From Thermincola carboxydiphila (lineage in GTDB: Bacteria > Bacillota > Thermincolia > Thermincolales > UBA2595), in assembly GCA_016841725.1 (NCBI GenBank), contig JAENYP010000011.1, positions 35,700-99,699 on the forward strand: 64,000 nucleotides of DNA, in the 5' to 3' direction. Every line of letters starts with the position of its first letter. The first letter of the stretch is position 1. Under the pieces are notes generated by a model that saw only the letters and a list, made by a program, of their open reading frames with translations, searched no databases and was not told where the DNA came from. Below, in pieces: positions 1-64,000 of this stretch. Both the position numbers and the translations under genes were made by a program.

Positions 1-70
1 GAAGTTAGATATATGGAAGTTAGATATATGGAAGTTAGATATATGGAAGTTAGATATATGGAAGTTAGAT
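1..70. repeat. 15-bp tandem repeat, about 4.7 copies
   Basis: The unit GAAGTTAGATATATG is repeated perfectly at 1, 16, 31 and 46, with a partial copy to 70. The array is cut by the window edge, so its full length is unknown. It lies immediately upstream of the rnpB promoter. No function can be read from it; arrays like this often vary in copy number. Confidence 0.95.
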
Positions 71-85
71 GGATAAACAAGGTAT

Positions 86-114
86 TTGACTTATTTCTGA
101 AAAGATGTTAAGAT
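86..114 (+). promoter_or_regulatory. rnpB promoter
   Basis: TTGACT at 86-91 and TAAGAT at 109-114 are 17 bp apart, a good sigma-A type promoter. A start near 120 would put the 5-prime end just ahead of the P1 helix of RNase P RNA. Confidence 0.7.
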
Positions 115-135
115 AAGAATCCAAAGTTGAATATA

Positions 136-518
136 AATCGAGTAAATCAGGTGATCGCGGATACCAGTCCGAAAGGCGGTATCTGAGGAAAGTCCGGGCT
201 CCACAGGGCAGGGTGCTGGGTAATACCCAGTGGGGGCGACCCTAAGGAAAGTGCCACAGAAATAAACCGCCACGGTAAGAGGCCAGAGCCTTTAAGGCCG
301 GAGTTCATCCGTGGTAAGGGTGGAAAGGTGAGGTAAGAGCTCACCAGCAGCCAGGTGACTGGCTGGCTAGGTAAACCCCACCTGGAGCAAGACCGAATAG
401 GGGGGCAATGGAACGGCCCGTTCCGCTCCCGGGTTAGGTCGCTAGAGGCGGCTGGTAACAGCCGTTCGAGATAGATGATCATCCAACGACAGAACTCGGC
501 TTATCGATTTACTCGGTT
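136..518 (+). ncRNA. rnpB: RNase P RNA (bacterial type A)
   Basis: This is the catalytic RNA of RNase P, which trims the 5-prime leader from pre-tRNA. The conserved GAGGAAAGTCCGGGCTCC block is at about 185, and the CR-V-like ACAGAACTCGGCTTATCG is near the 3-prime end. The ends are set by the terminal P1 helix: 136-148 pairs with 506-518. The last 29 nt are the left copy of the island attachment repeat, so this is a hybrid gene: host 5-prime part plus island-supplied 3-prime end. It should still fold and work because the repeat is identical to the displaced end at 48741-48769. Confidence 0.95.
490..518 (+). repeat. attL: left copy of the 29-bp island attachment repeat
   Basis: Positions 490-518 match 48741-48769 base for base; the flanking bases differ on both sides. 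The repeat ends exactly at the end of the rnpB P1 helix and covers the conserved CR-V-like segment. This is the usual layout for an island that targets the 3-prime end of an RNA gene. Confidence 0.9.
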
Positions 519-531
519 TTAATTATGCAGT

Positions 532-570
532 CGCGGTGAATATTTATACAGATATTCATCGTTTTTTTAT
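532..570 (+). terminator. Terminator after the hybrid rnpB (island-supplied)
   Basis: A hairpin with arms around 534-543 and 551-561 is followed by GTTTTTTTATGC. The analogous hairpin after the right repeat has a different stem but the same T-run and tail. The two are therefore rnpB terminators of different origin. Confidence 0.75.
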
Positions 571-1101
571 GCCTAAATCGCCTGCGAAAAGGACTTATGG
601 CCGAGTTAACCGAACGAGCCGAGTTATAGGTGAGTTATGGACCCGTCGTTTATATTCTGTTACATAGATATAGTGTAACCAGGATGGGAAAGCGGTATTC
701 TATAGAAGCATATTGTAACAAAAGAACGGACGATATCGACTTCTTGTAAGATCTTAGAACATGGGTAAAACACATTAAGGTTGTCTCATGTTCATTTTTA
801 TCCTACAATAATTGAGAACTGTAGACAAGAAGTGAGGTTATAACATATAATAGTACTAGCTGGGAAAATAAGACAAGTTACTGAGTGTGGGGGGCAACCG
901 CAGGCTTTTTGTGGTGCCCTTTTTTATTGAGGGAAGATGGGGCGGGTTTTGTCTATTAGGCGAAGTTAGGAAATTATGCCTGTGACGAACAAAGGAGAGT
1001 TTTAAAAATATAAATATTAGGAACATTGGATGTTTAACGACCCTAAATAATATTAATTACACTCAGAATTGAATCTCAAGGCACAAAGGAGAAAACTAGC
1101 A
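571..1101. other. Gene-free left end of the island with short repeats and a hairpin
   Basis: No convincing gene is visible. Three spaced copies of GAGTTA occur at 603-637 and an inverted repeat GTTACA-N9-TGTAAC at 659-679; their place next to attL would suit integrase arm-type or accessory sites, which is speculative. A bulged G/C-rich hairpin at 892-919 followed by a T-run (920-925) looks like an intrinsic terminator, so a short untranslated transcript may end there. A 21-codon ORF at about 685 has no supporting features. Confidence 0.5.
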
Positions 1102-2091
1102 ATGACCAATAAGAAATATCAGGTGTTCTTAAGCTCAACTTACTCAGATCTTATGGAAGAACGACGAAAAGCATTAGAAATTCTACTGATGGCTGATTGT
1201 ATTCCAGCAGGAATGGAGGCCTTTGTTGCTACTGATGACGAGCAGTTTGAAGTCATCAAGAGGGTTATAGATTTATGTGATTATTATATTCTCATAATTG
1301 GTAAACGATATGGAACTATTAATATGGCAACGGTATTAAGCTATACTGAAATGGAATACGATTATGCAAAAGAAAAAAATATTCCTGTACTTGCGTTTGT
1401 TATTGATGATTCTGTTTCTTTAGCCGATGAAAAGACCGATACCGATTCGAATAAAATTGAAAAGCTTAAAAATTTCAGAGATAAGGCTATGACTAACCGG
1501 CTAGTAAGTATCTGGAAAACCAGTGATGAATTAATCGGAAAGTTATCTATCGCTATTATGAGAGCAAAATCTGAAATTATCAGACCAGGGTGGCAACGAG
1601 CTACAGATTATGACGAAGCGACCTTACGTAGAGATATTATGGAGTTGCAGGCTAAAAATATTGAGTTGGAAACTGAACTTAAAAATGCAAATAAAATAAT
1701 TGCATCACTTACGATACAAAACAATGTTGGTTTTGATGACTGTAATATACAAATAGATTATCATTATTACGATAATAATTTTAGTAGAAATTATAGTAAT
1801 ACCTATACATTGCCTGAATTATTCAAAGTTATTGCTACACAGATGATGGATGTATCAATAACAGAGGATGCGGTTTTAAACGCAATAAAAAACTACATGT
1901 TTTCCTCTACATCTGGTAAGTATTTCAATGATAATCAGTTAATCAAACGATTGTTAAATCAATTTAAGGCTCTGGGATTATTATCTTCATTCTGGAGTAA
2001 TGAAAAATCAGCCTTGTATTGGGGATTAACAGCGAAAGGGCAAAAAGTTCGTGATGATATGATTTTAATAAGAAAAAAAGATACCGTTTAA
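1102..2091 (+). CDS. DUF4062 domain protein
   Basis: The N-terminal ~110 residues match the DUF4062 pattern: KKYQVFLSSTYSDLMEER, a central DDEQFEVIKRVID and then YYILIIGKRYG. This is a TIR-like alpha/beta fold often joined to NACHT/STAND modules or found in conflict systems. Here it is followed by a coiled-coil stretch (roughly residues 175-210) and an unassigned C-terminal half. The ATG at 1102 was chosen because AAGGAGA lies 8 bp upstream; a TTG at 1069 in the same frame has no such site. No NACHT partner is next to it. A sensor or effector role is inferred from family context only. The gene is A+T-rich, like its small neighbours. Confidence 0.75.
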   Translation: MTNKKYQVFLSSTYSDLMEERRKALEILLMADCIPAGMEAFVATDDEQFEVIKRVIDLCDYYILIIGKRYGTINMATVLSYTEMEYDYAKEKNIPVLAFVIDDSVSLADEKTDTDSNKIEKLKNFRDKAMTNRLVSIWKTSDELIGKLSIAIMRAKSEIIRPGWQRATDYDEATLRRDIMELQAKNIELETELKNANKIIASLTIQNNVGFDDCNIQIDYHYYDNNFSRNYSNTYTLPELFKVIATQMMDVSITEDAVLNAIKNYMFSSTSGKYFNDNQLIKRLLNQFKALGLLSSFWSNEKSALYWGLTAKGQKVRDDMILIRKKDTV

Positions 2092-2139
2092 ACATCGCAT
2101 TATCAATAAAACAATTTGAAAAATTAAAGGAGGTACATA

Positions 2140-2397
2140 ATGCCAAAAGGTGATAAATACATTGGGCTAAAAAGGTATTTACAAAGTTCAGCAGCACCAA
2201 TTGTTACCCTGTCTTTTAAGGAAATTGAGAAAATCATTGGTGACACTTTACCAAAATCGGCTTATATTCACGCTGAGGCATGGTGGTCAAATAATTATGA
2301 CCATTCACAGGCAATAGCATGGATGGATGCAGGCTATGAAACTGATTATGTAACAGATACCTACAAAGATGAAAGAATTACTTTTGTAAAACGCTAG
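2140..2397 (+). CDS. Small DUF7662-like protein
   Basis: An 85-residue protein with an AAAGGAGGT site 8 bp before the ATG. It has the pattern of a small family of unknown function: KYIGLKRYLQ at the start, LSFKEIEKIIG, LPKSAY, a paired tryptophan WWSN and AWMDAGYE. I match this to DUF7662 from memory of the pattern, so treat the name with care. It lies 48 bp after the DUF4062 gene on the same strand and may be co-transcribed. Its function is unknown. Confidence 0.6.
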   Translation: MPKGDKYIGLKRYLQSSAAPIVTLSFKEIEKIIGDTLPKSAYIHAEAWWSNNYDHSQAIAWMDAGYETDYVTDTYKDERITFVKR

Positions 2398-2420
2398 AAT
2401 ATTAAAATTGTGAAAACGCA

Positions 2421-2459
2421 CAATTCTGTTATCCATATACCAATTGCCAATAATCAATT
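2421..2459 (+). repeat. Cassette-boundary repeat, copy 1 (divergent)
   Basis: It shares ATCCATATACC and TAATAATC, at the same relative spacing, with the copy at 5796-5840. It starts 24 bp after the stop of the DUF7662-like gene and overlaps the 3-prime end of the minus-strand recombinase gene. It is the weakest of the four copies. Confidence 0.45.
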
Positions 2460-3389
2460 AAACATCATGGCAAGTGGATTTGAATTCACCGCTGACTGTA
2501 ACTGGTGTTCATCAATATGGGTATAAATTTCTGTAGTAGCAACACTTTCATGGCCCAGGATTTGCTGTAGAGAGCGGATATCTACCCTGCCATATTTGTA
2601 CATAAGAGTTGCTGCTGTATGACGTAGTTTATGGGCAGATATAGCTGTTGGATCAAGTCCGGAGGCAATAACGTATTTCTTAACAATATTTTGGACTGCC
2701 CTTGTTGTGATACGGTTACAATTTCTTGAAATGAATAGAGCCTTACTGTTTACATTGAGATTGTTTCTGATTTGCAGCCAGACATTGATTGATTTTTTTG
2801 CTGCAGGAGTTAAAAAGATTTTACGCTCTTTGTTACCTTTACCAATGACAGTTAAAACATCATTTCCCACCTGGTCAATATCCAAGCTCGCTAATTCCGA
2901 TAACCTCAATGCACAATTAAGAAAAATGGTCATTATACAATGATCCCTCGGTGATTTCTTACATTCAATCAGCAATCGCACGGACTCCTCCAAAGTAAGA
3001 TGTTTAGGAATACGCTTTGGTAATTTTGGAGTTTCAAGCTCTTCGGCAATGTTGTTATCAATAAGGTGTGCTTTGGTTTTAAGATACTTCCAGAATTGAC
3101 GGATAGATACTATCTTTCTCGCCCTTGTACCAGCTGAAGCCTTTTGGACTGTTTGGCAATAAGCAATGAATGAATACATGTCTTTAAGCGTAATCGATTT
3201 AATAAACTGTATGTCAATAATGTCAAAGTTGTTGTTGCGTACCGGAGTGTTACGAGAATCTGATACATAGCTAAAGAACTGGAGTAGGTCAGTGCGATAC
3301 TCTTTGATTGTGTTCTGAGCACGGCCTTTGATAACGACAAGATAACTTAGGTATTGCTCAACTAATGGACAAGTTGCGTTGGATTGCAT
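2454..3389 (-). CDS. Tyrosine recombinase, XerC/D-like (left)
   Basis: A 311-residue site-specific recombinase with an N-terminal SAM-like core-binding domain (about 8-105) and a C-terminal catalytic domain. The full catalytic set is present: R162 in ALRLSELA, K184, H253 and R256 in HKLRHT, H280 in LGHESV and nucleophile Y289 in EIYTHI. It should therefore be active. It points left, about 2 kb from attL, and is flanked by unrelated single genes. It lacks the extra loop of integron integrases. It may be a second integrase from a merged element or may act on the boundary repeats nearby; neither is shown. Confidence 0.85.
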   Translation of the reverse strand: MQSNATCPLVEQYLSYLVVIKGRAQNTIKEYRTDLLQFFSYVSDSRNTPVRNNNFDIIDIQFIKSITLKDMYSFIAYCQTVQKASAGTRARKIVSIRQFWKYLKTKAHLIDNNIAEELETPKLPKRIPKHLTLEESVRLLIECKKSPRDHCIMTIFLNCALRLSELASLDIDQVGNDVLTVIGKGNKERKIFLTPAAKKSINVWLQIRNNLNVNSKALFISRNCNRITTRAVQNIVKKYVIASGLDPTAISAHKLRHTAATLMYKYGRVDIRSLQQILGHESVATTEIYTHIDEHQLQSAVNSNPLAMMFN

Positions 3390-3536
3390 GTAACCACCTC
3401 AATGCCATTATTCTTAGCATCGTTAGTCGGAAATATTTGTCTGTCTTTTACGAAGTGGGAATTGACTATGTAAGATAACTGTTGGTTAAAACAACTTGGT
3501 GAAATTTGGTAATGCATAATGGGGAGGTGTGATGGT

Positions 3537-5069
3537 ATGTCAACAATTAAAGGTCTTATAGTGGGGGTTAGTGATTACTCTTACATCAAACATAGTAATT
3601 TACCTTTCTGTAGAAATGATATTGCATTAATGAAAAAAGCATTAACAAGCGGATTGAGGGCGGTGGATAAGGAACTAATTACATGTGGCGAAAACGCTGT
3701 AGTAAATTACAACGAGTTTATCACCGCATTAAAAAAAATAGTTCAAATATCAACTCTTGATGATACCTTGATATTATATTTTTCAGGACATGGAACCACA
3801 CAATCGGCAGATCATTACCTGGTACTAAGTGATAGCTTAGTTAGCACAAAAGAAATAATAAAAATTATTGAAACCACTGTAGCTAAGAATAAAATAATCA
3901 TAATTGATAGCTGTATGTCCGGAAATTTCTCAATAGATGGAACTGCATCTTTCAATATCGGGGAAACTGTATGCGAATTTGCAGGAAAAGGATATGCTGT
4001 TTTTGCTTCAAGCAATGCTGTTCAATACTCATTTGGTCATCCTGATAAACCTGTTAGTCTATATACTTACTTTTTAAGCGAAGCCATAATGGATAAACAT
4101 ATTATCAAAAGGGGCAAAAAATCCTTATTTGATATAAATAAATTGACATCGTTGTATATGGATATTTGGAACAAGAGAAACCCGGCAAAAATTCAAAGCC
4201 CCATATTTAGAGCTAATATGGGAGGGACGATATTTTTCGATGTTGAAGACTATGTCCCGTATTATACAGAAAAGGTGATTGAAGAAACTTCAAAATATAT
4301 TATTTATGATGTCGCCCCCTCGCATACTGGATTAGCAAAGAGATATAAAGTATTTGTTATTCTAAAAGAACCGTGTTCCTTTAAAGAAATTGCAGAAATA
4401 GTCAACGAGATAAAAGAAAAGGCAAAAAAATTTGAGGTGTATAAGAACGAAATAGCCAAGTCACATTGGCGATATAAAAATCCAAATATTGTATGGTGTT
4501 ATTTTGGGCGAGATGAAAGTGATATGATAAATAGTAATTTTATATGTCACTGTACCTGGGTCGATAATAATCAAGACAAAGAATGGTGGTATAGACTTGA
4601 CAAACATTCTTTCATGCAGGACGGTATTCATATTAATGTACATTCATATTATGATTGTATGAAAAAATACACACTTGAAAACACTGGTGCGAAAAATGAA
4701 GTCATTCAACAAACAAATGATATTATGTGTAAAATGATTACATTGGCGGAACAGATTATATCTCTATATAACGAATTTAAAAATGGCATCTTTTCAGAAA
4801 ATGACTTAATATCAAGAATCAAGCCCTTAATACCCCTGGTATCAGAGTGTTATTTTATACAAGGTGATTTACCGATTGCTCCAGACGAAATTAAGGAATG
4901 GAGCGATGCTTATGGTGTATTAGCAGGGACTATTCACGATTTTATATTGTTTTACAATGAAAAATATATTACACAGAGAACTCCAGAGAATAGAAAAGCT
5001 TGTATGGATATGACCATTCAAACATACTATTCGGATTTAGAAAAGATTAAGGAATTAGAAAAATTTTAA
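3537..5069 (+). CDS. Caspase-like (C14) protease domain protein
   Basis: The first ~240 residues form a caspase-type clan CD domain: GLIVGVSDYSY at the N-terminus, catalytic His85 in LYFSGHGT and catalytic Cys126 in IIIDSCMSG, as in metacaspase/paracaspase-type proteins. The remaining ~270 residues are unassigned and may sense or bind a partner. The ATG at 3537 is preceded by GGGGAGGTG with 7-bp spacing; an ATG at 3519 overlaps that site and is less likely. Bacterial caspase-like proteases often act as suicide effectors in anti-phage systems, with substrates cut after Arg/Lys. No cyclase or CRISPR partner is adjacent. The role is inferred. Confidence 0.8.
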   Translation: MSTIKGLIVGVSDYSYIKHSNLPFCRNDIALMKKALTSGLRAVDKELITCGENAVVNYNEFITALKKIVQISTLDDTLILYFSGHGTTQSADHYLVLSDSLVSTKEIIKIIETTVAKNKIIIIDSCMSGNFSIDGTASFNIGETVCEFAGKGYAVFASSNAVQYSFGHPDKPVSLYTYFLSEAIMDKHIIKRGKKSLFDINKLTSLYMDIWNKRNPAKIQSPIFRANMGGTIFFDVEDYVPYYTEKVIEETSKYIIYDVAPSHTGLAKRYKVFVILKEPCSFKEIAEIVNEIKEKAKKFEVYKNEIAKSHWRYKNPNIVWCYFGRDESDMINSNFICHCTWVDNNQDKEWWYRLDKHSFMQDGIHINVHSYYDCMKKYTLENTGAKNEVIQQTNDIMCKMITLAEQIISLYNEFKNGIFSENDLISRIKPLIPLVSECYFIQGDLPIAPDEIKEWSDAYGVLAGTIHDFILFYNEKYITQRTPENRKACMDMTIQTYYSDLEKIKELEKF

Positions 5070-5166
5070 TTGTTAGTGTGGAACTACTCTCATCCATATT
5101 AGTGGTTGAAGATAACCAAATAAGCAATAACAGGCAATTCAGAGTTACATATTAGGAGGAATTTGT

Positions 5167-5793
5167 GTGAGTGATGATCTTAAATCGGCAATTATTGCCG
5201 GAGGTGTTGCATTGATAGTAGCACTAATATCTTCAGTAGTAACTTTTGTCGGCAATCAGAAAGTACTTAAGCATGCAAGGTATGAATCGAAACGAACAGG
5301 TGTTATCTTATAACGAATGCAATGGATTGCAGAAGTGAGAAATATTTTTGCAGAATTACTTGCCTATGATTATGTGGAAATAATCTCTTATCAGTCAGAA
5401 TTCAAAAAATTTAACAAGACAGTACAATTAATTAAACTGTATTTAAATTTTGCAGGCAAAATAGACCATATAATTTTAGACAACTTAGATGAAATGGAAA
5501 AAATAGTGTTAACATCTGATAAAGTGCATCTTGATAGAGATTCCGCAGGAACATTTGAAAGAACAATGACTGAAATACAGAAATATGTTCGAATTTACTT
5601 AAAGTTAGAGTGGAATCGTGTCAAGTATGAAAGCGACCCTAAAAATCAAGGTTTGAACTATAACGAAGAGGAAGAATTAGCAAAATTAATCGAGTCCTAC
5701 GAAAAAAGTGAAAATGATATAGATAATCGTCCACTAAGACAGGCAGAAGAAATATATAAAAAGCTACATAATAATGGAGGGTTGGTTGGTTAG
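5167..5793 (+). pseudogene. Membrane-anchored helical protein broken by an in-frame stop
   Basis: A GTG at 5167, 6 bp after AGGAGGA, opens a frame with a transmembrane helix (IIAGGVALIVALISSVVTFV) followed by a basic stretch. Codon 49 is TAA (5311-5313). The same frame then continues without a break from RMQWIAEVR to 5793. The natural product would be about 208 residues: one N-terminal helix plus a cytoplasmic helical domain. The stop could be a real mutation, a sequencing error or a recoded codon. The 158-residue remainder starting at ATG 5317 has no clear ribosome site. The function is unknown; similar anchored proteins occur beside defence genes. Confidence 0.6.
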
Positions 5794-5795
5794 CT

Positions 5796-5840
5796 AGCTT
5801 CCCATAATCCATATACCCGTTAGGCTAATAATCGGCAGTT
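5796..5840 (+). repeat. Cassette-boundary repeat, copy 2
   Basis: It begins AGCTTCCCATAATCCATA, has an internal GTTAGGCTAA and ends GGCAGTT. It starts 2 bp after the stop of the preceding gene. The same order of blocks occurs at 8027 and 8744. Confidence 0.6.
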
Positions 5841-5896
5841 CTTATAATTGAACGTTTTAGCAATTAGGGGAAATCCAAATCAAAAGGAGAAATCAT

Positions 5897-7984
5897 ATGG
5901 ACATTCGTGTTGCCAACTGTAACAACATCACAAGCGGAAATATTTCGATAACCGAAGGGCGACTAAATGTCAAATATGCTATAAACGGTACTGGCAAGTC
6001 CACAATTGCAAAAGCAATCGAAAGTTCAGCGAACCATGATGAGGAAACTCTGAGGGGGCTTACTCCATATGCTTTCATTGGGGACAACAATCCCGATCAC
6101 CAGCCATCTGTGACCGGATTACCGGCCGATATAAACATTGCGGTCTTTGACGAAAGATATGTCGATCAGTATGTCTTTCTTGAAGCTGAAGACGAACTGC
6201 TAAAAAACAGCTTTGACATTTTCGTGAAGACAGAGAATTATGTGCAGCACCTGGCCGAAATCAATCGGCTGGTGGCAAGCGTCCGCACAATTTTTGATGA
6301 TAACCCGGATCTGGATGGCCTTATTACAGATATGGGTGAGTTCATATCCGTGTTTGGCAATTCAAGAACCGGGATTGCCAATAATGGAGCCTTAGTCAAG
6401 GGCATGAGTGGTGGTAACCTTATCAGGAACATTCCGCAGGGCTTGGAAGATTATTCAGCATTTCTGACAGATGCCCAAAACTCCAAATGGCTCAAATGGC
6501 AAGCCACAGGCTATGAGTTTATGGCGCTCGGTGATAAATGCCCGTTCTGCGCTGACGCTCTTGCCCCGCACCGTGAGAAGATTGAGCGTATCAAAACAGA
6601 ATACGATGCAAAGACCATCGAACATCTCTCAAAGATTCTTGGACTATTTGAACGCCTAGGTCATTACTTTGATGACGAAACCAATGAAGCCGTCCGTGAC
6701 ATTACCACAAGTGTTCAGGGCTTATCGCCGGAGCAAAAGACATATCTTGTTGGCATAAAAGAACAGGTTGAGACGCTGAATAGCAAATTCCAGGAACTAA
6801 AAAGGCTGGGGTTTGATTCTCTGAAAGACATTGACAGAGTTGCAGATGCAATCCCCAGATATAAGATCGATATGCACTTTTTAACGCATTTGAACTCTCA
6901 ATACACGCTCGATAAAGTAGCCATTATAAACGAATCTGTTGATCGCCTCATTGCAGAGGTTGGCAGACTACAAGGTGCAGTCAATCAGCAAAAGCGGGAA
7001 ATTGAAAGCACGGTACGGAAGTACAATAAGCAGATTAATGATTTCCTGCGTAACGCTGGTTACAGCTATACAGTCTCCATTGAGGAAACGCAAGATCATT
7101 CCTATAAACTGAAATTGAAGTGTGGCGAGGGCGCAACCTTCGTTTCCGGTGTGAAGTCCCATCTGAGCTTTGGCGAGAGAAACGCCTTTGCGTTGGTTCT
7201 CTTTATGTACCACGCTCTGTATAAGAGGGCAAATTTCATTATTCTTGATGACCCCATTTCTTCTTTCGATAAAAACAAGAAGTTTGCGATCATGGATATG
7301 CTCTTTATCCGCGGCGGTAGTCTGCGAGGTAAAACGACGCTACTGCTTACGCATGACTTTGAACCTGTAATCGATGCGATATACAACCACCCGAACTTCT
7401 TTGAAGGTGTACCACAAGCGGCATTCCTTGAAAATAACACCGGAGACATTGTGGAAAGGCCGATTGTAAAAGAAGACATCCTTTCGTCAGTTCAAGTAGC
7501 AGACACGAACATTCAAAATGTACAGTATGCCGTTTGCAAGCTGATTTATTTGCGGCGACGGACAGAGATCGTAGAGGGAAAAACAAACGCATGGCATCTT
7601 CTCTCCAACCTGTTCCATAGGCGTCAGGTTCCCATGATTGGAAGTGATGAGCGTCAAATGACGCCGGAGGAAATTGTGGATTCTTGTGCATATATCCAGA
7701 GGTATGTAGATGACTTTGATTATAATGTGCTGTATAACACGGTTTGCAATCAGGCTGAGATGAGAGACCTCTATCGCAGAGCCGAGAGCAATTATGAAAA
7801 ACTCCAGATTTATCGGTTAATCTTTGACCCTACGGACGAAAACCATGTGATAAGAAAGTTTCTGAACGAGACCTATCACATAGAGAATGACTACCTATTC
7901 CAGCTAAATCCTATAGAATTTAACACGGTACCTAACTTTATTATTCAAGAATGTAATCGTGCGATTGAAGCATTAGGGGATTGA
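5897..7984 (+). CDS. AAA_13 / RloC-like ATPase
   Basis: A 695-residue SMC/Rad50-type ATPase. The Walker A is NGTGKST (residues 30-36), a CPFC knuckle is near residue 215 in a coiled-coil region, the ABC signature-like LSFGERNA is near residue 425, Walker B is FIILDDPISSFD, and an H-loop-like LLTHDFEP follows. This order fits the AAA_13 family that includes RloC and the ATPase part of PrrC-type anticodon nucleases. I cannot identify the anticodon-nuclease motif in the C-terminal 180 residues, so tRNA cleavage is only a possibility. AGGAGA precedes the ATG by 7 bp. Its base composition is visibly more G+C-rich than the genes on either side, suggesting a different source. Confidence 0.75.
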   Translation: MDIRVANCNNITSGNISITEGRLNVKYAINGTGKSTIAKAIESSANHDEETLRGLTPYAFIGDNNPDHQPSVTGLPADINIAVFDERYVDQYVFLEAEDELLKNSFDIFVKTENYVQHLAEINRLVASVRTIFDDNPDLDGLITDMGEFISVFGNSRTGIANNGALVKGMSGGNLIRNIPQGLEDYSAFLTDAQNSKWLKWQATGYEFMALGDKCPFCADALAPHREKIERIKTEYDAKTIEHLSKILGLFERLGHYFDDETNEAVRDITTSVQGLSPEQKTYLVGIKEQVETLNSKFQELKRLGFDSLKDIDRVADAIPRYKIDMHFLTHLNSQYTLDKVAIINESVDRLIAEVGRLQGAVNQQKREIESTVRKYNKQINDFLRNAGYSYTVSIEETQDHSYKLKLKCGEGATFVSGVKSHLSFGERNAFALVLFMYHALYKRANFIILDDPISSFDKNKKFAIMDMLFIRGGSLRGKTTLLLTHDFEPVIDAIYNHPNFFEGVPQAAFLENNTGDIVERPIVKEDILSSVQVADTNIQNVQYAVCKLIYLRRRTEIVEGKTNAWHLLSNLFHRRQVPMIGSDERQMTPEEIVDSCAYIQRYVDDFDYNVLYNTVCNQAEMRDLYRRAESNYEKLQIYRLIFDPTDENHVIRKFLNETYHIENDYLFQLNPIEFNTVPNFIIQECNRAIEALGD

Positions 7985-8026
7985 AATTCCTCTAATGTTT
8001 ATAACACTAATCCTGTCGTGCTATCT

Positions 8027-8066
8027 AACTTCCCATTAATCACCATTAGGCTAGTAACAAGAAGTT
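8027..8066 (+). repeat. Cassette-boundary repeat, copy 3
   Basis: It begins AACTTCCCATTAATCACC, has ATTAGGCTAGTAA and ends AGAAGTT. Its ends form an inverted repeat (AACTTC / GAAGTT). It lies 42 bp after the AAA_13 stop. Confidence 0.6.
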
Positions 8067-8120
8067 GCTCAGAATAAATTCAGGTTCTAAGTATTTATAT
8101 AATATACAGGAGAAATCATT

Positions 8121-8564
8121 ATGGTAAAAATAAATTTAAGGAAAAAAATTAAAGAAAGATCAATTCAAGCTGCGGATTTTGTTCGTAACAACTGGAAAGA
8201 ATTATTAGTTTTAGGTGGTTTAATAACAACGGCTGTTTTTTTATCATCAAAAGATAGTGATGATGAAAACTCAAACGATGATAATGTCGACAATTTATAT
8301 AATGGGGAGGTACGCGAAATGAAATATAGCAATAAATGGTTCAGGAATGCAACAGACGATGAATTAGACTTAGAACGCGAGAAAGTCAGGGAAAGGTATG
8401 TCGATGGAACTATTGATATTGACGAGGCAGACAAATTATATGATACATTGCACAGGTTTGACGCTGAAATGATTGATCGAGCGAATTCGAAATACGAAAA
8501 AGAAAACCCTGATGCCAAGCCAAGACATCGTGAACATGGTTGGTATTTATCGAATGACGACTAA
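8121..8564 (+). CDS. Small membrane-anchored protein of unknown function
   Basis: A 147-residue protein with a basic N-terminus, one transmembrane helix (about 28-43, LLVLGGLITTAVFLS), an acidic linker and a soluble C-terminal domain. That domain has DDELDLEREKVRERY, LYDTLHRFDAEM and a C-terminal HREHGWYLSNDD. I recognise this C-terminal pattern from unnamed proteins of clostridial mobile elements, but no function is known to me. AGGAGA precedes the ATG. It stands alone between two boundary repeats, like a one-gene cassette. Confidence 0.65.
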   Translation: MVKINLRKKIKERSIQAADFVRNNWKELLVLGGLITTAVFLSSKDSDDENSNDDNVDNLYNGEVREMKYSNKWFRNATDDELDLEREKVRERYVDGTIDIDEADKLYDTLHRFDAEMIDRANSKYEKENPDAKPRHREHGWYLSNDD

Positions 8565-8864
8565 CAAACTTTCATTATAAATACCCTGACGAAAAAAATT
8601 ATTTGGGGCGGATTTTGTCTTGTGTCTGGTATTTTGTTGTTTTGGATGTTGAATGCAATATCATTTAGCATTGACAACAGCATAATGGTTTGATGTTGTT
8701 ACGTCCATTATAAGCATAACGGGAATATTTATTATAATATGACAGCTTCCCGTTATCCATAAAACAGGCAAATCTAAGTTGCTAAGGCTTCAGTTTGAAA
8801 GATTTAGTTCAAATTTCTATAGCGCAGACCGGTAGCCAAATATAGCTATAAAGAGGTTTCAAGA
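8565..8864. other. Gene-free stretch between cassettes
   Basis: A+T-rich spacer with no supported gene, ending in boundary-repeat copy 4 (8744-8780) and the leader of the next gene. No terminator with a clear stem was found. Confidence 0.4.
8744..8780 (+). repeat. Cassette-boundary repeat, copy 4
   Basis: It begins AGCTTCCCGTTATCCATA, has AGGCAAATCT and ends AAGTT. It shares the opening block with copies 2 and 3, and AAGTTGCT at its end with copy 3. Confidence 0.55.
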
Positions 8865-9293
8865 ATGCATAACAGCAGGAAGATTAAACTGGATGAGAAT
8901 TATATACCATTACCCGCTCATCAAGGTGATGAGATATATCCCAATGGAATTTTCAACTTTAATATTTCAAGGATACTGGAGTATATCGGGGAAGGTAAAC
9001 TTGATGCTGAAGAAGAACGAATAGCTGTCAGGGATTGGTTCAAAACCCATATTCGTGGTTCGGTAAACGAAGATCATCTGGCAATGGTTGATGTTACAAA
9101 GCCTGTCCTGCAGGCAGAAATCCGGCCAGGGATATTTGAGATAATAGATGGAAACCATCGCATGGAAAAGGCTTATCGTGATAAGATAGAGTTTGTCAAT
9201 TCTTTTAAGCTTAAAGGAGAGCAGCTTTTAGCATTCTTTGTTGATAAGCGAGGGTACGAAGCATTTGTTGAGTACTGGAATTCGAAGCTTTGA
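8865..9293 (+). CDS. ParB/sulfiredoxin-like small protein
   Basis: A 142-residue protein. It has FNISRILEYI, DVTKPVLQAEIRPGIFEIIDGNHRMEKAYRD and LLAFFVDKRGYEAFVEYWN. The segment with a beta-strand followed by DGNHRMEKA resembles the GxHR core of ParB-like nuclease/sulfiredoxin-fold proteins, which can bind ATP or CTP. The match is partial, so the call is tentative. AGAGGT lies upstream of the ATG. It is the last gene of the left patchwork; no partner can be named. Confidence 0.5.
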   Translation: MHNSRKIKLDENYIPLPAHQGDEIYPNGIFNFNISRILEYIGEGKLDAEEERIAVRDWFKTHIRGSVNEDHLAMVDVTKPVLQAEIRPGIFEIIDGNHRMEKAYRDKIEFVNSFKLKGEQLLAFFVDKRGYEAFVEYWNSKL

Positions 9294-9635
9294 ATTTAAT
9301 TCCCGCCACATGAGGTCCCACTCGTGTATGATTTCCCGGAATCAAATCCCCCCAGAACCATATCAACAGTGAAGAGTAGAATACAAATTACTTTACCGAT
9401 GCTGACGGCAGTCAGATGGCTTTTGGACATGTCATGCCGATAGAGTTTCAAAGAAGTATATTCATGAGTTCCATGAATACATGGTTTGTATCGGTGACTA
9501 ATATACTGTGATAATGAATGATAAAGCCGGATTATTTACGATGATCATTTCCCTAAGGGGACTCAATGAACTGGTCATTGAAAATCTATCCATTGGTGGT
9601 ATTTAAAATGAATCAAATTATAAGAAAAAAATATA
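9294..9635. other. Gene-free stretch with possible decayed coding fragments
   Basis: Short open stretches without start signals are visible, for example YFTDADGSQMAFGHVMPIEF at about 9390. A 21-codon ATG ORF at 9539 ends at a TAA before 9610. They look like remnants of genes I cannot identify. No complete gene is supported. Confidence 0.35.
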
Positions 9636-9664
9636 TTGACAAATTAATCCTCTTTGTTTACTAT
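9636..9664 (+). promoter_or_regulatory. Promoter of the 9.8-kb recombinase leader
   Basis: TTGACA (9636-9641) and TACTAT (9659-9664) are 17 bp apart in very A+T-rich DNA. It reads into the leader that holds the hairpin at 9719-9770. Confidence 0.7.
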
Positions 9665-9688
9665 AAAAAGTGAAAGATTTAAGTTTTC

Positions 9689-9770
9689 GTCCCTTGGAGA
9701 TTTTTTCCGAACAAATTTGGGACACGTTTAAGTTTGTTTTAACAACTTGAACGTGTCCCTTTTTCTTTTT
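9689..9770 (+). terminator. Leader terminator with a competing hairpin (attenuator or small RNA end)
   Basis: A 16-bp near-perfect stem (9719-9734 with 9744-9759) with loop TGTTTTAAC is followed by TTTTTCTTTTT, a very strong intrinsic terminator placed between the promoter and the recombinase gene. GTCCC at 9689-9693 can pair with GGGAC at 9719-9723, which is the base of the terminator stem, so the two structures exclude each other. This suggests attenuation of recombinase expression or a short leader RNA. No known riboswitch class is recognised. Confidence 0.7.
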
Positions 9771-9793
9771 CCATGGTGCGAGGTGAAAATAAT

Positions 9794-10996
9794 ATGGATC
9801 AAATAAAAACCAAAGAAGAGAAAAAAGACTACTCTGTTAGTTCTGTAGCCAAAAACTTTTTTATTAGTAAAAAATCACTGTTCAATATTGCAGATTCGAC
9901 TATATCAGCATACAGCAGAGATTACAAGCAATTTGAAGTATTTCTTGAAAATAAGGGCATTCCAAATGATGTTAGAGTCGTTACCTCCGGTGTTGTAGAA
10001 GATTTTCTAGCGGACTGTAAACAGAGCGGGTGTGGAATCAACACTTTAAACAGAAAAAAAGATTCACTGAGTTCGATGCTAAAATATTGTGTAAAACACG
10101 ACCTGATTGACAGCAATCCGATTGAAAAAGTTGAGCTCGCGCCACGGAAAAAAAACCAGAGGCAAGTTTTTTTAGAAATTGATGAAACAAAGAGATTTTT
10201 GGCAGTTGAAATTAGAGTTAAAGGCTATAACAGTGATACTATTAGCGCAGCAAAATTAGCGCTTGTAACCACCGGGGGAAGAGAAAGCGAAGTCAGAAAC
10301 ACAGAGTGGGAACATATAGATTTTGAAGAAAAATTTCTTTATATCTACAATTCGAAGAATACTAATAAGAAGCAAAACACTAATGGATTAGATAGGGTAA
10401 TTCCAATGTCCAAACCACTTAGAGAAGCCCTTCTAAAGCTCTACACCCCTGGATTAACCGGCCCTGTATTCAGAAACAAACAAAATAAGAGACTAACTAA
10501 AGATTCATTATCGCGCATAGTTAACAGATCAAGAAAAGCGGCCAAAATCAATGCTTACTTCACTGCGCAGGGTCTTCGGCACAGTTTAAGCAGCCACCTC
10601 GAAAAGATCGGAGCAACAGAATCTGACAGAGCCCTCTTACTTGGCCATTCGCCATCTTCGACTACCATGGGTTATACACATTCGTCTGTAGAGCGAGTAA
10701 GGATGTTGATAGAAAAGTTTGCAGAAGCGATATTTGAGACAAATAACAATTTAACGAATGAGAATTGTGATTCTGAGCAGACAGATACTACCGATTTTGA
10801 ACCAGGAAACACATTTCCAGATAATTTGTCCACGGACAAAAACCAAGTTGTAAGTCAATTGCATGAAAACATGTTTTGTTTTGATAACGATTTGCTCGAG
10901 CAAGCAAAAACCATGTGGAGCAAAATCATGGGAAATAATGACCCTATGACAGCCGACTTTCTGTTAGGATTTGTTTCACAGTCTTGCCGCACCTGA
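9794..10996 (+). CDS. Tyrosine recombinase with His-to-Gln change in box II
   Basis: A 400-residue phage-integrase-family protein: an N-terminal core-binding domain (about 25-110) and a catalytic domain with R163 (GGRESEVRN), a Lys near 188, R262, H285 (LGHSPSS) and nucleophile Y294 (MGYTH). The usual box II HxxR reads QGLR, so Gln259 takes the place of His; some active members tolerate this. A C-terminal extension of ~100 residues is unassigned. The ATG at 9794 is favoured by GAGGTG 8 bp upstream over ATG 9773. It is the first gene of a run of recombinases and follows an attenuator-like hairpin. Confidence 0.8.
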   Translation: MDQIKTKEEKKDYSVSSVAKNFFISKKSLFNIADSTISAYSRDYKQFEVFLENKGIPNDVRVVTSGVVEDFLADCKQSGCGINTLNRKKDSLSSMLKYCVKHDLIDSNPIEKVELAPRKKNQRQVFLEIDETKRFLAVEIRVKGYNSDTISAAKLALVTTGGRESEVRNTEWEHIDFEEKFLYIYNSKNTNKKQNTNGLDRVIPMSKPLREALLKLYTPGLTGPVFRNKQNKRLTKDSLSRIVNRSRKAAKINAYFTAQGLRHSLSSHLEKIGATESDRALLLGHSPSSTTMGYTHSSVERVRMLIEKFAEAIFETNNNLTNENCDSEQTDTTDFEPGNTFPDNLSTDKNQVVSQLHENMFCFDNDLLEQAKTMWSKIMGNNDPMTADFLLGFVSQSCRT

Positions 10997-11090
10997 CTAG
11001 ACACTACATTCTATCATTTACCGTCATTCATATCTTCCGAATAATAATCAAAGCCCAGTGGCATAATTAACCCTTGAGGTGAGGAAAATT

Positions 11091-11240
11091 ATGCCCCAAA
11101 ATAATAGACCTAATTTAACAGTGTCAAAAGTAAGCTATGTCCATGATCCTGATGCCGGTAAGATATGGTGGGATTTTTGGCTGGGGAAAATAATGGAACA
11201 AATTTTGGATGAGGATGTGGGAATTAAAGGGGGTGACTGA
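11091..11240 (+). CDS. Small ORF ahead of the serine recombinases
   Basis: A 49-residue ORF starting ATG at 11091 behind GAGGTGAGG (11076-11084). It reads MPQNNRPNLTVSKVSYVHDP, then an aromatic patch (KIWWDFW) and ends DVGIKGGD. It stops 3 bp before the start of the first serine recombinase, so the two are probably translated together. Its size and position would suit a recombination accessory or directionality factor, but there is no family match. Confidence 0.55.
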   Translation: MPQNNRPNLTVSKVSYVHDPDAGKIWWDFWLGKIMEQILDEDVGIKGGD

Positions 11241-11242
11241 TA

Positions 11243-12811
11243 TTGGACGTAAGTTACGTAAGAAACTCTGTAGAAAAATTGCAAAAAAATTCAATCGAAA
11301 TGCAGCGAACGATGAATAAGGAGAAAGCCAAACTACGTTCAATAGTCATCTCTAAAGAGTATATAGATCAAGATGTATCAGCAAGAAAGACTGAACTTAA
11401 AGAGAGACCGGGATTAACTCAACTGCTTGAGGATGTAAAAAGCGGGAAAGTAAAGAGGATTATTGTATACAGGCGTGATAGGTTGGCACGTAAAGCTGCT
11501 CAATATATTGAGATATATCTGTTGCTGATGGAATACGCTGTAGAAATCATTTTTTCATGTCAAGAAGAACCGCCTATTATACCAGGAAGATACGGCAAAT
11601 ATTTTGAGTATTTATTGGCCGGCCTAATTGAAGTTGAAGGGAACAATATCGCATCGAGGATACGTTCTACCAAGATGTCAAACTTTATGGCCGGTAAATG
11701 GCTAGGAAACTTACCTTTTGGATTTAAGTACGATGATAAGAAAGTTGTCCAAAGAGTTGCCAAAGAAATTGCAGTAGTCAAAATTATATTTAATTCTTAT
11801 TTTAATAAAACATCTCTGCGACATATAGTAAAAGAATTAAATGGTAGAGAAGATACTCTATTTCGTGGTAAGAAGTGGGATACCATAAAGGTATTGAGTA
11901 TAATTGACAATATTACATATATGGGTGTCCGGACATTTTCAAACGGTAATGAAGATTGTATAAGGCAAGATTTTGAAGTGCTTAGAGTAATCGAACCGAA
12001 TATTTGGTTATCCTGCCAAAAACGGCGCAACAAGGAGAGAAGAACGGTTGATAAAAATGTTTATCGAGCACCGTTTCTCCTATCCGAAAAATTGGTTTGT
12101 CTTGAATGTAATAAGCCGTTATTAATAAAAAGTCAAAAGGACAGTAAAGGAACAATTAAACAAAAATACATCTGCCCAAATAAAGATGAGCACTTCGATA
12201 GTAAGAAAAGAGTTATTGACAAAGATGAAATAGAACTCCAAATTCAATCAGACATTGAGGTTTACCTCCAAATAGTCGGTTTGGAATTCTTCGATAATAT
12301 ATTGACCCAATACATAAAAACAAATAGCACTTTGATACAAGCTGCCATTAATGATAATAAGCGGCAAATTAAAACTTGTCAAAGCAGGAGAGCTAGACTA
12401 GTCAATAAGATACTGTCTTTAAAAAACGGTACAAGCGAATATGATAAAAGGAAAAGAGAGGTTGAGCAAAATGAAGTTGAATATGAGAGGTTAAATAAAA
12501 CCGTAGAAAATTTATTATTAAAGCTCGATAGAATTCAAGAGTTAGCTAGCCGATCCGGAATGTTACTGGACATTGTCAGAAATAAGCGGATTCGCTTGCA
12601 GGAATTAACTGATGAAGAGAAATTATTAGTAGTGGAAGGAATAATTGAACAGGCAAGAACGGACGGGAAACAGGTAGAAATAAATTACAAATTTCCGTTT
12701 GGAAAGAGTTGGAATGTAATTGAACCTAAGCTTGAAAAGGTTATGGGTATTAGAACTCAACCAATGCATTCCGGTTCTCAAAAAGCAAAATACGATTTAA
12801 GTTGGGGGTGA
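11243..12811 (+). CDS. Large serine recombinase 1
   Basis: A 522-residue large serine recombinase. The N-terminal resolvase domain has YVRNS with Arg7 and catalytic Ser9, then YRRDRLAR near residue 75. It is followed by the recombinase domain (FGFKYDD...), a zinc ribbon (CLECNKPL ... YICPNKDEHF) and a long coiled coil before the C-terminus. The start is TTG with GGGGGTG upstream inside the end of the small ORF. It is paired with a second large serine recombinase 7 bp downstream, as ccrA/ccrB are in staphylococcal cassette elements, though I do not claim orthology. Integrates or excises DNA at att sites that cannot be named from this window. Confidence 0.85.
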   Translation: MDVSYVRNSVEKLQKNSIEMQRTMNKEKAKLRSIVISKEYIDQDVSARKTELKERPGLTQLLEDVKSGKVKRIIVYRRDRLARKAAQYIEIYLLLMEYAVEIIFSCQEEPPIIPGRYGKYFEYLLAGLIEVEGNNIASRIRSTKMSNFMAGKWLGNLPFGFKYDDKKVVQRVAKEIAVVKIIFNSYFNKTSLRHIVKELNGREDTLFRGKKWDTIKVLSIIDNITYMGVRTFSNGNEDCIRQDFEVLRVIEPNIWLSCQKRRNKERRTVDKNVYRAPFLLSEKLVCLECNKPLLIKSQKDSKGTIKQKYICPNKDEHFDSKKRVIDKDEIELQIQSDIEVYLQIVGLEFFDNILTQYIKTNSTLIQAAINDNKRQIKTCQSRRARLVNKILSLKNGTSEYDKRKREVEQNEVEYERLNKTVENLLLKLDRIQELASRSGMLLDIVRNKRIRLQELTDEEKLLVVEGIIEQARTDGKQVEINYKFPFGKSWNVIEPKLEKVMGIRTQPMHSGSQKAKYDLSWG

Positions 12812-12818
12812 TATAAAT

Positions 12819-14396
12819 TTGATCGATAATATATTGACTGTTGGGAAAAAAGTCGCTATATATATCAGACATTCCACTAAGAAGCAGGATGCGTTTCATC
12901 AAACTGAAACGATAAAACGAGTTGTACAAAAATACGGACTTATTGCAATTGAAACGTATTATGATAACGGTAAGAGTTGTTTCCGCAAGCCAATTGAAAA
13001 ACGCCCCGAACTGAATAAACTGCTACAAAATGCAGAATCGGGAGCTTTTGAGATACTATTGATTTATGATGTTGACAGGGTTGTTAGAGAAGTGGCTCAA
13101 AACACTCAAATTTTTTCCCGGTTGTCCGAATTAGGAATAAATGTAATTGCATGCAGTGGTGGAAAGCCACGAGAAGTTGAAATTGATACAATGAAGTTGA
13201 TTCTTTCAGGGATACGAGCTGAATCCGAATCTGACAATATTTCTGTCAGGGTTTATGACTCCTGTTTTACTCGCGTTGCTAATCATGGTGAGTGGCCAGG
13301 GGGGGTACCTCCCTATGGCTGCTATATAACTAAGGATCACAAAATTAAATTCAAACCCGGAAATTCTGAAAATATAGAAAAGATATTCAGGCTGTATCAG
13401 TTAGGGTTAGGGAGTTCAAAGATTGCAGACGCTCTTCCGAAGGGAAGCTACAATGGAGGGAATTGGACCCGTTATGCAGTTGAGGGTGTGATTCGGAACC
13501 CAATTTATGCTGGAATAATGTCCTGGGGAAAACGTCAAAAGAACAACAATAGCAAATATCAAAACAGAGAACTATGGAAAATTGAGACAAAGGCCACTGA
13601 TGTACAGCCCCTAATTTCTATATTTACATTTGAGAGATGTTGGGATTTATATGTAAAAAGAAAGAATGGCGAGATATCATCTTGTGACTATTCGGGCAAC
13701 TATTTACTCAAAGGCATTCTAGCCTGCAAATGCGGTTCCATGATGAAAACAAAGGACGGACGCAACAAGACGAAGGACAAAAGTGGAAGATTAAAAACAT
13801 ATGGAGAATGTTACTATTATTGCCCAGAATGCGGGTACCACAATGTGAAAATTATCCACCATATCGTTGATGAAAAAATATGGGCACTATTTAGATCAAA
13901 ATATGCCTTTTTACCTGAATCACAAGTTTTCAAAAAGATTTATGAACACTTTGGTTCTAGGTTGGACATTTTGAATGATAGATTAGGGGAACTGATGAAA
14001 AGTCGGACCGAACTTAAAGAAACAGAAACCCAAATCATTGATAAAATTGCTGAACATTTAAAGATCGATGGCAAAAATGACCAAAATCTGTTGGCTGCGC
14101 TTGATAACGAAAGAATTAGGCTTAAATTAGAACAAGATGCTTGTGTTACTCAGATTAATAAAATCCTGTTGCAAATTGAAAAAATAGAAAAATACAAAAA
14201 CAGCAAAGAGTATTGGGAACAAGAAATAAAGTTGCTGTCTGCCAATGCTGATAAATTAAAAAACTATGAAAAGAAATATCTTATTCGGCAATTTATTGAG
14301 GAAATAATATTGAATGGCTATTGTTTAAGTATTACGTTTAAATGGGATCTAGAACATGATACTATAGATTATAGGTCTGGAATATTCTGTTTTTAA
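12819..14396 (+). CDS. Large serine recombinase 2
   Basis: A 525-residue large serine recombinase. The resolvase domain has AIYIRHSTKKQ with Arg17 and catalytic Ser19, IYDVDRVVR near residue 85, and the alphaE/linker IRAESESDNIS. The recombinase domain includes NGGNWTRYAVEGVIRNPIYAG, then a zinc ribbon (CKCGSMM ... YCPECGYH) and a coiled coil at about 385-490. The start is TTG at 12819 behind GGGGGTG. It is transcribed with recombinase 1 and the two differ clearly in sequence, so they are not a recent duplication. They may act as a pair, each recognising one half of a site. Confidence 0.85.
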   Translation: MIDNILTVGKKVAIYIRHSTKKQDAFHQTETIKRVVQKYGLIAIETYYDNGKSCFRKPIEKRPELNKLLQNAESGAFEILLIYDVDRVVREVAQNTQIFSRLSELGINVIACSGGKPREVEIDTMKLILSGIRAESESDNISVRVYDSCFTRVANHGEWPGGVPPYGCYITKDHKIKFKPGNSENIEKIFRLYQLGLGSSKIADALPKGSYNGGNWTRYAVEGVIRNPIYAGIMSWGKRQKNNNSKYQNRELWKIETKATDVQPLISIFTFERCWDLYVKRKNGEISSCDYSGNYLLKGILACKCGSMMKTKDGRNKTKDKSGRLKTYGECYYYCPECGYHNVKIIHHIVDEKIWALFRSKYAFLPESQVFKKIYEHFGSRLDILNDRLGELMKSRTELKETETQIIDKIAEHLKIDGKNDQNLLAALDNERIRLKLEQDACVTQINKILLQIEKIEKYKNSKEYWEQEIKLLSANADKLKNYEKKYLIRQFIEEIILNGYCLSITFKWDLEHDTIDYRSGIFCF

Positions 14397-14408
14397 TTAA
14401 CTTAAAAT

Positions 14409-14737
14409 CTCGGTTTTTGGGTGGTACGCCTTTTTTATTTGGTTCTTTTTCTCGGTAGAGAGAGGTGTTAGTATACTAACACCTCATTCTACCGAGAAAA
14501 AATATTGAAAAGACTGTTGATTTCTGGGGTTGCGAGAAATCACGTTTTTCTAAGTTTCATTGGTTTTAGCTATTCTCGGTATTTAGGGTTAATGTTAGGT
14601 AAAAGCTCGGTTTTTACGATCAACGATTTGCCAATTTATGCCAAAAAGTAACGTGGTTTTAATAAGAAGCCGATTTGGACTCCCCAAATGCCTGTAAACC
14701 TAGAATTATCTAAGAAACAACGTAATTACCGAGAAAT
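14409..14737. promoter_or_regulatory. Cluster of six CTCGGT motifs downstream of the serine recombinases
   Basis: CTCGGT on the plus strand occurs at 14409, 14451, 14575 and 14606, and on the minus strand (ACCGAG) at 14491 and 14728, mostly followed by an A/T run. By chance about 0.2 copies of a 6-mer would be expected in a stretch this long. They look like protein-binding sites, for instance for the recombinases. The same hexamer with a T-run occurs in the rnpB attachment core (ACTCGGTT). Confidence 0.5.
14445..14502. repeat. 58-bp palindrome next to the serine recombinase pair
   Basis: The inner 24 bp (14462-14485) are a perfect palindrome centred on TAGTATACTA. Outside two mismatched bases on each side, CTCGGTAGA (14451-14459) pairs with TCTACCGAG (14488-14496), and flanking T5/A5 runs extend the symmetry. 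The symmetry and length suit a recombinase att site or dimer-binding site; it could also be a two-way terminator. Confidence 0.8.
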
Positions 14738-15123
14738 ATCTTAATACTGTCTGTTTTTTCTTGCCATAAATAAAAAAGCTAAAAGCTAACCGGAAGTACT
14801 TATAGTCTTATAAGCCCGATAGATGAAACATGGTGGACTAAATGGCTGACTGGGTTGAGACGGCCTGAAAAATATTATAATTGCTATAAAATTATTTTGT
14901 GTCATTAATGTCGGTTATTATTGTCGGAAATAAAGGATTTTGCGATAACAATGTAGTATTAATAACAGCAACAATTAGGAAATTAACATATTAACTGGCA
15001 AACTTTGTGATTGCTGGGAGCGCAAAGGACCAGTCTTAACCCAAAGGGGTCAGTCTGTTCAATTTGCACTTAATTCTTACACCAAGTTATTGGACTTTTT
15101 GCAACTAAGCCGGCAATACTCGG
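14738..15123. other. Gene-free leader region of the WYL regulator
   Basis: No gene is visible. At 15018-15055 there are related strings GGACCAGTCTT and GGGGTCAGTCTG. TTTTTGCAACTAAGCCGGCAA near 15096 can form a small hairpin just before the terminator-like stem. The region looks like a structured leader, but I recognise no riboswitch class. Confidence 0.35.
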
Positions 15124-15160
15124 ACACCTGTTCCTTTTCGGGCAGGTGTTTTTGTTTTTA
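15124..15160 (+). terminator. Intrinsic terminator in the WYL gene leader
   Basis: ACACCTG (15124-15130) pairs with CAGGTGT (15143-15149), followed by TTTTTGTTTTT. It sits 18 bp ahead of the WYL regulator start. It could end transcription from the left or attenuate the regulator. Confidence 0.7.
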
Positions 15161-15177
15161 AGAGAGGATGATGAGAG

Positions 15178-16179
15178 ATGGCAGATAAGGAGTTATCGAG
15201 GTCGCTCAGGCTGACTGGGCTGCAAAACTTCTTGTCGGTAAAAACAGCATCCGGAGGGGCCACTCTTGAAGAGATTATGAAGTTCTGTGATGTAACGGAC
15301 AGGCAGATATACAGGGATCTGAAAGACCTCGAAGAGATCCTTAAAGTGAAAGTAATTAGGCCGAAAAGAGGGCAAAAGGGCGGAATGGCCGGAAGGTATC
15401 GTCTGGACGAAGGTACATCCCTGAGGATTGGGCCCGAGGATGCAGCTGCCATCTTCCTTAGTGTTCTGAGACAAAAAGGGAGCCCCCTGGCGCCAAAGAT
15501 CAACGAGATTAAAGATATTATCCTGGCGGCATTGTATAAGAACCGGTTTAGCGGCTCCCGGAAGGATATTGAAAGCCTGCAGGACAGGGTACATATTGTG
15601 GAAGAACAACTGCTGAATGCAGAAAAATCCGGGGCCATTCTGTTGAAGCTTATGGAAGCCATAAAGGATAACAGACTAGTCAGTATCAAGTATTTTAAGC
15701 CCAATAAGGGTGAATGGTCAAAACGCGATGTGGAGCCGTACGGCCTGACCAGCAAGCACAATAATTGGTACCTGGTAGGGTACTGCCGCAAATCGGAAGG
15801 GCGGCGAACCTTCAGAATCGATTTAATTGACAGTGTATATGTCCTGGGCAAGAAGTTCGATTATCCCGAGGATTTTTGCCTACAAAGCTATTTCGGTGAC
15901 AGTTGGGGGATTTTTTCCAGTGATGAATCGATGCGGATTGTAATAAAAGTGGAGCCGGAACTGGCGTATAGGTTTAAGCTGATAGCATACCATCCCAGCC
16001 AGAAGGTTGAAGAGGAACTGGAGGATGGTTCAGTGGTTGTTTCTTACAAAACATGCGGCATATATGAGTTCACGGGCTGGCTGCTGCAATGGGCAGATTT
16101 TGTAGAGGTGCTTGAGCCGGCTGAAGTGAGGCAGATGATGAGGGAGAAGCTGGAGAGGATGGTCGGGAAGTACGTTTAG
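15178..16179 (+). CDS. WYL-domain transcriptional regulator
   Basis: A 333-residue DeoR/YafY-like regulator. The N-terminal winged helix (about 10-60) has the recognition segment CDVTDRQIYRDLKDLE, the WYL domain (about 155-230) contains the signature NNWYLVGYC with W197-Y198-L199 and RRTFRIDLI, and a WCX-type C-terminal part ends near residue 333. The WYL domain binds nucleic acid or nucleotide ligands, and relatives such as BrxR and CapW repress phage-defence operons. Standing first ahead of the exonuclease-methyltransferase-HerA-NurA-helicase genes, it is the probable local regulator. The ATG at 15178 is behind AGAGGATGATGAG. The 16-bp inverted repeat just downstream (16210-16225) may be its operator. 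Confidence 0.85.
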   Translation: MADKELSRSLRLTGLQNFLSVKTASGGATLEEIMKFCDVTDRQIYRDLKDLEEILKVKVIRPKRGQKGGMAGRYRLDEGTSLRIGPEDAAAIFLSVLRQKGSPLAPKINEIKDIILAALYKNRFSGSRKDIESLQDRVHIVEEQLLNAEKSGAILLKLMEAIKDNRLVSIKYFKPNKGEWSKRDVEPYGLTSKHNNWYLVGYCRKSEGRRTFRIDLIDSVYVLGKKFDYPEDFCLQSYFGDSWGIFSSDESMRIVIKVEPELAYRFKLIAYHPSQKVEEELEDGSVVVSYKTCGIYEFTGWLLQWADFVEVLEPAEVRQMMREKLERMVGKYV

Positions 16180-16209
16180 GGGAGAAACTTTATTAATTAT
16201 TAATAATAC

Positions 16210-16225
16210 TGACTAACAGCTGTCA
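16210..16225. promoter_or_regulatory. Inverted-repeat operator-like site, copy A
   Basis: TGACT-N6-TGTCA followed by CTTT, in the wider context ATTAATAATACTGAC. It lies between the WYL gene and the exonuclease gene and matches the three copies at 41.9, 43.6 and 45.8 kb. Confidence 0.5.
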
Positions 16226-16391
16226 CTTTTTAATTGTATACTTATTCAACTATATAGGAAGAAATTTTGGCAAAGTTTATTTATTAATCCTTAGTATGTT
16301 TTATTTTTAAAATGGCCCGTTTTTTTAATGAAAAGAAGTAAGGTAAGCAAATATTGTTTGGTGCTTTATTGTTGAGGGAGGGAGAGATTTT

Positions 16392-16982
16392 GTGGATTTT
16401 GTGGCTATCGATTTCGAGACTGCAAATGAAAAGAGGTCAAGTGCCTGCTCGATTGGTCTTGCAGTCGTCAGAAAATGCAAAGTTGTTGAAAAACAACACT
16501 ATTTGATTAGACCCCCAATTCTTCGCTTTAACAGATTCAATGTAGCAATTCACGGAATAACAGAACGGGATGTTAAGGATCAACCTACATTTCACGAACT
16601 TTGGCCAAAATTAAAACCGTATTTTGAAAATAGAACTCTTGTTGCTCATAACGCAAGTTTTGATATAAGTGTATTAAGGCATATACTTGATGAATATCAA
16701 ATTGATTATCCGGAATCTGCCTATTCTTGTACTATTGCAATTGCCAAAAAGATGTGGCCACAATTTATCAATTACCGACTTAACACAGTTGCAGAATATT
16801 TGGGACTCAAATTTAAACATCATAATGCTTTAGAGGATGCCCTTACATGTGCAACCATTGGTATAAAGGCATGTGAAGAAGTGGGTGTCAGTGGTTTAAC
16901 CGATTTGACCAAACAGTTACGCATTTCCAATGGACAATTATTTCCTGGAGGCTATCGTCCTTTGCGGAGCAAACGAAAATAG
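16392..16982 (+). CDS. DEDDh 3-prime-to-5-prime exonuclease (DnaQ-like)
   Basis: A 196-residue exonuclease domain with all metal-binding motifs: D7 and E9 in AIDFETAN (ExoI), the Asp in AHNASFDISVL (ExoII), and HHNALEDALT (ExoIII, DEDDh type). It lacks a polymerase-binding extension, so it is a stand-alone enzyme of the DnaQ/RNase T superfamily; a short unassigned tail follows. The start is GTG at 16392 behind GGAGGGAGAG. It lies 103 bp before the methyltransferase gene on the same strand, so it may belong to the HerA-NurA module and trim single-stranded ends. It could also be an independent passenger. Confidence 0.85.
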   Translation: MDFVAIDFETANEKRSSACSIGLAVVRKCKVVEKQHYLIRPPILRFNRFNVAIHGITERDVKDQPTFHELWPKLKPYFENRTLVAHNASFDISVLRHILDEYQIDYPESAYSCTIAIAKKMWPQFINYRLNTVAEYLGLKFKHHNALEDALTCATIGIKACEEVGVSGLTDLTKQLRISNGQLFPGGYRPLRSKRK

Positions 16983-17085
16983 CTAAGATTGTTTCACAGC
17001 ATAATTGCAGGAAGAGGTATGGATTTGTCGAAAAATTAATTCAATTGTTTTTTAGTTAACAAACCTGTAGATGAGTGGTGAGGTT

Positions 17086-17958
17086 ATGGGATACTATTCG
17101 CCTTTACGTTATCCAGGTGGAAAACGCCGCTTGGCTGACTTTGTGCGGCTGGTCATTGAGAAAAATGGAATTAGTGGTGGAACATATGCGGAACCGTTTG
17201 CTGGAGGAGCTGCAGTAGCTCTTTCTATGTTGTTTTCGGGGACAGTAAGTAGGGTTGTTATTAATGATAAAAATCCGGCTGTTTATGCTTTTTGGTATTC
17301 TGTTCTTAATTATCCGGATGAGTTGTCTAAATTGATAAATGATACAAAAGTATCTATCGATGAGTGGCACAAGCAGAGAAAAATCATGGATGTCATAAAG
17401 GAACCCTGCCTTGGATTAGGTTTTTCAACATTTTTTTTGAATCGCACAAATAGATCAGGAATTCTGCTAGGGGGGGTAATTGGTGGCTTGAATCAGGATG
17501 GTCCATGGAAAATTGATGCCAGATATAATAAGGGTGACTTAATAAACCGAATTACTGCTATAGCGAAAAAAAAGGAACAGATTCAAATATATAACCTCGA
17601 TATTTTTGATTTTATTCATGAAGTAGTTCCTGGTTTAGAAGCAAATACATTAATATATTTTGACCCACCATATTTTCATAAGGGCAGCTTGCTTTATGAA
17701 AACCATTTTGAAGAGGCAACACATAAAAGGTTGGCACAAGCAATAACCGAGGAAGTACAACTACCATGGTTGGTCTCTTACGACAATGTGGAAAAAATAA
17801 AAGAGTTTTATAATGGTCACGAAATGGCTGAATTCTCGCTAAGCTATAGTGCTGCTAAACGATATAAAGGAACCGAGATAATGATATTCTGTAACCCGGA
17901 AGCCAGGCCGAGCCAAGAAGAAATGAGCAAGAACAAGATCCGTATTACGATGGTGTGA
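17086..17958 (+). CDS. Dam-type (D12 class) adenine-N6 DNA methyltransferase
   Basis: The order of motifs is that of D12-class N6-adenine methyltransferases: PLRYPGGK at residues 6-13, the SAM-binding AEPFAGGAAVAL, INDKNPAVYAFW, the GGxxQ region ILLGGVIGGLNQDG, and catalytic DPPY at 193-196. The length of 290 residues is normal. The ATG at 17086 is preceded by GTGAGGTT; an in-frame ATG at 17071 has no better site. The stop (TGA) is followed 1 bp later by the GTG of the HerA gene, so they are translationally coupled. Methylation probably marks host DNA so that the nuclease genes downstream spare it; the target (GATC or other) cannot be read here. Confidence 0.88.
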   Translation: MGYYSPLRYPGGKRRLADFVRLVIEKNGISGGTYAEPFAGGAAVALSMLFSGTVSRVVINDKNPAVYAFWYSVLNYPDELSKLINDTKVSIDEWHKQRKIMDVIKEPCLGLGFSTFFLNRTNRSGILLGGVIGGLNQDGPWKIDARYNKGDLINRITAIAKKKEQIQIYNLDIFDFIHEVVPGLEANTLIYFDPPYFHKGSLLYENHFEEATHKRLAQAITEEVQLPWLVSYDNVEKIKEFYNGHEMAEFSLSYSAAKRYKGTEIMIFCNPEARPSQEEMSKNKIRITMV

Positions 17959-17959
17959 G

Positions 17960-20008
17960 GTGAAGTCAGTGTTTGATAACATTGGTAAACTGGTGAAGGA
18001 CAACCCATTAGTAAAACTTGTGCAAAAAGATAACTTTATGGGGTGGATCTACAACATTGATTATGACCAAGCATTAGTAGTAACGAACGACCTATGGAAG
18101 GCACAAGTGCAAGGAGTACCGCATAACTGTTTCTTAGTTGCTGCGACATTCAATCCAGAAGAATTTCTGGAAGTGACAAATGAAGAGCGGGAAGTTATCT
18201 TGCTACGCGTTACCGGATCGACTCATCTGCCTCAAGATGCAGATATGATTCGTGCTAAAATTGATAATTTTCAACAACAAACTGGAGTGTACCTAACTGA
18301 AGGTGGACGCGATTTTGATGACATTACAAAAAATATGCTTCAGTTTAGTGGCCTTGAGTGCAGGGTCTTGGGAACATTTTATGTTCAGGATAACGAATTA
18401 TGGTTGGGCAGCGATATTGAATCATTTGCCGTAGCAGCAAGATTTAACGTATACAGACCGCGGGGCGAGGCTCTTAAGACAATTGTTAATTATGTGGATC
18501 CAATTCGTCGTAAAAAGGCTGAGGAAGATGCTAAGCTGCTGGGAATAGAGAAACCAATAAAACCGTTTCAGATTGGGACAGTTCGGTACACGTCTACCGA
18601 CCGCTTACACCGCGGGGAAGGAGAGACAAAGGTGCCTTTTAGCATCCAGCCCTCTGACTTTTTAGCCCGCCGCACTGCTGTGTTAGGGATGACCCGAACA
18701 GGTAAATCAAATATGGTTAAGCAGACGGTTTCGGTAGTAAAGCGTATTGCAGATGAGTGTGAGGTTAGTATTGGACAGATTATTTATGACATAAATGGTG
18801 AATATGCTAACGCCAACCAACAAGACCAGGGTGCTATTGCGGATATATACTCATCCGACACTATCAGGTATAGAATGGTCAAGACAGATGGATTTGAAGA
18901 ACTGCAAAATAATTTCTACATACAACTACAGGAAGGATTTAATACAATATGTAATGTTATAAGAGAAGACGCCAATAGTTCAGCAGCTGATGTAAAGACT
19001 TTCATGAATATGTCACTCGATGAACCTGATCGTAAAGACTATAAATTACATAATCGGTGGGAAGTAAAAGTAGCTGCTTACAAGACCTTACTTTATAAAG
19101 CTGGTTTCGAATATAATAGTAAATTTCGGGTATCATTTAAGGCTAATGACAATGTAAGAGCCAGAGTAAATGAAGAATTAAATGCTAAACTTGCTAAAGG
19201 CGAGACAACGCTTGATATTAATCCGTCCCAGGGTATGGACTTTAATACAGCAGAAAAATGGTTTCTTGCTGCTCGAAAAGCAAATAAGCAAGGTAAGGAA
19301 ATTGGACAACTAAAATCATCTGATGGCTCATCCAATTGGTTGGATGATGAGACTGTGGCTATATTGAATATGCTAGCAAACAAAAGTAATAACGATGCTT
19401 ATATAAACGGTTATCGCATTTTGGTAGGAGCAAAGAAATATCATTCTCCAAGAAGGTCTCAAGAAGTATCCAATGAGATTTATAAACATTTATGTGATGG
19501 GAAAATAGTAATTTTAGACTTGTCAGTTGGAGATGCAACATTACGTGAAAAAATAAGTAAAAGTATTGCACAAACAGTTTTTGACCGTTCAATGCAGAAG
19601 TTTCTGGAAGGTGCTGTTCCACCAAATATTGTGGTGTATATCGAAGAGGCCCATAACTTGATTGGACGAGACCAGGATCTTACAGAAACATGGCCGCGGT
19701 TAGCTAAAGAAGGAGCGAAATATAAAATTTCATTGGTTTATGCTACTCAAGAAGTTTCATCCGTCCATCCTAACATTTTGGCCAACACAGAAAACTGGTT
19801 CATATCACACCTCAATAACGACAAAGAAATCCGGGAACTTGCGCGCTTTTATGATTTCGCAGATTTCAGCAGGTCTTTGCTGCGTGCTCAAGACGTTGGA
19901 TTTACGCGTATAAAAACGCTGTCAAGTCCATTTGTGGTACCGATTCAGATAGACAAATTTGAACCGGAACGTGAAATTGAACGGCTTAAGAATTTGAAGA
20001 AGGCGTAG
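17960..20008 (+). CDS. herA: HerA-like hexameric DNA-translocase ATPase
   Basis: A 682-residue HerA/FtsK-superfamily ATPase (DUF87 type). An N-terminal HAS-barrel-like beta region (to about 170) is followed by SIQPSDFLARRTAVLG and Walker A GMTRTGKSN (residues 243-251). Walker B is IVVYIEEAHNL (about 554-564), and an arginine-finger region lies in NWFISHLNNDKEIRELARF. HerA rings pump DNA into a partner nuclease; here NurA is the next gene, 11 bp away, as in archaeal end-resection operons. The start is GTG in the string TGAGGTGAAG, 1 bp after the methyltransferase stop. An insertion of about 150 residues between Walker A and B is longer than in compact HerA proteins. Confidence 0.88.
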   Translation: MKSVFDNIGKLVKDNPLVKLVQKDNFMGWIYNIDYDQALVVTNDLWKAQVQGVPHNCFLVAATFNPEEFLEVTNEEREVILLRVTGSTHLPQDADMIRAKIDNFQQQTGVYLTEGGRDFDDITKNMLQFSGLECRVLGTFYVQDNELWLGSDIESFAVAARFNVYRPRGEALKTIVNYVDPIRRKKAEEDAKLLGIEKPIKPFQIGTVRYTSTDRLHRGEGETKVPFSIQPSDFLARRTAVLGMTRTGKSNMVKQTVSVVKRIADECEVSIGQIIYDINGEYANANQQDQGAIADIYSSDTIRYRMVKTDGFEELQNNFYIQLQEGFNTICNVIREDANSSAADVKTFMNMSLDEPDRKDYKLHNRWEVKVAAYKTLLYKAGFEYNSKFRVSFKANDNVRARVNEELNAKLAKGETTLDINPSQGMDFNTAEKWFLAARKANKQGKEIGQLKSSDGSSNWLDDETVAILNMLANKSNNDAYINGYRILVGAKKYHSPRRSQEVSNEIYKHLCDGKIVILDLSVGDATLREKISKSIAQTVFDRSMQKFLEGAVPPNIVVYIEEAHNLIGRDQDLTETWPRLAKEGAKYKISLVYATQEVSSVHPNILANTENWFISHLNNDKEIRELARFYDFADFSRSLLRAQDVGFTRIKTLSSPFVVPIQIDKFEPEREIERLKNLKKA

Positions 20009-20018
20009 AGGTGATAAA

Positions 20019-21428
20019 ATGCCCTACAACAACCAGTATGCAGATAAAAGTTCCCATGTTGATATAGTTCAGAACCCAGAGGTAGCAGAATTTATAGGTA
20101 ACTGTAGTTATATGCTAGAGCCAACTGAACAAGAAGAGGAACAGCTTAAGGAAATGTTTGTGGAGATACCCGAAAGCGATATCCCGTTGCCTGAGCATGT
20201 TATTTCAGTAGATGGGAGCTCTTATGAAGCATCTATAAATAACATGTTCCCTAGCACTAAACTAGGTTACATAAAAATTGGTTGTCTTCTTATTGACCGT
20301 AGTCAGTATAAAAACTTGCGTGTTCACAATAATCGATTCGTCGATCCATTTAGGGTAGCCAAAATGCAGGACAGCAACCGTGCGAACACTTTCAGCCTTC
20401 CCAGCTCCAACTTAGTGTATAAGGGGTCTAAAAGTGTGCAGGCAAGCTTTAGGTATGCTTTAGATGAACAGCTGTACAGACTGCGCACTATAGAAAATGA
20501 ACCGTCATCAAGTATGCGGACAACCCTGTTTCACATGGCTGCAATTCGTACGGGAGAACTGGGTACTAATGATCCAAATGTGCTGAAACTCCATAAATGC
20601 CCTAGTTGCGGAGTAAGTGAGGTCGAAGTTTTTGACATACCAGATGAACAAAAATGCCCGCATTGTGGGGAACCAGTATATCCAACGGACTGCCTTCGAA
20701 TTTGGGAGGAAGTGTCTGAGTACCTTTCCAATACAGCCCCAATAACCCGCCTTATGAATGTCATCGAACATCTAATTCCAGTCCACTACATCCGTATTAT
20801 ACGTGAATTTGAACAGAGCTACTTTGCCAATATTCTTGATAACCTAGCCTTTTTTGTAGATGGCCCTTTGGCTGTTTTTGGTACACCGGCATGGCTGCAT
20901 GCTAGTATACTTCGTTACATAAATAAAATTAACAATGAATTGATAACTCTGGGTAAGCACCGAATGGTTATTATTGGGCTTCAGAAATCTGGTGCGGTGG
21001 TTGATTATTTTAGTATGATTGATCGTCTGATTCCATCAGGGAAAATTTTTGCAGTTAAGGATGAATTTAGGTACAAATATATTACTCCTTGTAACACACC
21101 TTCGAACAATGGTTTTGGGTACGAGACTTACTATGGACAGGACTTTGTTTTAAAAACAGAAAGTGGTCGCACTTTTGTGTTATCAATACCATATCCTTTC
21201 CCCGGTAAGGCGTCTCATGGAACATTTAACTTTGTTCAGGAGAAAGTGAAATTAAGTAATTATCCGGAACTTGGAGTTGCTGTAAGTCTAATACGTGATT
21301 TTGAGTGTGATCTTTATGAAAATGCTGTAGTACCGATTGCGTTAGCCCATAAATACACTGCCATTAGTCTTGAGCCTGGAAGTAAAGTACTTGACTTGCT
21401 TTCACGGGAACACTTCAGGGGTAGGTGA
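20019..21428 (+). CDS. nurA: NurA-domain nuclease
   Basis: A 469-residue protein with the NurA hallmark ISVDGSSYEAS (metal-binding Asp65), the second acidic strand LAFFVDGPLAVFG, and the C-terminal KHRMVIIGLQKSG ... FVLSIPYPF pattern. An inserted zinc ribbon, CPSCG ... CPHCG (about 190-215), is not part of minimal NurA. NurA is a 5-prime-to-3-prime DNA nuclease that works inside the HerA ring. AGAGGTG precedes the ATG, and it ends 4 bp before the helicase gene start, so all four genes read as one operon. Confidence 0.85.
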   Translation: MPYNNQYADKSSHVDIVQNPEVAEFIGNCSYMLEPTEQEEEQLKEMFVEIPESDIPLPEHVISVDGSSYEASINNMFPSTKLGYIKIGCLLIDRSQYKNLRVHNNRFVDPFRVAKMQDSNRANTFSLPSSNLVYKGSKSVQASFRYALDEQLYRLRTIENEPSSSMRTTLFHMAAIRTGELGTNDPNVLKLHKCPSCGVSEVEVFDIPDEQKCPHCGEPVYPTDCLRIWEEVSEYLSNTAPITRLMNVIEHLIPVHYIRIIREFEQSYFANILDNLAFFVDGPLAVFGTPAWLHASILRYINKINNELITLGKHRMVIIGLQKSGAVVDYFSMIDRLIPSGKIFAVKDEFRYKYITPCNTPSNNGFGYETYYGQDFVLKTESGRTFVLSIPYPFPGKASHGTFNFVQEKVKLSNYPELGVAVSLIRDFECDLYENAVVPIALAHKYTAISLEPGSKVLDLLSREHFRGR

Positions 21429-21432
21429 TATC

Positions 21433-24006
21433 ATGGCCCAGGCTACATTGGATACTTTATTCGCTAAAATGAATTTTAAACCAAATAAAAATCAAAAGCG
21501 AGCCATAGAACACGGTGACGGGCCGCTTTTTCTGGTGGCTGGGCCCGGTTCTGGCAAAACGCGTGTTTTGTTATGGCGTGCCGTAAACCTGATAGTGTTC
21601 CATGGAGTCAAGCCCGAAGAAATATTTCTAAGTACCTTTACAGAAAAGGCGGCGTTACAGTTAAGGCAGGGATTATTAGCACTGCTTGCTGTGGCTTCCA
21701 GTGAAACCGGATTACCTTATGACATATCGCAAATGTATGTAGGAACAATGCACTCTTTATGCCACAAATTGATATCGGATAAGAGGATTAATAGAAGAAC
21801 TGGAAGTGGGAGGAAAGCTCCTGTTTTACTTGATGAGCTTGACCAGTACTTTTTTTTGTATGACGAATTCTGGCGGACGGCCGGTAAACATATTGGTGTG
21901 TCCAACATAAATGCTTATATAAATGGATACATAGCCAATAAAACAACTTCTTCAAAACATGAAGCAGTTAGAAACTGTCAGTCCCTCTTTAACAGGTTTT
22001 CAGAAGAATGTTTAACAGCGAGCGCAATGAGAGAAAAGGCTGAAGAAGATGAAATGACAGTAATGGCAGATCTGTATGATTATTATCTTGAGATACTAAA
22101 ATCAGGACCAAGGCCGCGCGCGGATCTTGCATTAATACAGCAAGAGGGATATAGGGTTTTAACTGAGAACCCTGATGCTAAATGTGTGTTTAAACATATT
22201 ATTGTGGATGAATATCAGGATACCAATGCCATTCAAGAAAAAATATACTTTGAACTGGCAGGGCACAAAAACATATGTGTTGTTGGTGATGATGATCAGG
22301 CATTGTATCGCTTTAGAGGTGCAACCGTTGAAAACTTTGTTTTTTTCCCGGATAGGTGTAGGAGTAATGTAAAAGGTGCTAAATTAACCAAAATACCCTT
22401 AGGAACAAATTACAGGTCAAGATCCGGTATTGTTGAATTATATAGTGATTTCATAGAAAAGGAAGATTGGAGACACGAAACAAAGAAGGGTAAGTATTAC
22501 AGGATAAATGATAAAGGAATAACTGCACACAGGACGGATGGTAAAATTGCTGTCGTAGCTACATCGCAGGGGAGATCAGAAGCGGTTTGTGATGAAATAG
22601 CAGAACTCGTCTATGGGCTTATACGTGAAAAGAAAGTGGCGGATCCAAATCAAATTGCATTCTTGTACCCATCATTGAAAAATTGTGCTCATGTTCCACG
22701 GATGATCGATGCGCTTGCACGCCGTGGGCTTTCTGTTTATGCTCCACGTGCCAACAAGTTTTTAGATAACGAAGAGCCGACAGCCATGATTGGCATGTTC
22801 ATTAAGGTTTTTGGCTGCCCAGAAAGAAACCCACAGTATGATTATGGGTCTAACAGGGAATTGTTTGATTGGTTTGATCGTTGTGAAGCACTTGCTGATG
22901 AAATTATTAAAACTGACCGTAAATTAAAGAGCTTTACAAAAGACAAGCAATTGGAATTAGAACGAGTCGCAGGTGATTATCAATACATAGAAAATGAAAT
23001 AATCCGGCACGGATGGAACATGGAAGATAACTTTAACATTCATCTGCATAGGCCGGCTTTTATGAAGATAAAAGTCCTAAGTAAGGAAGCTAAGCGCGAT
23101 ATCAGCGGAAAAAGACTCGAAGCGGTAATCAAGCGCCGGGGCGAACAAGGACGGGCGGTGACTCTGAAATGGTTTGTAAATAGAGTTACTTCTCTTGACT
23201 GGTCTATACTTGATTTGTTTTATGAATTATGTGGATTTGATTATTTTAGAAATATGTTTGATTTAGCTGAAAGTAGAGATGATGAAGGACCTATATGTAA
23301 TCTTGCATTGATAAGTCAGTATTTAGCACGGTATGTGGACGACCATCAAACACTGGTCACCGGGCGGTCAATTCTTACCGAATATTTTATTAACGAGTTC
23401 TTTACGCGTTATTTAAGGGCCCTATTTAAGTTGGGTGAAACTGAGTATGAAGATACAAATGACCCATTTCCACGTGGACGCATACCGTTTTTAACGATCC
23501 ACCAGGCGAAGGGATTGGAGTTTCCGGTAGTAGTATTGGGAAACATTACTCCGGCGAAAGGCCCGCAGAGAGTGGAAGTGCTGGTGAGGCCGTTATTGGA
23601 AGGAGATTATGAACCGTTAGATAGGTCTGGAGAATTTGATACCATGCGTAAATATTATGTAGCTTTGTCTCGTGCCAAGAATCTTTTGGTGATAGCCAAT
23701 ATGCGTGGTCCTGGTATTAGGAGGCACGGGCATTTGGACACCCTGTTGAATAACGTGCCATCAATTGACGATTTGGATCTCGATGACATTCCCGCAGAAG
23801 AAACCTTAGATAGTGAAGTACCCCGGGTATATTCATATACGGCTGATTATCTGTCATATCTTGACTGTCCACGTAAATACATGTTATTTCGTAAGTATGG
23901 ATTTGCTCCGGCACGTACCACGATTATGTTTTTTGGCAGCCTGGTTCACCGTACTATCGAGGATCTTCACCATTTGATGATTGAAAGGAGGGGGGAGGGG
24001 TCATGA
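21433..24006 (+). CDS. UvrD/RecB-like SF1 helicase with the first part of a RecB nuclease domain
   Basis: An 857-residue UvrD/PcrA/AddA-type helicase: Walker A AGPGSGKTR (G37-T43), IVDEYQDTN (D259-E260), GDDDQALYRFRGA, HQAKGLEFPVVVLG and YVALSRAKNLLVIAN. The last ~55 residues read YTADYLSYLDCPRKYMLF ... FFGSLVHRTIEDLHH, which is the opening of a RecB/AddB-type nuclease domain, including the first iron-sulfur cysteine (CPRK) and the GxxVH histidine. The rest of that domain is in the next ORF, in the -1 frame, with a 4-nt ATGA overlap. The ATG at 21433 is chosen over 21370 because of GGGGTAGGTGA upstream. Confidence 0.85.
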   Translation: MAQATLDTLFAKMNFKPNKNQKRAIEHGDGPLFLVAGPGSGKTRVLLWRAVNLIVFHGVKPEEIFLSTFTEKAALQLRQGLLALLAVASSETGLPYDISQMYVGTMHSLCHKLISDKRINRRTGSGRKAPVLLDELDQYFFLYDEFWRTAGKHIGVSNINAYINGYIANKTTSSKHEAVRNCQSLFNRFSEECLTASAMREKAEEDEMTVMADLYDYYLEILKSGPRPRADLALIQQEGYRVLTENPDAKCVFKHIIVDEYQDTNAIQEKIYFELAGHKNICVVGDDDQALYRFRGATVENFVFFPDRCRSNVKGAKLTKIPLGTNYRSRSGIVELYSDFIEKEDWRHETKKGKYYRINDKGITAHRTDGKIAVVATSQGRSEAVCDEIAELVYGLIREKKVADPNQIAFLYPSLKNCAHVPRMIDALARRGLSVYAPRANKFLDNEEPTAMIGMFIKVFGCPERNPQYDYGSNRELFDWFDRCEALADEIIKTDRKLKSFTKDKQLELERVAGDYQYIENEIIRHGWNMEDNFNIHLHRPAFMKIKVLSKEAKRDISGKRLEAVIKRRGEQGRAVTLKWFVNRVTSLDWSILDLFYELCGFDYFRNMFDLAESRDDEGPICNLALISQYLARYVDDHQTLVTGRSILTEYFINEFFTRYLRALFKLGETEYEDTNDPFPRGRIPFLTIHQAKGLEFPVVVLGNITPAKGPQRVEVLVRPLLEGDYEPLDRSGEFDTMRKYYVALSRAKNLLVIANMRGPGIRRHGHLDTLLNNVPSIDDLDLDDIPAEETLDSEVPRVYSYTADYLSYLDCPRKYMLFRKYGFAPARTTIMFFGSLVHRTIEDLHHLMIERRGEGS

Positions 24007-24824
24007 GTAAGGTAGATGACCGTGAGATAGAGCAGTTTCTTGAAAAGGTATTTGATGAAAACTATGAACATTTACATGCAGAAACAGGCCGGGGTATTAC
24101 ACCGGCTATGAGGCAGTTGGCCTGGGAACATGTTCGAGCTTACTGGCGCAGAATGAAGGCGGTGGCGGAAAAAGTTACTGAAACTGAGGTGCGTCTTTCT
24201 CTACCCTCACAGATCAGCCCTACCGGACGGCAATACACCATCGAAGGCGTAGTTGATGTTGTGCGTGAGGGGGATGAGACCATCATCTATGACCTCAAAA
24301 CGCACAACCCTGATATCGTAATGATAAATAAAGAGGCCTATGCCGGCCAGCTAAATGTTTATGCTCATATCTGGCAAAAATTACGTGGTAGTACCCCGGA
24401 TGACATTGCCATCATTGCCACAGAACCTCCTGCCGAGGTCAGAAAAGCACTACAGGAGAATGACAAAGATGCACTTGAGCAGGAAATGGCAAACTGGGAT
24501 CCGGTCGTGCGGCTCAATTTCGATCAAAATGCGGTAGATAAGTGTGTTACACATTTTGGACAAGTTGTAGATAACATTGAAAATGGTCGTTTTGTTCCGC
24601 CTGCTCCAGAGGTGCTTGGTAAAAAGAAACCAGGACAAAAGGCTCCTTTTGGTACGGCAGTCTGCCGGCACTGTGATGCCCGCTTTTCTTGCCGGTCATA
24701 TGAAAAGTATATGGCTTCAAAGGGACGCAAGAAAACAGATGTTATTGTAAGTGATGGTTCAGAATTAGAAGCAGAACGAGAAGATTTTCTGGAAACCATG
24801 GTGGATGCAGAAACCGGTGTTTAG
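24003..24824 (+). CDS. RecB-type PD-(D/E)XK nuclease (second part of the domain)
   Basis: A 273-residue protein with the catalytic core GVVDVVREGDETIIYDLKT (D85, D97, K99) and the QxxxY motif AGQLNVYAHIW. C-terminal cysteines CRHCDARFSC would complete a 4Fe-4S cluster with the CPRK cysteine that sits in the upstream ORF. This strongly suggests that the two polypeptides assemble into one RecB-like domain or are made as one by frameshifting on the G-run just before the junction (AGGAGGGGGGAGGGG). That purine run is also an excellent ribosome site for ATG 24003. Fold relatives are AddB, RecB and Cas4. Confidence 0.85.
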   Translation: MSKVDDREIEQFLEKVFDENYEHLHAETGRGITPAMRQLAWEHVRAYWRRMKAVAEKVTETEVRLSLPSQISPTGRQYTIEGVVDVVREGDETIIYDLKTHNPDIVMINKEAYAGQLNVYAHIWQKLRGSTPDDIAIIATEPPAEVRKALQENDKDALEQEMANWDPVVRLNFDQNAVDKCVTHFGQVVDNIENGRFVPPAPEVLGKKKPGQKAPFGTAVCRHCDARFSCRSYEKYMASKGRKKTDVIVSDGSELEAEREDFLETMVDAETGV

Positions 24825-25008
24825 CTAGTGGGCACGAAAAGGTTAACATGCAAAAATATTAAGTATACATGGTCGTTATGCGTTCGTAAAAATGATTGCG
24901 GCTAAAGCGCAGCAGTGTTAAAAGTTGAAAGTTTATATTAATGATAAAAAAGCTGTTTCCAAGACGCTCGTTGTCCATGGAGGCGAAGAAAAATAAGGAG
25001 TTGGAATA

Positions 25009-27051
25009 ATGATAACGAAACAAGCACTAGGCAGCACCCTTTTTGGGATGGCGGATATCTTGAGGGACAAGGTTGAGGACTACAAGTCTTATATCCTCTC
25101 GCTACTCTTTTTTAAGCGACTCTCTGATAACTATACATGGGAGATTGAGCACGGTATTCAGGAATTCAAGAAAGAGTTTGGAGTCGAACCCAACGAAAAG
25201 CAGAAGCAAAAAATCATTGCAGATAAACATGACTTCACCATCCCAGATGGATGTTTTTGGGAAGACGTACGAAAAGCTCCGCTTGATAAAAAGAACGATG
25301 CTCTAAATAAGGCAGTTAATGCAATTGCTGACACCAACGCCGCTCTTAAAGGCGTCATTAATACTGTGCGCTGGAATGAGCCATCACCTGACGGTTCCGG
25401 CGGGAAAAAGCTTCATCCGGAAGTTCTAAGTCTTCTTGTGAGTTATCTTGATGCGGTGGACTTGAGTAATCGCAACGCTTCAGTTGATGTTCTAGGAGAT
25501 GCTTATGAATATTTAATTAAACGGTTTGCTGACGAAAACAAGGGAGGCACTACCGCCGGACAGTTCTATACCCCGCAGGAAGTAGTTGACATTATAGTTC
25601 GTTACCTCAAGCCTCAAAAAGGGAACACATTGTATGATCCCACTTGTGGCTCTGGTGGCTTCTTAATAAATGCCGCCAAATACATTAAAAGAAACACGGG
25701 TACTCAAAAGAATATACGCCTATATGGGCAGGAAGATGTCTGGAACACTTGGGCGATTGCAAATATCAATATGATCCTACATGGTCTTGATGCCTCAATT
25801 AAAAAAGGTGACACTTTAAAAGAACCAAAATTTACAGAAGAAGACAACGATCTTGCTATCAAAACTTTCGATTTAGTGATGGCTAATTTTCCATTTTCAC
25901 AAGAAAATTGGTGGAAAAATGGCGAACCTAAAAAAGATAAAAAAGGAAAAGCAGTTACCAAAAAAGATGGCTCACCTCAACTAGAATATCCTGGGAAAGA
26001 AGATTTCAACGATCCATATGACCGTTTTGAGTATGGAATCCCACCTTTCTCAAACGGGGATTTTGCATTTTTACAGCATATAGTCGCTTCCATGAATGAA
26101 AACGGAAAGGCGGGTGTGGTTTGTCCGCAAGGCGTATTGTTCCGTGGACAGCCAGAAAAAACAGAAGAGGAAGATGGCCAGAACCGAAAAGCAGATGATG
26201 AGTATTTGATTCGTCGCGGCTTTTTACAAGGGGCGGTCAATAAAGATGGTGAATTTGTTCGAGGAATCAATATCATAGATGCCATTGTCGTGTTGCCAGA
26301 AAAGATTTTCTATGGAACCACTATTCCTGGTTCAATTATACTTTTCAATAAAAACAAACCGGACGAACGGAAGAACAAAGTTTTGATGGTTTATGCAGCC
26401 AAGGAAGGTTGGTATAAAGAGGAATCAAATATGAATGTCTTGCAACCTCAGGACATTCTGAGGATTTCCACTATACTTGAATCTTGGGGTGATATTGAAA
26501 TTGCCAAAGAGTGGATCACATCCCAAAAGGCACGGCTTAGAGAACTCATTCAAGAAGAACTTGATTTCAAGAAGGGTGAAATTGAACTTGATTCGCAAGA
26601 AGACATTGAATTAGCAGAAGAAAAGCTCCGAAAAGCAGAGACACAAGTAAAAGCTAAAGAAGAAGATGGCAAGAAGCCAACGAAAACAGAGTTGAATAAT
26701 TTGGAAAAGGCCAAAGATGCCCTTGAAAAATTAGTTACCCAGAAAAAACAACGTATTACTGAGGCTGAGGAACAAGCCGAAAAAGAACGAACTGCCATTG
26801 ACGAAGTAGAAACTGAACTGCTCACCATGTTGGCTGATCCAGAGTTGCGGAAACGTTATTTCTCTGTTGTTGAGATGGAGGAACTGGAAGAAAATGAGTT
26901 TAACCTCAATATACCTCGCTATGTGGATACTTTTGAGCCCGAGGATGAAATTGACTTAGGTGAAGCGATTGAAGGATTTAAAGCTACCTTGCAGGAAGAA
27001 CAAGCAGTTGATGACTTGCTTTCGAGATTGATGGAGGCGTTTAAACAATGA
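25009..27051 (+). CDS. hsdM: Type I restriction-modification methyltransferase subunit
   Basis: A 680-residue HsdM: N-terminal helical domain (LGSTLFGMADILRDKVED), SAM motif DPTCGSGGFL (about 209-218) and catalytic region FDLVMANFPFS (about 287-297). The usual NPPF reads NFPF here. A long charged coiled coil (about 505-615) precedes the C-terminal NIPRYVDTFEPEDE, typical of HsdM. AAGGAG precedes the ATG by 8 bp. With HsdS it methylates adenines in a bipartite site and with HsdR cuts unmodified DNA. It overlaps hsdS by 4 nt (ATGA). The 184-bp gap before it shows no clear promoter, so it may have its own weak one. Confidence 0.92.
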   Translation: MITKQALGSTLFGMADILRDKVEDYKSYILSLLFFKRLSDNYTWEIEHGIQEFKKEFGVEPNEKQKQKIIADKHDFTIPDGCFWEDVRKAPLDKKNDALNKAVNAIADTNAALKGVINTVRWNEPSPDGSGGKKLHPEVLSLLVSYLDAVDLSNRNASVDVLGDAYEYLIKRFADENKGGTTAGQFYTPQEVVDIIVRYLKPQKGNTLYDPTCGSGGFLINAAKYIKRNTGTQKNIRLYGQEDVWNTWAIANINMILHGLDASIKKGDTLKEPKFTEEDNDLAIKTFDLVMANFPFSQENWWKNGEPKKDKKGKAVTKKDGSPQLEYPGKEDFNDPYDRFEYGIPPFSNGDFAFLQHIVASMNENGKAGVVCPQGVLFRGQPEKTEEEDGQNRKADDEYLIRRGFLQGAVNKDGEFVRGINIIDAIVVLPEKIFYGTTIPGSIILFNKNKPDERKNKVLMVYAAKEGWYKEESNMNVLQPQDILRISTILESWGDIEIAKEWITSQKARLRELIQEELDFKKGEIELDSQEDIELAEEKLRKAETQVKAKEEDGKKPTKTELNNLEKAKDALEKLVTQKKQRITEAEEQAEKERTAIDEVETELLTMLADPELRKRYFSVVEMEELEENEFNLNIPRYVDTFEPEDEIDLGEAIEGFKATLQEEQAVDDLLSRLMEAFKQ

Positions 27052-28358
27052 AGAGTTTAATTGACACAGTACCATCAGATTGGTATATACAGCAAGTACG
27101 ATTTTTTTCAAACACATATTCAGGTGGAACGCCGCTGAGAAATAATGAGCAATTTTATACAGGCAATATCAACTGGGTAAAATCTAGTGAGTTAAAGAAT
27201 AAGTACTTATATGATACTGAAGAGCATATTAGCGAAGAGGCAATAAAAAAATCTAGTGCTCGTTATGTAGAGCCAGATACTATTTTATTTGCCATGTATG
27301 GAGCTACAGCTGGCGATATTTGTATTTTAAAGACTAAATCAACAACAAACCAAGCGGTATTAGCAATTCCAATTAACAAGAATGAAATTATAAACGAGTA
27401 TCTATATTATCAGTTAAAGTATAAAACGGAGAAATTGAAATTTATTACGCAAGGTGGTGGACAACCGAACTTAAGCAAGGGAATTGTTGATAAAACTCCT
27501 ATTTCTTATCCTCAATCTTTCGCCGAACAAAAAGCTATAGCTGGAATACTCGCTAAAGTTGACGAAGCTATTGAGTCGGTTGAAAAAAGCATCAAGGCAG
27601 CGGAGCGGCTCAAAAAATCACTCATGCAGAATTTGCTCACTGGGAAACTTAAGCTGGATGGTACTTGGCGCAGTGAGGATGAGTTTATTGATACTAGTAT
27701 AGGCCTAATACCCAAAGGATGGCGTTTAGTAAAAGCAAAAGATTTATGTCTGAAAGTTACTGATGGAACACATGATACACCGTCTCCTTCTCAAGAGGGG
27801 TATCCATTGGTAACATCCAAAAACTTGAAATACAATGGAGTCGATTTTGACGGATGCTATTTAGTTAGTAGAGAAGATTATGTAGAGATAAACAAAAGAA
27901 GTAAAGTTGATCAATACGATATTCTATTTGGAATGATTGGAACTGTTGGCAACCCGCAGGTGGTTACACAAAACCCCGTTGAATTTGCTATTAAGAATGT
28001 TGGTTTATTTAAAACTAATGGTGATAAACAACTATCTATCTGGATTAAAAACTATCTATCTTCTAACATGTTCGAAATATACAAATTTAAACAACAGGCA
28101 GGAACAACACAACAATTTGTTTCTCTTGGATTTTTAAGAAAAATCCCAATACCTCTACCTCATAAGAACGATGAAGTAGATTACAAGCAAGTTCAGGAAA
28201 TAAACTTAAGAATCAAGGGGATAATTGATATTCTGTCCGCAAAAGAGAAGAAACTGGATTCACTGAAAACCCTCAAAAGATCCCTCATGCAAAACCTCTT
28301 GACAGGTAAGGTTCGAGTGGACGTGGAAAAAACTAATACACTACTGGAGGAGGTGTAA
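27048..28358 (+). CDS. hsdS: Type I restriction-modification specificity subunit
   Basis: A 436-residue HsdS with two target-recognition domains and the two internal helical repeats that follow them: SLMQNLLTGKLKLDG near residue 195 and SLMQNLLTGKVRVD near residue 420. The nearly identical repeats space the two half-sites. The second domain begins GLIPKGWRLVKAKDLC. The recognition sequence cannot be deduced. It starts in an ATGA overlap with hsdM and ends 1 bp before hsdR. No recombinase or silent hsdS copy lies next to it, so phase-variable switching is not indicated. Confidence 0.92.
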   Translation: MKSLIDTVPSDWYIQQVRFFSNTYSGGTPLRNNEQFYTGNINWVKSSELKNKYLYDTEEHISEEAIKKSSARYVEPDTILFAMYGATAGDICILKTKSTTNQAVLAIPINKNEIINEYLYYQLKYKTEKLKFITQGGGQPNLSKGIVDKTPISYPQSFAEQKAIAGILAKVDEAIESVEKSIKAAERLKKSLMQNLLTGKLKLDGTWRSEDEFIDTSIGLIPKGWRLVKAKDLCLKVTDGTHDTPSPSQEGYPLVTSKNLKYNGVDFDGCYLVSREDYVEINKRSKVDQYDILFGMIGTVGNPQVVTQNPVEFAIKNVGLFKTNGDKQLSIWIKNYLSSNMFEIYKFKQQAGTTQQFVSLGFLRKIPIPLPHKNDEVDYKQVQEINLRIKGIIDILSAKEKKLDSLKTLKRSLMQNLLTGKVRVDVEKTNTLLEEV

Positions 28359-28359
28359 A

Positions 28360-31300
28360 ATGGGTAATTTATCAGAAATAAAAGGGGTTGAAAAACCGGT
28401 TACTGAGTGGCTTTCAAAGATGGGCTGGACCTTTCAGAGCAATGAGGAACTTAAGGTTTACAATCGCCCTTTTTCAAATCCCATCATCAGCCAAATTTTG
28501 ATTGAGAAGGTGTCTGAATTTAATGGTGTATCTGAAAGCATCGCCGAAACAGCGGTAGACCAGCTTCTTCAACATTTGAATAATCCAAGTCCCATTATTG
28601 GAAACGAAAACTTTCTCGAGAAGTTGGTTAAGGGCATTACGCTTTCGGTTGATGGCGAAGACCGAGATTTTCATTTTATCGATTTTGATAATATATGGAA
28701 CAACAGTTTGATTGTTACCAACCAGTACTGGGTGCAGGGTTTCAAAATGGTGAAGACGGATATTGTTTTACTAGTAAATGGTATTCCGCTTGTGCCCATT
28801 GAAGCCAAGCAGCGGGCACGAAAAGGAACAAACTGGATGGAAGGGGTAAAACAGTTCTCTACCTATGACCAGCGAGCGGACAAACTTTTTATGTGCCATG
28901 GATTTGGTGTTGCCTGTAATGGCCGTATTACAAAATACGGCATACCTGGTGCATCATCTTCCTATTTTAACGAATGGAAAAGTACGGTTCTGGATACTTC
29001 ACATGAAAACCCTATTCTTAATCAATCCAATGACCTTTGCCAAACCTATCTGAATGATGAAGATGGCTTTCATCATTTTGATGTTGAACGTTTGCCTAAT
29101 GGCGAAGTGTTGGAGAGAATGAAGCTAGGTATTATCGGCTTGCTGCAACCAGCCCGTGTATTGGATATTCTTAAGAACTTTCTGGTGTTTGAGCGAACAG
29201 ACGGAAAAATAATTAAAAAAGTCGCCAGATATCAGCAGCTCCGAGCTGCAAATAAGATTGTTCATAGGGTTGTTGAGTCCAATTTGAAACAGGGGGTTAT
29301 TTGGCATACGCAGGGGTCTGGAAAAAGCTTAACCATGTTATATACAGCGTATAAACTCCGCAACATTCCGAAACTTAATGATCCGACGGTTTACATTGTT
29401 GTTGACAGAAAAGATCTTCGAGAACAAATTGGAGGCACTTTTGATGATTGCGAGTTCCCCAACGCTAGGCCGGTCTATAATATCGGAGATTTGAAATATA
29501 TAATCGACAATGCTCCTGCCGGTGTATTCATTACTACAGTACAGAAGTTCCGTGAACTTGGGAATAGGCAGGATACAAGAGATAATATAATTATTCTTAT
29601 TGACGAAGCCCACCGAACCCAGTACGGTGATTTTCAGATTGAACTTCAAAATGTACTTCCTAATGGTCGACGCTTCGCCTTTACAGGAACCCCAATACCA
29701 AAAACCCATCAGGAATTTGGAGTAAAAAATGCCCAAGGGGTACAGGAATATTACCTTGATAAATACAGTATTCAGGATGCGATTGAAGATGGAGCTACTG
29801 TTCCTATTCGCTATACCTTTGGACCACAGGAGTGGTTTCTTGACAAGGATAAGCTTAAAGCTGGATATGATGAAATAACTGCTGATTTAACGGAAGATGA
29901 AAAACGGCTGGTTGAAAAAAGGGTGCAGGCATGGAAAGTATTTTTGAAACTTAAGGATCGTATTGCTGTTCTTGCCAGAGATATTGCGGAGGATTTTAGA
30001 AATATAGTTGAGCCTCAGGGATATAAAGCACAGATTGTCGCTTGTGACAAAGAGGCTTGTGTGCTGTACTACAATGAACTTCTTAAATATATTGATCGTT
30101 CTGAATTGACTATCATTTTTTCAACCGGTAACTATGAAGAAGGCGAAAAATATGAGTTATTCAAAGACCATTATAAAGAAGATAAAGAACGTCGTCAGTT
30201 AATAGCGAAATTTAAACGACGCATCACACCGGATGAACAACGGGAAGGCAATAATCTTAAAATAATCATTGTCTGCAATATGCTTTTAACCGGATTTGAT
30301 GCACCAATAGAACAGACAATGTATCTCGATAGCCCGATAAGGGATCATAACCTCCTCCAGGCTGTGGCAAGAACTAATCGCCCCTATGATGACAAAGTGT
30401 CTAAACTTTCCAAAGAATTTGGTAGAATCGTCGACTATGTTGGCGTATTCGAGAACTATAAAGAAGCCTTGAATTATGATCCTGAAGATATTGGCGAGTT
30501 TGAGGATGTGGAAAGTCTCGTTCTACAGTTTCCTAAGGTGCTCGATGATGCTTTTGAACCTTTTAAGGATATTAAACTTGAGGATACTTATGAGTGTTCT
30601 ATGGAAATCGTCAGAAAACTCACCGAACTGGATCAGGGGAAATTTGAACAGGACTATAGAGAGGTACTTCAGTTGTGGGAAGCAATTTCTCCACATCCAA
30701 AACTTAAAGATTATCGTGAAAAGTATCTGTGGCTCAACGCAATATATGAGATTTACCTTGAGGAGTTTAAACGCACCGATTTTGACTCGGAGGTTTATGC
30801 CGCAAAAACTCGGAAGTTAATTCAGGAAAGTGCCAAATTGATCGGTTTCAAAGGGCATCTACCTGAAGTCAAAATTGATTCAAATTACTTGAACCAATTG
30901 AAAGAAACTAAGCTCTCTCCATCTGACAAGGCGGAAAAGATTATTCGTGATATTGAAACCGTTATTCGGAGAAATGAAGCGAATAGCGCAGCCTATGTTG
31001 AATTCCAAAATCGACTGGATGAACTTATCAAAAAGAAGCAGGAAGAGAGTGAGTCAATTGAGCAGTTACTTCTTGAGTTGAGCGATCTATATAGTGAACT
31101 AGATGATATTGCAACACTTCCTCAGAGAATGGGGTTTGAAGATAAAGGCACGTTTGAAATTTTTACGCATATAAAAAATGCCCGAAATAGTGACTTTCAT
31201 GAAGAACTAACCAGAGAGTTTGCTAAGGACGTTGTTGATTCTGTGATTCGGAAGAAGATATATATCGGCTGGCAAGATGTAGCTAATGAAGTTACTAGGC

Positions 31301-31422
31301 TTCGTGTTAACATAGAAATTTTTGCAGCTTCAGATAAATATCAGCAACTGGCAATTGATGATGATGAACAGTTAATGGATGCAATTATGCTGAGTGTTGT
31401 TAAGAATTACGGGTTGAGGTGA
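28360..31422 (+). CDS. hsdR: Type I restriction endonuclease subunit
   Basis: A 1020-residue HsdR. The N-terminal nuclease domain has the catalytic VPIEAKQRARKGTN (the E-x-K of PD-(D/E)XK), then an SF2 motor with Walker A HTQGSGKSLTM (about 312-322), DEAHRTQYG (about 412), GTPIP, and the C-terminal motif VARTNRPYDD. The length is normal and no frame damage is seen. GGAGGTGTAAA lies before the ATG. Together with hsdM and hsdS it makes an intact type I system. Confidence 0.93.
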   Translation: MGNLSEIKGVEKPVTEWLSKMGWTFQSNEELKVYNRPFSNPIISQILIEKVSEFNGVSESIAETAVDQLLQHLNNPSPIIGNENFLEKLVKGITLSVDGEDRDFHFIDFDNIWNNSLIVTNQYWVQGFKMVKTDIVLLVNGIPLVPIEAKQRARKGTNWMEGVKQFSTYDQRADKLFMCHGFGVACNGRITKYGIPGASSSYFNEWKSTVLDTSHENPILNQSNDLCQTYLNDEDGFHHFDVERLPNGEVLERMKLGIIGLLQPARVLDILKNFLVFERTDGKIIKKVARYQQLRAANKIVHRVVESNLKQGVIWHTQGSGKSLTMLYTAYKLRNIPKLNDPTVYIVVDRKDLREQIGGTFDDCEFPNARPVYNIGDLKYIIDNAPAGVFITTVQKFRELGNRQDTRDNIIILIDEAHRTQYGDFQIELQNVLPNGRRFAFTGTPIPKTHQEFGVKNAQGVQEYYLDKYSIQDAIEDGATVPIRYTFGPQEWFLDKDKLKAGYDEITADLTEDEKRLVEKRVQAWKVFLKLKDRIAVLARDIAEDFRNIVEPQGYKAQIVACDKEACVLYYNELLKYIDRSELTIIFSTGNYEEGEKYELFKDHYKEDKERRQLIAKFKRRITPDEQREGNNLKIIIVCNMLLTGFDAPIEQTMYLDSPIRDHNLLQAVARTNRPYDDKVSKLSKEFGRIVDYVGVFENYKEALNYDPEDIGEFEDVESLVLQFPKVLDDAFEPFKDIKLEDTYECSMEIVRKLTELDQGKFEQDYREVLQLWEAISPHPKLKDYREKYLWLNAIYEIYLEEFKRTDFDSEVYAAKTRKLIQESAKLIGFKGHLPEVKIDSNYLNQLKETKLSPSDKAEKIIRDIETVIRRNEANSAAYVEFQNRLDELIKKKQEESESIEQLLLELSDLYSELDDIATLPQRMGFEDKGTFEIFTHIKNARNSDFHEELTREFAKDVVDSVIRKKIYIGWQDVANEVTRLRVNIEIFAASDKYQQLAIDDDEQLMDAIMLSVVKNYGLR

Positions 31423-32078
31423 TGATATTGCCTGAAAACTACACGTTGGAGAAAAAAGACATTAAACATGCTCGAATAAGGGTCTCTGAAGACGGGCGAG
31501 TAAGGGTCATAGTACCGCACTCCTTTACCGATGATGATATTTCAGCGCTGATGTCTAAAAAATCAAAATGGATTTCAAAGCAATTAGCTTTTTTTGAGAA
31601 GAAATCTCGAATTGAGTTGACTCGGAACCAATTACTGATATTCGGTAATAGATATTCATATTTTTACGACGATACATACAGCCGTAAAATAGTAATTGAT
31701 CATAACTTTAAAACCATTAGAGCAAAAAAGAATCTCCTTGATCCTAAGATACAAAAGAACTGGTACAAAAATGAAGCACGAAAGTATCTGGTTGCCAGAA
31801 CAGAACAGTTAGCTAAAAGGCTCAACTTCACATATAAGGCGATTTATATCAGAGATCAAAGAACAAAGCTTGGCAATTGTTCTAATGATGGCAACATCTC
31901 CATTAACTGGCGTTTGGTTAAGGCCCCGATATTAGTTTCTGATTATATCATTATACATGAGCTTGTTCATACTAAAGTAATGAACCATTCAAGTAAGTTT
32001 TGGACGCTGCTAAAATCATTGTATCCGGATTATAAGGATGCGATGAACTGGCTTGATAAATACGGGAATAGTTTGTAA
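31419..32078 (+). CDS. YgjP/WLM-like metallopeptidase linked to type I RM
   Basis: A 219-residue DUF45 (YgjP-like) protein with the zinc motif HELVH followed by MNHSSKFW, and the family hallmark RDQRTKLGNCSNDGNISINWRL. Such genes commonly sit at the end of type I restriction operons; a role in controlling or processing the complex is suspected but not established. It overlaps hsdR by 4 nt (GTGA), so it belongs to the same operon. The GTG at 31419 or the ATG at 31422 could start it. Confidence 0.85.
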   Translation: MMILPENYTLEKKDIKHARIRVSEDGRVRVIVPHSFTDDDISALMSKKSKWISKQLAFFEKKSRIELTRNQLLIFGNRYSYFYDDTYSRKIVIDHNFKTIRAKKNLLDPKIQKNWYKNEARKYLVARTEQLAKRLNFTYKAIYIRDQRTKLGNCSNDGNISINWRLVKAPILVSDYIIIHELVHTKVMNHSSKFWTLLKSLYPDYKDAMNWLDKYGNSL

Positions 32079-32233
32079 AGAAGACTGTCTGTAGAAGGCA
32101 ATTGTATTATCTTTAGGGCAAAGTCAATTCTAATTAGTTTGGTTTAACTCGTGGCTTGGGTAGAAGCCCATGGATATAGGTTTTTTCTCGAGCAAACATT
32201 ACTCAAACCTCAACTAGGCCAGGGAGGTCAAAA

Positions 32234-32314
32234 ATGAAGGTGATTTTAAGCAGAAAGGGATTTGATTAGGCTGCTGGTGGTTATCCTGGTAGTTTGGAGT
32301 TTGCATACAGTTAA
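32234..32314 (+). pseudogene. Remnant of an Nmad3-like gene start
   Basis: Behind a good GGGAGGT site an ATG opens MKVILSRKGFD, a TAG stop follows, and the same frame continues AAGGYPGSLEF. This is close to the N-terminus I know for nucleotide-modification-associated domain 3 proteins (MKIILSRKGFDSS-GG). Only ~25 codons remain, so it is a decayed start of a lost gene. The match is short and comes from memory. Confidence 0.4.
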
Positions 32315-32366
32315 TCAGAATAAAAAATAATTGTAGATTATTCGTATCAACTAATTTTGCTCATCC

Positions 32367-35300
32367 TTGTTGAGAGGGGGAGTAGTTATTCCGATTGGAA
32401 GAAAATTTGGCCAACATGAGCCCCTAACGACCCGTTTGCACAATCTTGTGCGCAGTTATCCGAAGGGATTTGGTATCCTAAAGGAGTTTATACAAAACGC
32501 CGATGATGCCGGGGCTGATGAAATTGTATTTGTCATTGATGAACAACAGTATAATACAGTGGAATTACCGGAGAGCATGCATCCATTACATACCAATCCG
32601 GCTCTTCTTATCTATAACAATAAGCCCTTCGATGAGAATGACATTCAAGGCATCCAAAGACTCGGTGAGAGTGATAAGTCGAAATCTTTGGGAAAGACAG
32701 GGCGATTTGGATTGGGATTCAACGCCTGCTATAACGTGACAGATATCCCGTATTTATTCACAAAGGGAATGCTGTATTTCTTTGACCCTCATTGCCAAAC
32801 CTTGCCAGGTGCTCCATTGGAAAGTCCCGGATGCTGCTATAGTGTTGATGAAGTGCTTGGTGAAGGATGGCCTCTTCTTGATGTCTTCCAGCATTTTGTC
32901 ACAAACTGGAACAGATTTAATGGGACAGTTTTCCGTTTGCCGTTTCGTACAGAACAACAAGCAACAGCCAGTAAAATCAAAAAGGATGCCTATACAGTCT
33001 CAGATGCTTTACATTCAGTCAACGAGCTCCAGGAAATGGGCTCTGCAATTCTCCTTTTTTTGAAGCATGTCAGGCGATTGAAGGTTGAACATCGAAGGCA
33101 GGATGGGTCTGTCGCAGATTTATTGTCTATACAGGCAACCAACATCAAGGATATATTAAGAGCTAGAACGGAGATTAACGACTTGCTAAGTAGCTCTGAT
33201 CCGGAAAGATTACTGACAGAACTATCAAAGCGAGGGCAAATTTATTCAAGTTGTCTCCATGAATACAGTATTATAGTTGATGGAGTAGAGCGTAGGGAGA
33301 AATGGCGCGTAGTTGATGGTTTTTTTGCTGATGACGCCGGTAACGTTCTCAATGTCTGTCGTAAGATGATAGAAAGTGAAGAGAAGGCGCTGCCATATGC
33401 TGGGGTGGCTTGGCCGCTTAATTCTGACCGCCAACCAGTGGGACGAATTTTCTGTTTCTTACCAGTACCAATGCAAACCAGTATGCCTGTTCAGATTAAC
33501 GGCTACTTTGATTTGGATGATTCCCGTCAAAGTATGTTTTTGGATTCATCGGCACAAGGATCTGCAAGCTATCGGGTTTCCTGGAACAAAACACTACTAG
33601 AGAATTCGGTGGCGCAGGCTTATGTGAGACTTTTGGAAGATCTCCGATGGGATTTGGGAAATAATATTGAGTCGTATTATAAGGCATTTCCTATACCAAA
33701 CAATAATGAGGCAAGCTGGGAGGGGTGGCTCACGTCAGCATTCTATAAGTACGCCTCTGAGGCACCACTTTATAGGGTTTCCGGCGAAGCTCCCTGGTCT
33801 GTGCTTTCTGCAACACGATCTCTACCAATAGAACTCCTATCAGTCGGTAATGCATTAATTTCAGAAAATTTCCTACCCATACCGAACCCACAGTTGCCGG
33901 AATACATAGAAACTGGATTCACAACTAATGGGATAGGGGTTCCTTTACTGGCTCCTAACGATTTGAGGATTCAGCTGAAGGAACTGAAGGATGTTAACTG
34001 TCCAATCGAAGCTGCTCCTCGGGCTTGCCTTCAAAACAGAGAGTATATTGAGAAATTATTTTCTTTTTGCTTGAGCGACTCCCCAGAAGAAGAACTATGG
34101 GGCCTCCCGTTGATTATCGATTGTCGTGGTCATATTCGTACATTGGGGCTCACTGATTCCCCGCTTTATCTAATGGAGCACCAATGTGACCGGGAAATTT
34201 TCTGGGATCACCCTGAATGGTTTGTAGACCCAGAACTGGCAAAGAAGCTGAATTTAGTAGAGACTGAATATGCCGGTCTCCTTGACATGGATAGTCAACG
34301 TTTTGTGCGTACCCTTTGTGAATATGTTGCTGAACAAGATCAAGATGAGGAAATAAAGATGAGTAACCGCACGGCTGGCACCCTAACTGATGCATGGCTT
34401 CAAGCAGTGTTCAGAAGACTTTTGGAGAGTGACCTTGATAATGTTGACGATAACCTAAAAGAAATCCCCCTTGTTCCCGACCAATCACGCGTTCTTAGAC
34501 ACATGGGCTTTAAATCTACACCACTTTTGTTCCGTGGCTCAGAAAGAGATTTGAAGAATGCTCTTATAGAGCTCTCCGTCCCTCTAGTCAGTGGCGTCAG
34601 TAACAACTTATTTAAACTGCTTGTTGATTTCTCGGAAAATAAGGGTTTAATCTGGAAGGTTACTCCTCATGATTTAGTTGATACCCTAGTAGACGAATGT
34701 AGTGAGGTCCTTCAAGAATACGAACGGGTCACTAAAGTACATCGGGTCTTGCTTGACTATCTGAGTAAGGATGAAAGTCTTGAGGAGCTTAAAAAGTGGT
34801 CTGATCGACAAAAAGATCTCAAAGCTCTTATGTTATTCCCAACGTCAAACGGCACTCTTGTAAATCTGAATGAAACTGCTTACGTCCCCGAAAATTTTAA
34901 GTTTCCTTCTGTTGACTTCGATGTGATTTTATTGGATACCCAGTCTCACCAATGGCGCAATTTATACATTTTGCTTGGAGCACGCCAATTATCCCGTTCA
35001 CGTTTGATTCGTGAATTGCTTTTGCCCAGCTTTGAGCAGTTTGATGCTCCGGCTCAGGTGCAGGCCTTAACTTGGCTGCGTGACAACCTCAGCTTTGCGC
35101 AAAGTGAAGACGATTCGAAAGGTTCCAACGAGTTATTTGCTGAAGTACAGAACACTCCATTAGTGCTTTGTGAGGATGGACAACTTCGAGCACCTGTAAG
35201 TGTGTATCAGCCTGAAAGCAAGCTCGCAAGGGAAGTTTTTGGCGGTCAGGCGGCATTCCCGGATATGAAAACAACATATGCAGAGAAATGTCAACGCTGG

Positions 35301-37985
35301 TTGGAATTTTTTCGGCAGCTAGATATGCCAACCGAGCCGCGCCTATCCGATGTAGTCAACTACGTCCGTAAAATAATTACAGAAAACTCCGATGACCACA
35401 TTACGGATCGTTTAAAGGCAGTCTACGAGTTTGTTAAGGGGCGTGTTGAAGCTGAACTACAGGAAAAGAAGGATGTATCTGAGGAGCTTTCTGATTTACT
35501 TGGAGAATTAGCCGATATTCCGTGGATACCTGTTCGACAAGAGGCAGGTGACTTTCTTTGCTTTGAAAAACCAGAGGCGGGCTTTGCACGTCCTGGTGAT
35601 GTTTATTTTCCACGGGTAGGGCAGCTCGTGGCCAGTCAGGCCTACATTACAATTCTCGGACGAGAACCTAATGAGTTGACCCGAAAAGCTATGGGATTTC
35701 CAGTCAAGACACCAGTCGCATTAGTGATAAAGCACTTCCAGGAATTAATCAGCGCTTGCTCGGATGAAGAAACGATGCCAAATGAGCGTGCATTAGTTCG
35801 CGTACTGGGACAAATTTACCGCTTCTTTGGGGGGGAAGCCCCCAGAGGGAACAATGAGCTTGATACCGATACCGAGTATCAAGCCGTTGACAGTACGGGT
35901 GACTTATCTAAGTTTTCGGAGATTCCTTGTATTTGGGATCAAATAAATAAACGTTTCTGGCGACCTGATCATGTATTCATGGAAAATGTACGGTATATGG
36001 AGCCGTGGAGGCGAACAATCCTGAGCAATGATCATGCTATTGAACGTGGTTATGAGGCACTAGGCCGGAGGCAAAGCCCGACTATTGATGATTGGAAAAA
36101 AGTGCTCGAAGAAATTGCTGAAAGTGGCAAATCACCGGAGGAAGCCGAGGTTTCTGAAGTAATCCGGCAGGTGGTCCGTCACATTGTAGACGAATTGCAA
36201 AATGAGGAAGCTACTGATGGCGAGGTTCTTGTTCCCACTCCAAATGGGGTGATGCTTCCGGCAGAGACAGTTTTTCTGGCAGACGCATCATGGTACCAAT
36301 GGCTCATTGAGTCCGGGGATATCCCTATTCTTTCACCCTCATTGTCTGGCATATGGGGAATACAGCGTACATTGAGAATAGCCAGCCTTGCAAATTCTGT
36401 AGAACAACGCCTCATCGAGTACCCCACCGAAAGTGACTTACATGAAGAACGCGAGGAATGCTCTCGCCTTGAGGTCTTGTTGCAGTCGAGGGAGTTCATT
36501 TTGGGACTGCAGCGTTTGCTTCGACATGAGGGGCTCGAGGTGTCTGAGAAATCGCTTGATTTCTTAAGTAAAGTTAACGTTAGGTGTGTTGACACTATCC
36601 ACACGTGTCTTTATTTGCAACTCGATGGGACAGAACGTTTCCTGGGAGATGCCGAGACCGATTTCTACTGGGACCAAGATTCACTCCAAGTAATGTTGAC
36701 CGAAAAGCGCAAAAGGTATTTCTGTAACGACCTCGCAGATCTATTGAAACGGGCGTTGGGAGACAACTTTTTAAATAACCTAGCTCCCTTGGTTGAGGTG
36801 CTTAAGTCTAAACCCTATGACATAATGGGTGTCTTGGATGACCTAAAGATACGCACGTACTCATATGATCTTGAGGAGGATCTTGAAGATTATGAAGGCG
36901 TCGACCCTCAGGATTTTCCGGATGATGAAAATGATACTTATGAGCAGAATGAATGTGAGAAAACTGAAGAGTCAAAAGAGTACTTGGCTAATGAAGATGA
37001 ATCAATGACGGAAGAAGATTCACGGGATGATGAAGATGAATCAATGGCAGACGACGATTCACAAGATGATGAACCCGACTCCGCCACCGGTTATTCAGAG
37101 CCAGAACGGATTAGGCAAACTGATAGGATCTCAACAGCTACAAAATCTAGACCATCTGGGAACAGTCAGTCTGCCGATCAGACCGGAGGCGGCGGACGGT
37201 CTGATGATGCTTTTTGGAGTAAGACTTCAAAAGGTATAGGGTCGAGCGAACAGGGTACCGGATTTTCGGGTCAATCTGATAAGTCGGGTCACCCAACAAA
37301 CGGCACAGGTGGCTCCTCAAGCTCATCAACCTCAAGTAAACGCAAGCCCACGAAACAACGACGGATTGTATCTTATGTACTGCACGGGGGCCATAGTGTT
37401 GGCGAGCCGGATGTGTTGTCGGAAGATAATCATCGTAACCTTCAAATTGGTGAGGCAGCGGTAAAGAAGGTCATTGATCATGAGAAAAGGAATGGACGAC
37501 AGGCTAGATCTATGGCGCACAACAATGCAGGATACGACGTTATTTCTGAAGGTAATGGACAAACACGTTACATCGAAGTAAAAGGGACCGAGGCGGCTTG
37601 GGGGGAACGGGGTGTTTCGCTAACACCGACACAATTCTTTTATGCAAACGAGAATCCGGACCGGGATTATTGGCTTTACGTAGTGGAGGATGTTTTCTCC
37701 GAAACATCGCAAATTCACGAAATTCACAACCCTAGCAAGATGGTCGATAAGTTTGTCTTCGATGGCGGTTGGAGGCAGGTGGCGGAGAGTGCTGACGATC
37801 AAGTGGGTAAGACAAGCCTCCCGTTACCTGGTGATGAGGTATTGCTCAATGGCAATGTTGTTGGTATTGTAGAATCTGTTACCCCAGCAGGCAAATTTTC
37901 ACTCGTAACTTACAGAGATAGGGATGGAAATCAGCAAAGGAAACGACTTGCTGACATCGTAATTCATCCAAAGGAGGCATCATAG
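32367..37985 (+). CDS. Giant sacsin-like ATPase with C-terminal DUF3883 nuclease-like domain
   Basis: About 1870 residues. The N-terminus is a GHKL ATPase of the sacsin type: HNLVRSYPKGFGILKEFIQNADDAGADEI (N-box), LLIYNNKPF and GKTGRFGLGFNACYN (G2 box). A long unassigned middle follows, then an acidic, serine-rich low-complexity linker (about 1505-1680) with a 39-bp in-frame duplication encoding DESM-type repeats. Last come a DUF3883 domain with GYDVISEGNGQTRYIEVKG, whose E-x-K fits a PD-(D/E)XK fold, and a small beta domain. The start is unclear: TTG at 32367 has no ribosome site, while AGAGGGGGAG is well placed for an ATT at 32388. Its stop overlaps the GTG of the NERD helicase by 1 nt. Confidence 0.82.
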   Translation: MLRGGVVIPIGRKFGQHEPLTTRLHNLVRSYPKGFGILKEFIQNADDAGADEIVFVIDEQQYNTVELPESMHPLHTNPALLIYNNKPFDENDIQGIQRLGESDKSKSLGKTGRFGLGFNACYNVTDIPYLFTKGMLYFFDPHCQTLPGAPLESPGCCYSVDEVLGEGWPLLDVFQHFVTNWNRFNGTVFRLPFRTEQQATASKIKKDAYTVSDALHSVNELQEMGSAILLFLKHVRRLKVEHRRQDGSVADLLSIQATNIKDILRARTEINDLLSSSDPERLLTELSKRGQIYSSCLHEYSIIVDGVERREKWRVVDGFFADDAGNVLNVCRKMIESEEKALPYAGVAWPLNSDRQPVGRIFCFLPVPMQTSMPVQINGYFDLDDSRQSMFLDSSAQGSASYRVSWNKTLLENSVAQAYVRLLEDLRWDLGNNIESYYKAFPIPNNNEASWEGWLTSAFYKYASEAPLYRVSGEAPWSVLSATRSLPIELLSVGNALISENFLPIPNPQLPEYIETGFTTNGIGVPLLAPNDLRIQLKELKDVNCPIEAAPRACLQNREYIEKLFSFCLSDSPEEELWGLPLIIDCRGHIRTLGLTDSPLYLMEHQCDREIFWDHPEWFVDPELAKKLNLVETEYAGLLDMDSQRFVRTLCEYVAEQDQDEEIKMSNRTAGTLTDAWLQAVFRRLLESDLDNVDDNLKEIPLVPDQSRVLRHMGFKSTPLLFRGSERDLKNALIELSVPLVSGVSNNLFKLLVDFSENKGLIWKVTPHDLVDTLVDECSEVLQEYERVTKVHRVLLDYLSKDESLEELKKWSDRQKDLKALMLFPTSNGTLVNLNETAYVPENFKFPSVDFDVILLDTQSHQWRNLYILLGARQLSRSRLIRELLLPSFEQFDAPAQVQALTWLRDNLSFAQSEDDSKGSNELFAEVQNTPLVLCEDGQLRAPVSVYQPESKLAREVFGGQAAFPDMKTTYAEKCQRWLEFFRQLDMPTEPRLSDVVNYVRKIITENSDDHITDRLKAVYEFVKGRVEAELQEKKDVSEELSDLLGELADIPWIPVRQEAGDFLCFEKPEAGFARPGDVYFPRVGQLVASQAYITILGREPNELTRKAMGFPVKTPVALVIKHFQELISACSDEETMPNERALVRVLGQIYRFFGGEAPRGNNELDTDTEYQAVDSTGDLSKFSEIPCIWDQINKRFWRPDHVFMENVRYMEPWRRTILSNDHAIERGYEALGRRQSPTIDDWKKVLEEIAESGKSPEEAEVSEVIRQVVRHIVDELQNEEATDGEVLVPTPNGVMLPAETVFLADASWYQWLIESGDIPILSPSLSGIWGIQRTLRIASLANSVEQRLIEYPTESDLHEEREECSRLEVLLQSREFILGLQRLLRHEGLEVSEKSLDFLSKVNVRCVDTIHTCLYLQLDGTERFLGDAETDFYWDQDSLQVMLTEKRKRYFCNDLADLLKRALGDNFLNNLAPLVEVLKSKPYDIMGVLDDLKIRTYSYDLEEDLEDYEGVDPQDFPDDENDTYEQNECEKTEESKEYLANEDESMTEEDSRDDEDESMADDDSQDDEPDSATGYSEPERIRQTDRISTATKSRPSGNSQSADQTGGGGRSDDAFWSKTSKGIGSSEQGTGFSGQSDKSGHPTNGTGGSSSSSTSSKRKPTKQRRIVSYVLHGGHSVGEPDVLSEDNHRNLQIGEAAVKKVIDHEKRNGRQARSMAHNNAGYDVISEGNGQTRYIEVKGTEAAWGERGVSLTPTQFFYANENPDRDYWLYVVEDVFSETSQIHEIHNPSKMVDKFVFDGGWRQVAESADDQVGKTSLPLPGDEVLLNGNVVGIVESVTPAGKFSLVTYRDRDGNQQRKRLADIVIHPKEAS

Positions 37986-39697
37986 TGGCCCGATTATATC
38001 CATTATTGACTGATAGCCAGTTGGGTGAATTACCTTCCCAAGCTGAGGCAACCGTTTACCGCTGTCTTCGTGATCAACTGGATGATAGTTATTTTGTAAT
38101 TCATAGCAAGTCTTTTGTGGCCCGCCGTAAGGATGGGGGACATAAAGACGGTGAGGCCGATTTTGTGATTTTTTCGGCAAAGTCTGGCTTGATGATCGTT
38201 GAGGTAAAGGGAGGGGGAGTCACCTATGATCCTGCGACAGGTTGGCGATCAATAGACAGGATGGGAAGAGCCCATAATATCAAAGATCCTGTGGCTCAAG
38301 CAAAGAGCCAAAAATATGCAATACTAAATCAGCTACAATCTAATCACTTATGGGCAGCTATGCGCTTACGAATACCTATCGGCCACGCGGTTCTTTTTCC
38401 TGATATCGAAACGAACGCGGCTTTTAGGTTACCTGAAAGCCCGAGTGCAATCATTGGCTGCAAATCGGTACTGAAGGATGTATCCATTTGGCTGAAAAAC
38501 GTCTATCAATTCTGGCAGGGTAAGGATCACACTCCCCTTGGTAATGAAGGTTTACGAGTTGTCGAGCAAATACTTTGTCAACCTATCGATGTTCGTCCCC
38601 TGCTTCGTGATATTCTTGATGTTGACAATAAGCTCCGTATCCGGCTTACAAACGAACAGGCAGCCGTCCTTCGTACACTCGCTCGACATAAAAGAGCAGT
38701 TATAGTTGGCGCAGCAGGTACAGGCAAGACGATGCTGGCAGTAGAGAAAGCTCGCATGTTAGCTTTAGCTGGAGCAAACGTCTTGTTGCTTTGCTATAAT
38801 AAAGCATTGGGAGTAACGCTTAACCGACAGTTCACGAAGGATGACAAGGTCCTTGCATGCACATTTCACCAGTTCTGTCAGCGCTGTGTACAACAATGCA
38901 TTGAAAATGGAATACAGGATCCTCTCAACAGGGCTAAGGAGGAAGTGCCCAATGATGATTACTATGATATTCAAATGCCTCTAGCTGCATTCTACGCGAT
39001 CGAAGAATTGGGGGATGCACTACGGTTTGATGCAATCGTGATCGATGAAGGACAGGATTTTGGGGAGGAGTACTGGCTGCCAATAGAGATGGCTCTTAGA
39101 AGCTCTAATGATTCTTGGTTGTACATTTTCTATGATGAGAATCAACGATTATATTCACGAGTTTCGACTTTCCCAGTACCGGAATACGATACTTTTCCTT
39201 TGACAAAGAATTGCCGTAATTCAAAGCCAGTACATGATTTGGCATATAGATATTATGATGGAGAGGCGGTTGATGATTCAGGTATTGACGGTATGAATCC
39301 TATCACGGTAGAGTCTCACTCGGTTCACTCACAAGCTAAACAGATTGCAAAGCTTGTAACTAAACTGATTCAGGATGAGGGAGTAAATCCAGAATCCATA
39401 GCAGTTCTTATTGCCGGCCATCCCAAAGAATGTTTTTATGACTTATTAAAAAGTGAGCCCTTGCCCAAACATGCTTCGTGGTCTAGGGAAGAACACTTCC
39501 AAAAGAATAGTGTCCTAATGGACACAGTTAAGCGCTTCAAGGGCCTAGAGCGTGATGTGATTTTTCTATGGGTGAATCAAGAAGCAGTTTCTAATGATGC
39601 ATTAATGTATGTTGGAATTTCTAGAGCAAAATCCGTTCTTTATGTAGTTGGCGATAATGCATCACTTGAGGCTCTGAATTTTCATGAGTCACCTTGA
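37985..39697 (+). CDS. NERD nuclease-domain and UvrD-like helicase
   Basis: A 570-residue protein. The N-terminal NERD domain (about 15-130) has GEADFVIFSAKSGLMIVEVKGG, a PD-(D/E)XK-like core. The SF1 motor has Walker A VGAAGTGKTMLA (about 239-250), VIDEGQDFGEEYW, NCRNSKPVHDLAYRYY, TVKRFKGLERDVIFLW and YVGISRAKSVLYVVG. It starts with GTG at 37985 behind AAAGGAGG, overlapping the sacsin-like stop, so the two proteins are made together and probably form one system: a nuclease-helicase gated by a large GHKL ATPase. Confidence 0.87.
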   Translation: MARLYPLLTDSQLGELPSQAEATVYRCLRDQLDDSYFVIHSKSFVARRKDGGHKDGEADFVIFSAKSGLMIVEVKGGGVTYDPATGWRSIDRMGRAHNIKDPVAQAKSQKYAILNQLQSNHLWAAMRLRIPIGHAVLFPDIETNAAFRLPESPSAIIGCKSVLKDVSIWLKNVYQFWQGKDHTPLGNEGLRVVEQILCQPIDVRPLLRDILDVDNKLRIRLTNEQAAVLRTLARHKRAVIVGAAGTGKTMLAVEKARMLALAGANVLLLCYNKALGVTLNRQFTKDDKVLACTFHQFCQRCVQQCIENGIQDPLNRAKEEVPNDDYYDIQMPLAAFYAIEELGDALRFDAIVIDEGQDFGEEYWLPIEMALRSSNDSWLYIFYDENQRLYSRVSTFPVPEYDTFPLTKNCRNSKPVHDLAYRYYDGEAVDDSGIDGMNPITVESHSVHSQAKQIAKLVTKLIQDEGVNPESIAVLIAGHPKECFYDLLKSEPLPKHASWSREEHFQKNSVLMDTVKRFKGLERDVIFLWVNQEAVSNDALMYVGISRAKSVLYVVGDNASLEALNFHESP

Positions 39698-39780
39698 TTC
39701 CAGCATCGGAGGCCGTCCTATGCTGAAACCAAAATATGTAAAATTACAAGTTTTTGAACGACTAACCTCAATGCCTCAAG

Positions 39781-39928
39781 TGTGATGACGGATATATGAT
39801 AGTAAAAGAGAAGAAAAAAGGAAAAAAGTGAAGAACGGTTTTATGAATGTACTAATTATTCACCAAACGGTAAAGGATGCAATTACATGATGGCATTGAA
39901 GTTAATATTGAAAACAATAGAAAGGTGA
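39781..39928 (+). pseudogene. Decayed C-terminal zinc ribbon of a helicase/topoisomerase-type protein
   Basis: Two adjoining frames read CDDGYMIVKEKKKGKK and, after a frame change near 39829, SEERFYECTNYSPNGKGCNY. Together they resemble the topoisomerase-type zinc ribbons at the end of UvrD- or RecQ-like helicases. No rest of the gene is nearby. It is either a remnant or the lost tail of another helicase. Confidence 0.35.
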
Positions 39929-39935
39929 TGTCTAA

Positions 39936-40832
39936 ATGTTTACTCAGGATTTCATGAACAAAACCGAGGATAAGAAACAAGAGATTTCTGTGTTGGATGA
40001 GCTATTTATTGCTAGCAGACATTACCGCACCAGTGAAGAATATCTGGAATTACTTAATTTTATCGGGCGGTTTCGGCGTTACGCACCGTATAATTGTATG
40101 CTTTTGCACATCCAAAAACCGACTTTAACTCATGTCGCTACGGTAGGAGACTGGAAACGTGGATTTGGCAGGTATCCCAAACGAAATGCAAGACCATTAG
40201 TAATTCTTCAACCTTTTGGACCCGTGATGTTCTTATTTGATCTTGAGGATACGGAAGGGGCTCCAGTACCGGAAAGCCTAATAAAACCTTTTAAGACTCA
40301 AGGGTTACTGCCTAAATATAAGTTCGATAATACAATATTCAACTGTTTGGTTCATGGAATAGATGTTCGTGAAGATTTAACGGGGCTATTTGAAGCAGGA
40401 AAAGCGATTCGCTTAAATCATAACTCAAGAAGAAAATATCAGGATCTTAATCTATCCCCATATTCCAATTACCTTATTCTTCTGAATATGAATCATTCAG
40501 TTGAAGAACAGTATTCAACATTGGTACACGAACTTGGACATATCTTCTGTGGACATTTAGGTGTTGATCAGCTTGCATGGTGGGAATCTCGAATAAAGTT
40601 GTCTAAAGATATTATTGAAGTTGAAGCGGAGTCAATTGCCTATTTAGTATGCTGTCGACAGCAGTTAAAAGCTTCATCCGAAAGATACTTGTCAAATTAT
40701 AGGACCCCAGTGAGCATCGAAATGCCTTACTTTAGTTTAAATTCAATATTACAGGCTACAGATTATATTGAAAAAATGGGAGAAAAAAAGTGGAAAAAGC
40801 CTATGAAAAAAGCAAGAAAAGAAAATAAGTAA
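39936..40832 (+). CDS. ImmA/IrrE-like zinc metallopeptidase
   Basis: A 298-residue protein. The N-terminal part (YAPYNCMLLHIQKP ... PLVILQPFGPVMFLFDLEDTEG) resembles the ssDNA-binding domain of ArdC-like anti-restriction proteins. The C-terminal part has the zinc motif VHELGHIFCGHLG near residue 198, with a downstream acidic helix EVEAESIAYLVC that supplies the third ligand. The combination is typical of ArdC-type or ImmA/IrrE-family proteins on mobile elements, whose peptidase may cleave a repressor. AAAGGTGATG precedes the ATG. No XRE repressor is adjacent. Confidence 0.7.
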   Translation: MFTQDFMNKTEDKKQEISVLDELFIASRHYRTSEEYLELLNFIGRFRRYAPYNCMLLHIQKPTLTHVATVGDWKRGFGRYPKRNARPLVILQPFGPVMFLFDLEDTEGAPVPESLIKPFKTQGLLPKYKFDNTIFNCLVHGIDVREDLTGLFEAGKAIRLNHNSRRKYQDLNLSPYSNYLILLNMNHSVEEQYSTLVHELGHIFCGHLGVDQLAWWESRIKLSKDIIEVEAESIAYLVCCRQQLKASSERYLSNYRTPVSIEMPYFSLNSILQATDYIEKMGEKKWKKPMKKARKENK

Positions 40833-40852
40833 CGTATAGGTGGTGAAAATAA

Positions 40853-41917
40853 TTGAAAGTCAATGACGGCTTAAAACTTACCCCGATTTTTTACTCCGAA
40901 ATATCCAGCAGTTATCTTGTTTACGAAATCCTTAGAAATCATACCGATCTGGCCAAAAGCTTCTTAAAAGCCTTCTTTGGCCTGGATGTGGGTGACAACC
41001 ACCTGACGGTTCTCAGGGAGAAAAGCTATAGGGGCAAAGGCTCAATCGATTTATACCTGAGCTTTGTCGGTGATGGTATTAAACATGTTGTCCTGATTGA
41101 AGTAAAAGTGCATGACTACCTGAGTGCAACCCCGGGGCAGATAAAAACGTATTATGATGCCGCGGCAGAAGAGAACATTGATGGCAAGGTATTCTTTATG
41201 TACCTTACCCAGTTTAACAAAAAGAATTTTCCAAAAGAGGAAGCAACAATCCTGGCTCCTACAATCAAAGAGTATGAAGACAGTTTAAAAGCCCTGGGGA
41301 CCCAAAAGGATAAGATCAAACACATTAACTGGGAAGAGTTTTATAATTTCATCAGCCAACATGATAATGACCTGTCAGGTGAAGAAGCACTTATGTTAGG
41401 CCTGCAAAAGAAATGGATGGTTGAGAAATCCGAACAGGATATTGCGGCAAACACCATTGATGTTGGTGAACGGACACTTTTTGAATATTTTGATGATGTG
41501 GAAATGGTGCTGCAGGAAGAATTGCCTTTTGGAAGGGTTGTGAATAAGAATAAGCGGGAAAACTTTATTATTGACCTCACCACATGCAGCGCCGAGCAAT
41601 TAAACCGGATACTTGATGTTATCAAGACTTATTCTGCTTCTGCCAGGATAGACAGAAAAACGGTAAAGAATACTGAGGATTATACAATTAAAGCGGCCAA
41701 GGAATGGTTAACCGGCCTTGCTGAAGATGAAACCGGCTGGGACCTCTTATCATTCTATTCAACGCTTTTCAGCTTCGTTAATTCGACTAGCTGCATACTG
41801 CTTAACGGGACCGGCAGCAGGGGTTTTTCTGTTAAAGTTAACATAGTTGGGAAAGGCAGTATCAGCCTTTGTACTCTGTGGTCGAATAAAACAATAGAGT
41901 TCAGTTTAAAGCGATAG
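40853..41917 (+). CDS. PD-(D/E)XK nuclease-superfamily protein
   Basis: A 354-residue protein with a nuclease-like core: GSIDLYLSF (D66), HVVLIEVKVHDYL (E83, K85) and PGQIKTYYDAA (Q96). The spacing of D, ExK and Q fits the PD-(D/E)XK superfamily. The C-terminal half, with TLFEYFDDVEMVLQEELPFG, is unassigned. It starts with TTG at 40853 behind GGTGGTGAAA, 20 bp after the peptidase gene, so the two may be one operon. It may be a restriction-type or repair nuclease; the target is unknown. Confidence 0.65.
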   Translation: MKVNDGLKLTPIFYSEISSSYLVYEILRNHTDLAKSFLKAFFGLDVGDNHLTVLREKSYRGKGSIDLYLSFVGDGIKHVVLIEVKVHDYLSATPGQIKTYYDAAAEENIDGKVFFMYLTQFNKKNFPKEEATILAPTIKEYEDSLKALGTQKDKIKHINWEEFYNFISQHDNDLSGEEALMLGLQKKWMVEKSEQDIAANTIDVGERTLFEYFDDVEMVLQEELPFGRVVNKNKRENFIIDLTTCSAEQLNRILDVIKTYSASARIDRKTVKNTEDYTIKAAKEWLTGLAEDETGWDLLSFYSTLFSFVNSTSCILLNGTGSRGFSVKVNIVGKGSISLCTLWSNKTIEFSLKR

Positions 41918-41924
41918 CTATAAC

Positions 41925-41940
41925 TGACAAACTACTGTCA
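41925..41940. promoter_or_regulatory. Inverted-repeat operator-like site, copy B
   Basis: TGACA-N6-TGTCA, followed by CTTT and, 13 bp further, by TAATCT inside GTGAGATAATCT. The whole 65-bp stretch to the next ATG, including AGGGAGGTT, resembles the one at 43563. It lies directly upstream of the HIRAN-ARPP gene and so probably holds its promoter and operator. Confidence 0.55.
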
Positions 41941-41989
41941 CTTTACCGTGAGATAATCTTCCTAAGACACAAATTAGGGAGGTTTTCTT

Positions 41990-43561
41990 ATGGAGGGCAA
42001 ACTTCAGTTTATTGGCAGACTGGACACTCGGGTGGTCGGCAGCCAGTATTATGAAGCCAAAATAAGGCCTGGAGATGTGCTGCACTTTGACCGTAACCCC
42101 GGAAATGAGTTTGATGAAAATGCCATCGAAGCCCGGAATGAAAAGGGTCGGGTAACTGGGCATTTACCCAGGCATCACTCGATTTTTCTTGCCCCGCTGC
42201 TGGACGAAGGCTGGATTTTTCTAAAGGGAACTGCCGGACAAGCCATCAAACGCAATGAAATTCCGGTCGGCCTGGATGTCTTTGTGACAGACAAGGGGCA
42301 GGTTATGCTGGCACCGGGCATAAAAGATGACGACAAAGACCTGGTCCATGCCATGATAGCCGCTTTTTTCAGGGACTGTGACCGGTATTCGTCAGGCACG
42401 GTGCGGAATATGGCAGGACGGTTCAAAGGTCTTACCGGGGAAAATGTCCTGCCCCAATCCATTTTGCTCTCCAGGCTGCTGCATTGGAAGGTGAAAGAAA
42501 TTGCCGCCAAAGAAATTGACAAGTTCCATGAAATAATAAAGTCCCGGTTAAAAAACTTTAAGTGCGGAGAGTTCTTGTCTTACAGCAACCTGGGGTTGAT
42601 ACCCCTGTTTTCGGATGAGAGCGACTCTGGTGAATATATCCTGCTCAAGGAAGCCCTGTCTTTGGGTACCTTTGATGTGACAGAAGTCAGTCAATCTGGA
42701 CAGGTTCCACGGCTCAAGGTGCATAACAGGGGCACTAGACCTGTACTGATATTGGCAGGGGAAGAACTGGTGGGGGCCAAACAGAACCGCGTTGTCAATA
42801 TTACTGTTATCATTCCTGCTCTGACCCAGGTCATAATTCCTGTCAGTTGTGTTGAACAGAGCCGCTGGGATTACAAATCAGATAAATTCTCGGCCGGTCG
42901 TCGGGCCGCTGCCGGCTTGCGGAGTCAGCTGTCCCGGGATGTGAGGGCTTCGGTTCGCCGCGGTGGTGAATATGACGGTGACCAGGGTGCTGTTTGGGAA
43001 GCAGTTTCCTATATGCATTCCTGCCTTGGCACCCAAAGTCCCACCAAGGCGATGAATGATGCCTATGCCGGGGTGGAGGAACGGCTCGGCAAATTTACCG
43101 AAAACCTAGATTGTCCAAAGGGCGCAGTGGGTGTGGCAGTGTTTATCAATGGCTGTATTACAGCCATTGAGGCCTTTGACAGCCCGGAAGTATTGGAAAA
43201 GTTGTGGTCTCCTCTGATCGAAAGTTATGCGGTGGATGCCCTGATGGCTGAAGAGATCAAGCGGTCTGAAGATAAAACTGCTGTGGATAGAACTCCTGAA
43301 GACAATATATCTGCAGACAAAACCTATACAACCCACAATGAACAATACAAAGCATTCCTGAAAAAGATAGAAAACGGCCTCGAACCACCAGTGGAGACAC
43401 CGGGCTCAGGGTTTGATGTCGGAATTGACGGAGAGGACATTAGCGGGTCCGCATCCTTTGACTCCGGCCGCCTGATCCACCTGACAGCAATGATGGAACG
43501 GTCAGGCAGAGAGAAAAGAAGGCGGCATTATGAAGAATCCGAAGGAATAATTATTGAATAG
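41990..43561 (+). CDS. HIRAN and ARPP-1 (DUF6569) domain protein
   Basis: A 523-residue protein. The N-terminal ~100 residues match a HIRAN domain (TRVVGSQYYEAKIRPGDVLHFDRNPGNEFDENAIEA ... GHLPR), a fold that binds DNA 3-prime ends in remodelling helicases. The second half has the ARPP-1/DUF6569 signature (NLGLIPLFSD, VHNRGTRPVLILAGEELVGAKQNRVVN, QSRWDYKS), found with ADP-ribosylation and stress gene clusters. A variable charged C-terminus follows. GGGAGGTT precedes the ATG. A role in sensing damaged or foreign DNA is possible but unproven. Confidence 0.75.
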   Translation: MEGKLQFIGRLDTRVVGSQYYEAKIRPGDVLHFDRNPGNEFDENAIEARNEKGRVTGHLPRHHSIFLAPLLDEGWIFLKGTAGQAIKRNEIPVGLDVFVTDKGQVMLAPGIKDDDKDLVHAMIAAFFRDCDRYSSGTVRNMAGRFKGLTGENVLPQSILLSRLLHWKVKEIAAKEIDKFHEIIKSRLKNFKCGEFLSYSNLGLIPLFSDESDSGEYILLKEALSLGTFDVTEVSQSGQVPRLKVHNRGTRPVLILAGEELVGAKQNRVVNITVIIPALTQVIIPVSCVEQSRWDYKSDKFSAGRRAAAGLRSQLSRDVRASVRRGGEYDGDQGAVWEAVSYMHSCLGTQSPTKAMNDAYAGVEERLGKFTENLDCPKGAVGVAVFINGCITAIEAFDSPEVLEKLWSPLIESYAVDALMAEEIKRSEDKTAVDRTPEDNISADKTYTTHNEQYKAFLKKIENGLEPPVETPGSGFDVGIDGEDISGSASFDSGRLIHLTAMMERSGREKRRRHYEESEGIIIE

Positions 43562-43562
43562 C

Positions 43563-43578
43563 TGACAGACTGCTGTCA
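43563..43578. promoter_or_regulatory. Inverted-repeat operator-like site, copy C
   Basis: TGACA-N6-TGTCA followed by CTTATTTGTGAGATAATCTCC. It starts 2 bp after the stop of the HIRAN-ARPP gene and is closest in sequence to copy B. Confidence 0.55.
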
Positions 43579-43630
43579 CTTATTTGTGAGATAATCTCCC
43601 TGAAAACTATAAAACAGGGAGGTTATTTTT

Positions 43631-43801
43631 ATGTCAAACAAAAATGAAACGAAAAAAGAGGTCCAAACCGAATTATGGAATGAAGTGCCGGCAGAATTAT
43701 TGGGACGGGTAATCTCTGAGTCACCTCAGGAACAGTTGTTGGCAATTACACGGGTAAAAATACCTGGGTTTAGACCAGGCAGGATACCCCTGAGATTGTA
43801 A
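43631..43801 (+). CDS. Small unknown protein
   Basis: A 56-residue ORF, ATG at 43631 behind AACAGGGAGGTT. It is rich in charged residues at the start (MSNKNETKKEVQTELWNEVP) and ends in GFRPGRIPLRL. The leader is nearly the same as that of the HIRAN-ARPP gene, which supports real expression. No family is recognised. Confidence 0.5.
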   Translation: MSNKNETKKEVQTELWNEVPAELLGRVISESPQEQLLAITRVKIPGFRPGRIPLRL

Positions 43802-43904
43802 AGCAGCGAATCCTCAGCAATACGAAAAACTGCCCCGGGTGAGGGAAGAATTCCAGTAAGAGGTATAGGGGACTGGAACTGATTTCTTAACAGGAGTGAG
43901 CAAA

Positions 43905-44843
43905 ATGGCCAAAAAATATATTTCCGACTTTCAGGTCGGGGACAGCATTGATGAAATATTATATATAAATTCAAAAAGGGTGCAAAACTACAAAAATAAA
44001 CCGGGCTGTTTCCTGAATCTGGTCCTCAGTGACCGGACAGGGACAATCGGGTGCAAGCTGTGGGATTTCAATCCGGAACAGTCAAATGCCCCGGAGAAAA
44101 CCTTTATCAGGTCTATCGGTGAGGTAGTGGAATTCGCTGAGGCACCGGAAATCCATCTTAAGGATTATGAGTTAATAGACAGCACGGCTGTTGACCCCCG
44201 GGACTTCTTACCGGTAACCCCTTTTGACACCGTGGAAATGCAGAGGGAGTTCTGCCAGATAGCCCTGAAGCTACAGAATAGGCATCTCAAAAGCCTGTTG
44301 AGCCTGTTTGCCCAGGATGATAACCTGTTTCACAGGTTTTCCCAATGCCCGGCAGCTAAAATGATTCACCAGGCATATGTGGGCGGACTGTTGGAACACA
44401 GTTTGAAAACAGCTAAGATCGTGGAACAGGTTGCTGCCTTTTATCCCGCTGTCAACAGGGAACTGGCTGTGACCGGTGCCCTGCTCCATGACATTGGCAA
44501 ACTGGACGAATACGATTTTGATTATTCTATTGAAGTAACAGACGAGGGAAGGCTGCTGGGGCATATAGTTCTTGGCCTGAAAATCTTGGATGGCCTGATT
44601 GACCGCATACCGGATTTTCCCGATGAATTTAGGCTTGCCCTGCATCATATCATTACCAGCCACCATGGCAGGTATGAGTGGCAGTCACCCAAAAGGCCCA
44701 AAACTATCGAGGCCTGCCTGGTCCATTATGCTGATGCCATGGAAGCAGACCTGTGGAAGTTCAGCAGCCTCAGAGAAAAATACGAAGGTGAGAATTGGAG
44801 TCCCTGGGAGAGGAGTTTGGAGAGGTGTGTTTATTTGAAATAG
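43905..44843 (+). CDS. YhaM-like OB-fold and HD-domain exoribonuclease
   Basis: A 312-residue protein with an N-terminal OB fold (KPGCFLNLVLSDRTGTIGCKLWD) and a C-terminal HD domain (HSLKTAKIVEQV, then LLHDIGKLDEY and HHIITSHHG). This is the build of YhaM/CBF1, a 3-prime-to-5-prime exoribonuclease that also acts on ssDNA. The length matches the family. The ATG at 43905 is preceded by AGGAG with 8-bp spacing; an upstream GTG at 43896 overlaps that site. YhaM is usually a chromosomal housekeeping gene, so its presence inside the island borders is notable; it may be a second copy. Confidence 0.85.
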   Translation: MAKKYISDFQVGDSIDEILYINSKRVQNYKNKPGCFLNLVLSDRTGTIGCKLWDFNPEQSNAPEKTFIRSIGEVVEFAEAPEIHLKDYELIDSTAVDPRDFLPVTPFDTVEMQREFCQIALKLQNRHLKSLLSLFAQDDNLFHRFSQCPAAKMIHQAYVGGLLEHSLKTAKIVEQVAAFYPAVNRELAVTGALLHDIGKLDEYDFDYSIEVTDEGRLLGHIVLGLKILDGLIDRIPDFPDEFRLALHHIITSHHGRYEWQSPKRPKTIEACLVHYADAMEADLWKFSSLREKYEGENWSPWERSLERCVYLK

Positions 44844-44997
44844 CGGTACACAAAGTCAGCCCAAATTAAATATGACAGCATTTAAAAAGGAAATCCGGTT
44901 TTCTGCTAGAATTTATCTGCAATATTAGTATTTATTATTAAGAGAGATTGAGGTTCCATAAAGTCTGGCTAATCTAACAGTACTTCAAGGAGGCTCT

Positions 44998-45807
44998 ATG
45001 GAAAACACTTTGATGCCAGTTCTATTATTAACTATATTTTTCGCTGTGATTCTTCCCGGGATTAATAAGAAACCCAGGGTTGTGGCAGGTGCTGTTATAT
45101 GTTTTGCTTTAATAACAGGCTGCAACTATGCACAAACAGGTCAAAATAATCAGGCGACAGACAATCAGGTAATAGAAAATCAGGCGAATAACGGTCAGAT
45201 TAATGTGGTGCCGGCAAAGGTGATATCAGTGGTTGACGGTGACACTGTAGGTGTCAGGATGGGCCAGGCCGAGGAGAGAGTGCGGTTGATCGGGGTAGAT
45301 ACTCCTGAAACCAAACACCCCACGCGGTCGGTTGGGGCTTATGGCCCGGAGGCTTCGAGTTTCACCAAAAGCGAATTAAACGGTAAGTCAGTCTTTCTTG
45401 AATTCGATGTATCGGAGAGAGATAAATACGGGCGGATGCTGGCTTATGTTTGGCTCGAAAAGCCATTATTGGGCAGTAATAGCGAAATCAGATCCAAAAT
45501 GTTCAATGCGGTTCTGCTGCTTAATGGATATGCCCAGTTGATGACAGTTCCGCCAAATGTCAAATATGTTGATTACTTTAAAGACCTTCAAGCTCAGGCC
45601 CGGAAAGACGGCAATGGATTGTGGGGATTAACTGGGGCAGGATCTTTAGGGGGCAAATACATTGGAAGCAAAAAGTCAGATAAATACCATTACCCGGACT
45701 GTGAATGGGCAAAAAAGATTCTTCCTGAGAATGTAATTTGGTTTAAAGATGTAAGTGATGCGAATGCACACGGCTATAAACCGTGTGGGATTTGCAGACC
45801 AGAGTAA
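44998..45807 (+). CDS. Thermonuclease (SNase) lipoprotein with C-terminal zinc-binding motif
   Basis: A 269-residue exported nuclease. Hydrophobic N-terminal segments end in a lipobox-like ALITGC (Cys42), followed by an Asn/Gln-rich spacer. The SNase domain (about 67-215) starts VISVVDGDTV and keeps the catalytic residues: Arg in RLIGVDTPET, its Glu, and Arg in DKYGRMLAYVW. The tail KYHYPDCEWAKKI ... YKPCGICRPE is the short metal-binding motif often appended to such nucleases. AAGGAGG precedes the ATG. It would degrade nucleic acid outside the cell. Confidence 0.85.
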   Translation: MENTLMPVLLLTIFFAVILPGINKKPRVVAGAVICFALITGCNYAQTGQNNQATDNQVIENQANNGQINVVPAKVISVVDGDTVGVRMGQAEERVRLIGVDTPETKHPTRSVGAYGPEASSFTKSELNGKSVFLEFDVSERDKYGRMLAYVWLEKPLLGSNSEIRSKMFNAVLLLNGYAQLMTVPPNVKYVDYFKDLQAQARKDGNGLWGLTGAGSLGGKYIGSKKSDKYHYPDCEWAKKILPENVIWFKDVSDANAHGYKPCGICRPE

Positions 45808-45818
45808 ATAATTAATAC

Positions 45819-45834
45819 TGACAAACAGTTGTCA
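45819..45834. promoter_or_regulatory. Inverted-repeat operator-like site, copy D
   Basis: TGACA-N6-TGTCA followed by CTTTGACATGGGGTAATCTCCTT and AAAACAGGGAGATT. The leader matches copies B and C, but no gene follows; a hairpin and then the convergent PIN gene come next. It appears to be an orphan leader whose gene was lost. Confidence 0.5.
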
Positions 45835-45870
45835 CTTTGACATGGGGTAATCTCCTTGAAAACAGGGAGA

Positions 45871-45901
45871 TTTAGGCACCCGAAATCTCCGGGTGCCTAA
45901 A
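45871..45901. terminator. Hairpin between convergent genes, with an alternative fold
   Basis: TTTAGGCACCCG (45871-45882) pairs perfectly with CGGGTGCCTAAA (45890-45901), a 12-bp stem. GGAGATTT (45866-45873) can instead pair with AAATCTCC (45883-45890). There is no T-run directly after the stem. It probably ends transcription of the SNase gene and of the minus-strand PIN gene. Confidence 0.6.
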
Positions 45902-45926
45902 GTGTCTTGTGTTTTTTAATGAGGTA

Positions 45927-46439
45927 CTATCGCCCGATTTTTATTAAAGCTCGCCTTACAATGGCTTTTGAAATATACTTGGGATTATTGGCATGTATTT
46001 TTAGTATGATAGTTTCTGCATCTTGTGCCGACAGTCCACCGGAGTCCACCAACAGACAAACTAGTTCAATGCCCCAGATAACAGGTACACTTTCAGAAAC
46101 ACATTTTCTTCTAAGAGGCTTATCATTTGAAACGCAGGTCATTCCATGTTCTTTGGCGAGAATTACACAAAGCTTGTCTTGGAATGATAAGGAACCGATG
46201 TTACTAAATGCTTCGACCAGTTGGTCAAGGTCAGGTTCTATAAGCTTAATTCCAAGTCTGATACAATCACTCTCTTTGATTTGCTTAACTTCATCAAAGA
46301 CAGGGGTGGCCAAGAATACCTGGCCAACGTGTGAATTAACTAGTTTAATAATAGTTCGGTCACATTGGAAAAAATCTATGAGAATATTGGCATCCATTAT
46401 CAACAAACTGTGTGTTTTTTTACTCATGCTTAATACCAC
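45927..46439 (-). CDS. PIN-domain protein (toxin-like)
   Basis: A PIN-fold RNase-like protein of about 170 residues with SLLIMDANILIDFF (first Asp), VFDEVKQI (acidic), and SFQDKLCVILAKEHGMTCVSNDKPLRRKC (the further acidic residues). Start options are GTG 46439, which overlaps the upstream XRE gene, or ATG 46427, which lies 2 bp after its stop. Either way the two are coupled. Pairs of a XRE-ImmA protein with a PIN protein are a known toxin-antitoxin-like arrangement, likely cleaving RNA when the regulator is lost. Confidence 0.8.
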   Translation of the reverse strand: MVLSMSKKTHSLLIMDANILIDFFQCDRTIIKLVNSHVGQVFLATPVFDEVKQIKESDCIRLGIKLIEPDLDQLVEAFSNIGSLSFQDKLCVILAKEHGMTCVSNDKPLRRKCVSESVPVIWGIELVCLLVDSGGLSAQDAETIILKIHANNPKYISKAIVRRALIKIGR

Positions 46440-47575
46440 GAAGCAATTCTTTCTCGCATCGATTCAAGGTCAAGCCTTAGTATCTCTGCGCCCCGGCTTA
46501 AGGTGATTTTCTCTTGCTCAATAGCTTCACGAACAAGTTTTGATAAACGATCTTCCATAAAGTTTGATGGTGATAAAGAATCTGGTTCATGAGCACGCAG
46601 AATTTCCGGTGCCTGTCCAAATTCTTCTGGGGGTATTGCTTCGGGTTCATCAGTGAATTTTAAGGTTTTACCATGCCTTGATTTGTAGGCTGCCTGGAAT
46701 TTTCCCCAAACACCAGGGCCGTGTTTTTCAGCCAGCCGATACAAAACAGTCTTATAGCTGACTTGGAATATATGTTTTACTTTATAAACCCGGTCTAAGA
46801 AATACAAGCCATAAGTGTCATTCCATTCTGAATCAAATGCTTTTTCAGGCATGAGGAAATAAGAGGCAAATATATTCGCTTCTTTTTCCTCATCACTATC
46901 TTCAATCGATTTCTGAACATCATATGCGTTAATGTGGAGAAGTAAATGCCCAAGTTCGTGGGCAGCACTAAAAATCCAACGTTCAACCGAGATTCTGTCC
47001 CAAACGTTTACGATGATGGCAGGACCACCATCTTTTTCTGAAACGGATAGACCAAAAAAACCATCTGATGCAAGAGTCAGAGGGTATACTTTGATTCCAC
47101 ATGATTCTAATAAACCTGAAATATCTCGGATTGGGTCCTTTTCCCCTAGTTCTAGCTTAGTTCTTACTAAAGCCGCTGCCTTCTTTGCCCTGGACACCCT
47201 TTTTGTTTTAGAAAGTTCTCCGGGCAAATCTGCTAGACAATACGGTTCTTTTTGATTTAAAAGGTCCTCAAGCAGATTAAAGTCATCCAGCCAACGAGCC
47301 ACTTCGCATAAAATGTTTTCCCGGCTGTTCATTTTTTTTAGTGCCCTAAACCTTACATTCTTTAAAGTTCGAACCGGTACAAATAAATCCTGAAGTTTGA
47401 CCCCCATACCTGCAGCAATATTTTGCAGAGTAGATACCTTAGGGGTTGAAGAACCGGTTTCTATGTTTCGGTAAGCAAGCCTCGAAATACCTGATCGGTC
47501 TGCTGCCTCTGATTGACTCAACCCCTGGCCTTCACGAATCCGACGGAGATTTGCGCCAATCATTTTTTTATCCAT
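46430..47575 (-). CDS. XRE-family regulator with ImmA/IrrE metallopeptidase domain
   Basis: A 381-residue protein: an N-terminal helix-turn-helix (IGANLRRIREGQGLSQSEAADRSGIS, residues 6-31), a middle linker, and an ImmA/IrrE peptidase domain with AAHELGHLLLHIN (HEXXH at 206-210) and EKEANIFASYFLMP. Such COG2856-type proteins act as regulator or antitoxin for the adjacent toxin gene. GGGAGGT precedes the ATG. A perfect 8-bp inverted repeat just upstream (47604-47628) overlaps the promoter and is the likely site of autoregulation. Confidence 0.87.
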   Translation of the reverse strand: MDKKMIGANLRRIREGQGLSQSEAADRSGISRLAYRNIETGSSTPKVSTLQNIAAGMGVKLQDLFVPVRTLKNVRFRALKKMNSRENILCEVARWLDDFNLLEDLLNQKEPYCLADLPGELSKTKRVSRAKKAAALVRTKLELGEKDPIRDISGLLESCGIKVYPLTLASDGFFGLSVSEKDGGPAIIVNVWDRISVERWIFSAAHELGHLLLHINAYDVQKSIEDSDEEKEANIFASYFLMPEKAFDSEWNDTYGLYFLDRVYKVKHIFQVSYKTVLYRLAEKHGPGVWGKFQAAYKSRHGKTLKFTDEPEAIPPEEFGQAPEILRAHEPDSLSPSNFMEDRLSKLVREAIEQEKITLSRGAEILRLDLESMRERIASWY

Positions 47576-47603
47576 AAAATTAAACCTCCCTTCAAACCTA
47601 TTA

Positions 47604-47628
47604 TATACAAAAAAACAATATTTGTATA
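47604..47628 (-). promoter_or_regulatory. Operator overlapping the XRE-PIN promoter
   Basis: TATACAAA-N9-TTTGTATA is a perfect inverted repeat. On the minus strand a TATAAT (-10) lies at 47600-47605, so a protein bound here would block the promoter. It is placed 29 bp ahead of the XRE start codon. Confidence 0.65.
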
Positions 47629-47677
47629 CATGTAAACTAAACTTGCCAAAAAATTATTTTGTGTTATAGCTACACAC

Positions 47678-47706
47678 CAAAGCCCCCGTTTCATAACAGG
47701 GGCTTT
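47678..47706 (-). terminator. Terminator of the integrase gene
   Basis: AAAGCCCC and GGGGCTTT form a stem of about 8 bp with an 11-nt loop, 17 bp past the integrase stop on the minus strand. Confidence 0.65.
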
Positions 47707-47722
47707 CACATGCGGCTTTATC

Positions 47723-48610
47723 CTATTTCAGCTTATTTACCGCATCCCGTTTCTTCATGGCATTCGTATGTGTATAAATATGGGTACTACCTGGATCTAG
47801 GTGCCCCATCAGCTCCTGAATGGTGACCAAATCAACCCCTGCATCAAGCAAATTAGTAGCAAACGTATGCCGGAGCTTATGAGGCGTATAAATCTTGGGG
47901 TCCAGTCCGGCCTTTGCAATACAATTGCCGAACCGGGTCCGCAGTGTACATCTATCCAGCCTATTACCTTTTTCATTAATGAAAATTGCTTTATTAACAA
48001 GGGGTAAACGTGTTTGCAGATATTCCCAGGCCAATTCCAGGACAACATCCTTAACTGGCAGCACCCTTTCCTGCTGCCCTTTACCCATAACCTTTAACGT
48101 TGCTGCTTTAAAGTCAAGGTCATTCCAGTTTAAACTAAGAAACTCTGTGCGCCTGACACCGGTATAGCCGAACACATAAAGCATGAGCTTATCCTGCAGC
48201 CAAAGGTCGTCTTCTTGCATAAAATCAGGCACCCGAAGCAGCCGTTCAAATTCACCTGGTTTTAGATAAATTGGTATCCTCTTAGGTTTTTTTGGCGGTT
48301 TGATTTTTCTCATGGGAGAAGCCAATATATAGTCCTGGTCAATACAGTAATTAAAGAAGCTTCTCATGCTGTTAACTCTTCTTGCAACAGTGGCAGGTTT
48401 GTAATTTTTTGTCTGCCCTAAGTGAATTAAGAACTTATGAACCAATGGCTGATTAACCGCTTCAACCTGTGGGGGGACCCCCTGCTCCTCCATAAATTCA
48501 GCCAGCCTGTTCAAGTCAGCCCTATAAGCATAATCCGTGCAGACTGTTGTATTCTTTTCCACCCTTAAATAAGCCAGGAACTCCTCCGTAATTTCACGTA
48601 AGTCCACCAT
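47723..48610 (-). CDS. int: Island integrase (XerC/D-like tyrosine recombinase)
   Basis: A 295-residue tyrosine recombinase. The core-binding domain is about 4-100. The catalytic set is complete: R153 in GVRRTEFL, K177, H244 and R247 in HKLRHTF, H270 in MGHLDPG and Y279 in HIYTHT. The ATG at 48610 is behind GGAGGTG; an upstream in-frame ATG at 48661 is less likely. It lies just inside the right copy of the rnpB repeat and reads inward, which makes it the best candidate for the enzyme that inserted the island into rnpB. It is distinct in sequence from the left recombinase at 2454-3389. Confidence 0.88.
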   Translation of the reverse strand: MVDLREITEEFLAYLRVEKNTTVCTDYAYRADLNRLAEFMEEQGVPPQVEAVNQPLVHKFLIHLGQTKNYKPATVARRVNSMRSFFNYCIDQDYILASPMRKIKPPKKPKRIPIYLKPGEFERLLRVPDFMQEDDLWLQDKLMLYVFGYTGVRRTEFLSLNWNDLDFKAATLKVMGKGQQERVLPVKDVVLELAWEYLQTRLPLVNKAIFINEKGNRLDRCTLRTRFGNCIAKAGLDPKIYTPHKLRHTFATNLLDAGVDLVTIQELMGHLDPGSTHIYTHTNAMKKRDAVNKLK

Positions 48611-48740
48611 AACACCTCCGATGCATAGATATGCATAAATTTGTATGCAACAGAAGTACATCTAACGGGGACATAGCTCTTTTGAAGTTTATTTGAACCT
48701 TAGAGCCACGTGGAAATAGAGGGTTACCATATTTTACCTC

Positions 48741-48769
48741 CAGAACTCGGCTTATCGATTTACTCGGTT
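48741..48769 (+). repeat. attR: right copy of the 29-bp rnpB attachment repeat
   Basis: Identical to 490-518. It is the displaced original 3-prime end of the host rnpB gene (CR-V segment and P1 strand), with no RNase P RNA upstream of it. Confidence 0.9.
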
Positions 48770-48782
48770 ACAATTATTGGTG

Positions 48783-48811
48783 ACAACGGTGCATATAACC
48801 GTTGTTTTTTT
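48783..48811 (+). terminator. Original host rnpB terminator
   Basis: ACAACGGT (48783-48790) pairs with ACCGTTGT (48798-48805), followed by a T-run and ATGC. It matches the terminator after attL in position and tail but not in stem sequence. Confidence 0.8.
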
Positions 48812-48947
48812 ATGCTTATTTTCAGTTATTAATCATGAGTCAACTTATGGGGCCGCTCCCTGTTTTTTATCTTAACCGTTTCGAGTTGCCGGTTCATATA
48901 ATATGTTATCTCAACTTATTTTTTGCTTACGTGCTTATTGAGAGGAA

Positions 48948-49612
48948 GTGTTGTTACCTTTGAACAAAATAGATGTTTTGATACCTGTTGTTGAAAAAGA
49001 TCTGGAAGTACTGCCATATGCCATAGATTTTGCAAGGAAAAATATCAGGCACTACATTGGAGAGGTAGTAATAATTGCGCCTGAAAACGGAACTATTAAG
49101 GCTTTGAGCAGAGAAAAGGGCTGCAGGTTTATCAACGAAAACACGGTTCTGCCAATTACCCGAAAAGATATCGATTATTGTCCAAAAATAAAAAATAATT
49201 ATATGGACAGATCGGGTTGTGGCTGTTTCAGCAATTATTAAAACTCAGTGGTGATATTATCGGCAATCAGGAGAATTATTTAGTTCTTGATGCAGATACA
49301 CTTTTAATCCGGCCACATGTATTTGAACACAACGGCAAAACAGTTTTCTATTACAGAAAAGACCTCCACAGGCCTTATCTGCAGACTTATGAAAAACTGT
49401 TGGGAGAAAAGGCCATGGCGGCTGACGCTTCCATATCTTTTGTCATTTAGTACATGTATTTTAAAAACAGCAGGGTTATGGAACTGAAAAAGCTAATCGA
49501 GGCCAGGCATCACACCGCATGGTACACCGCAATAATAAACAATATCAATAAAGAGGAATTATCCAGTTTTTTTGAATTTGAAACATATGGAAACTACATA
49601 TATAAAAATTAA
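48948..49612 (+). pseudogene. Broken glycosyltransferase-like gene (DUF6492-like)
   Basis: The frame from GTG 48948 reads KIDVLIPVVEKDLEVLPYAI and then NYMDRSG. It shifts near 49217 into WLFQQLLKLSGDIIG and YLVLDADTLLIRP, hits an in-frame TAG at 49448-49450, and continues MYFKNSRVMELKKLIE to a stop at 49610. The LDADTLL motif is a DXD-type metal site. The intact protein would be about 220 residues. Two lesions mean it is no longer functional. It is the first host gene after the island. Confidence 0.7.
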
Positions 49613-49682
49613 AAAACTTATCCAAAATAAACATACCGGAACTTGCCGGCAGATATCGTTCTATTTCTTTTCATGCGTACTA

Positions 49683-50522
49683 TCAGTAGAATCTCCTAAT
49701 GATATTCAGCAGCGGCTGGCTTGCCCAGGGATCATATGGAATTAGTCTTTTTAAATGCAGAACAGGCCGCAGAAAAGATTTTGCCTTATTGTTCAGCATA
49801 CTCGCTGCAAAGGAAAAGGTGCTATTGGAAATTGCCAACATATCACATTGACTTAACAAATAGAAATCGGAATAGAAGTAATTGTCGGGGAGCGAACTGT
49901 ATAAGTCTTGCACAGTTACAGGATGATATTCCGAGAACTCTGAGGCAGCAGCATCTATTTCGTCGCTGGCAATGAACAATACCGGATCAGGCACTATTGA
50001 CCAGATGGAACAAAGCCAGTTTTTGTACCAAGCAGTTGGAGCAATAAAGAAAAATACTTGTTTGTTTGTACCTTTATAGTCATTATAATCTCCTCTTCTA
50101 ATATGCAATCCGATAATTGTTTTACCCCGGGAAAACAGGTTTGCCAAACCTGTGTCCATCTCAGCTTTTATTTCCGGAACAGGTATAAAAAGAGACTGAA
50201 AATATTCTTTATAAGGTGCAAAGCTGGATGTATGAAACTGAAAATTTCCTGAAAAATCGACGTTTTTGTATCTTGGTGTAGGTTCTGTAAAAATTTTCTG
50301 CAGGTTCTTTTGTCTGAGTTCGGATATCACAGGTAATTTTCCTGATATCGGCGGATCGTTATGTCCGAAAAGGTATTGACCGGCCCAAACAGGTGTCTCA
50401 ACTCTCATGTTAAACACCTGGGCGTAAATTTTAAGAAACGCATACTGGAAAATCTGGTTTCCAAAACGGCCTTTTTCCCCTAATGTTGACATAGTTACAA
50501 CTGGACTGCTGGTATCAACCAT
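49683..50522 (-). CDS. Glycosyltransferase family 11 (alpha-1,2-fucosyltransferase-like)
   Basis: A 279-residue protein with the GT11 pattern: GRFGNQIFQYAFLKIYA near the N-terminus, IIGLHIRRGDYNDYKG (the GDP-fucose-binding HxRRxDY motif) in the middle, VLFIASDEIDAA and MLAISNSTFSFAASML near the end. It would add fucose or a similar sugar to a surface glycan. GGGAGATG before ATG 50522 favours this start over 50537. It is convergent with the dead gene on its left; both may belong to a former glycan locus. Confidence 0.8.
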   Translation of the reverse strand: MVDTSSPVVTMSTLGEKGRFGNQIFQYAFLKIYAQVFNMRVETPVWAGQYLFGHNDPPISGKLPVISELRQKNLQKIFTEPTPRYKNVDFSGNFQFHTSSFAPYKEYFQSLFIPVPEIKAEMDTGLANLFSRGKTIIGLHIRRGDYNDYKGTNKQVFFFIAPTAWYKNWLCSIWSIVPDPVLFIASDEIDAAASEFSEYHPVTVQDLYSSLPDNYFYSDFYLLSQCDMLAISNSTFSFAASMLNNKAKSFLRPVLHLKRLIPYDPWASQPLLNIIRRFY

Positions 50523-50794
50523 GATCACATCTCCCATTGTCTTTTTTGTAGGTTAGAATTAGTTCATTCATAGTTAATGTATGAGAGACAATGTCAAAGA
50601 GCGATATCCGGTAAAAAATCTGGAATTAAGTAACTTCGAGGGTGGATTAATTTACTTCCAATAGACGCAAGGCCAATATTTCAACCCCCGAAAACCGCAT
50701 TTCAACCCCCGAAAGCCGCATTTTAATCCAATTTGGTGGGAAATTACAGAAATAGAGAGAATTATTATAAATACTATATAAAACTGAATAAAAT
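50523..50794. other. Gene-free stretch upstream of the c-di-GMP riboswitch
   Basis: Holds a 21-bp tandem duplication (50678-50698 and 50699-50719, unit ATTTCAACCCCCGAAARCCGC, one mismatch) and an A+T-rich segment with TATAAA at 50777-50782 that may be the -10 region for the riboswitch RNA. No gene is visible. Confidence 0.5.
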
Positions 50795-50895
50795 CGGATT
50801 CCGAGATAATGGCAAACCCGCCGAAAGGCGGGGGCGCAAAGCCACGGGTCTAAAATTAGTGTAACTGATCATGACCGCCGGGTTGCCGAAGGAAC
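50795..50895 (+). promoter_or_regulatory. Cyclic-di-GMP-I riboswitch (GEMM-I)
   Basis: The motif order is that of GEMM-I: GGCAAACC, a GAAA-capped stem (CCGCCGAAAGGCGGG), GGCGCAAAGCCACGGGTCTA (tetraloop receptor side), a variable loop, and CCGCCGGGTTGCCGAA closing P1b. An intrinsic terminator follows at 50917. It should sense c-di-GMP and control the secreted protein gene 300 bp downstream. Confidence 0.88.
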
Positions 50896-50916
50896 CAGTT
50901 TTATCATCGTAAAAAG

Positions 50917-50951
50917 ACACCAGTCCCTTTGATCCGGGGCAGGTGTTTTTT
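50917..50951 (+). terminator. Riboswitch expression-platform terminator
   Basis: ACACCAGTCCC (50917-50927) pairs with GGGGCAGGTGT (50936-50946), followed by six Ts. Placed just after the riboswitch, it makes a transcription-termination switch likely. Whether c-di-GMP turns the gene on or off cannot be told by eye. Confidence 0.75.
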
Positions 50952-51212
50952 GTTTCAATAAGGGGAAAAACCTTATGGCGGCAGATTTTCTTTTCTGACA
51001 AGAGAAGTGTAAAGGAAGAGATTTAATGAACACACTTATTAGGCTCCAATAGTATTTGTGCAGGACATTTATATAGTGATAGACCCTGATGCCCAAGTGG
51101 CAGAATACAGGGAAAGTAACAATAAAGCAAAAGTTGAAATAGCTTTGAAGAGTTAGACTCTAAAGATATCTTGATCCCGATAAAACAACCATAAGGGAGG
51201 GGAGTGTCGGTT
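50952..51212. other. Leader of the secreted protein gene, no gene seen
   Basis: About 260 bp of untranslated leader after the riboswitch terminator, ending in AAGGGAGGGGAG before ATG 51213. No ORF with a start signal is visible. Confidence 0.4.
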
Positions 51213-53639
51213 ATGAAGAAAAATGTTTTTAGGATTATATCAATAGCACTGCTTTTGGCCATGTCTGCAACTATTATTCCCCAGCCGGTGCAGGCAAAAG
51301 CGGCAATGAGCGGAAATACCAATCCTGCCGGCCAGGCATTGGATGGCGGGCAGGAGAAACCTCTTACATATCAGGAACTCTTGGAACAAGACCCGTCGTA
51401 TCAGATAAATAAAACTTTAGAGCAGCTCGAAAACCATATTCTACAAATAGAGAATAAGGATGCAAATAAAGCAGGGCAGGAAGCAAAAAATTTAACGGGT
51501 CTGAAAAAACAACTGGAAAAAGCATCACAAGAGTTACAAACACAATTTGGCCCAACAAGAGAGCGCCTGGCGGCTTTAGGTGTTTCGGAAACCATCATAA
51601 AGCGTTATGAACGTTTTATTGAGCAGTACACAGATAACCTGCAAAAAACTTACCGGTACATTGATGAAATTAACGGCGCCAAAGATGAGAAGGAATTACA
51701 ACACGGTTTAACAAAACTTAAAGAGCATATTCGTACCAAGCAAAAAAAGCAGCCCCGGCAGGAACTGGGGAGTGAAACACTACCGTTTAGAAACGCGGAA
51801 GCGGCAGAGAAAAGTCCTATACTTGGCGCTTCGATTACTCCGGCATATGCAGGCGGCAGCACAAACAACACAGAGAATTATTTAGGTCTCAGCCCTATTC
51901 CGGAAGAACTGGGCCAGACAATAGAAGTGGAAATAACTCCTGATATCCAAGAGTTAGCCGATTCCTTAAATCATGATCCTGTAAAAATATACAATTATGT
52001 CCTAAACCATATTGATTTCCAGATCTATTACGGCTCAGTAAAAACTGCCCAACAGGTACTAGGGGATAAAGCCGGAAATGATTTAGACCAGGCTTCATTA
52101 CTTATCGCTTTACTGCGGGCATCAGGCATTCCGGCCCGCTATGTCAGAGGGGCGGCAATGCTTACCCTGGAGCAGCTTGCCAATTGGGTGGTAACGAAGG
52201 ATAATCTCGGTGCTGTATTAATGCTGGCAAATGCAGGATATCCGGTTTCGCCGCGAAGTCAGGGGATCAGTGTAGACCATACGTGGGTTGAAGCGTTTAT
52301 TTCGTACAGAAATTACAGGGGTAAAGCGAACGATATAAGTGGAAAGGTTTGGATTCCTCTTGATCCATCTCTAAAAGAATATAATTTCGGACAGGAAAAA
52401 GATATCTCCAATGAATTAAGTTTTCCTTGGGACGAATACCTTAGTCTGGAAAGAAGTATCTCCCCTATTGAGTACTATGAACAAAAATTAACTGATTACA
52501 TATATTCCCGTTATCCTGGAAAAACATTAGAGGAATTATCTTTAACAAAGCAGATTAAGAAGAGAGATTACAGTATTTTGCCTTCATCAACACCTTTTAA
52601 AGTACTTGAAGTTTACGGTGAATACACAGAAGTACCTGACAGTCTCAGGCAGAAAATTGTGGTCAGGTCTGATGGACTTATCCAGACACTGAATATTTCT
52701 CAGGTATCATCAAAACGGATAACGGTTTCATACAAACCTGCTACAGCAGAAGATGAAACTGTAGTTGAGGAATACGGCGGTTTAGACTATACTCCTTCCT
52801 ACTTGATCAAACTAAAGCCTGTTTTGAAAATTGAAGGGGAAATATTTGCTGAAGGAACAGAAACCAATGTTGGCGAACCCCAGAGCCTGTATCTGGATTT
52901 TCTATCCCCGGGTCATGACAGTGATACTGTGGAAAAGGTAATGACAGTTGGGGACTACTATGCCATAGCTATCAGCCCCCAAGGATTAAACCCGCAATTT
53001 GTTGATGAAAGGTTCCAGGACCTTAGATATATCTACAGCCGGGATATTGACAACCATGACGGAGAGGAATTATTTCAATTAGGTATGCATTATCTTCTCA
53101 CCACGGAATCTACCCAAAAACGGCTGGAAAAGTTAATTGGGATGCGGGTATTACACTACACCACCGCTGCCTTTATATCCTATGACAAAAAATATGATTA
53201 TACGTTCCAATCAGCTTATTCTTCCCGGGATTCAGGTATGACAATAGATGTTAAGAGAAACATGGTCAGTGTGTTTTCAGTAAACGGGGACACCAGCAGG
53301 AAAAAACAGTTTATGATGGTTGCAGGCCTCGACGGGTCTTACTTTGAGCACGAGATATACAATACCAGGTATAGGTTAAAAGGAACCTCAACAGTAAAAG
53401 CCCTTCAACTTGCAAACGAACGGGGAATAAAAATATATAATATCAACCGGGATAATATCAATCAGACAGTACAGTATTTAAAAGTGCCTGATTATGTTAA
53501 ACAATCTATAATCTATTTTGCGAACACAGGCAAAGAGATAACAATCCCTGAACAGGAAATAGAGAATTTCGGTATCACTGTAGTAGGGTATATAGTTATG
53601 GACCCGAAAACAGGCGCTGCCGGATACCTCATAAGATAA
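51213..53639 (+). CDS. Large secreted transglutaminase-fold protein, catalytic Cys absent
   Basis: An 808-residue exported protein with a signal peptide (MKKNVFRIISIALLLAMSAT ... VQAKA). A helical region follows to about 190, and then a transglutaminase-like domain: ASLLIALLRASGIPARYVRG, DHTWVEAFI (His) and WIPLDPSLKEYN (Asp). Aligned on that pattern, the catalytic Cys position reads Asp (GNDLDQA), so enzymatic activity is doubtful. The C-terminal ~400 residues are unassigned. It is probably a cell-surface or matrix protein, which fits control by c-di-GMP. ATG 51213 has AGGGGAG 8 bp upstream. Confidence 0.8.
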   Translation: MKKNVFRIISIALLLAMSATIIPQPVQAKAAMSGNTNPAGQALDGGQEKPLTYQELLEQDPSYQINKTLEQLENHILQIENKDANKAGQEAKNLTGLKKQLEKASQELQTQFGPTRERLAALGVSETIIKRYERFIEQYTDNLQKTYRYIDEINGAKDEKELQHGLTKLKEHIRTKQKKQPRQELGSETLPFRNAEAAEKSPILGASITPAYAGGSTNNTENYLGLSPIPEELGQTIEVEITPDIQELADSLNHDPVKIYNYVLNHIDFQIYYGSVKTAQQVLGDKAGNDLDQASLLIALLRASGIPARYVRGAAMLTLEQLANWVVTKDNLGAVLMLANAGYPVSPRSQGISVDHTWVEAFISYRNYRGKANDISGKVWIPLDPSLKEYNFGQEKDISNELSFPWDEYLSLERSISPIEYYEQKLTDYIYSRYPGKTLEELSLTKQIKKRDYSILPSSTPFKVLEVYGEYTEVPDSLRQKIVVRSDGLIQTLNISQVSSKRITVSYKPATAEDETVVEEYGGLDYTPSYLIKLKPVLKIEGEIFAEGTETNVGEPQSLYLDFLSPGHDSDTVEKVMTVGDYYAIAISPQGLNPQFVDERFQDLRYIYSRDIDNHDGEELFQLGMHYLLTTESTQKRLEKLIGMRVLHYTTAAFISYDKKYDYTFQSAYSSRDSGMTIDVKRNMVSVFSVNGDTSRKKQFMMVAGLDGSYFEHEIYNTRYRLKGTSTVKALQLANERGIKIYNINRDNINQTVQYLKVPDYVKQSIIYFANTGKEITIPEQEIENFGITVVGYIVMDPKTGAAGYLIR

Positions 53640-53680
53640 TCAGGCTGACTGTAATTTGATAACTATACTCAAGCAGCTTG

Positions 53681-53727
53681 AGAGGATTGAATTCTGTCAT
53701 TCACAGAACTTAGTCCTCTTATTTTTT
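53681..53727 (+). terminator. Terminator of the secreted protein gene
   Basis: AGAGGATTGAATTCTGT and ACAGAACTTAGTCCTCT form a long stem with a CATTC loop, followed by TATTTTTT. Confidence 0.8.
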
Positions 53728-53842
53728 GCTCTTGTTTTCACTGGGGGATATTTAATATATACCATTTTTACCACCTATTAAAGATGCCGTAATTGGTGTG
53801 TCAGCGATACTCAAAACATAGAGGAGAATACTGTTAAAAATA

Positions 53843-53923
53843 GGGACAAATGACCCTTGTTGTCCTGGGACAATTGCACTATGATAAAGGCAAGGATACA
53901 GGACAAATGTTCCGGGACACATG
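53843..53923 (+). promoter_or_regulatory. Four GGGACAAATG-type sites with a promoter
   Basis: GGGACAAATG (53843), GGGACAATTG (53867), AGGACAAATG (53900) and GGGACACATG (53914). A TTGTTG (53858) and TATGAT (53880) pair with 16-bp spacing may be the promoter of the small membrane-protein operon. Two similar sites precede the cytochrome operon at 57.1 kb. The NarL-like regulator encoded between them is the natural candidate to bind. Confidence 0.5.
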
Positions 53924-53957
53924 ACAGATGCCCGGAACCCGAAAGGAGCGGATGGGT

Positions 53958-54365
53958 ATGTCGGATATTGTAATGAGTATTTATATTCTAATTTGCATTG
54001 GATTGTTGGTTTCGTTATTATTCCACTCTGCCCGGGGGCACCGGCGCATCGTATTAAACCTTGCATGGTGGACTATTATCGGTGTTTTTATAAGCACTGT
54101 GGGAAGTATCCTGCTGCTTGGGACATTTACTCCCAATATGGCTGATGACAGCTTAACCTCCAGGGAGATATACAATGCTTTTACCTGGGCCGGCAAGACC
54201 ATGCCTGAGTATAGTGAGGCCTTAAAAGGAATTAACAATATAGGAGTAGTTATAAATGCTATGGGCCTGGGTGTACTGGTGATGGTGGTTCTGGGCGGTT
54301 TCTTCCCCAAGGCCTTCTTCCAACCGGGCGGAACAAGCCAAAGGCAGGGTGATACATATGAGTAG
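53958..54365 (+). CDS. Small integral membrane protein
   Basis: A 135-residue protein with three hydrophobic segments: IVMSIYILICIGLLVSLLF, WWTIIGVFISTVGSILLLGTF and VVINAMGLGVLVMVVLGGFF. A short extracytoplasmic stretch lies between the second and third. The ATG at 53958 has AGGAG 9 bp upstream. It overlaps the next gene by 8 nt. No family is recognised. The upstream repeats suggest it belongs to the regulon of the adjacent two-component system. Confidence 0.65.
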   Translation: MSDIVMSIYILICIGLLVSLLFHSARGHRRIVLNLAWWTIIGVFISTVGSILLLGTFTPNMADDSLTSREIYNAFTWAGKTMPEYSEALKGINNIGVVINAMGLGVLVMVVLGGFFPKAFFQPGGTSQRQGDTYE

Positions 54366-54522
54366 AAAAGATGTTCTGGTAATCCTAATGCTGGCTATCT
54401 ATTTTGTTCTGATACCGGTTATATACTCTGTAATCGGGGGGATAAATAACATATTACCTGTGGTTATTGCTGCCAGCGCATTAACAATGTATATTTCGCT
54501 AAAGAGACTGCGATTTCTTTAG
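54358..54522 (+). CDS. Very small membrane protein
   Basis: A 54-residue ORF with two transmembrane segments (VLVILMLAIYFVLIPVIYSV and ILPVVIAASALTMYISL) and a basic end (KRLRFL). Its ATG lies within the end of the preceding gene, in the string CATATGAGTAG, so it is translationally coupled. The function is unknown. Confidence 0.6.
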   Translation: MSRKDVLVILMLAIYFVLIPVIYSVIGGINNILPVVIAASALTMYISLKRLRFL

Positions 54523-54562
54523 ACTGTGGCCCTGACAAATCATATCGCCTGATACTATTAAT

Positions 54563-54597
54563 GGAAACCGGTTGTCCTGCCGGTTTCCATTTATTTA
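54563..54597 (+). terminator. Terminator of the small membrane-protein operon
   Basis: GGAAACCGG and CCGGTTTCC form a 9-bp stem, followed by ATTTATTT. Confidence 0.7.
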
Positions 54598-54773
54598 CCG
54601 GGTCATTGACTTGATAACCCCGGAAGGTGACCGCTTAACACCGAAAAATGCCTTTAAGCCCTATATTCGTTGACCGGACTACGTTGTGTAGTATACAATA
54701 TTAACAAATTGACACTGGTGATCACACCGTTTGACCTCAATGATTATACCATCAGTACGGAGGCAGGGATTAG

Positions 54774-56213
54774 ATGGAAGAAATTTTGGGACTTAACGTT
54801 TTAGCGATGTATTTCGTCTATGGGCTTTCTTTTTTTACAATGGGAATTGCCATTGCTTTACAATACCGCAGTTACAGCAGTTTCCGGATGGCTAACAGCC
54901 TCAGCCTGCTGGCGGCCTTTGCCTTGCTGCACGGCTTCAGTGAATGGGGAAGTTTGTTTATGACGGTACGGGTTCCGGATTTCGGTGAGCTTCCGATGTG
55001 GAAACTTATTGCTATCCAAAGGCTGCTGCAGTCCGTTTCATATTTTTTCCTATTCTGTTTTGGTGTCAAACTTGTTTCAGATACCAGACGGCAGAATTTT
55101 TTTATGTCCCTCATCCTGCCCACCATTGCCTTTCTTATCTGGTTCATTCAATTTGCCCGTTTCATTCCCCTGGTTGGCACTGAAGGGCTTATAGAATGGC
55201 TCTTGGTTAGTGAAAGCTGGTCCAGATACCTGCTTGCTTTTCCAGCCAGTCTGTTTACTGCCTATGGCCTTTATTTGCAGATACCGGAGGTAAGCAAGAT
55301 TATTGACCGGGCAATTCTTCGCAACCTGTGGATAGCAACAGTTGTTTTCGTAATGTATGCCTTTTTTGGCGGCATTGTGGTATCTCATGACATGGATGGA
55401 GGTTTGGGCAAGCTGATTAATGCCCAAACATTCCTTCACATGTCCGGGTTGCCCATTGAGTTATTTCGAACAGGAACAGCTCTATTGGCTACCTGGTCCA
55501 TTACCAGGATGCTGGCCATCTTTGACCTGGAGAAACAGCGCCAGGTAATGGAAAGCAGACGATTGGAGGTAGTGTATCGCGAAAGAGAGCGCTTTGCCCG
55601 TGACCTTCATGATGATGTTATCCAGTCTATTTATGCCGTGGGTCTGGACCTGCAGACGACAAACCATTTAATAGGAAATGACAATGAACGTGCTGCCGGG
55701 CAGATTAATTCTTCAATAGAAAGACTTAATAAGGTGATTCACGCCCTAAGGGCATACATCCGCGGTCTGGAAACAAAAGGCCGGGAGCAGGACCTGAAGG
55801 CTTCTCTGGTCAATATGATTAACCAGTTCCGGGAAGAAACAGGACTGGCAGTTGAATTCAGTTTTCCCCTGTCAAGTGGTGCATATATCGAGCCTGCTGT
55901 GGACACAGAAGATTGGCAGCAGCAGCTGCGTCAGATTATCCGGGAGGGTTTGCACAATGTTGTTCAACACGCAAAGGCAACAAGGGCAGAAGTAATTATT
56001 GGTGTGTCTGCCAAGTCTCTTGTAATTACACTAAAAGACAATGGTAAGGGGATGTCCGGGGAAGAAATTTCATTGGTTGAACAGAGTGATTCACACCTGG
56101 GGATCCGTAATATGCGTTCCAGGGCCAGGCTCCTTGGCGGTGTATTAAAAATATTTTCCCAGCCCGGTAAAGGAACCAGGCTAGTAATTAGTATACCCTT
56201 GAACAGGAAGTAA
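54774..56213 (+). CDS. NarX/LiaS-type membrane sensor histidine kinase
   Basis: A 479-residue kinase. The N-terminal ~245 residues contain about seven hydrophobic segments and no obvious periplasmic domain, so it senses within or near the membrane. The HisKA_3 motif RERFARDLHDDVIQSIYAVG carries the phospho-accepting His at about 281. The HATPase_c domain has REGLHNVVQHAKAT (N-box), LKDNGKGMSG (G1) and GIRNMRSRARLLGG (G2). AGGCAGGGATT lies before the ATG. The response regulator gene follows 133 bp downstream. The signal is unknown; position next to cytochrome genes suggests redox or electron-acceptor sensing. Confidence 0.87.
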   Translation: MEEILGLNVLAMYFVYGLSFFTMGIAIALQYRSYSSFRMANSLSLLAAFALLHGFSEWGSLFMTVRVPDFGELPMWKLIAIQRLLQSVSYFFLFCFGVKLVSDTRRQNFFMSLILPTIAFLIWFIQFARFIPLVGTEGLIEWLLVSESWSRYLLAFPASLFTAYGLYLQIPEVSKIIDRAILRNLWIATVVFVMYAFFGGIVVSHDMDGGLGKLINAQTFLHMSGLPIELFRTGTALLATWSITRMLAIFDLEKQRQVMESRRLEVVYRERERFARDLHDDVIQSIYAVGLDLQTTNHLIGNDNERAAGQINSSIERLNKVIHALRAYIRGLETKGREQDLKASLVNMINQFREETGLAVEFSFPLSSGAYIEPAVDTEDWQQQLRQIIREGLHNVVQHAKATRAEVIIGVSAKSLVITLKDNGKGMSGEEISLVEQSDSHLGIRNMRSRARLLGGVLKIFSQPGKGTRLVISIPLNRK

Positions 56214-56346
56214 CGTGTCAGGGTCAAAGGTAACCAAAAGAGTTAAACGTCCCCTGTAATACGGTACAGATGTCAGTTGTCATCGCTACCTCAGTCTATT
56301 AAGATGTGTTTAAGGCAATCTTCAGAAGGAAAGGAGATGCGGTAAG

Positions 56347-57003
56347 GTGGAAAAGAAAAAGATAAAGATTCTTGTTGTTGATGACCATGAGATAGTACGG
56401 TTGGGACTGACTCATTTTATGGAGCAATATCCGGACCTGGAGGTTGTGGACAGTGTCGGCAGCATGGGAGAAGCCCTTGTAAGGACTGAACAGCATCGTC
56501 CCGATGTGGTGATCATGGATATAAGCCTTAAGAAGAGCAGCGGTATTGACGCCTGCCGGGAAATCTGCAATTGTTTTCCCGGTACAAAAGTCATTATGCT
56601 GACATCCTATGGGGATGAAGAGATGTTGATGGAGTCCATTTTTGCCGGTGCCAAAGGCTATGTGCTTAAAGACGTGGGCAGTGACGAGATAATCAGGGCT
56701 GTGAGGGCGGTCCACCGGGGTGAATCCCTCCTGGATTCGGTAGTTACCCACAAACTGTTAGACCAGATGAGACGGAATGGACAAAAGTCCCATGATGCTC
56801 TGGAACAGTTGACAACTCAGGAAAAGAAAGTCCTGGTCCTAATTGCTGAAGGGAAAACCAACAGGGAAATTGCGGAGACAATTTACCTGAGTGAAAAGAC
56901 CGTTAGAAATTATGTCAGCAGTATCCTGGCTAAGCTTAATCTGGTCAACCGGACAGAAGCCGCTGCATATGCGGCCAAAAAGAACATATTTAAACAAGCC
57001 TGA
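56347..57003 (+). CDS. NarL/LuxR-type response regulator
   Basis: A 218-residue regulator. The receiver domain has ILVVDDHEIVRLGL (acidic pocket), phospho-acceptor Asp in PDVVIMDISLKKSSG (about 58) and LTSYGDEE. The LuxR-type helix-turn-helix is TTQEKKVLVLIAEGKTNREIAETIYLSEKTVRNYVSSILAKL. It starts with GTG 56347 behind AAAGGAGATG. It is the partner of the kinase upstream and probably activates the cytochrome operon 230 bp downstream through the GGGACAAATG-like sites there. Confidence 0.88.
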   Translation: MEKKKIKILVVDDHEIVRLGLTHFMEQYPDLEVVDSVGSMGEALVRTEQHRPDVVIMDISLKKSSGIDACREICNCFPGTKVIMLTSYGDEEMLMESIFAGAKGYVLKDVGSDEIIRAVRAVHRGESLLDSVVTHKLLDQMRRNGQKSHDALEQLTTQEKKVLVLIAEGKTNREIAETIYLSEKTVRNYVSSILAKLNLVNRTEAAAYAAKKNIFKQA

Positions 57004-57018
57004 TTTAATGACAGCCTG

Positions 57019-57044
57019 AAAGCCTGAGAAATCAGGCTTTTTTT
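57019..57044 (+). terminator. Terminator of the two-component operon
   Basis: AAAGCCTGA and TCAGGCTTT form a 9-bp stem with a GAAA loop, followed by a T-run. Confidence 0.85.
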
Positions 57045-57086
57045 CATTTCTTAATTGCATCCATTGGAAATGTATCCATTAGACAT

Positions 57087-57196
57087 GGGACAAATGCACT
57101 CATGATACTGTGATATCCGGGACAACTACCCCTGACATTCTGAGCCTTATTGGGGACTCTTGACATCTGACTTTTCATTCCGCTTCACTTTATAAT
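57087..57196 (+). promoter_or_regulatory. Promoter and activator-like sites of the cytochrome operon
   Basis: GGGACAAATG (57087-57096) and GGGACAACTA (57119-57128) are 32 bp apart, about three helical turns. A TATAAT (57191-57196) follows with only a weak -35 (CTGACT at 57167-57172, 18-bp spacing). This is the layout of an activator-dependent promoter. Confidence 0.55.
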
Positions 57197-57240
57197 AACA
57201 CTAAGAACCATCATAAGTCGTAATAAGGGGTGTGATAGGA

Positions 57241-57741
57241 GTGGCGAAAGAACGAGAAGGCGGATTCAGGTTTACACAAAGCGCCCTGTTCAGGATAGGA
57301 TTACTATTGGGTTTGGTGCTGGTGATCTTCGCCTTCGTCAGGACAACTGCGGTACCGGCTTCTTTTGGAGAGTATGGTCGCTACAGAGGTGACAACATTG
57401 CAGAAAACATCAATAAGGAAGTAGGTTTTACGAAAGACAATTCTGTCTGCGGAAAGTGCCATCAGAGTGAGTTTCAGACATTGGCCGGGAATGAGCATCA
57501 AGGGCTTAACTGTGAGTCCTGTCACGGACCCGGTACCAGGCATACCCAACAGCCGGCTGCTGTATCTTTGAAAATCACAGAGACTGTAGAGTTATGCAGC
57601 TCATGTCATGCCAAAATTGCCGCAAGGTCAGAAGACAAAATAGCCACGGTTATACCTTTTATGCATAGCGGAGGGGGAGATTGTGCCATGTGCCATAATC
57701 CTCACAAGCCGTGGGGTAAGATAGGAGGGGCAGCACAGTGA
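57241..57741 (+). CDS. Membrane-anchored tetrahaem cytochrome c
   Basis: A 166-residue protein with one N-terminal membrane helix (IGLLLGLVLVIFAFV) and four CxxCH haem sites: CGKCH, CESCH, CSSCH and CAMCH. It lies outside the membrane and passes electrons to or from the iron-sulfur/NrfD pair encoded next. GTG 57241 is favoured by AAGGGG with 10-bp spacing; GTG 57232 touches that site. It overlaps the ferredoxin gene by 4 nt (GTGA). Confidence 0.85.
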   Translation: MAKEREGGFRFTQSALFRIGLLLGLVLVIFAFVRTTAVPASFGEYGRYRGDNIAENINKEVGFTKDNSVCGKCHQSEFQTLAGNEHQGLNCESCHGPGTRHTQQPAAVSLKITETVELCSSCHAKIAARSEDKIATVIPFMHSGGGDCAMCHNPHKPWGKIGGAAQ

Positions 57742-58505
57742 AAAAAAAGGTAAACCGCCGGGAATTCCTGATTTCATCATGTAAACTGCTGGCTTTGGCA
57801 ACACTCCCGGTAAGCACCCTGGGATTTATGCAGAAGTCTTCCTTTGCCAATGGTACGGCTGAAGATATTGATTGGATGACAGTCTGGGAAGGCAAGGAAT
57901 GGGGGTTTGTTGTCGATACCCACAAGTGTATCGGCTGCGGCATGTGTGTAAAAGCATGTAAGCAGGAGAACCATGTACCCCTGGATGATGAAGTCTACCG
58001 TACCTGGGTAGAGCGATACGTAGAAACCCATGAGGGAGTGAGAATTGATTCCCCGGATGGAGGGCGGAAATTTTTGCCCAATGAAGTCGTCAGTGAAAAA
58101 CAGTTCTTTGTTCCAAAGCTCTGCAACCAGTGTAAAAAACCACCGTGTGTCCAGGTGTGCCCGGTAGGCGCTACTTACAGGACAGAAGACGGAGTGATTT
58201 TAGTTGATGACAAACGCTGTGTAGGCTGCCGTTACTGCATCCAGGCCTGTCCGTACGGAGCGCGTTTCCTTCATCCCGAAACACATGTGGCTGACAAATG
58301 TACCTGGTGTTATCACCGGATTATGAAAGGGCTTGAGCCGGCATGTGTCACAGTTTGCCCCGCAGGTGCCAGGAAATTTGGGAACCTTAAGGAAAACAGT
58401 GAGGTTAAGGAAATAATTGAAACTGAACGGATCAGGGGACTAAAGCCTGAGAAAGGAACCAAACCGATGGTATTCTATATTGGACTTGACGAGGTGGTGA
58501 TGTAG
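57738..58505 (+). CDS. Four-cluster ferredoxin subunit (PsrB/NrfC-like) with Tat signal
   Basis: A 255-residue protein. The twin-arginine signal NRREFLISSC is followed by a hydrophobic stretch, so it is folded and exported. Cysteine groups for four 4Fe-4S clusters are CIGCGMCVKAC, CNQCKKPPCVQVC, CVGCRYCIQAC and CTWCYHRIMKG...CVTVC, as in DmsB/PsrB/NrfC proteins. The start is GTG. It is coupled to the cytochrome gene before it and the NrfD gene after it. Confidence 0.88.
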   Translation: MKKKVNRREFLISSCKLLALATLPVSTLGFMQKSSFANGTAEDIDWMTVWEGKEWGFVVDTHKCIGCGMCVKACKQENHVPLDDEVYRTWVERYVETHEGVRIDSPDGGRKFLPNEVVSEKQFFVPKLCNQCKKPPCVQVCPVGATYRTEDGVILVDDKRCVGCRYCIQACPYGARFLHPETHVADKCTWCYHRIMKGLEPACVTVCPAGARKFGNLKENSEVKEIIETERIRGLKPEKGTKPMVFYIGLDEVVM

Positions 58506-59773
58506 TGGAAGGCTTCATATATCCCAATGAGATTGAGATAAACTGGGGTTTGTTTATCGTTCTGTATCCATACCTTACCGGCTTGGTGGCGGGAGCGTTT
58601 ATAGTCTCATCCCTCTATCATGTTTTCGGGGTAGAGAAATTAAAACCGGTGTCCAGGTTGGCCTTGATATCCGCTTTGGCAGTATTGCTGGTAGCTCCGC
58701 TGGCTCTGATATCACATCTTGGCAAGCCATTGCGCGCTCTTAACCTGATGTGGACTCCCAATCCAACTTCAGCAATGGCTGGGTTTGGCTACATCTACGG
58801 TTTTTACCTGATTATCGTGGTGCTTGAAATTTGGTTTATGTACCGTAAAGACTTGGTAGAATGGGCGGCAGCAAAACAAGGCCTGATGGGCAAGGTTTAT
58901 AATATCCTCACCCTGGGCGCCAAGGACACCTCAGAAAAGGCCCTGCATACCGATCACAAGGTAGTAACATTTCTGGCGATTTTGGGTATCCCTTCAGCGG
59001 CTTTCCTGCATGGCTATGTCGGGTTTATATTCGGGGCCATTAAGGCCAATCCGTGGTGGTCTACTCCGCTGATGCCGGTGATCTTCCTGCTGTCAGCCAT
59101 TGTCTCCGGGATTGCCCTGCTGATCGTGGTTTATTGGGCGACATGCCGGATACGAAAAAAGAAAATTGATTTTGATTGTCTGATGACAATGAATAAGTAC
59201 CTGTGGGTATTCCTCATCTCTGCCTTTGTTCTCGAGATTCTGGAAGTCATCCACTTGGCCTATGAGGCTGAGGAAGAATGGCCTGCTGTCAGGGGTCTGA
59301 TTACCGCTGTAATCCCCTTCGGATATTTCGTAATCCAATTAGGTCAAATGGTCGCAGCATTCTTCCTGCTGTTGATAGCCAGGTTTGAGAGTGTACCCAT
59401 AAAAGTTCGCAAGTTCCTGACTATTGCTTCCGGATTCATGATTCTCATCAGTGTGCTGGCAATGAGGTTTAACGTTGTTGTTGGTGGACAGCTTATTTCC
59501 AAGAGCCTGTCCGGATACTCCGAGTTCCAATGGCCGCTCTGGCATGAGGGGGTAATTCCCACTATTGGTTTCCTGATCCTTCCCTTTGTATTTCTCCTGG
59601 CGCTTGTCAAGCTTCTGCCGCCATGGATGGCTGGAGAAGAAGCGCTTCTACAGCCGGTATCTCCTGCAGAGGTGGATTCACCGGCAGTGGAGGGAGTATG
59701 GGGATGGCTTGTGTCAGGCGTTAGCCGTAGTATATCAAGGTTAGGCATCAGGGGTCTTTGGAGAGAGGAATAA
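58505..59773 (+). CDS. NrfD/PsrC-like membrane quinone-interacting subunit
   Basis: A 422-residue integral membrane protein with about nine to ten hydrophobic helices, opening EINWGLFIVLYPYLTGLVAGAFIV and containing HLGKPLRALNLMWTPNPTSAMAGFG, the typical NrfD/polysulfide-reductase pattern. It exchanges electrons between the quinone pool and the ferredoxin subunit. It starts with GTG overlapping the ferredoxin stop by 1 nt. No molybdopterin or other catalytic subunit is encoded in the operon, so the terminal enzyme must lie elsewhere or the module works as a transfer complex. Confidence 0.88.
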   Translation: MEGFIYPNEIEINWGLFIVLYPYLTGLVAGAFIVSSLYHVFGVEKLKPVSRLALISALAVLLVAPLALISHLGKPLRALNLMWTPNPTSAMAGFGYIYGFYLIIVVLEIWFMYRKDLVEWAAAKQGLMGKVYNILTLGAKDTSEKALHTDHKVVTFLAILGIPSAAFLHGYVGFIFGAIKANPWWSTPLMPVIFLLSAIVSGIALLIVVYWATCRIRKKKIDFDCLMTMNKYLWVFLISAFVLEILEVIHLAYEAEEEWPAVRGLITAVIPFGYFVIQLGQMVAAFFLLLIARFESVPIKVRKFLTIASGFMILISVLAMRFNVVVGGQLISKSLSGYSEFQWPLWHEGVIPTIGFLILPFVFLLALVKLLPPWMAGEEALLQPVSPAEVDSPAVEGVWGWLVSGVSRSISRLGIRGLWREE

Positions 59774-59794
59774 AAATCAAGGAGGTGGATTCAA

Positions 59795-60157
59795 ATGACT
59801 GAAATGCTGGTAATTATCATGGGACTGGCAGCTATGTTTGGGTTTTTCCTGGGGCTTTATCTCTTCGTTTGCCGTCTTAACTTAAGCCGGCCGCTAAGCT
59901 GGTTGGGGGGTATTGTAAGCGGGGTAATCTTTGGCGGACTGTTGGCCTTTGCATCACTTATGCTTATCTGGCCACCATTCAGTCTGCTGCTTACATTAGT
60001 GATGATGGTAATGCTAGTTGTTGTTACTGCTGTGATTCTTATTAGCAGAGACAATCGAGACTTGGCAGCTAAAGTTAGCGGGAACGGGGTGAATGAACAT
60101 GATGGTGTGGATGTTCCTGGCCTTGGCCTTGATTTTGACGCTAGCACTAGGTCTTAG
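59795..60157 (+). CDS. Small membrane protein of the cytochrome operon
   Basis: A 120-residue protein with three hydrophobic segments: MLVIIMGLAAMFGFFLGLYLF, WLGGIVSGVIFGGLLAFASLMLIW, and FSLLLTLVMMVMLVVVTAVILI. A short hydrophilic tail follows. AAGGAGGTGG precedes the ATG. The last 59 nt overlap the next gene. No family is recognised. The SLMLIWPPF segment is echoed in the next protein (AIWPPYN), so the two may be paralogues. Confidence 0.7.
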   Translation: MTEMLVIIMGLAAMFGFFLGLYLFVCRLNLSRPLSWLGGIVSGVIFGGLLAFASLMLIWPPFSLLLTLVMMVMLVVVTAVILISRDNRDLAAKVSGNGVNEHDGVDVPGLGLDFDASTRS

Positions 60158-60398
60158 CATTGGAGGTTTGGTAGTATATCGCCAGGGTCTCTGGGAGAAT
60201 ATAGCCGGTTATATCCTGGTGGGGTTGATGGGGATCGCGATTTCAGCCTTGAGCATGCTCCTGGTTACCATCGCCATATGGCCTCCCTATAATGCCATCT
60301 CCTTTATTCTGACATTTGGGTTCATCTTCCTGGTAATTGGTGTTCTGTACTTTGTTAGGTTAACGAATAACACCCCTGATCTTACTGAGAGCGAATGA
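60099..60398 (+). CDS. Small membrane protein, paired with the preceding one
   Basis: A 99-residue protein with three hydrophobic segments and the shared IAIWPPYNAISFILTFGFIF pattern. ATG 60099 has GGGGTG 7 bp upstream; ATG 60093 is an alternative. It overlaps the preceding gene in another frame by about 59 nt. A heterodimeric membrane partner of the NrfD module is plausible. Confidence 0.65.
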   Translation: MMVWMFLALALILTLALGLSIGGLVVYRQGLWENIAGYILVGLMGIAISALSMLLVTIAIWPPYNAISFILTFGFIFLVIGVLYFVRLTNNTPDLTESE

Positions 60399-60756
60399 AG
60401 GAAGAGCATAACGGGCTCTGAGCGCTAAAGCGCAAAGAGCCCGTTCGACGTGCTAATTTAAAGCTCACTAGAAAAGCGCGCATATTTCAGTTCCCTTTGC
60501 GCGCGCTTTCACCCGCAAGGGGTGGGCCGCATCCCTAAGAAGCTACGCTTCAAGGGCTGCGCACTCTGTACTACATTCCTTAACCTTTTCCACATGTACC
60601 CCTTGCGGGTACATGTGGAAAAGATATACTTTCCTGTAGTACAAATTGCTGCAGCCCTCTACATTAAGCTATCCTGGCTAAGTAGAGGGCTGTCTTTTTC
60701 ATGTATTGCGCCACTGCCGTTCCAGGTAATAATACATTGGTAGCTGAATGTTTCTA
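60399..60756. other. Gene-free stretch rich in nested hairpins
   Basis: GGGCTCT/AGAGCCC with an inner AGCGC/GCGCA stem is at 60414-60442, and AAAGCGCGC / GCGCGCTTT at about 60473-60509. A large nested structure covers 60553-60658: AGGGCTGC/GCAGCCCT outside, GTACTACA/TGTAGTAC inside it, and a perfect 16-bp stem (60586-60601 with 60607-60622) at the centre. The terminator at 60652-60698 reuses the GCAGCCCT strand. No coding potential is supported. Confidence 0.7.
60652..60698 (+). terminator. Terminator of the cytochrome/NrfD operon
   Basis: CAGCCCTCTAC (60652-60662) pairs with GTAGAGGGCTG (60682-60692), followed by TCTTTTTC. Confidence 0.75.
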
Positions 60757-61749
60757 TTATAACCAGTGGCACTGGTTACAGTAGGTTGCGGTAATGTTCC
60801 TCCCCGGTTCCGGTTTGGTTTTATCATGGCAAGTCAGGCAATTTTGGATTCCTCTTTCAACCACTTTGGCAGGGTGAATGGAGAGCATAGATTCTCCATG
60901 CATTTCAGGCCGGACCAGGTGGCATCTGTAACAAAAACTCTGGGCTCTGGCAAAATCAGCGGCAATATCCCCTGTAGATGGTGTGATAAACTGGCGTTCA
61001 CCAGGAATAACGTGGCATTTAGTGCAATCACCAATTCCAGTCCTGGCGGTCTTGCCGTGGTCAGCTTTCCAGGTCGGCGCATCGTGTGACGGAAGGCTGT
61101 CTATGGAAGTATGGCAGGCGCTGCACTTACGGGTAACATTGGCCCCTCTGTGACACTCCAGACAGACCCACATGCTTGGCTGGAGATAATACTTAGTGGA
61201 TACCTTTTTGGCTTCATCAACATTCCATGCCTCAAGGTCACTCAGCCTGCCCTTTACGGTCAATTCCCGATCAGCAATTTTAGCATGAACCACTCCGCTA
61301 TGGCACTTAACGCATAGTACTCCGGCAGCGGAGTGCCTGTCATGAGGGATAATCAGGTCACCCGATACTGTAGCTTCGCGGTTTGAGGTATGGCACTGCT
61401 CACAGACAGCATTGGAGATTGCATCAGCCATCTTAATAGGTACAGTCAGGCTTTTCTTCTCCTGCACCGGCTGACCTGCATTACTGTGAGCGGAATTGTA
61501 GCGGGATGTGTCAATGTCATGGCAGCTTGTACAGGATATCTTGCTGTGGGAAGAAACCTGCCAGGTCAGCACCTCTGGTGTTAATTCATGACAGCCGGTA
61601 CAGCTTTCTTCGGGTCCGTTGGCAGGGCGGGCAGATAAGTCTTTGCCTCCAGTATCCTTAACAGGTTCTCCGGTCAGGGCTACTCCAAGGAAAACCATAA
61701 ATAACAAGACTGCGGATACTGCAAGGTAAGTGTTTCGACGTTCCCGCAT
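60757..61749 (-). CDS. Decahaem cytochrome c
   Basis: A 330-residue exported cytochrome with an N-terminal membrane anchor or signal (TYLAVSAVLLFMVFLGVAL). Ten CxxCH sites occur in order: CTGCH, CTSCH, CEQCH, CVKCH, CLECH, CSACH, CTKCH, CYRCH, CLTCH and CNQCH; the last is two residues from the C-terminus. It resembles NapC/NrfH-linked or OmcA-type electron-transfer cytochromes in haem density but I cannot name a subfamily. GAGGTCAG precedes the ATG on the minus strand. It is convergent with the NrfD operon and may receive electrons from it, as in anaerobes that reduce extracellular acceptors. Confidence 0.9.
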   Translation of the reverse strand: MRERRNTYLAVSAVLLFMVFLGVALTGEPVKDTGGKDLSARPANGPEESCTGCHELTPEVLTWQVSSHSKISCTSCHDIDTSRYNSAHSNAGQPVQEKKSLTVPIKMADAISNAVCEQCHTSNREATVSGDLIIPHDRHSAAGVLCVKCHSGVVHAKIADRELTVKGRLSDLEAWNVDEAKKVSTKYYLQPSMWVCLECHRGANVTRKCSACHTSIDSLPSHDAPTWKADHGKTARTGIGDCTKCHVIPGERQFITPSTGDIAADFARAQSFCYRCHLVRPEMHGESMLSIHPAKVVERGIQNCLTCHDKTKPEPGRNITATYCNQCHWL

Positions 61750-61855
61750 TTTTTCTGACCTCCTTATTTAGTATTGTTGTCTAACACTGTTTTCCGTTCT
61801 TGACACCCCCAATAACTTATTCCCGGCATGAATTGAATTTGCACTTCTATTATAC

Positions 61856-61871
61856 TGTGTTATTTAACACA
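61856..61871 (-). promoter_or_regulatory. CRP/FNR-like operator upstream of the decahaem cytochrome
   Basis: TGTGTTA-TT-TAACACA is a perfect inverted repeat with a 2-bp centre, of the TGTG-N8-CACA type used by CRP/FNR-family regulators. On the minus strand it touches a TATAAT at 61849-61854, so binding would affect the cytochrome promoter. Confidence 0.5.
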
Positions 61872-61894
61872 CTTCTTCATGTCAGTTGCCATAA

Positions 61895-61920
61895 AATCAC
61901 GGGTCATATGACCCGTGATT
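61895..61920. promoter_or_regulatory. 26-bp perfect palindrome between divergent genes
   Basis: Arms AATCACGGGTCAT and ATGACCCGTGATT meet without a loop. It lies between the decahaem and subtilase genes, upstream of both. It suits an operator for a symmetric dimer better than a terminator, since no gene ends here. Confidence 0.6.
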
Positions 61921-61940
61921 ATCGGTTTTTAAAGAAAACT

Positions 61941-61989
61941 TTAACTAATCTTTATATTATCTTAATGCATCTCATGTACACTTATACTA
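61941..61989 (+). promoter_or_regulatory. Promoter of the subtilase gene with 11-bp-phased repeats
   Basis: TTAACTAATCT, TTATATTATCT and TTAATGCATCT follow one another with 10-11-bp phasing, then TATACT at 61984-61989. Such phased hexamers upstream of a -10 resemble PhoP-type response-regulator boxes. Confidence 0.4.
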
Positions 61990-62012
61990 AGACTGCAAAA
62001 GGGGGAAAAGAA

Positions 62013-64000
62013 GTGATTAAACCGCTTAAAACAAAAAAATTAGCCTTGTTGTTAATTATTTCATTTATTTTTCAAATACTGAGTCCCGGTATTTCTATCG
62101 CCGCAGATGACGGTTTTGACGATATCCGGCAATATGAGCAGGTTATTGTCCGGGGGCATGCCACTGACCCCATGTATAGTGACCAGTGGGCCCTGGAATT
62201 TGAGCAGGTGGAAACATACAAGGCCTGGGATACCGTAGATGCGGCGCTTAACGGCAGTCCTCCGGAAACTGTAGTTGTTGCTGTGCTGGATACCGGTGTG
62301 GATGCCGGCCACGAGGACTTGGCAGGAAGAGTGCTTGACGGCAGGAATTTTATTAGCGGTGTACCTGATCCTGCGGATACCTCTGATACTTCAGGGCACG
62401 GTACGGCAGTAGCCGGAATAATAGCTGCTTCTGCCAATAACGGACTGGGTATCGCGGGGGCGGCAGGGGAATTCCCTGTAAAAATTCTGCCCGTAAAGGT
62501 ACTTCAGAATAATTTATCAGGAACAGTTTCTGATATAGCCTATGGGATTAACTGGGTTGTGGATTGGACAGGCCCTTCCGGTGAAAAGGTTAAAGTTATC
62601 AATTTAAGCTTTGGTGAGCGGTTATCCGAATTTCCCCAGACACTTAATGATGCTCTACAGTATGCCATTGATAACGATGTAGTGGTTATAGCCGCTGCCG
62701 GTAATGACAGCGGCAGTGTGAGCGGTTTCTACCCGGCCGATCTAGATGGAGTGGTTTCTGTTGGCGCTGCAGACAGGGACCATATCCCAGACCCGTCTTC
62801 CAATACCGGTGCTGATATCATGGCACCAGGAGTTGATATACTTACAACTGTTACCGACAGTGTGTATAAATACCAAACACGTACCGGTACTTCTTTTGCA
62901 GCCGGTTTTGCCTCTGCCGCTGCGGCCCTCCTGAGGACTGCTTATCCGGCAGAATCAGCAGAGACAATAACATCAGCCCTTTTGGCGTCAGAGAAGGAAT
63001 ATAAAGAGTGGATTAATGAAGCTGAGTATGAATGGTATACTGTGATTAATGCAGACAAGGCACTCAAAGTAATGGAACCGCCCGATGCTCCACAAAACCT
63101 GGCTTATATGTCAAATGACAGCAATGTGCAGTTAACCTGGTCCGAGCCGGGAGGTTGGGTTTCCTGGGAAAATAATGATTATGACCTGGCAGCCTACCGG
63201 GTATACCGGGACGGTGTGCTTATAGCCGAAATAACTGAGACTGAATCAACCTATGAAGGTGACCGGGTTGTAACCGGATACACCGACAGCGGCCTCACTT
63301 CGGCCACAACTTATCAGTACACTGTAACCGCTGTTGATGCAGTGGGGAATGAGTCAGGTTCTGCTTCTATAACTGCAGAGACAGAAAGTGCAGTATCGGT
63401 TAATACAACAAGGGTCAGTGTTTCCGCCAGCGGTGCAGAGGCCGATAATTACAATGAAGACAGGCCTGTAATCAGTGCTGACGGCAGGTATGTGGCTTTT
63501 GTAAGTGATGCCGGTAACCTTGTGGATAATGATACCAACGCCAAAAACGATGTTTTTGTTCATGACCGTGAAACCGGGACTGTTGAAAGGGTCAGTGTGA
63601 CCAGTGACGGTATTGAATCAAACGGCTGGATAGACGGTTTTGATACTGATATGAGTTCAGATGGGCGATATGTAGTTTTTTATACTTCTGCCAGCAATTT
63701 ATCGGCAAATGGCAGTGGCATTTACCTGCATGACAGGCAGACAGGTGAAACCGGATATATTACTGACGGGAATTATGCGTCCATCAGCAGTGACGGCCGT
63801 TATATAGTAAGTACAAGTTCAGGATACATTTATCTTTATGACAGGGACAGTGATAATAACGGTATTTATGATGAAGTTGACGGGACAACCACACAGAATA
63901 TCGGAACCGGTGGAACTGCTTCCATAAGCGCTGATGGCAGACATGTTGTTTATAATAAGAATTCCGCCGGCTGGGGCATATATGTTTATGATATTTTTAC
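62013..64000 (+). CDS. Secreted subtilisin-like (S8) serine protease, 3-prime end outside the window
   Basis: The open frame runs from GTG 62013 (behind GGGGGAAAAGA) to the window edge, at least 662 codons. A signal peptide (KLALLLIISFIFQILSPGIS) is followed by an S8 domain with the catalytic triad: Asp in VVAVLDTGVDAGH, His in TSGHGTAVAGIIAA and Ser in GTSFAAGFAS. Next comes a fibronectin type III-like domain (PPDAPQNLAYMSND ... TTYQYTVTAVDAVGNES). Then TolB/PD40-like repeats begin, with recurring SADGRYVAFVSDA, SSDGRYVVFYTSA and SADGRHVVYN. It is a cell-surface or secreted protease; the C-terminus and any anchor are not visible. Confidence 0.9.
   Translation, partial: MIKPLKTKKLALLLIISFIFQILSPGISIAADDGFDDIRQYEQVIVRGHATDPMYSDQWALEFEQVETYKAWDTVDAALNGSPPETVVVAVLDTGVDAGHEDLAGRVLDGRNFISGVPDPADTSDTSGHGTAVAGIIAASANNGLGIAGAAGEFPVKILPVKVLQNNLSGTVSDIAYGINWVVDWTGPSGEKVKVINLSFGERLSEFPQTLNDALQYAIDNDVVVIAAAGNDSGSVSGFYPADLDGVVSVGAADRDHIPDPSSNTGADIMAPGVDILTTVTDSVYKYQTRTGTSFAAGFASAAAALLRTAYPAESAETITSALLASEKEYKEWINEAEYEWYTVINADKALKVMEPPDAPQNLAYMSNDSNVQLTWSEPGGWVSWENNDYDLAAYRVYRDGVLIAEITETESTYEGDRVVTGYTDSGLTSATTYQYTVTAVDAVGNESGSASITAETESAVSVNTTRVSVSASGAEADNYNEDRPVISADGRYVAFVSDAGNLVDNDTNAKNDVFVHDRETGTVERVSVTSDGIESNGWIDGFDTDMSSDGRYVVFYTSASNLSANGSGIYLHDRQTGETGYITDGNYASISSDGRYIVSTSSGYIYLYDRDSDNNGIYDEVDGTTTQNIGTGGTASISADGRHVVYNKNSAGWGIYVYDIF

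Follow-up and report, generated by a model that had tools for sequence, protein, structure and literature searches.

A TdpAB-like HerA-NurA pair linked to an adenine methylase and followed by a split UvrD-RecB nuclease in a genomic island of Thermincola carboxydiphila

TdpABC is a defence system of thermophiles in which TdpC marks self DNA by phosphorothioation and this mark restrains TdpAB, a HerA-type ATPase paired with a NurA-type nuclease. The same two families resect DNA ends in archaea and Deinococcus (PMC9960219, PMC12977600). HerA-type ATPases are also partnered with immune effectors in SIR2-HerA and DUF4297-HerA, and a passage of PMC12839542, citing Iyer et al. 2004, proposes HerA/FtsK operons generally for anti-invader systems. 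The Hma system combines a helicase, an m5C methylase and a DUF499 ATPase (PMC8565338, PMC12839542). Here we describe an operon from a 64,000-nucleotide stretch of Thermincola carboxydiphila DNA (the window), in which a D12-class methylase gene stands beside HerA and NurA genes and is followed by a UvrD-RecB pair. TdpABC, which a preliminary description of the locus did not name, is the nearest known system. With a probability of about two in three, the operon would be a restriction-modification-like defence in which methylation gates restriction by a TdpAB-like translocase-nuclease.

The preliminary description had listed seven ORFs with named domains, for all of which the coordinates, strand and Pfam domains were confirmed (Table 1), and had regarded the genes from the methylase to the nuclease as tightly coupled, with WYL and the exonuclease just ahead. 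Tight coupling was found from the methylase through RecB. The intergenic gaps are 1 bp (methylase-HerA), 10 bp (HerA-NurA) and 4 bp (NurA-UvrD, with UvrD starting at the ATG at 21433; an alternative TTG start at 21370 would give a 59 bp overlap with NurA), and the UvrD and RecB genes overlap by 4 bp (ATGA). These five genes form one tightly packed block (17071-24824), composed of a core unit, D12 methylase-HerA-NurA (17071-21428), and then UvrD-RecB (21433-24824). With gaps of 212 bp (WYL-DEDDh) and 88 bp (DEDDh-methylase), the WYL and DEDDh genes are therefore merely nearby. No WYL counterpart was found in any of the relatives' loci, and no relative has a DEDDh gene adjoining the operon: the two loci in which DEDDh was seen, L022 and L004, carry it at an unrelated position. 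The two genes are thus at most local additions, and a seven-gene system was ruled out by their lack of conservation in the relatives. Promoter and terminator scans gave signals no higher than in shuffled sequence. The type I genes hsdM-hsdS-hsdR, which start 184 bp behind the RecB ORF, are a separate system that could supply DNA ends.

Table 1. Coordinates of the operon genes and of other features of the island within the window
Feature	Coordinates	Strand	Match or remark
Caspase-like protease	3519-5069		Island
PADLOC candidate PDC-S06	5897-7984		Full-length match, 3.2e-262
Tyrosine integrase	9773-10996		Island
Two tandem large serine recombinases	11243-14396		Island, beside the tyrosine integrase; weak CcrB/XisF similarity
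WYL-WCX regulator	15178-16179	+	Pfam WYL+WCX; upstream of operon; possibly a local regulator
DEDDh (DnaQ-like) exonuclease	16392-16982	+	Pfam RNase_T 3.6e-23; upstream of operon
D12-class N6-adenine DNA methyltransferase, 295 aa	17071-17958	+	Pfam MethyltransfD12 8e-21; presumed self-marking
HerA-type hexameric DNA-pumping ATPase, 682 aa, TdpA-like	17960-20008	+	Pfam DUF87/HerA 1.8e-9
NurA-type nuclease, 469 aa, TdpB-like	20019-21428	+	Pfam NurA 6.7e-9; four-cysteine ribbon-like insert
UvrD-family SF1 helicase, 857 aa from ATG	21433-24006	+	Pfam UvrD 8.8e-48; C-terminal tail is the start of the nuclease domain
RecB/Cas4-like ORF, 273 aa	24003-24824	+	PDDEXK_1 1.3e-13; rest of the split PD-(D/E)XK nuclease
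hsdM-hsdS-hsdR, type I restriction-modification genes	25009-31422	+	Pfam and PADLOC
TmtA-like 1872-aa protein (Sacsin, NO VEIN domains), then NERD-helicase	32367-39697		Island

The catalytic motifs are intact throughout the family alignments. Walker A (GMTRTGKS) and Walker B (YIEEAHN) of HerA are invariant, as are the two residues singled out in the preliminary description, HerA K249 and NurA D65. A HerA profile run against the PDB gave TdpA (8wet) as the top match at 9.9e-27, the next chain following at 1.2e-16. The NurA profile retrieved only zinc-ribbon-type chance matches among PDB sequences, and a fold search was therefore used for this protein. The AlphaFold2 model of NurA (pLDDT 86), for which three rows from annotated plasmid records were left out of the structure alignment, had its nearest fold in chain G of 8wfd (3.5e-8), a structure of TdpAB together with AMPPNP and DNA; the archaeal and Deinococcus HerA-NurA folds ranked behind, at 3e-4 to 5e-4. 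HerA, nearest to TdpA by sequence, and NurA, nearest to a TdpAB chain by fold, thus point independently to TdpAB. Against the named anti-phage HerA families, HerA scored 62.7 bits, far under their 800-bit cut-offs, and unlike in SIR2-HerA and DUF4297-HerA the effector is NurA, with a methylase.

The operon resembles TdpABC in that a HerA-type ATPase and a NurA-type nuclease are encoded beside a DNA-modifying enzyme, and differs from it in three respects. An adenine methylase takes the place of the phosphorothioation gene, and no phosphorothioation-type domain was detected among the island genes in a Pfam scan. NurA has 469 aa compared with 358 aa in the TdpAB chain and contains the additional insert, whose cysteines 194/197/213/216 are invariant or nearly so in the family alignment. 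Finally, UvrD-RecB is added.

In 28 of 37 tabulated relatives (with L025 and L034 as near copies), the distance between HerA-NurA and a DNA methylase is no more than 190 bp. The relatives span many phyla and include proviruses and two Vibrio temperate phages; nine of the 37, three cyanobacterial plasmids among them, have no methylase beside HerA-NurA. The linkage is far above chance: in the 19 long loci, 17 methylases adjoin HerA-NurA, compared with 0.32 expected at the background rate, which was taken from the 2 further methylases elsewhere in 289 kb of these loci. When a phylum-wide sample was picked by HerA alone, a methylase was present in six of the seven loci, window included, and NurA occurs in every relative with room for it. 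The linked methylases are of the D12 type, in two branches, or of the N6/N4 type, and stand ahead of HerA-NurA in the same orientation, behind it in the same orientation, or behind it and convergent. Methylase-HerA-NurA is a real, mobile module that encodes a methylase together with a putative restricting nuclease. The proposed conservation of the gene set as a block held for this module and, in 8 relatives, for UvrD-RecB directly behind NurA; it failed for WYL and DEDDh. In the Clostridia-type loci L012, L015, L022, L025 and L034, a Schlafen/AlbA_2-domain protein is encoded just upstream of the methylase.

The HerA search of genome contigs yielded 18 loci, 17 of them at 60-74% identity, from Chloroflexota, Bacillota, Cyanobacteriota, Bdellovibrionota, Pseudomonadota and one archaeal MAG. 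Further relatives were found in six viral contigs, the two Vibrio phages and six more genomes of the window's phylum, while plasmids of cyanobacteria, haloarchaea and Deferribacter carry more distant ones. HerA is carried by 7 of 398 genomes of the phylum, this genome counted, and is absent from both congeners searched. The distribution is thus sporadic and mobile, with few genomes and with phages, plasmids and proviruses. Many relatives are MAG contigs, so that individual placements can be wrong; the overall pattern is independent of any single one. The Vibrio phages (L051 and L052) are nearly identical and carry HerA-NurA and a convergent methylase beside an integrase, HerA being annotated as one ORF in L051 and as two in L052. 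No DNA-level match to the Vibrio phage copy was found in E. coli genomes.

Flanks of the window at 21-590 and 44951-45801 sit only 1.6 kb apart in the congener G001, which identifies the intervening ∼43 kb (about 590-43978) as an island at a variable site. A different gene, of 394 aa, lies between the same flanks in G001, and a stretch of 72 bp upstream of WYL (14870-14940) matches at 83% the sequence immediately ahead of the different cargo gene at this site in that genome. With two tandem large serine recombinases beside a tyrosine integrase, the island may be mobile in the manner of an SCC-type cassette. The operon's neighbours in the window include the type I system, PDC-S06 and the TmtA-like protein, the last of which, together with the NERD-helicase, is probably another defence system; in the relatives, DruE, restriction systems of types III and IV and PD-lambda-5 are among those found nearby.

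This setting bears on two other readings. The operon could be a DNA end-resection or repair module of a mobile element, as archaeal HerA-NurA would suggest, with a methylase for the element's own regulation. HerA and NurA here are of the same families and fold as the archaeal and Deinococcus end-resection complex and are likewise encoded together, and UvrD-RecB resembles AddAB-type enzymes. However, the operon is very sporadic, coupled to a methylase and found in defence islands rather than at a repair locus, no mre11-rad50 is present among its annotated neighbours in the window, and its nearest relatives are TdpA and TdpB and not the repair HerA-NurA; we consider this explanation quite improbable. 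The other reading is a DNA-transfer module. In the Thermus element ICETh1, a HerA-family ATPase, a NurA-like nuclease and a type IIG restriction enzyme promote DNA donation and are needed for transjugation (PMC5365140). The gene combination is similar and the island carries recombinases, but conjugation or competence genes were not found among the annotated island genes and the set is found across many phyla, both in phages and in defence islands, which leaves a role in transfer with very little likelihood.

The operon methylase is the sole D12 methylase of the genome, and its DPPY motif and NRT..SGI block are invariant in 14 relatives. It matches the PADLOC model PD-Lambda-5_B at 7.6e-115 and clusters with its counterpart from a genuine PD-lambda-5 pair in L020. 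PD-lambda-5 has been described as a compacted RM+Abi system (PMC9519451), which favours an abortive infection reading: lost or blocked host methylation would unleash HerA-NurA on host DNA and kill the infected cell. HerA-NurA is no part of PD-lambda-5. The operon lacks PD-Lambda-5_A, for which no match was obtained in the genome (one model, without positive control) or among the annotated neighbours. Nothing here specifically indicates cell death, and we regard abortive infection as unlikely.

The preliminary description took Hma as the nearest idea. Like Hma, the operon encodes a helicase together with a methylase and an ATPase; however, the methylase is D12 and not m5C, the ATPase is HerA and not DUF499, and NurA is present. 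These methylase and ATPase types rule out Hma membership, and neither DUF499 (HmaC) nor an Hma model occurs among the Pfam and PADLOC matches. The statement that no named system has exactly this set was borne out: PADLOC 2.0 contains no such five-gene system, none of the five genes reached the NCBIfam 20 cut-off for a named family, and no description of a HerA-NurA-methylase defence system was found in the literature searched.

UvrD and the RecB ORF, previously taken as a helicase and an independent nuclease, represent a single ancestral helicase-nuclease that has been divided between two genes. The UvrD tail covers PDDEXK_1 positions 9-50 and the RecB ORF positions 54-247, and the joined sequence covers 9-247; joining raised the PDDEXK_1 score from 51.9 to 80.3 bits. 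In three relatives, the joined sequences scored 60.5, 57.9 and 59.2 bits, compared with 32.9, 33.9 and 34.9 bits unjoined. The four cysteines and the PD-(D/E)XK motifs are complete only across both ORFs. One cysteine, the first of the cluster (C812 in the 857-aa count), is located in the UvrD tail together with a conserved histidine and the motif LVHRT, and these tail motifs are found in all nine loci with a UvrD-RecB pair. The other three belong to the CxxCx5C motif of the RecB ORF, which also bears GVVD, YD(L/I)KT (YDLKT here) and QLNVYAH, motifs present in 8/8 complete copies. A model of RecB alone was of medium quality (pLDDT 72) and gave weak fold matches, about 0.01, to AddAB and the Cas4-type SSO0001, a result to be expected when part of the domain is missing. 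The identical split point in all nine loci, in most of which an AG-rich stretch precedes the RecB start, ruled out a frameshift or assembly error at the junction.

A 961-aa protein of a Phaeobacter plasmid, followed by a type III-like methylase and a TnsA-type nuclease, is a single chain and aligns across the junction; for this reason the split is most likely derived from a fused helicase-nuclease. AddAB, AdnAB, Cas4 Fe-S nucleases and the plasmid UvrD-PD-(D/E)XK fusions beside type III systems likewise combine a UvrD motor with a PD-(D/E)XK nuclease containing CxxCx5C; unlike in these, the nuclease domain here is cut internally between two overlapping genes. The split RecB itself had no match on sequenced plasmids. 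At three plasmid loci (L053, 6001-13302; L054, 5266-12507; L055, 6010-14549), UvrD-nuclease, which is fused in L053 but annotated as two separate genes in L054 and L055, is followed by a site-specific methylase and then by a gene of TnsA or DEAD type; this order is perhaps an extended type III-like system. The viral contig L039 (8298-16057) encodes an AAA ATPase next to a protein fused to a RecB-like nuclease (43% to that of the window), followed by type III Mod and Res; we take the N-terminus of the fused protein to be like the S8-peptidase partner of such AAA ATPases.

UvrD-RecB directly behind NurA is confined to about a quarter of the loci, the window and 8 relatives. It was not seen in the closest relative, L008, whose contig ends about 400 bp behind NurA. 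This distribution raises the alternative of two systems head to tail, with methylase-HerA-NurA complete alone and UvrD-RecB coming from a separate, usually type III-like restriction system that lacks Mod and Res here and may by now cooperate with the type I enzyme. Type III Mod and Res genes are next in line in several Chloroflexota loci and in the archaeal MAG. Both lie behind RecB in L013, L014 and L021, while L011, L017 and L019 have Mod homologues nearby. The UvrD-nuclease homologues of the three plasmids precede the Mod-like methylase and TnsA/DEAD protein in the absence of HerA-NurA. Supporting the same alternative, UvrD and RecB distances correlate at 0.91 and each correlates with HerA at 0.31-0.35 (window left out), values of moderate weight, given how little the HerA distances vary. 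On the other side, the pair begins within a few bases of NurA in 9/9 loci and is therefore co-transcribed with HerA-NurA, and UvrD-RecB is intact here although Mod and Res are missing; a search of the genome with the type III Mod protein, run without positive control, gave no match. The head-to-tail arrangement is a serious contender, at clearly less than even odds. We regard UvrD-RecB as an optional accessory module within the same transcription unit.

The preliminary description envisaged a self/non-self system in which methylation protects host DNA while a HerA-NurA plus RecB-like machine degrades unmarked DNA. The recurrent linkage to methylases, the occurrence in defence islands and prophages and the kinship with TdpAB argue for this idea, which is kept without WYL and DEDDh, without an independent helicase and nuclease and without Hma as its model. 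In the methylation-gated restriction that we favour, the D12 methylase would methylate adenine at a sequence motif across the host chromosome. By analogy to TdpAB and to HerA-NurA homologues, the HerA hexamer ring would pump double-stranded DNA into a cutting NurA dimer, and methylated motifs would block or disengage the machine as phosphorothioation does in TdpABC. Unmethylated entering DNA, or ends produced by neighbouring restriction systems, would be destroyed. UvrD and RecB, two co-translated polypeptides predicted to form one iron-sulphur nuclease domain, would then unwind the ends so produced and degrade them. Counting against methylation gating, the operon has no evident sequence-reading subunit, and nine of the 37 relatives lack a methylase beside HerA-NurA; the four-cysteine insert of NurA is a candidate reading element.

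We class the set as a restriction pair of the TdpAB kind, with methylation as its mark. More tentatively, it may belong to a widespread, uncatalogued form of restriction that dispenses with a sequence-specific endonuclease, in which shredding by HerA-NurA would be halted by N6-methyladenine and a two-protein iron-sulphur nuclease would reinforce one branch. If the methylation-gated reading is right, the TdpAB-type translocase-nuclease would be a general restriction engine, untied from phosphorothioation and able to pair with different marks, two methylase families being seen beside HerA-NurA here. The operon makes it testable how a DNA pump with no known sequence-reading domain would distinguish marked from unmarked DNA, and the split iron-sulphur nuclease would provide a natural case of one catalytic domain assembled from two helicase-nuclease subunits.
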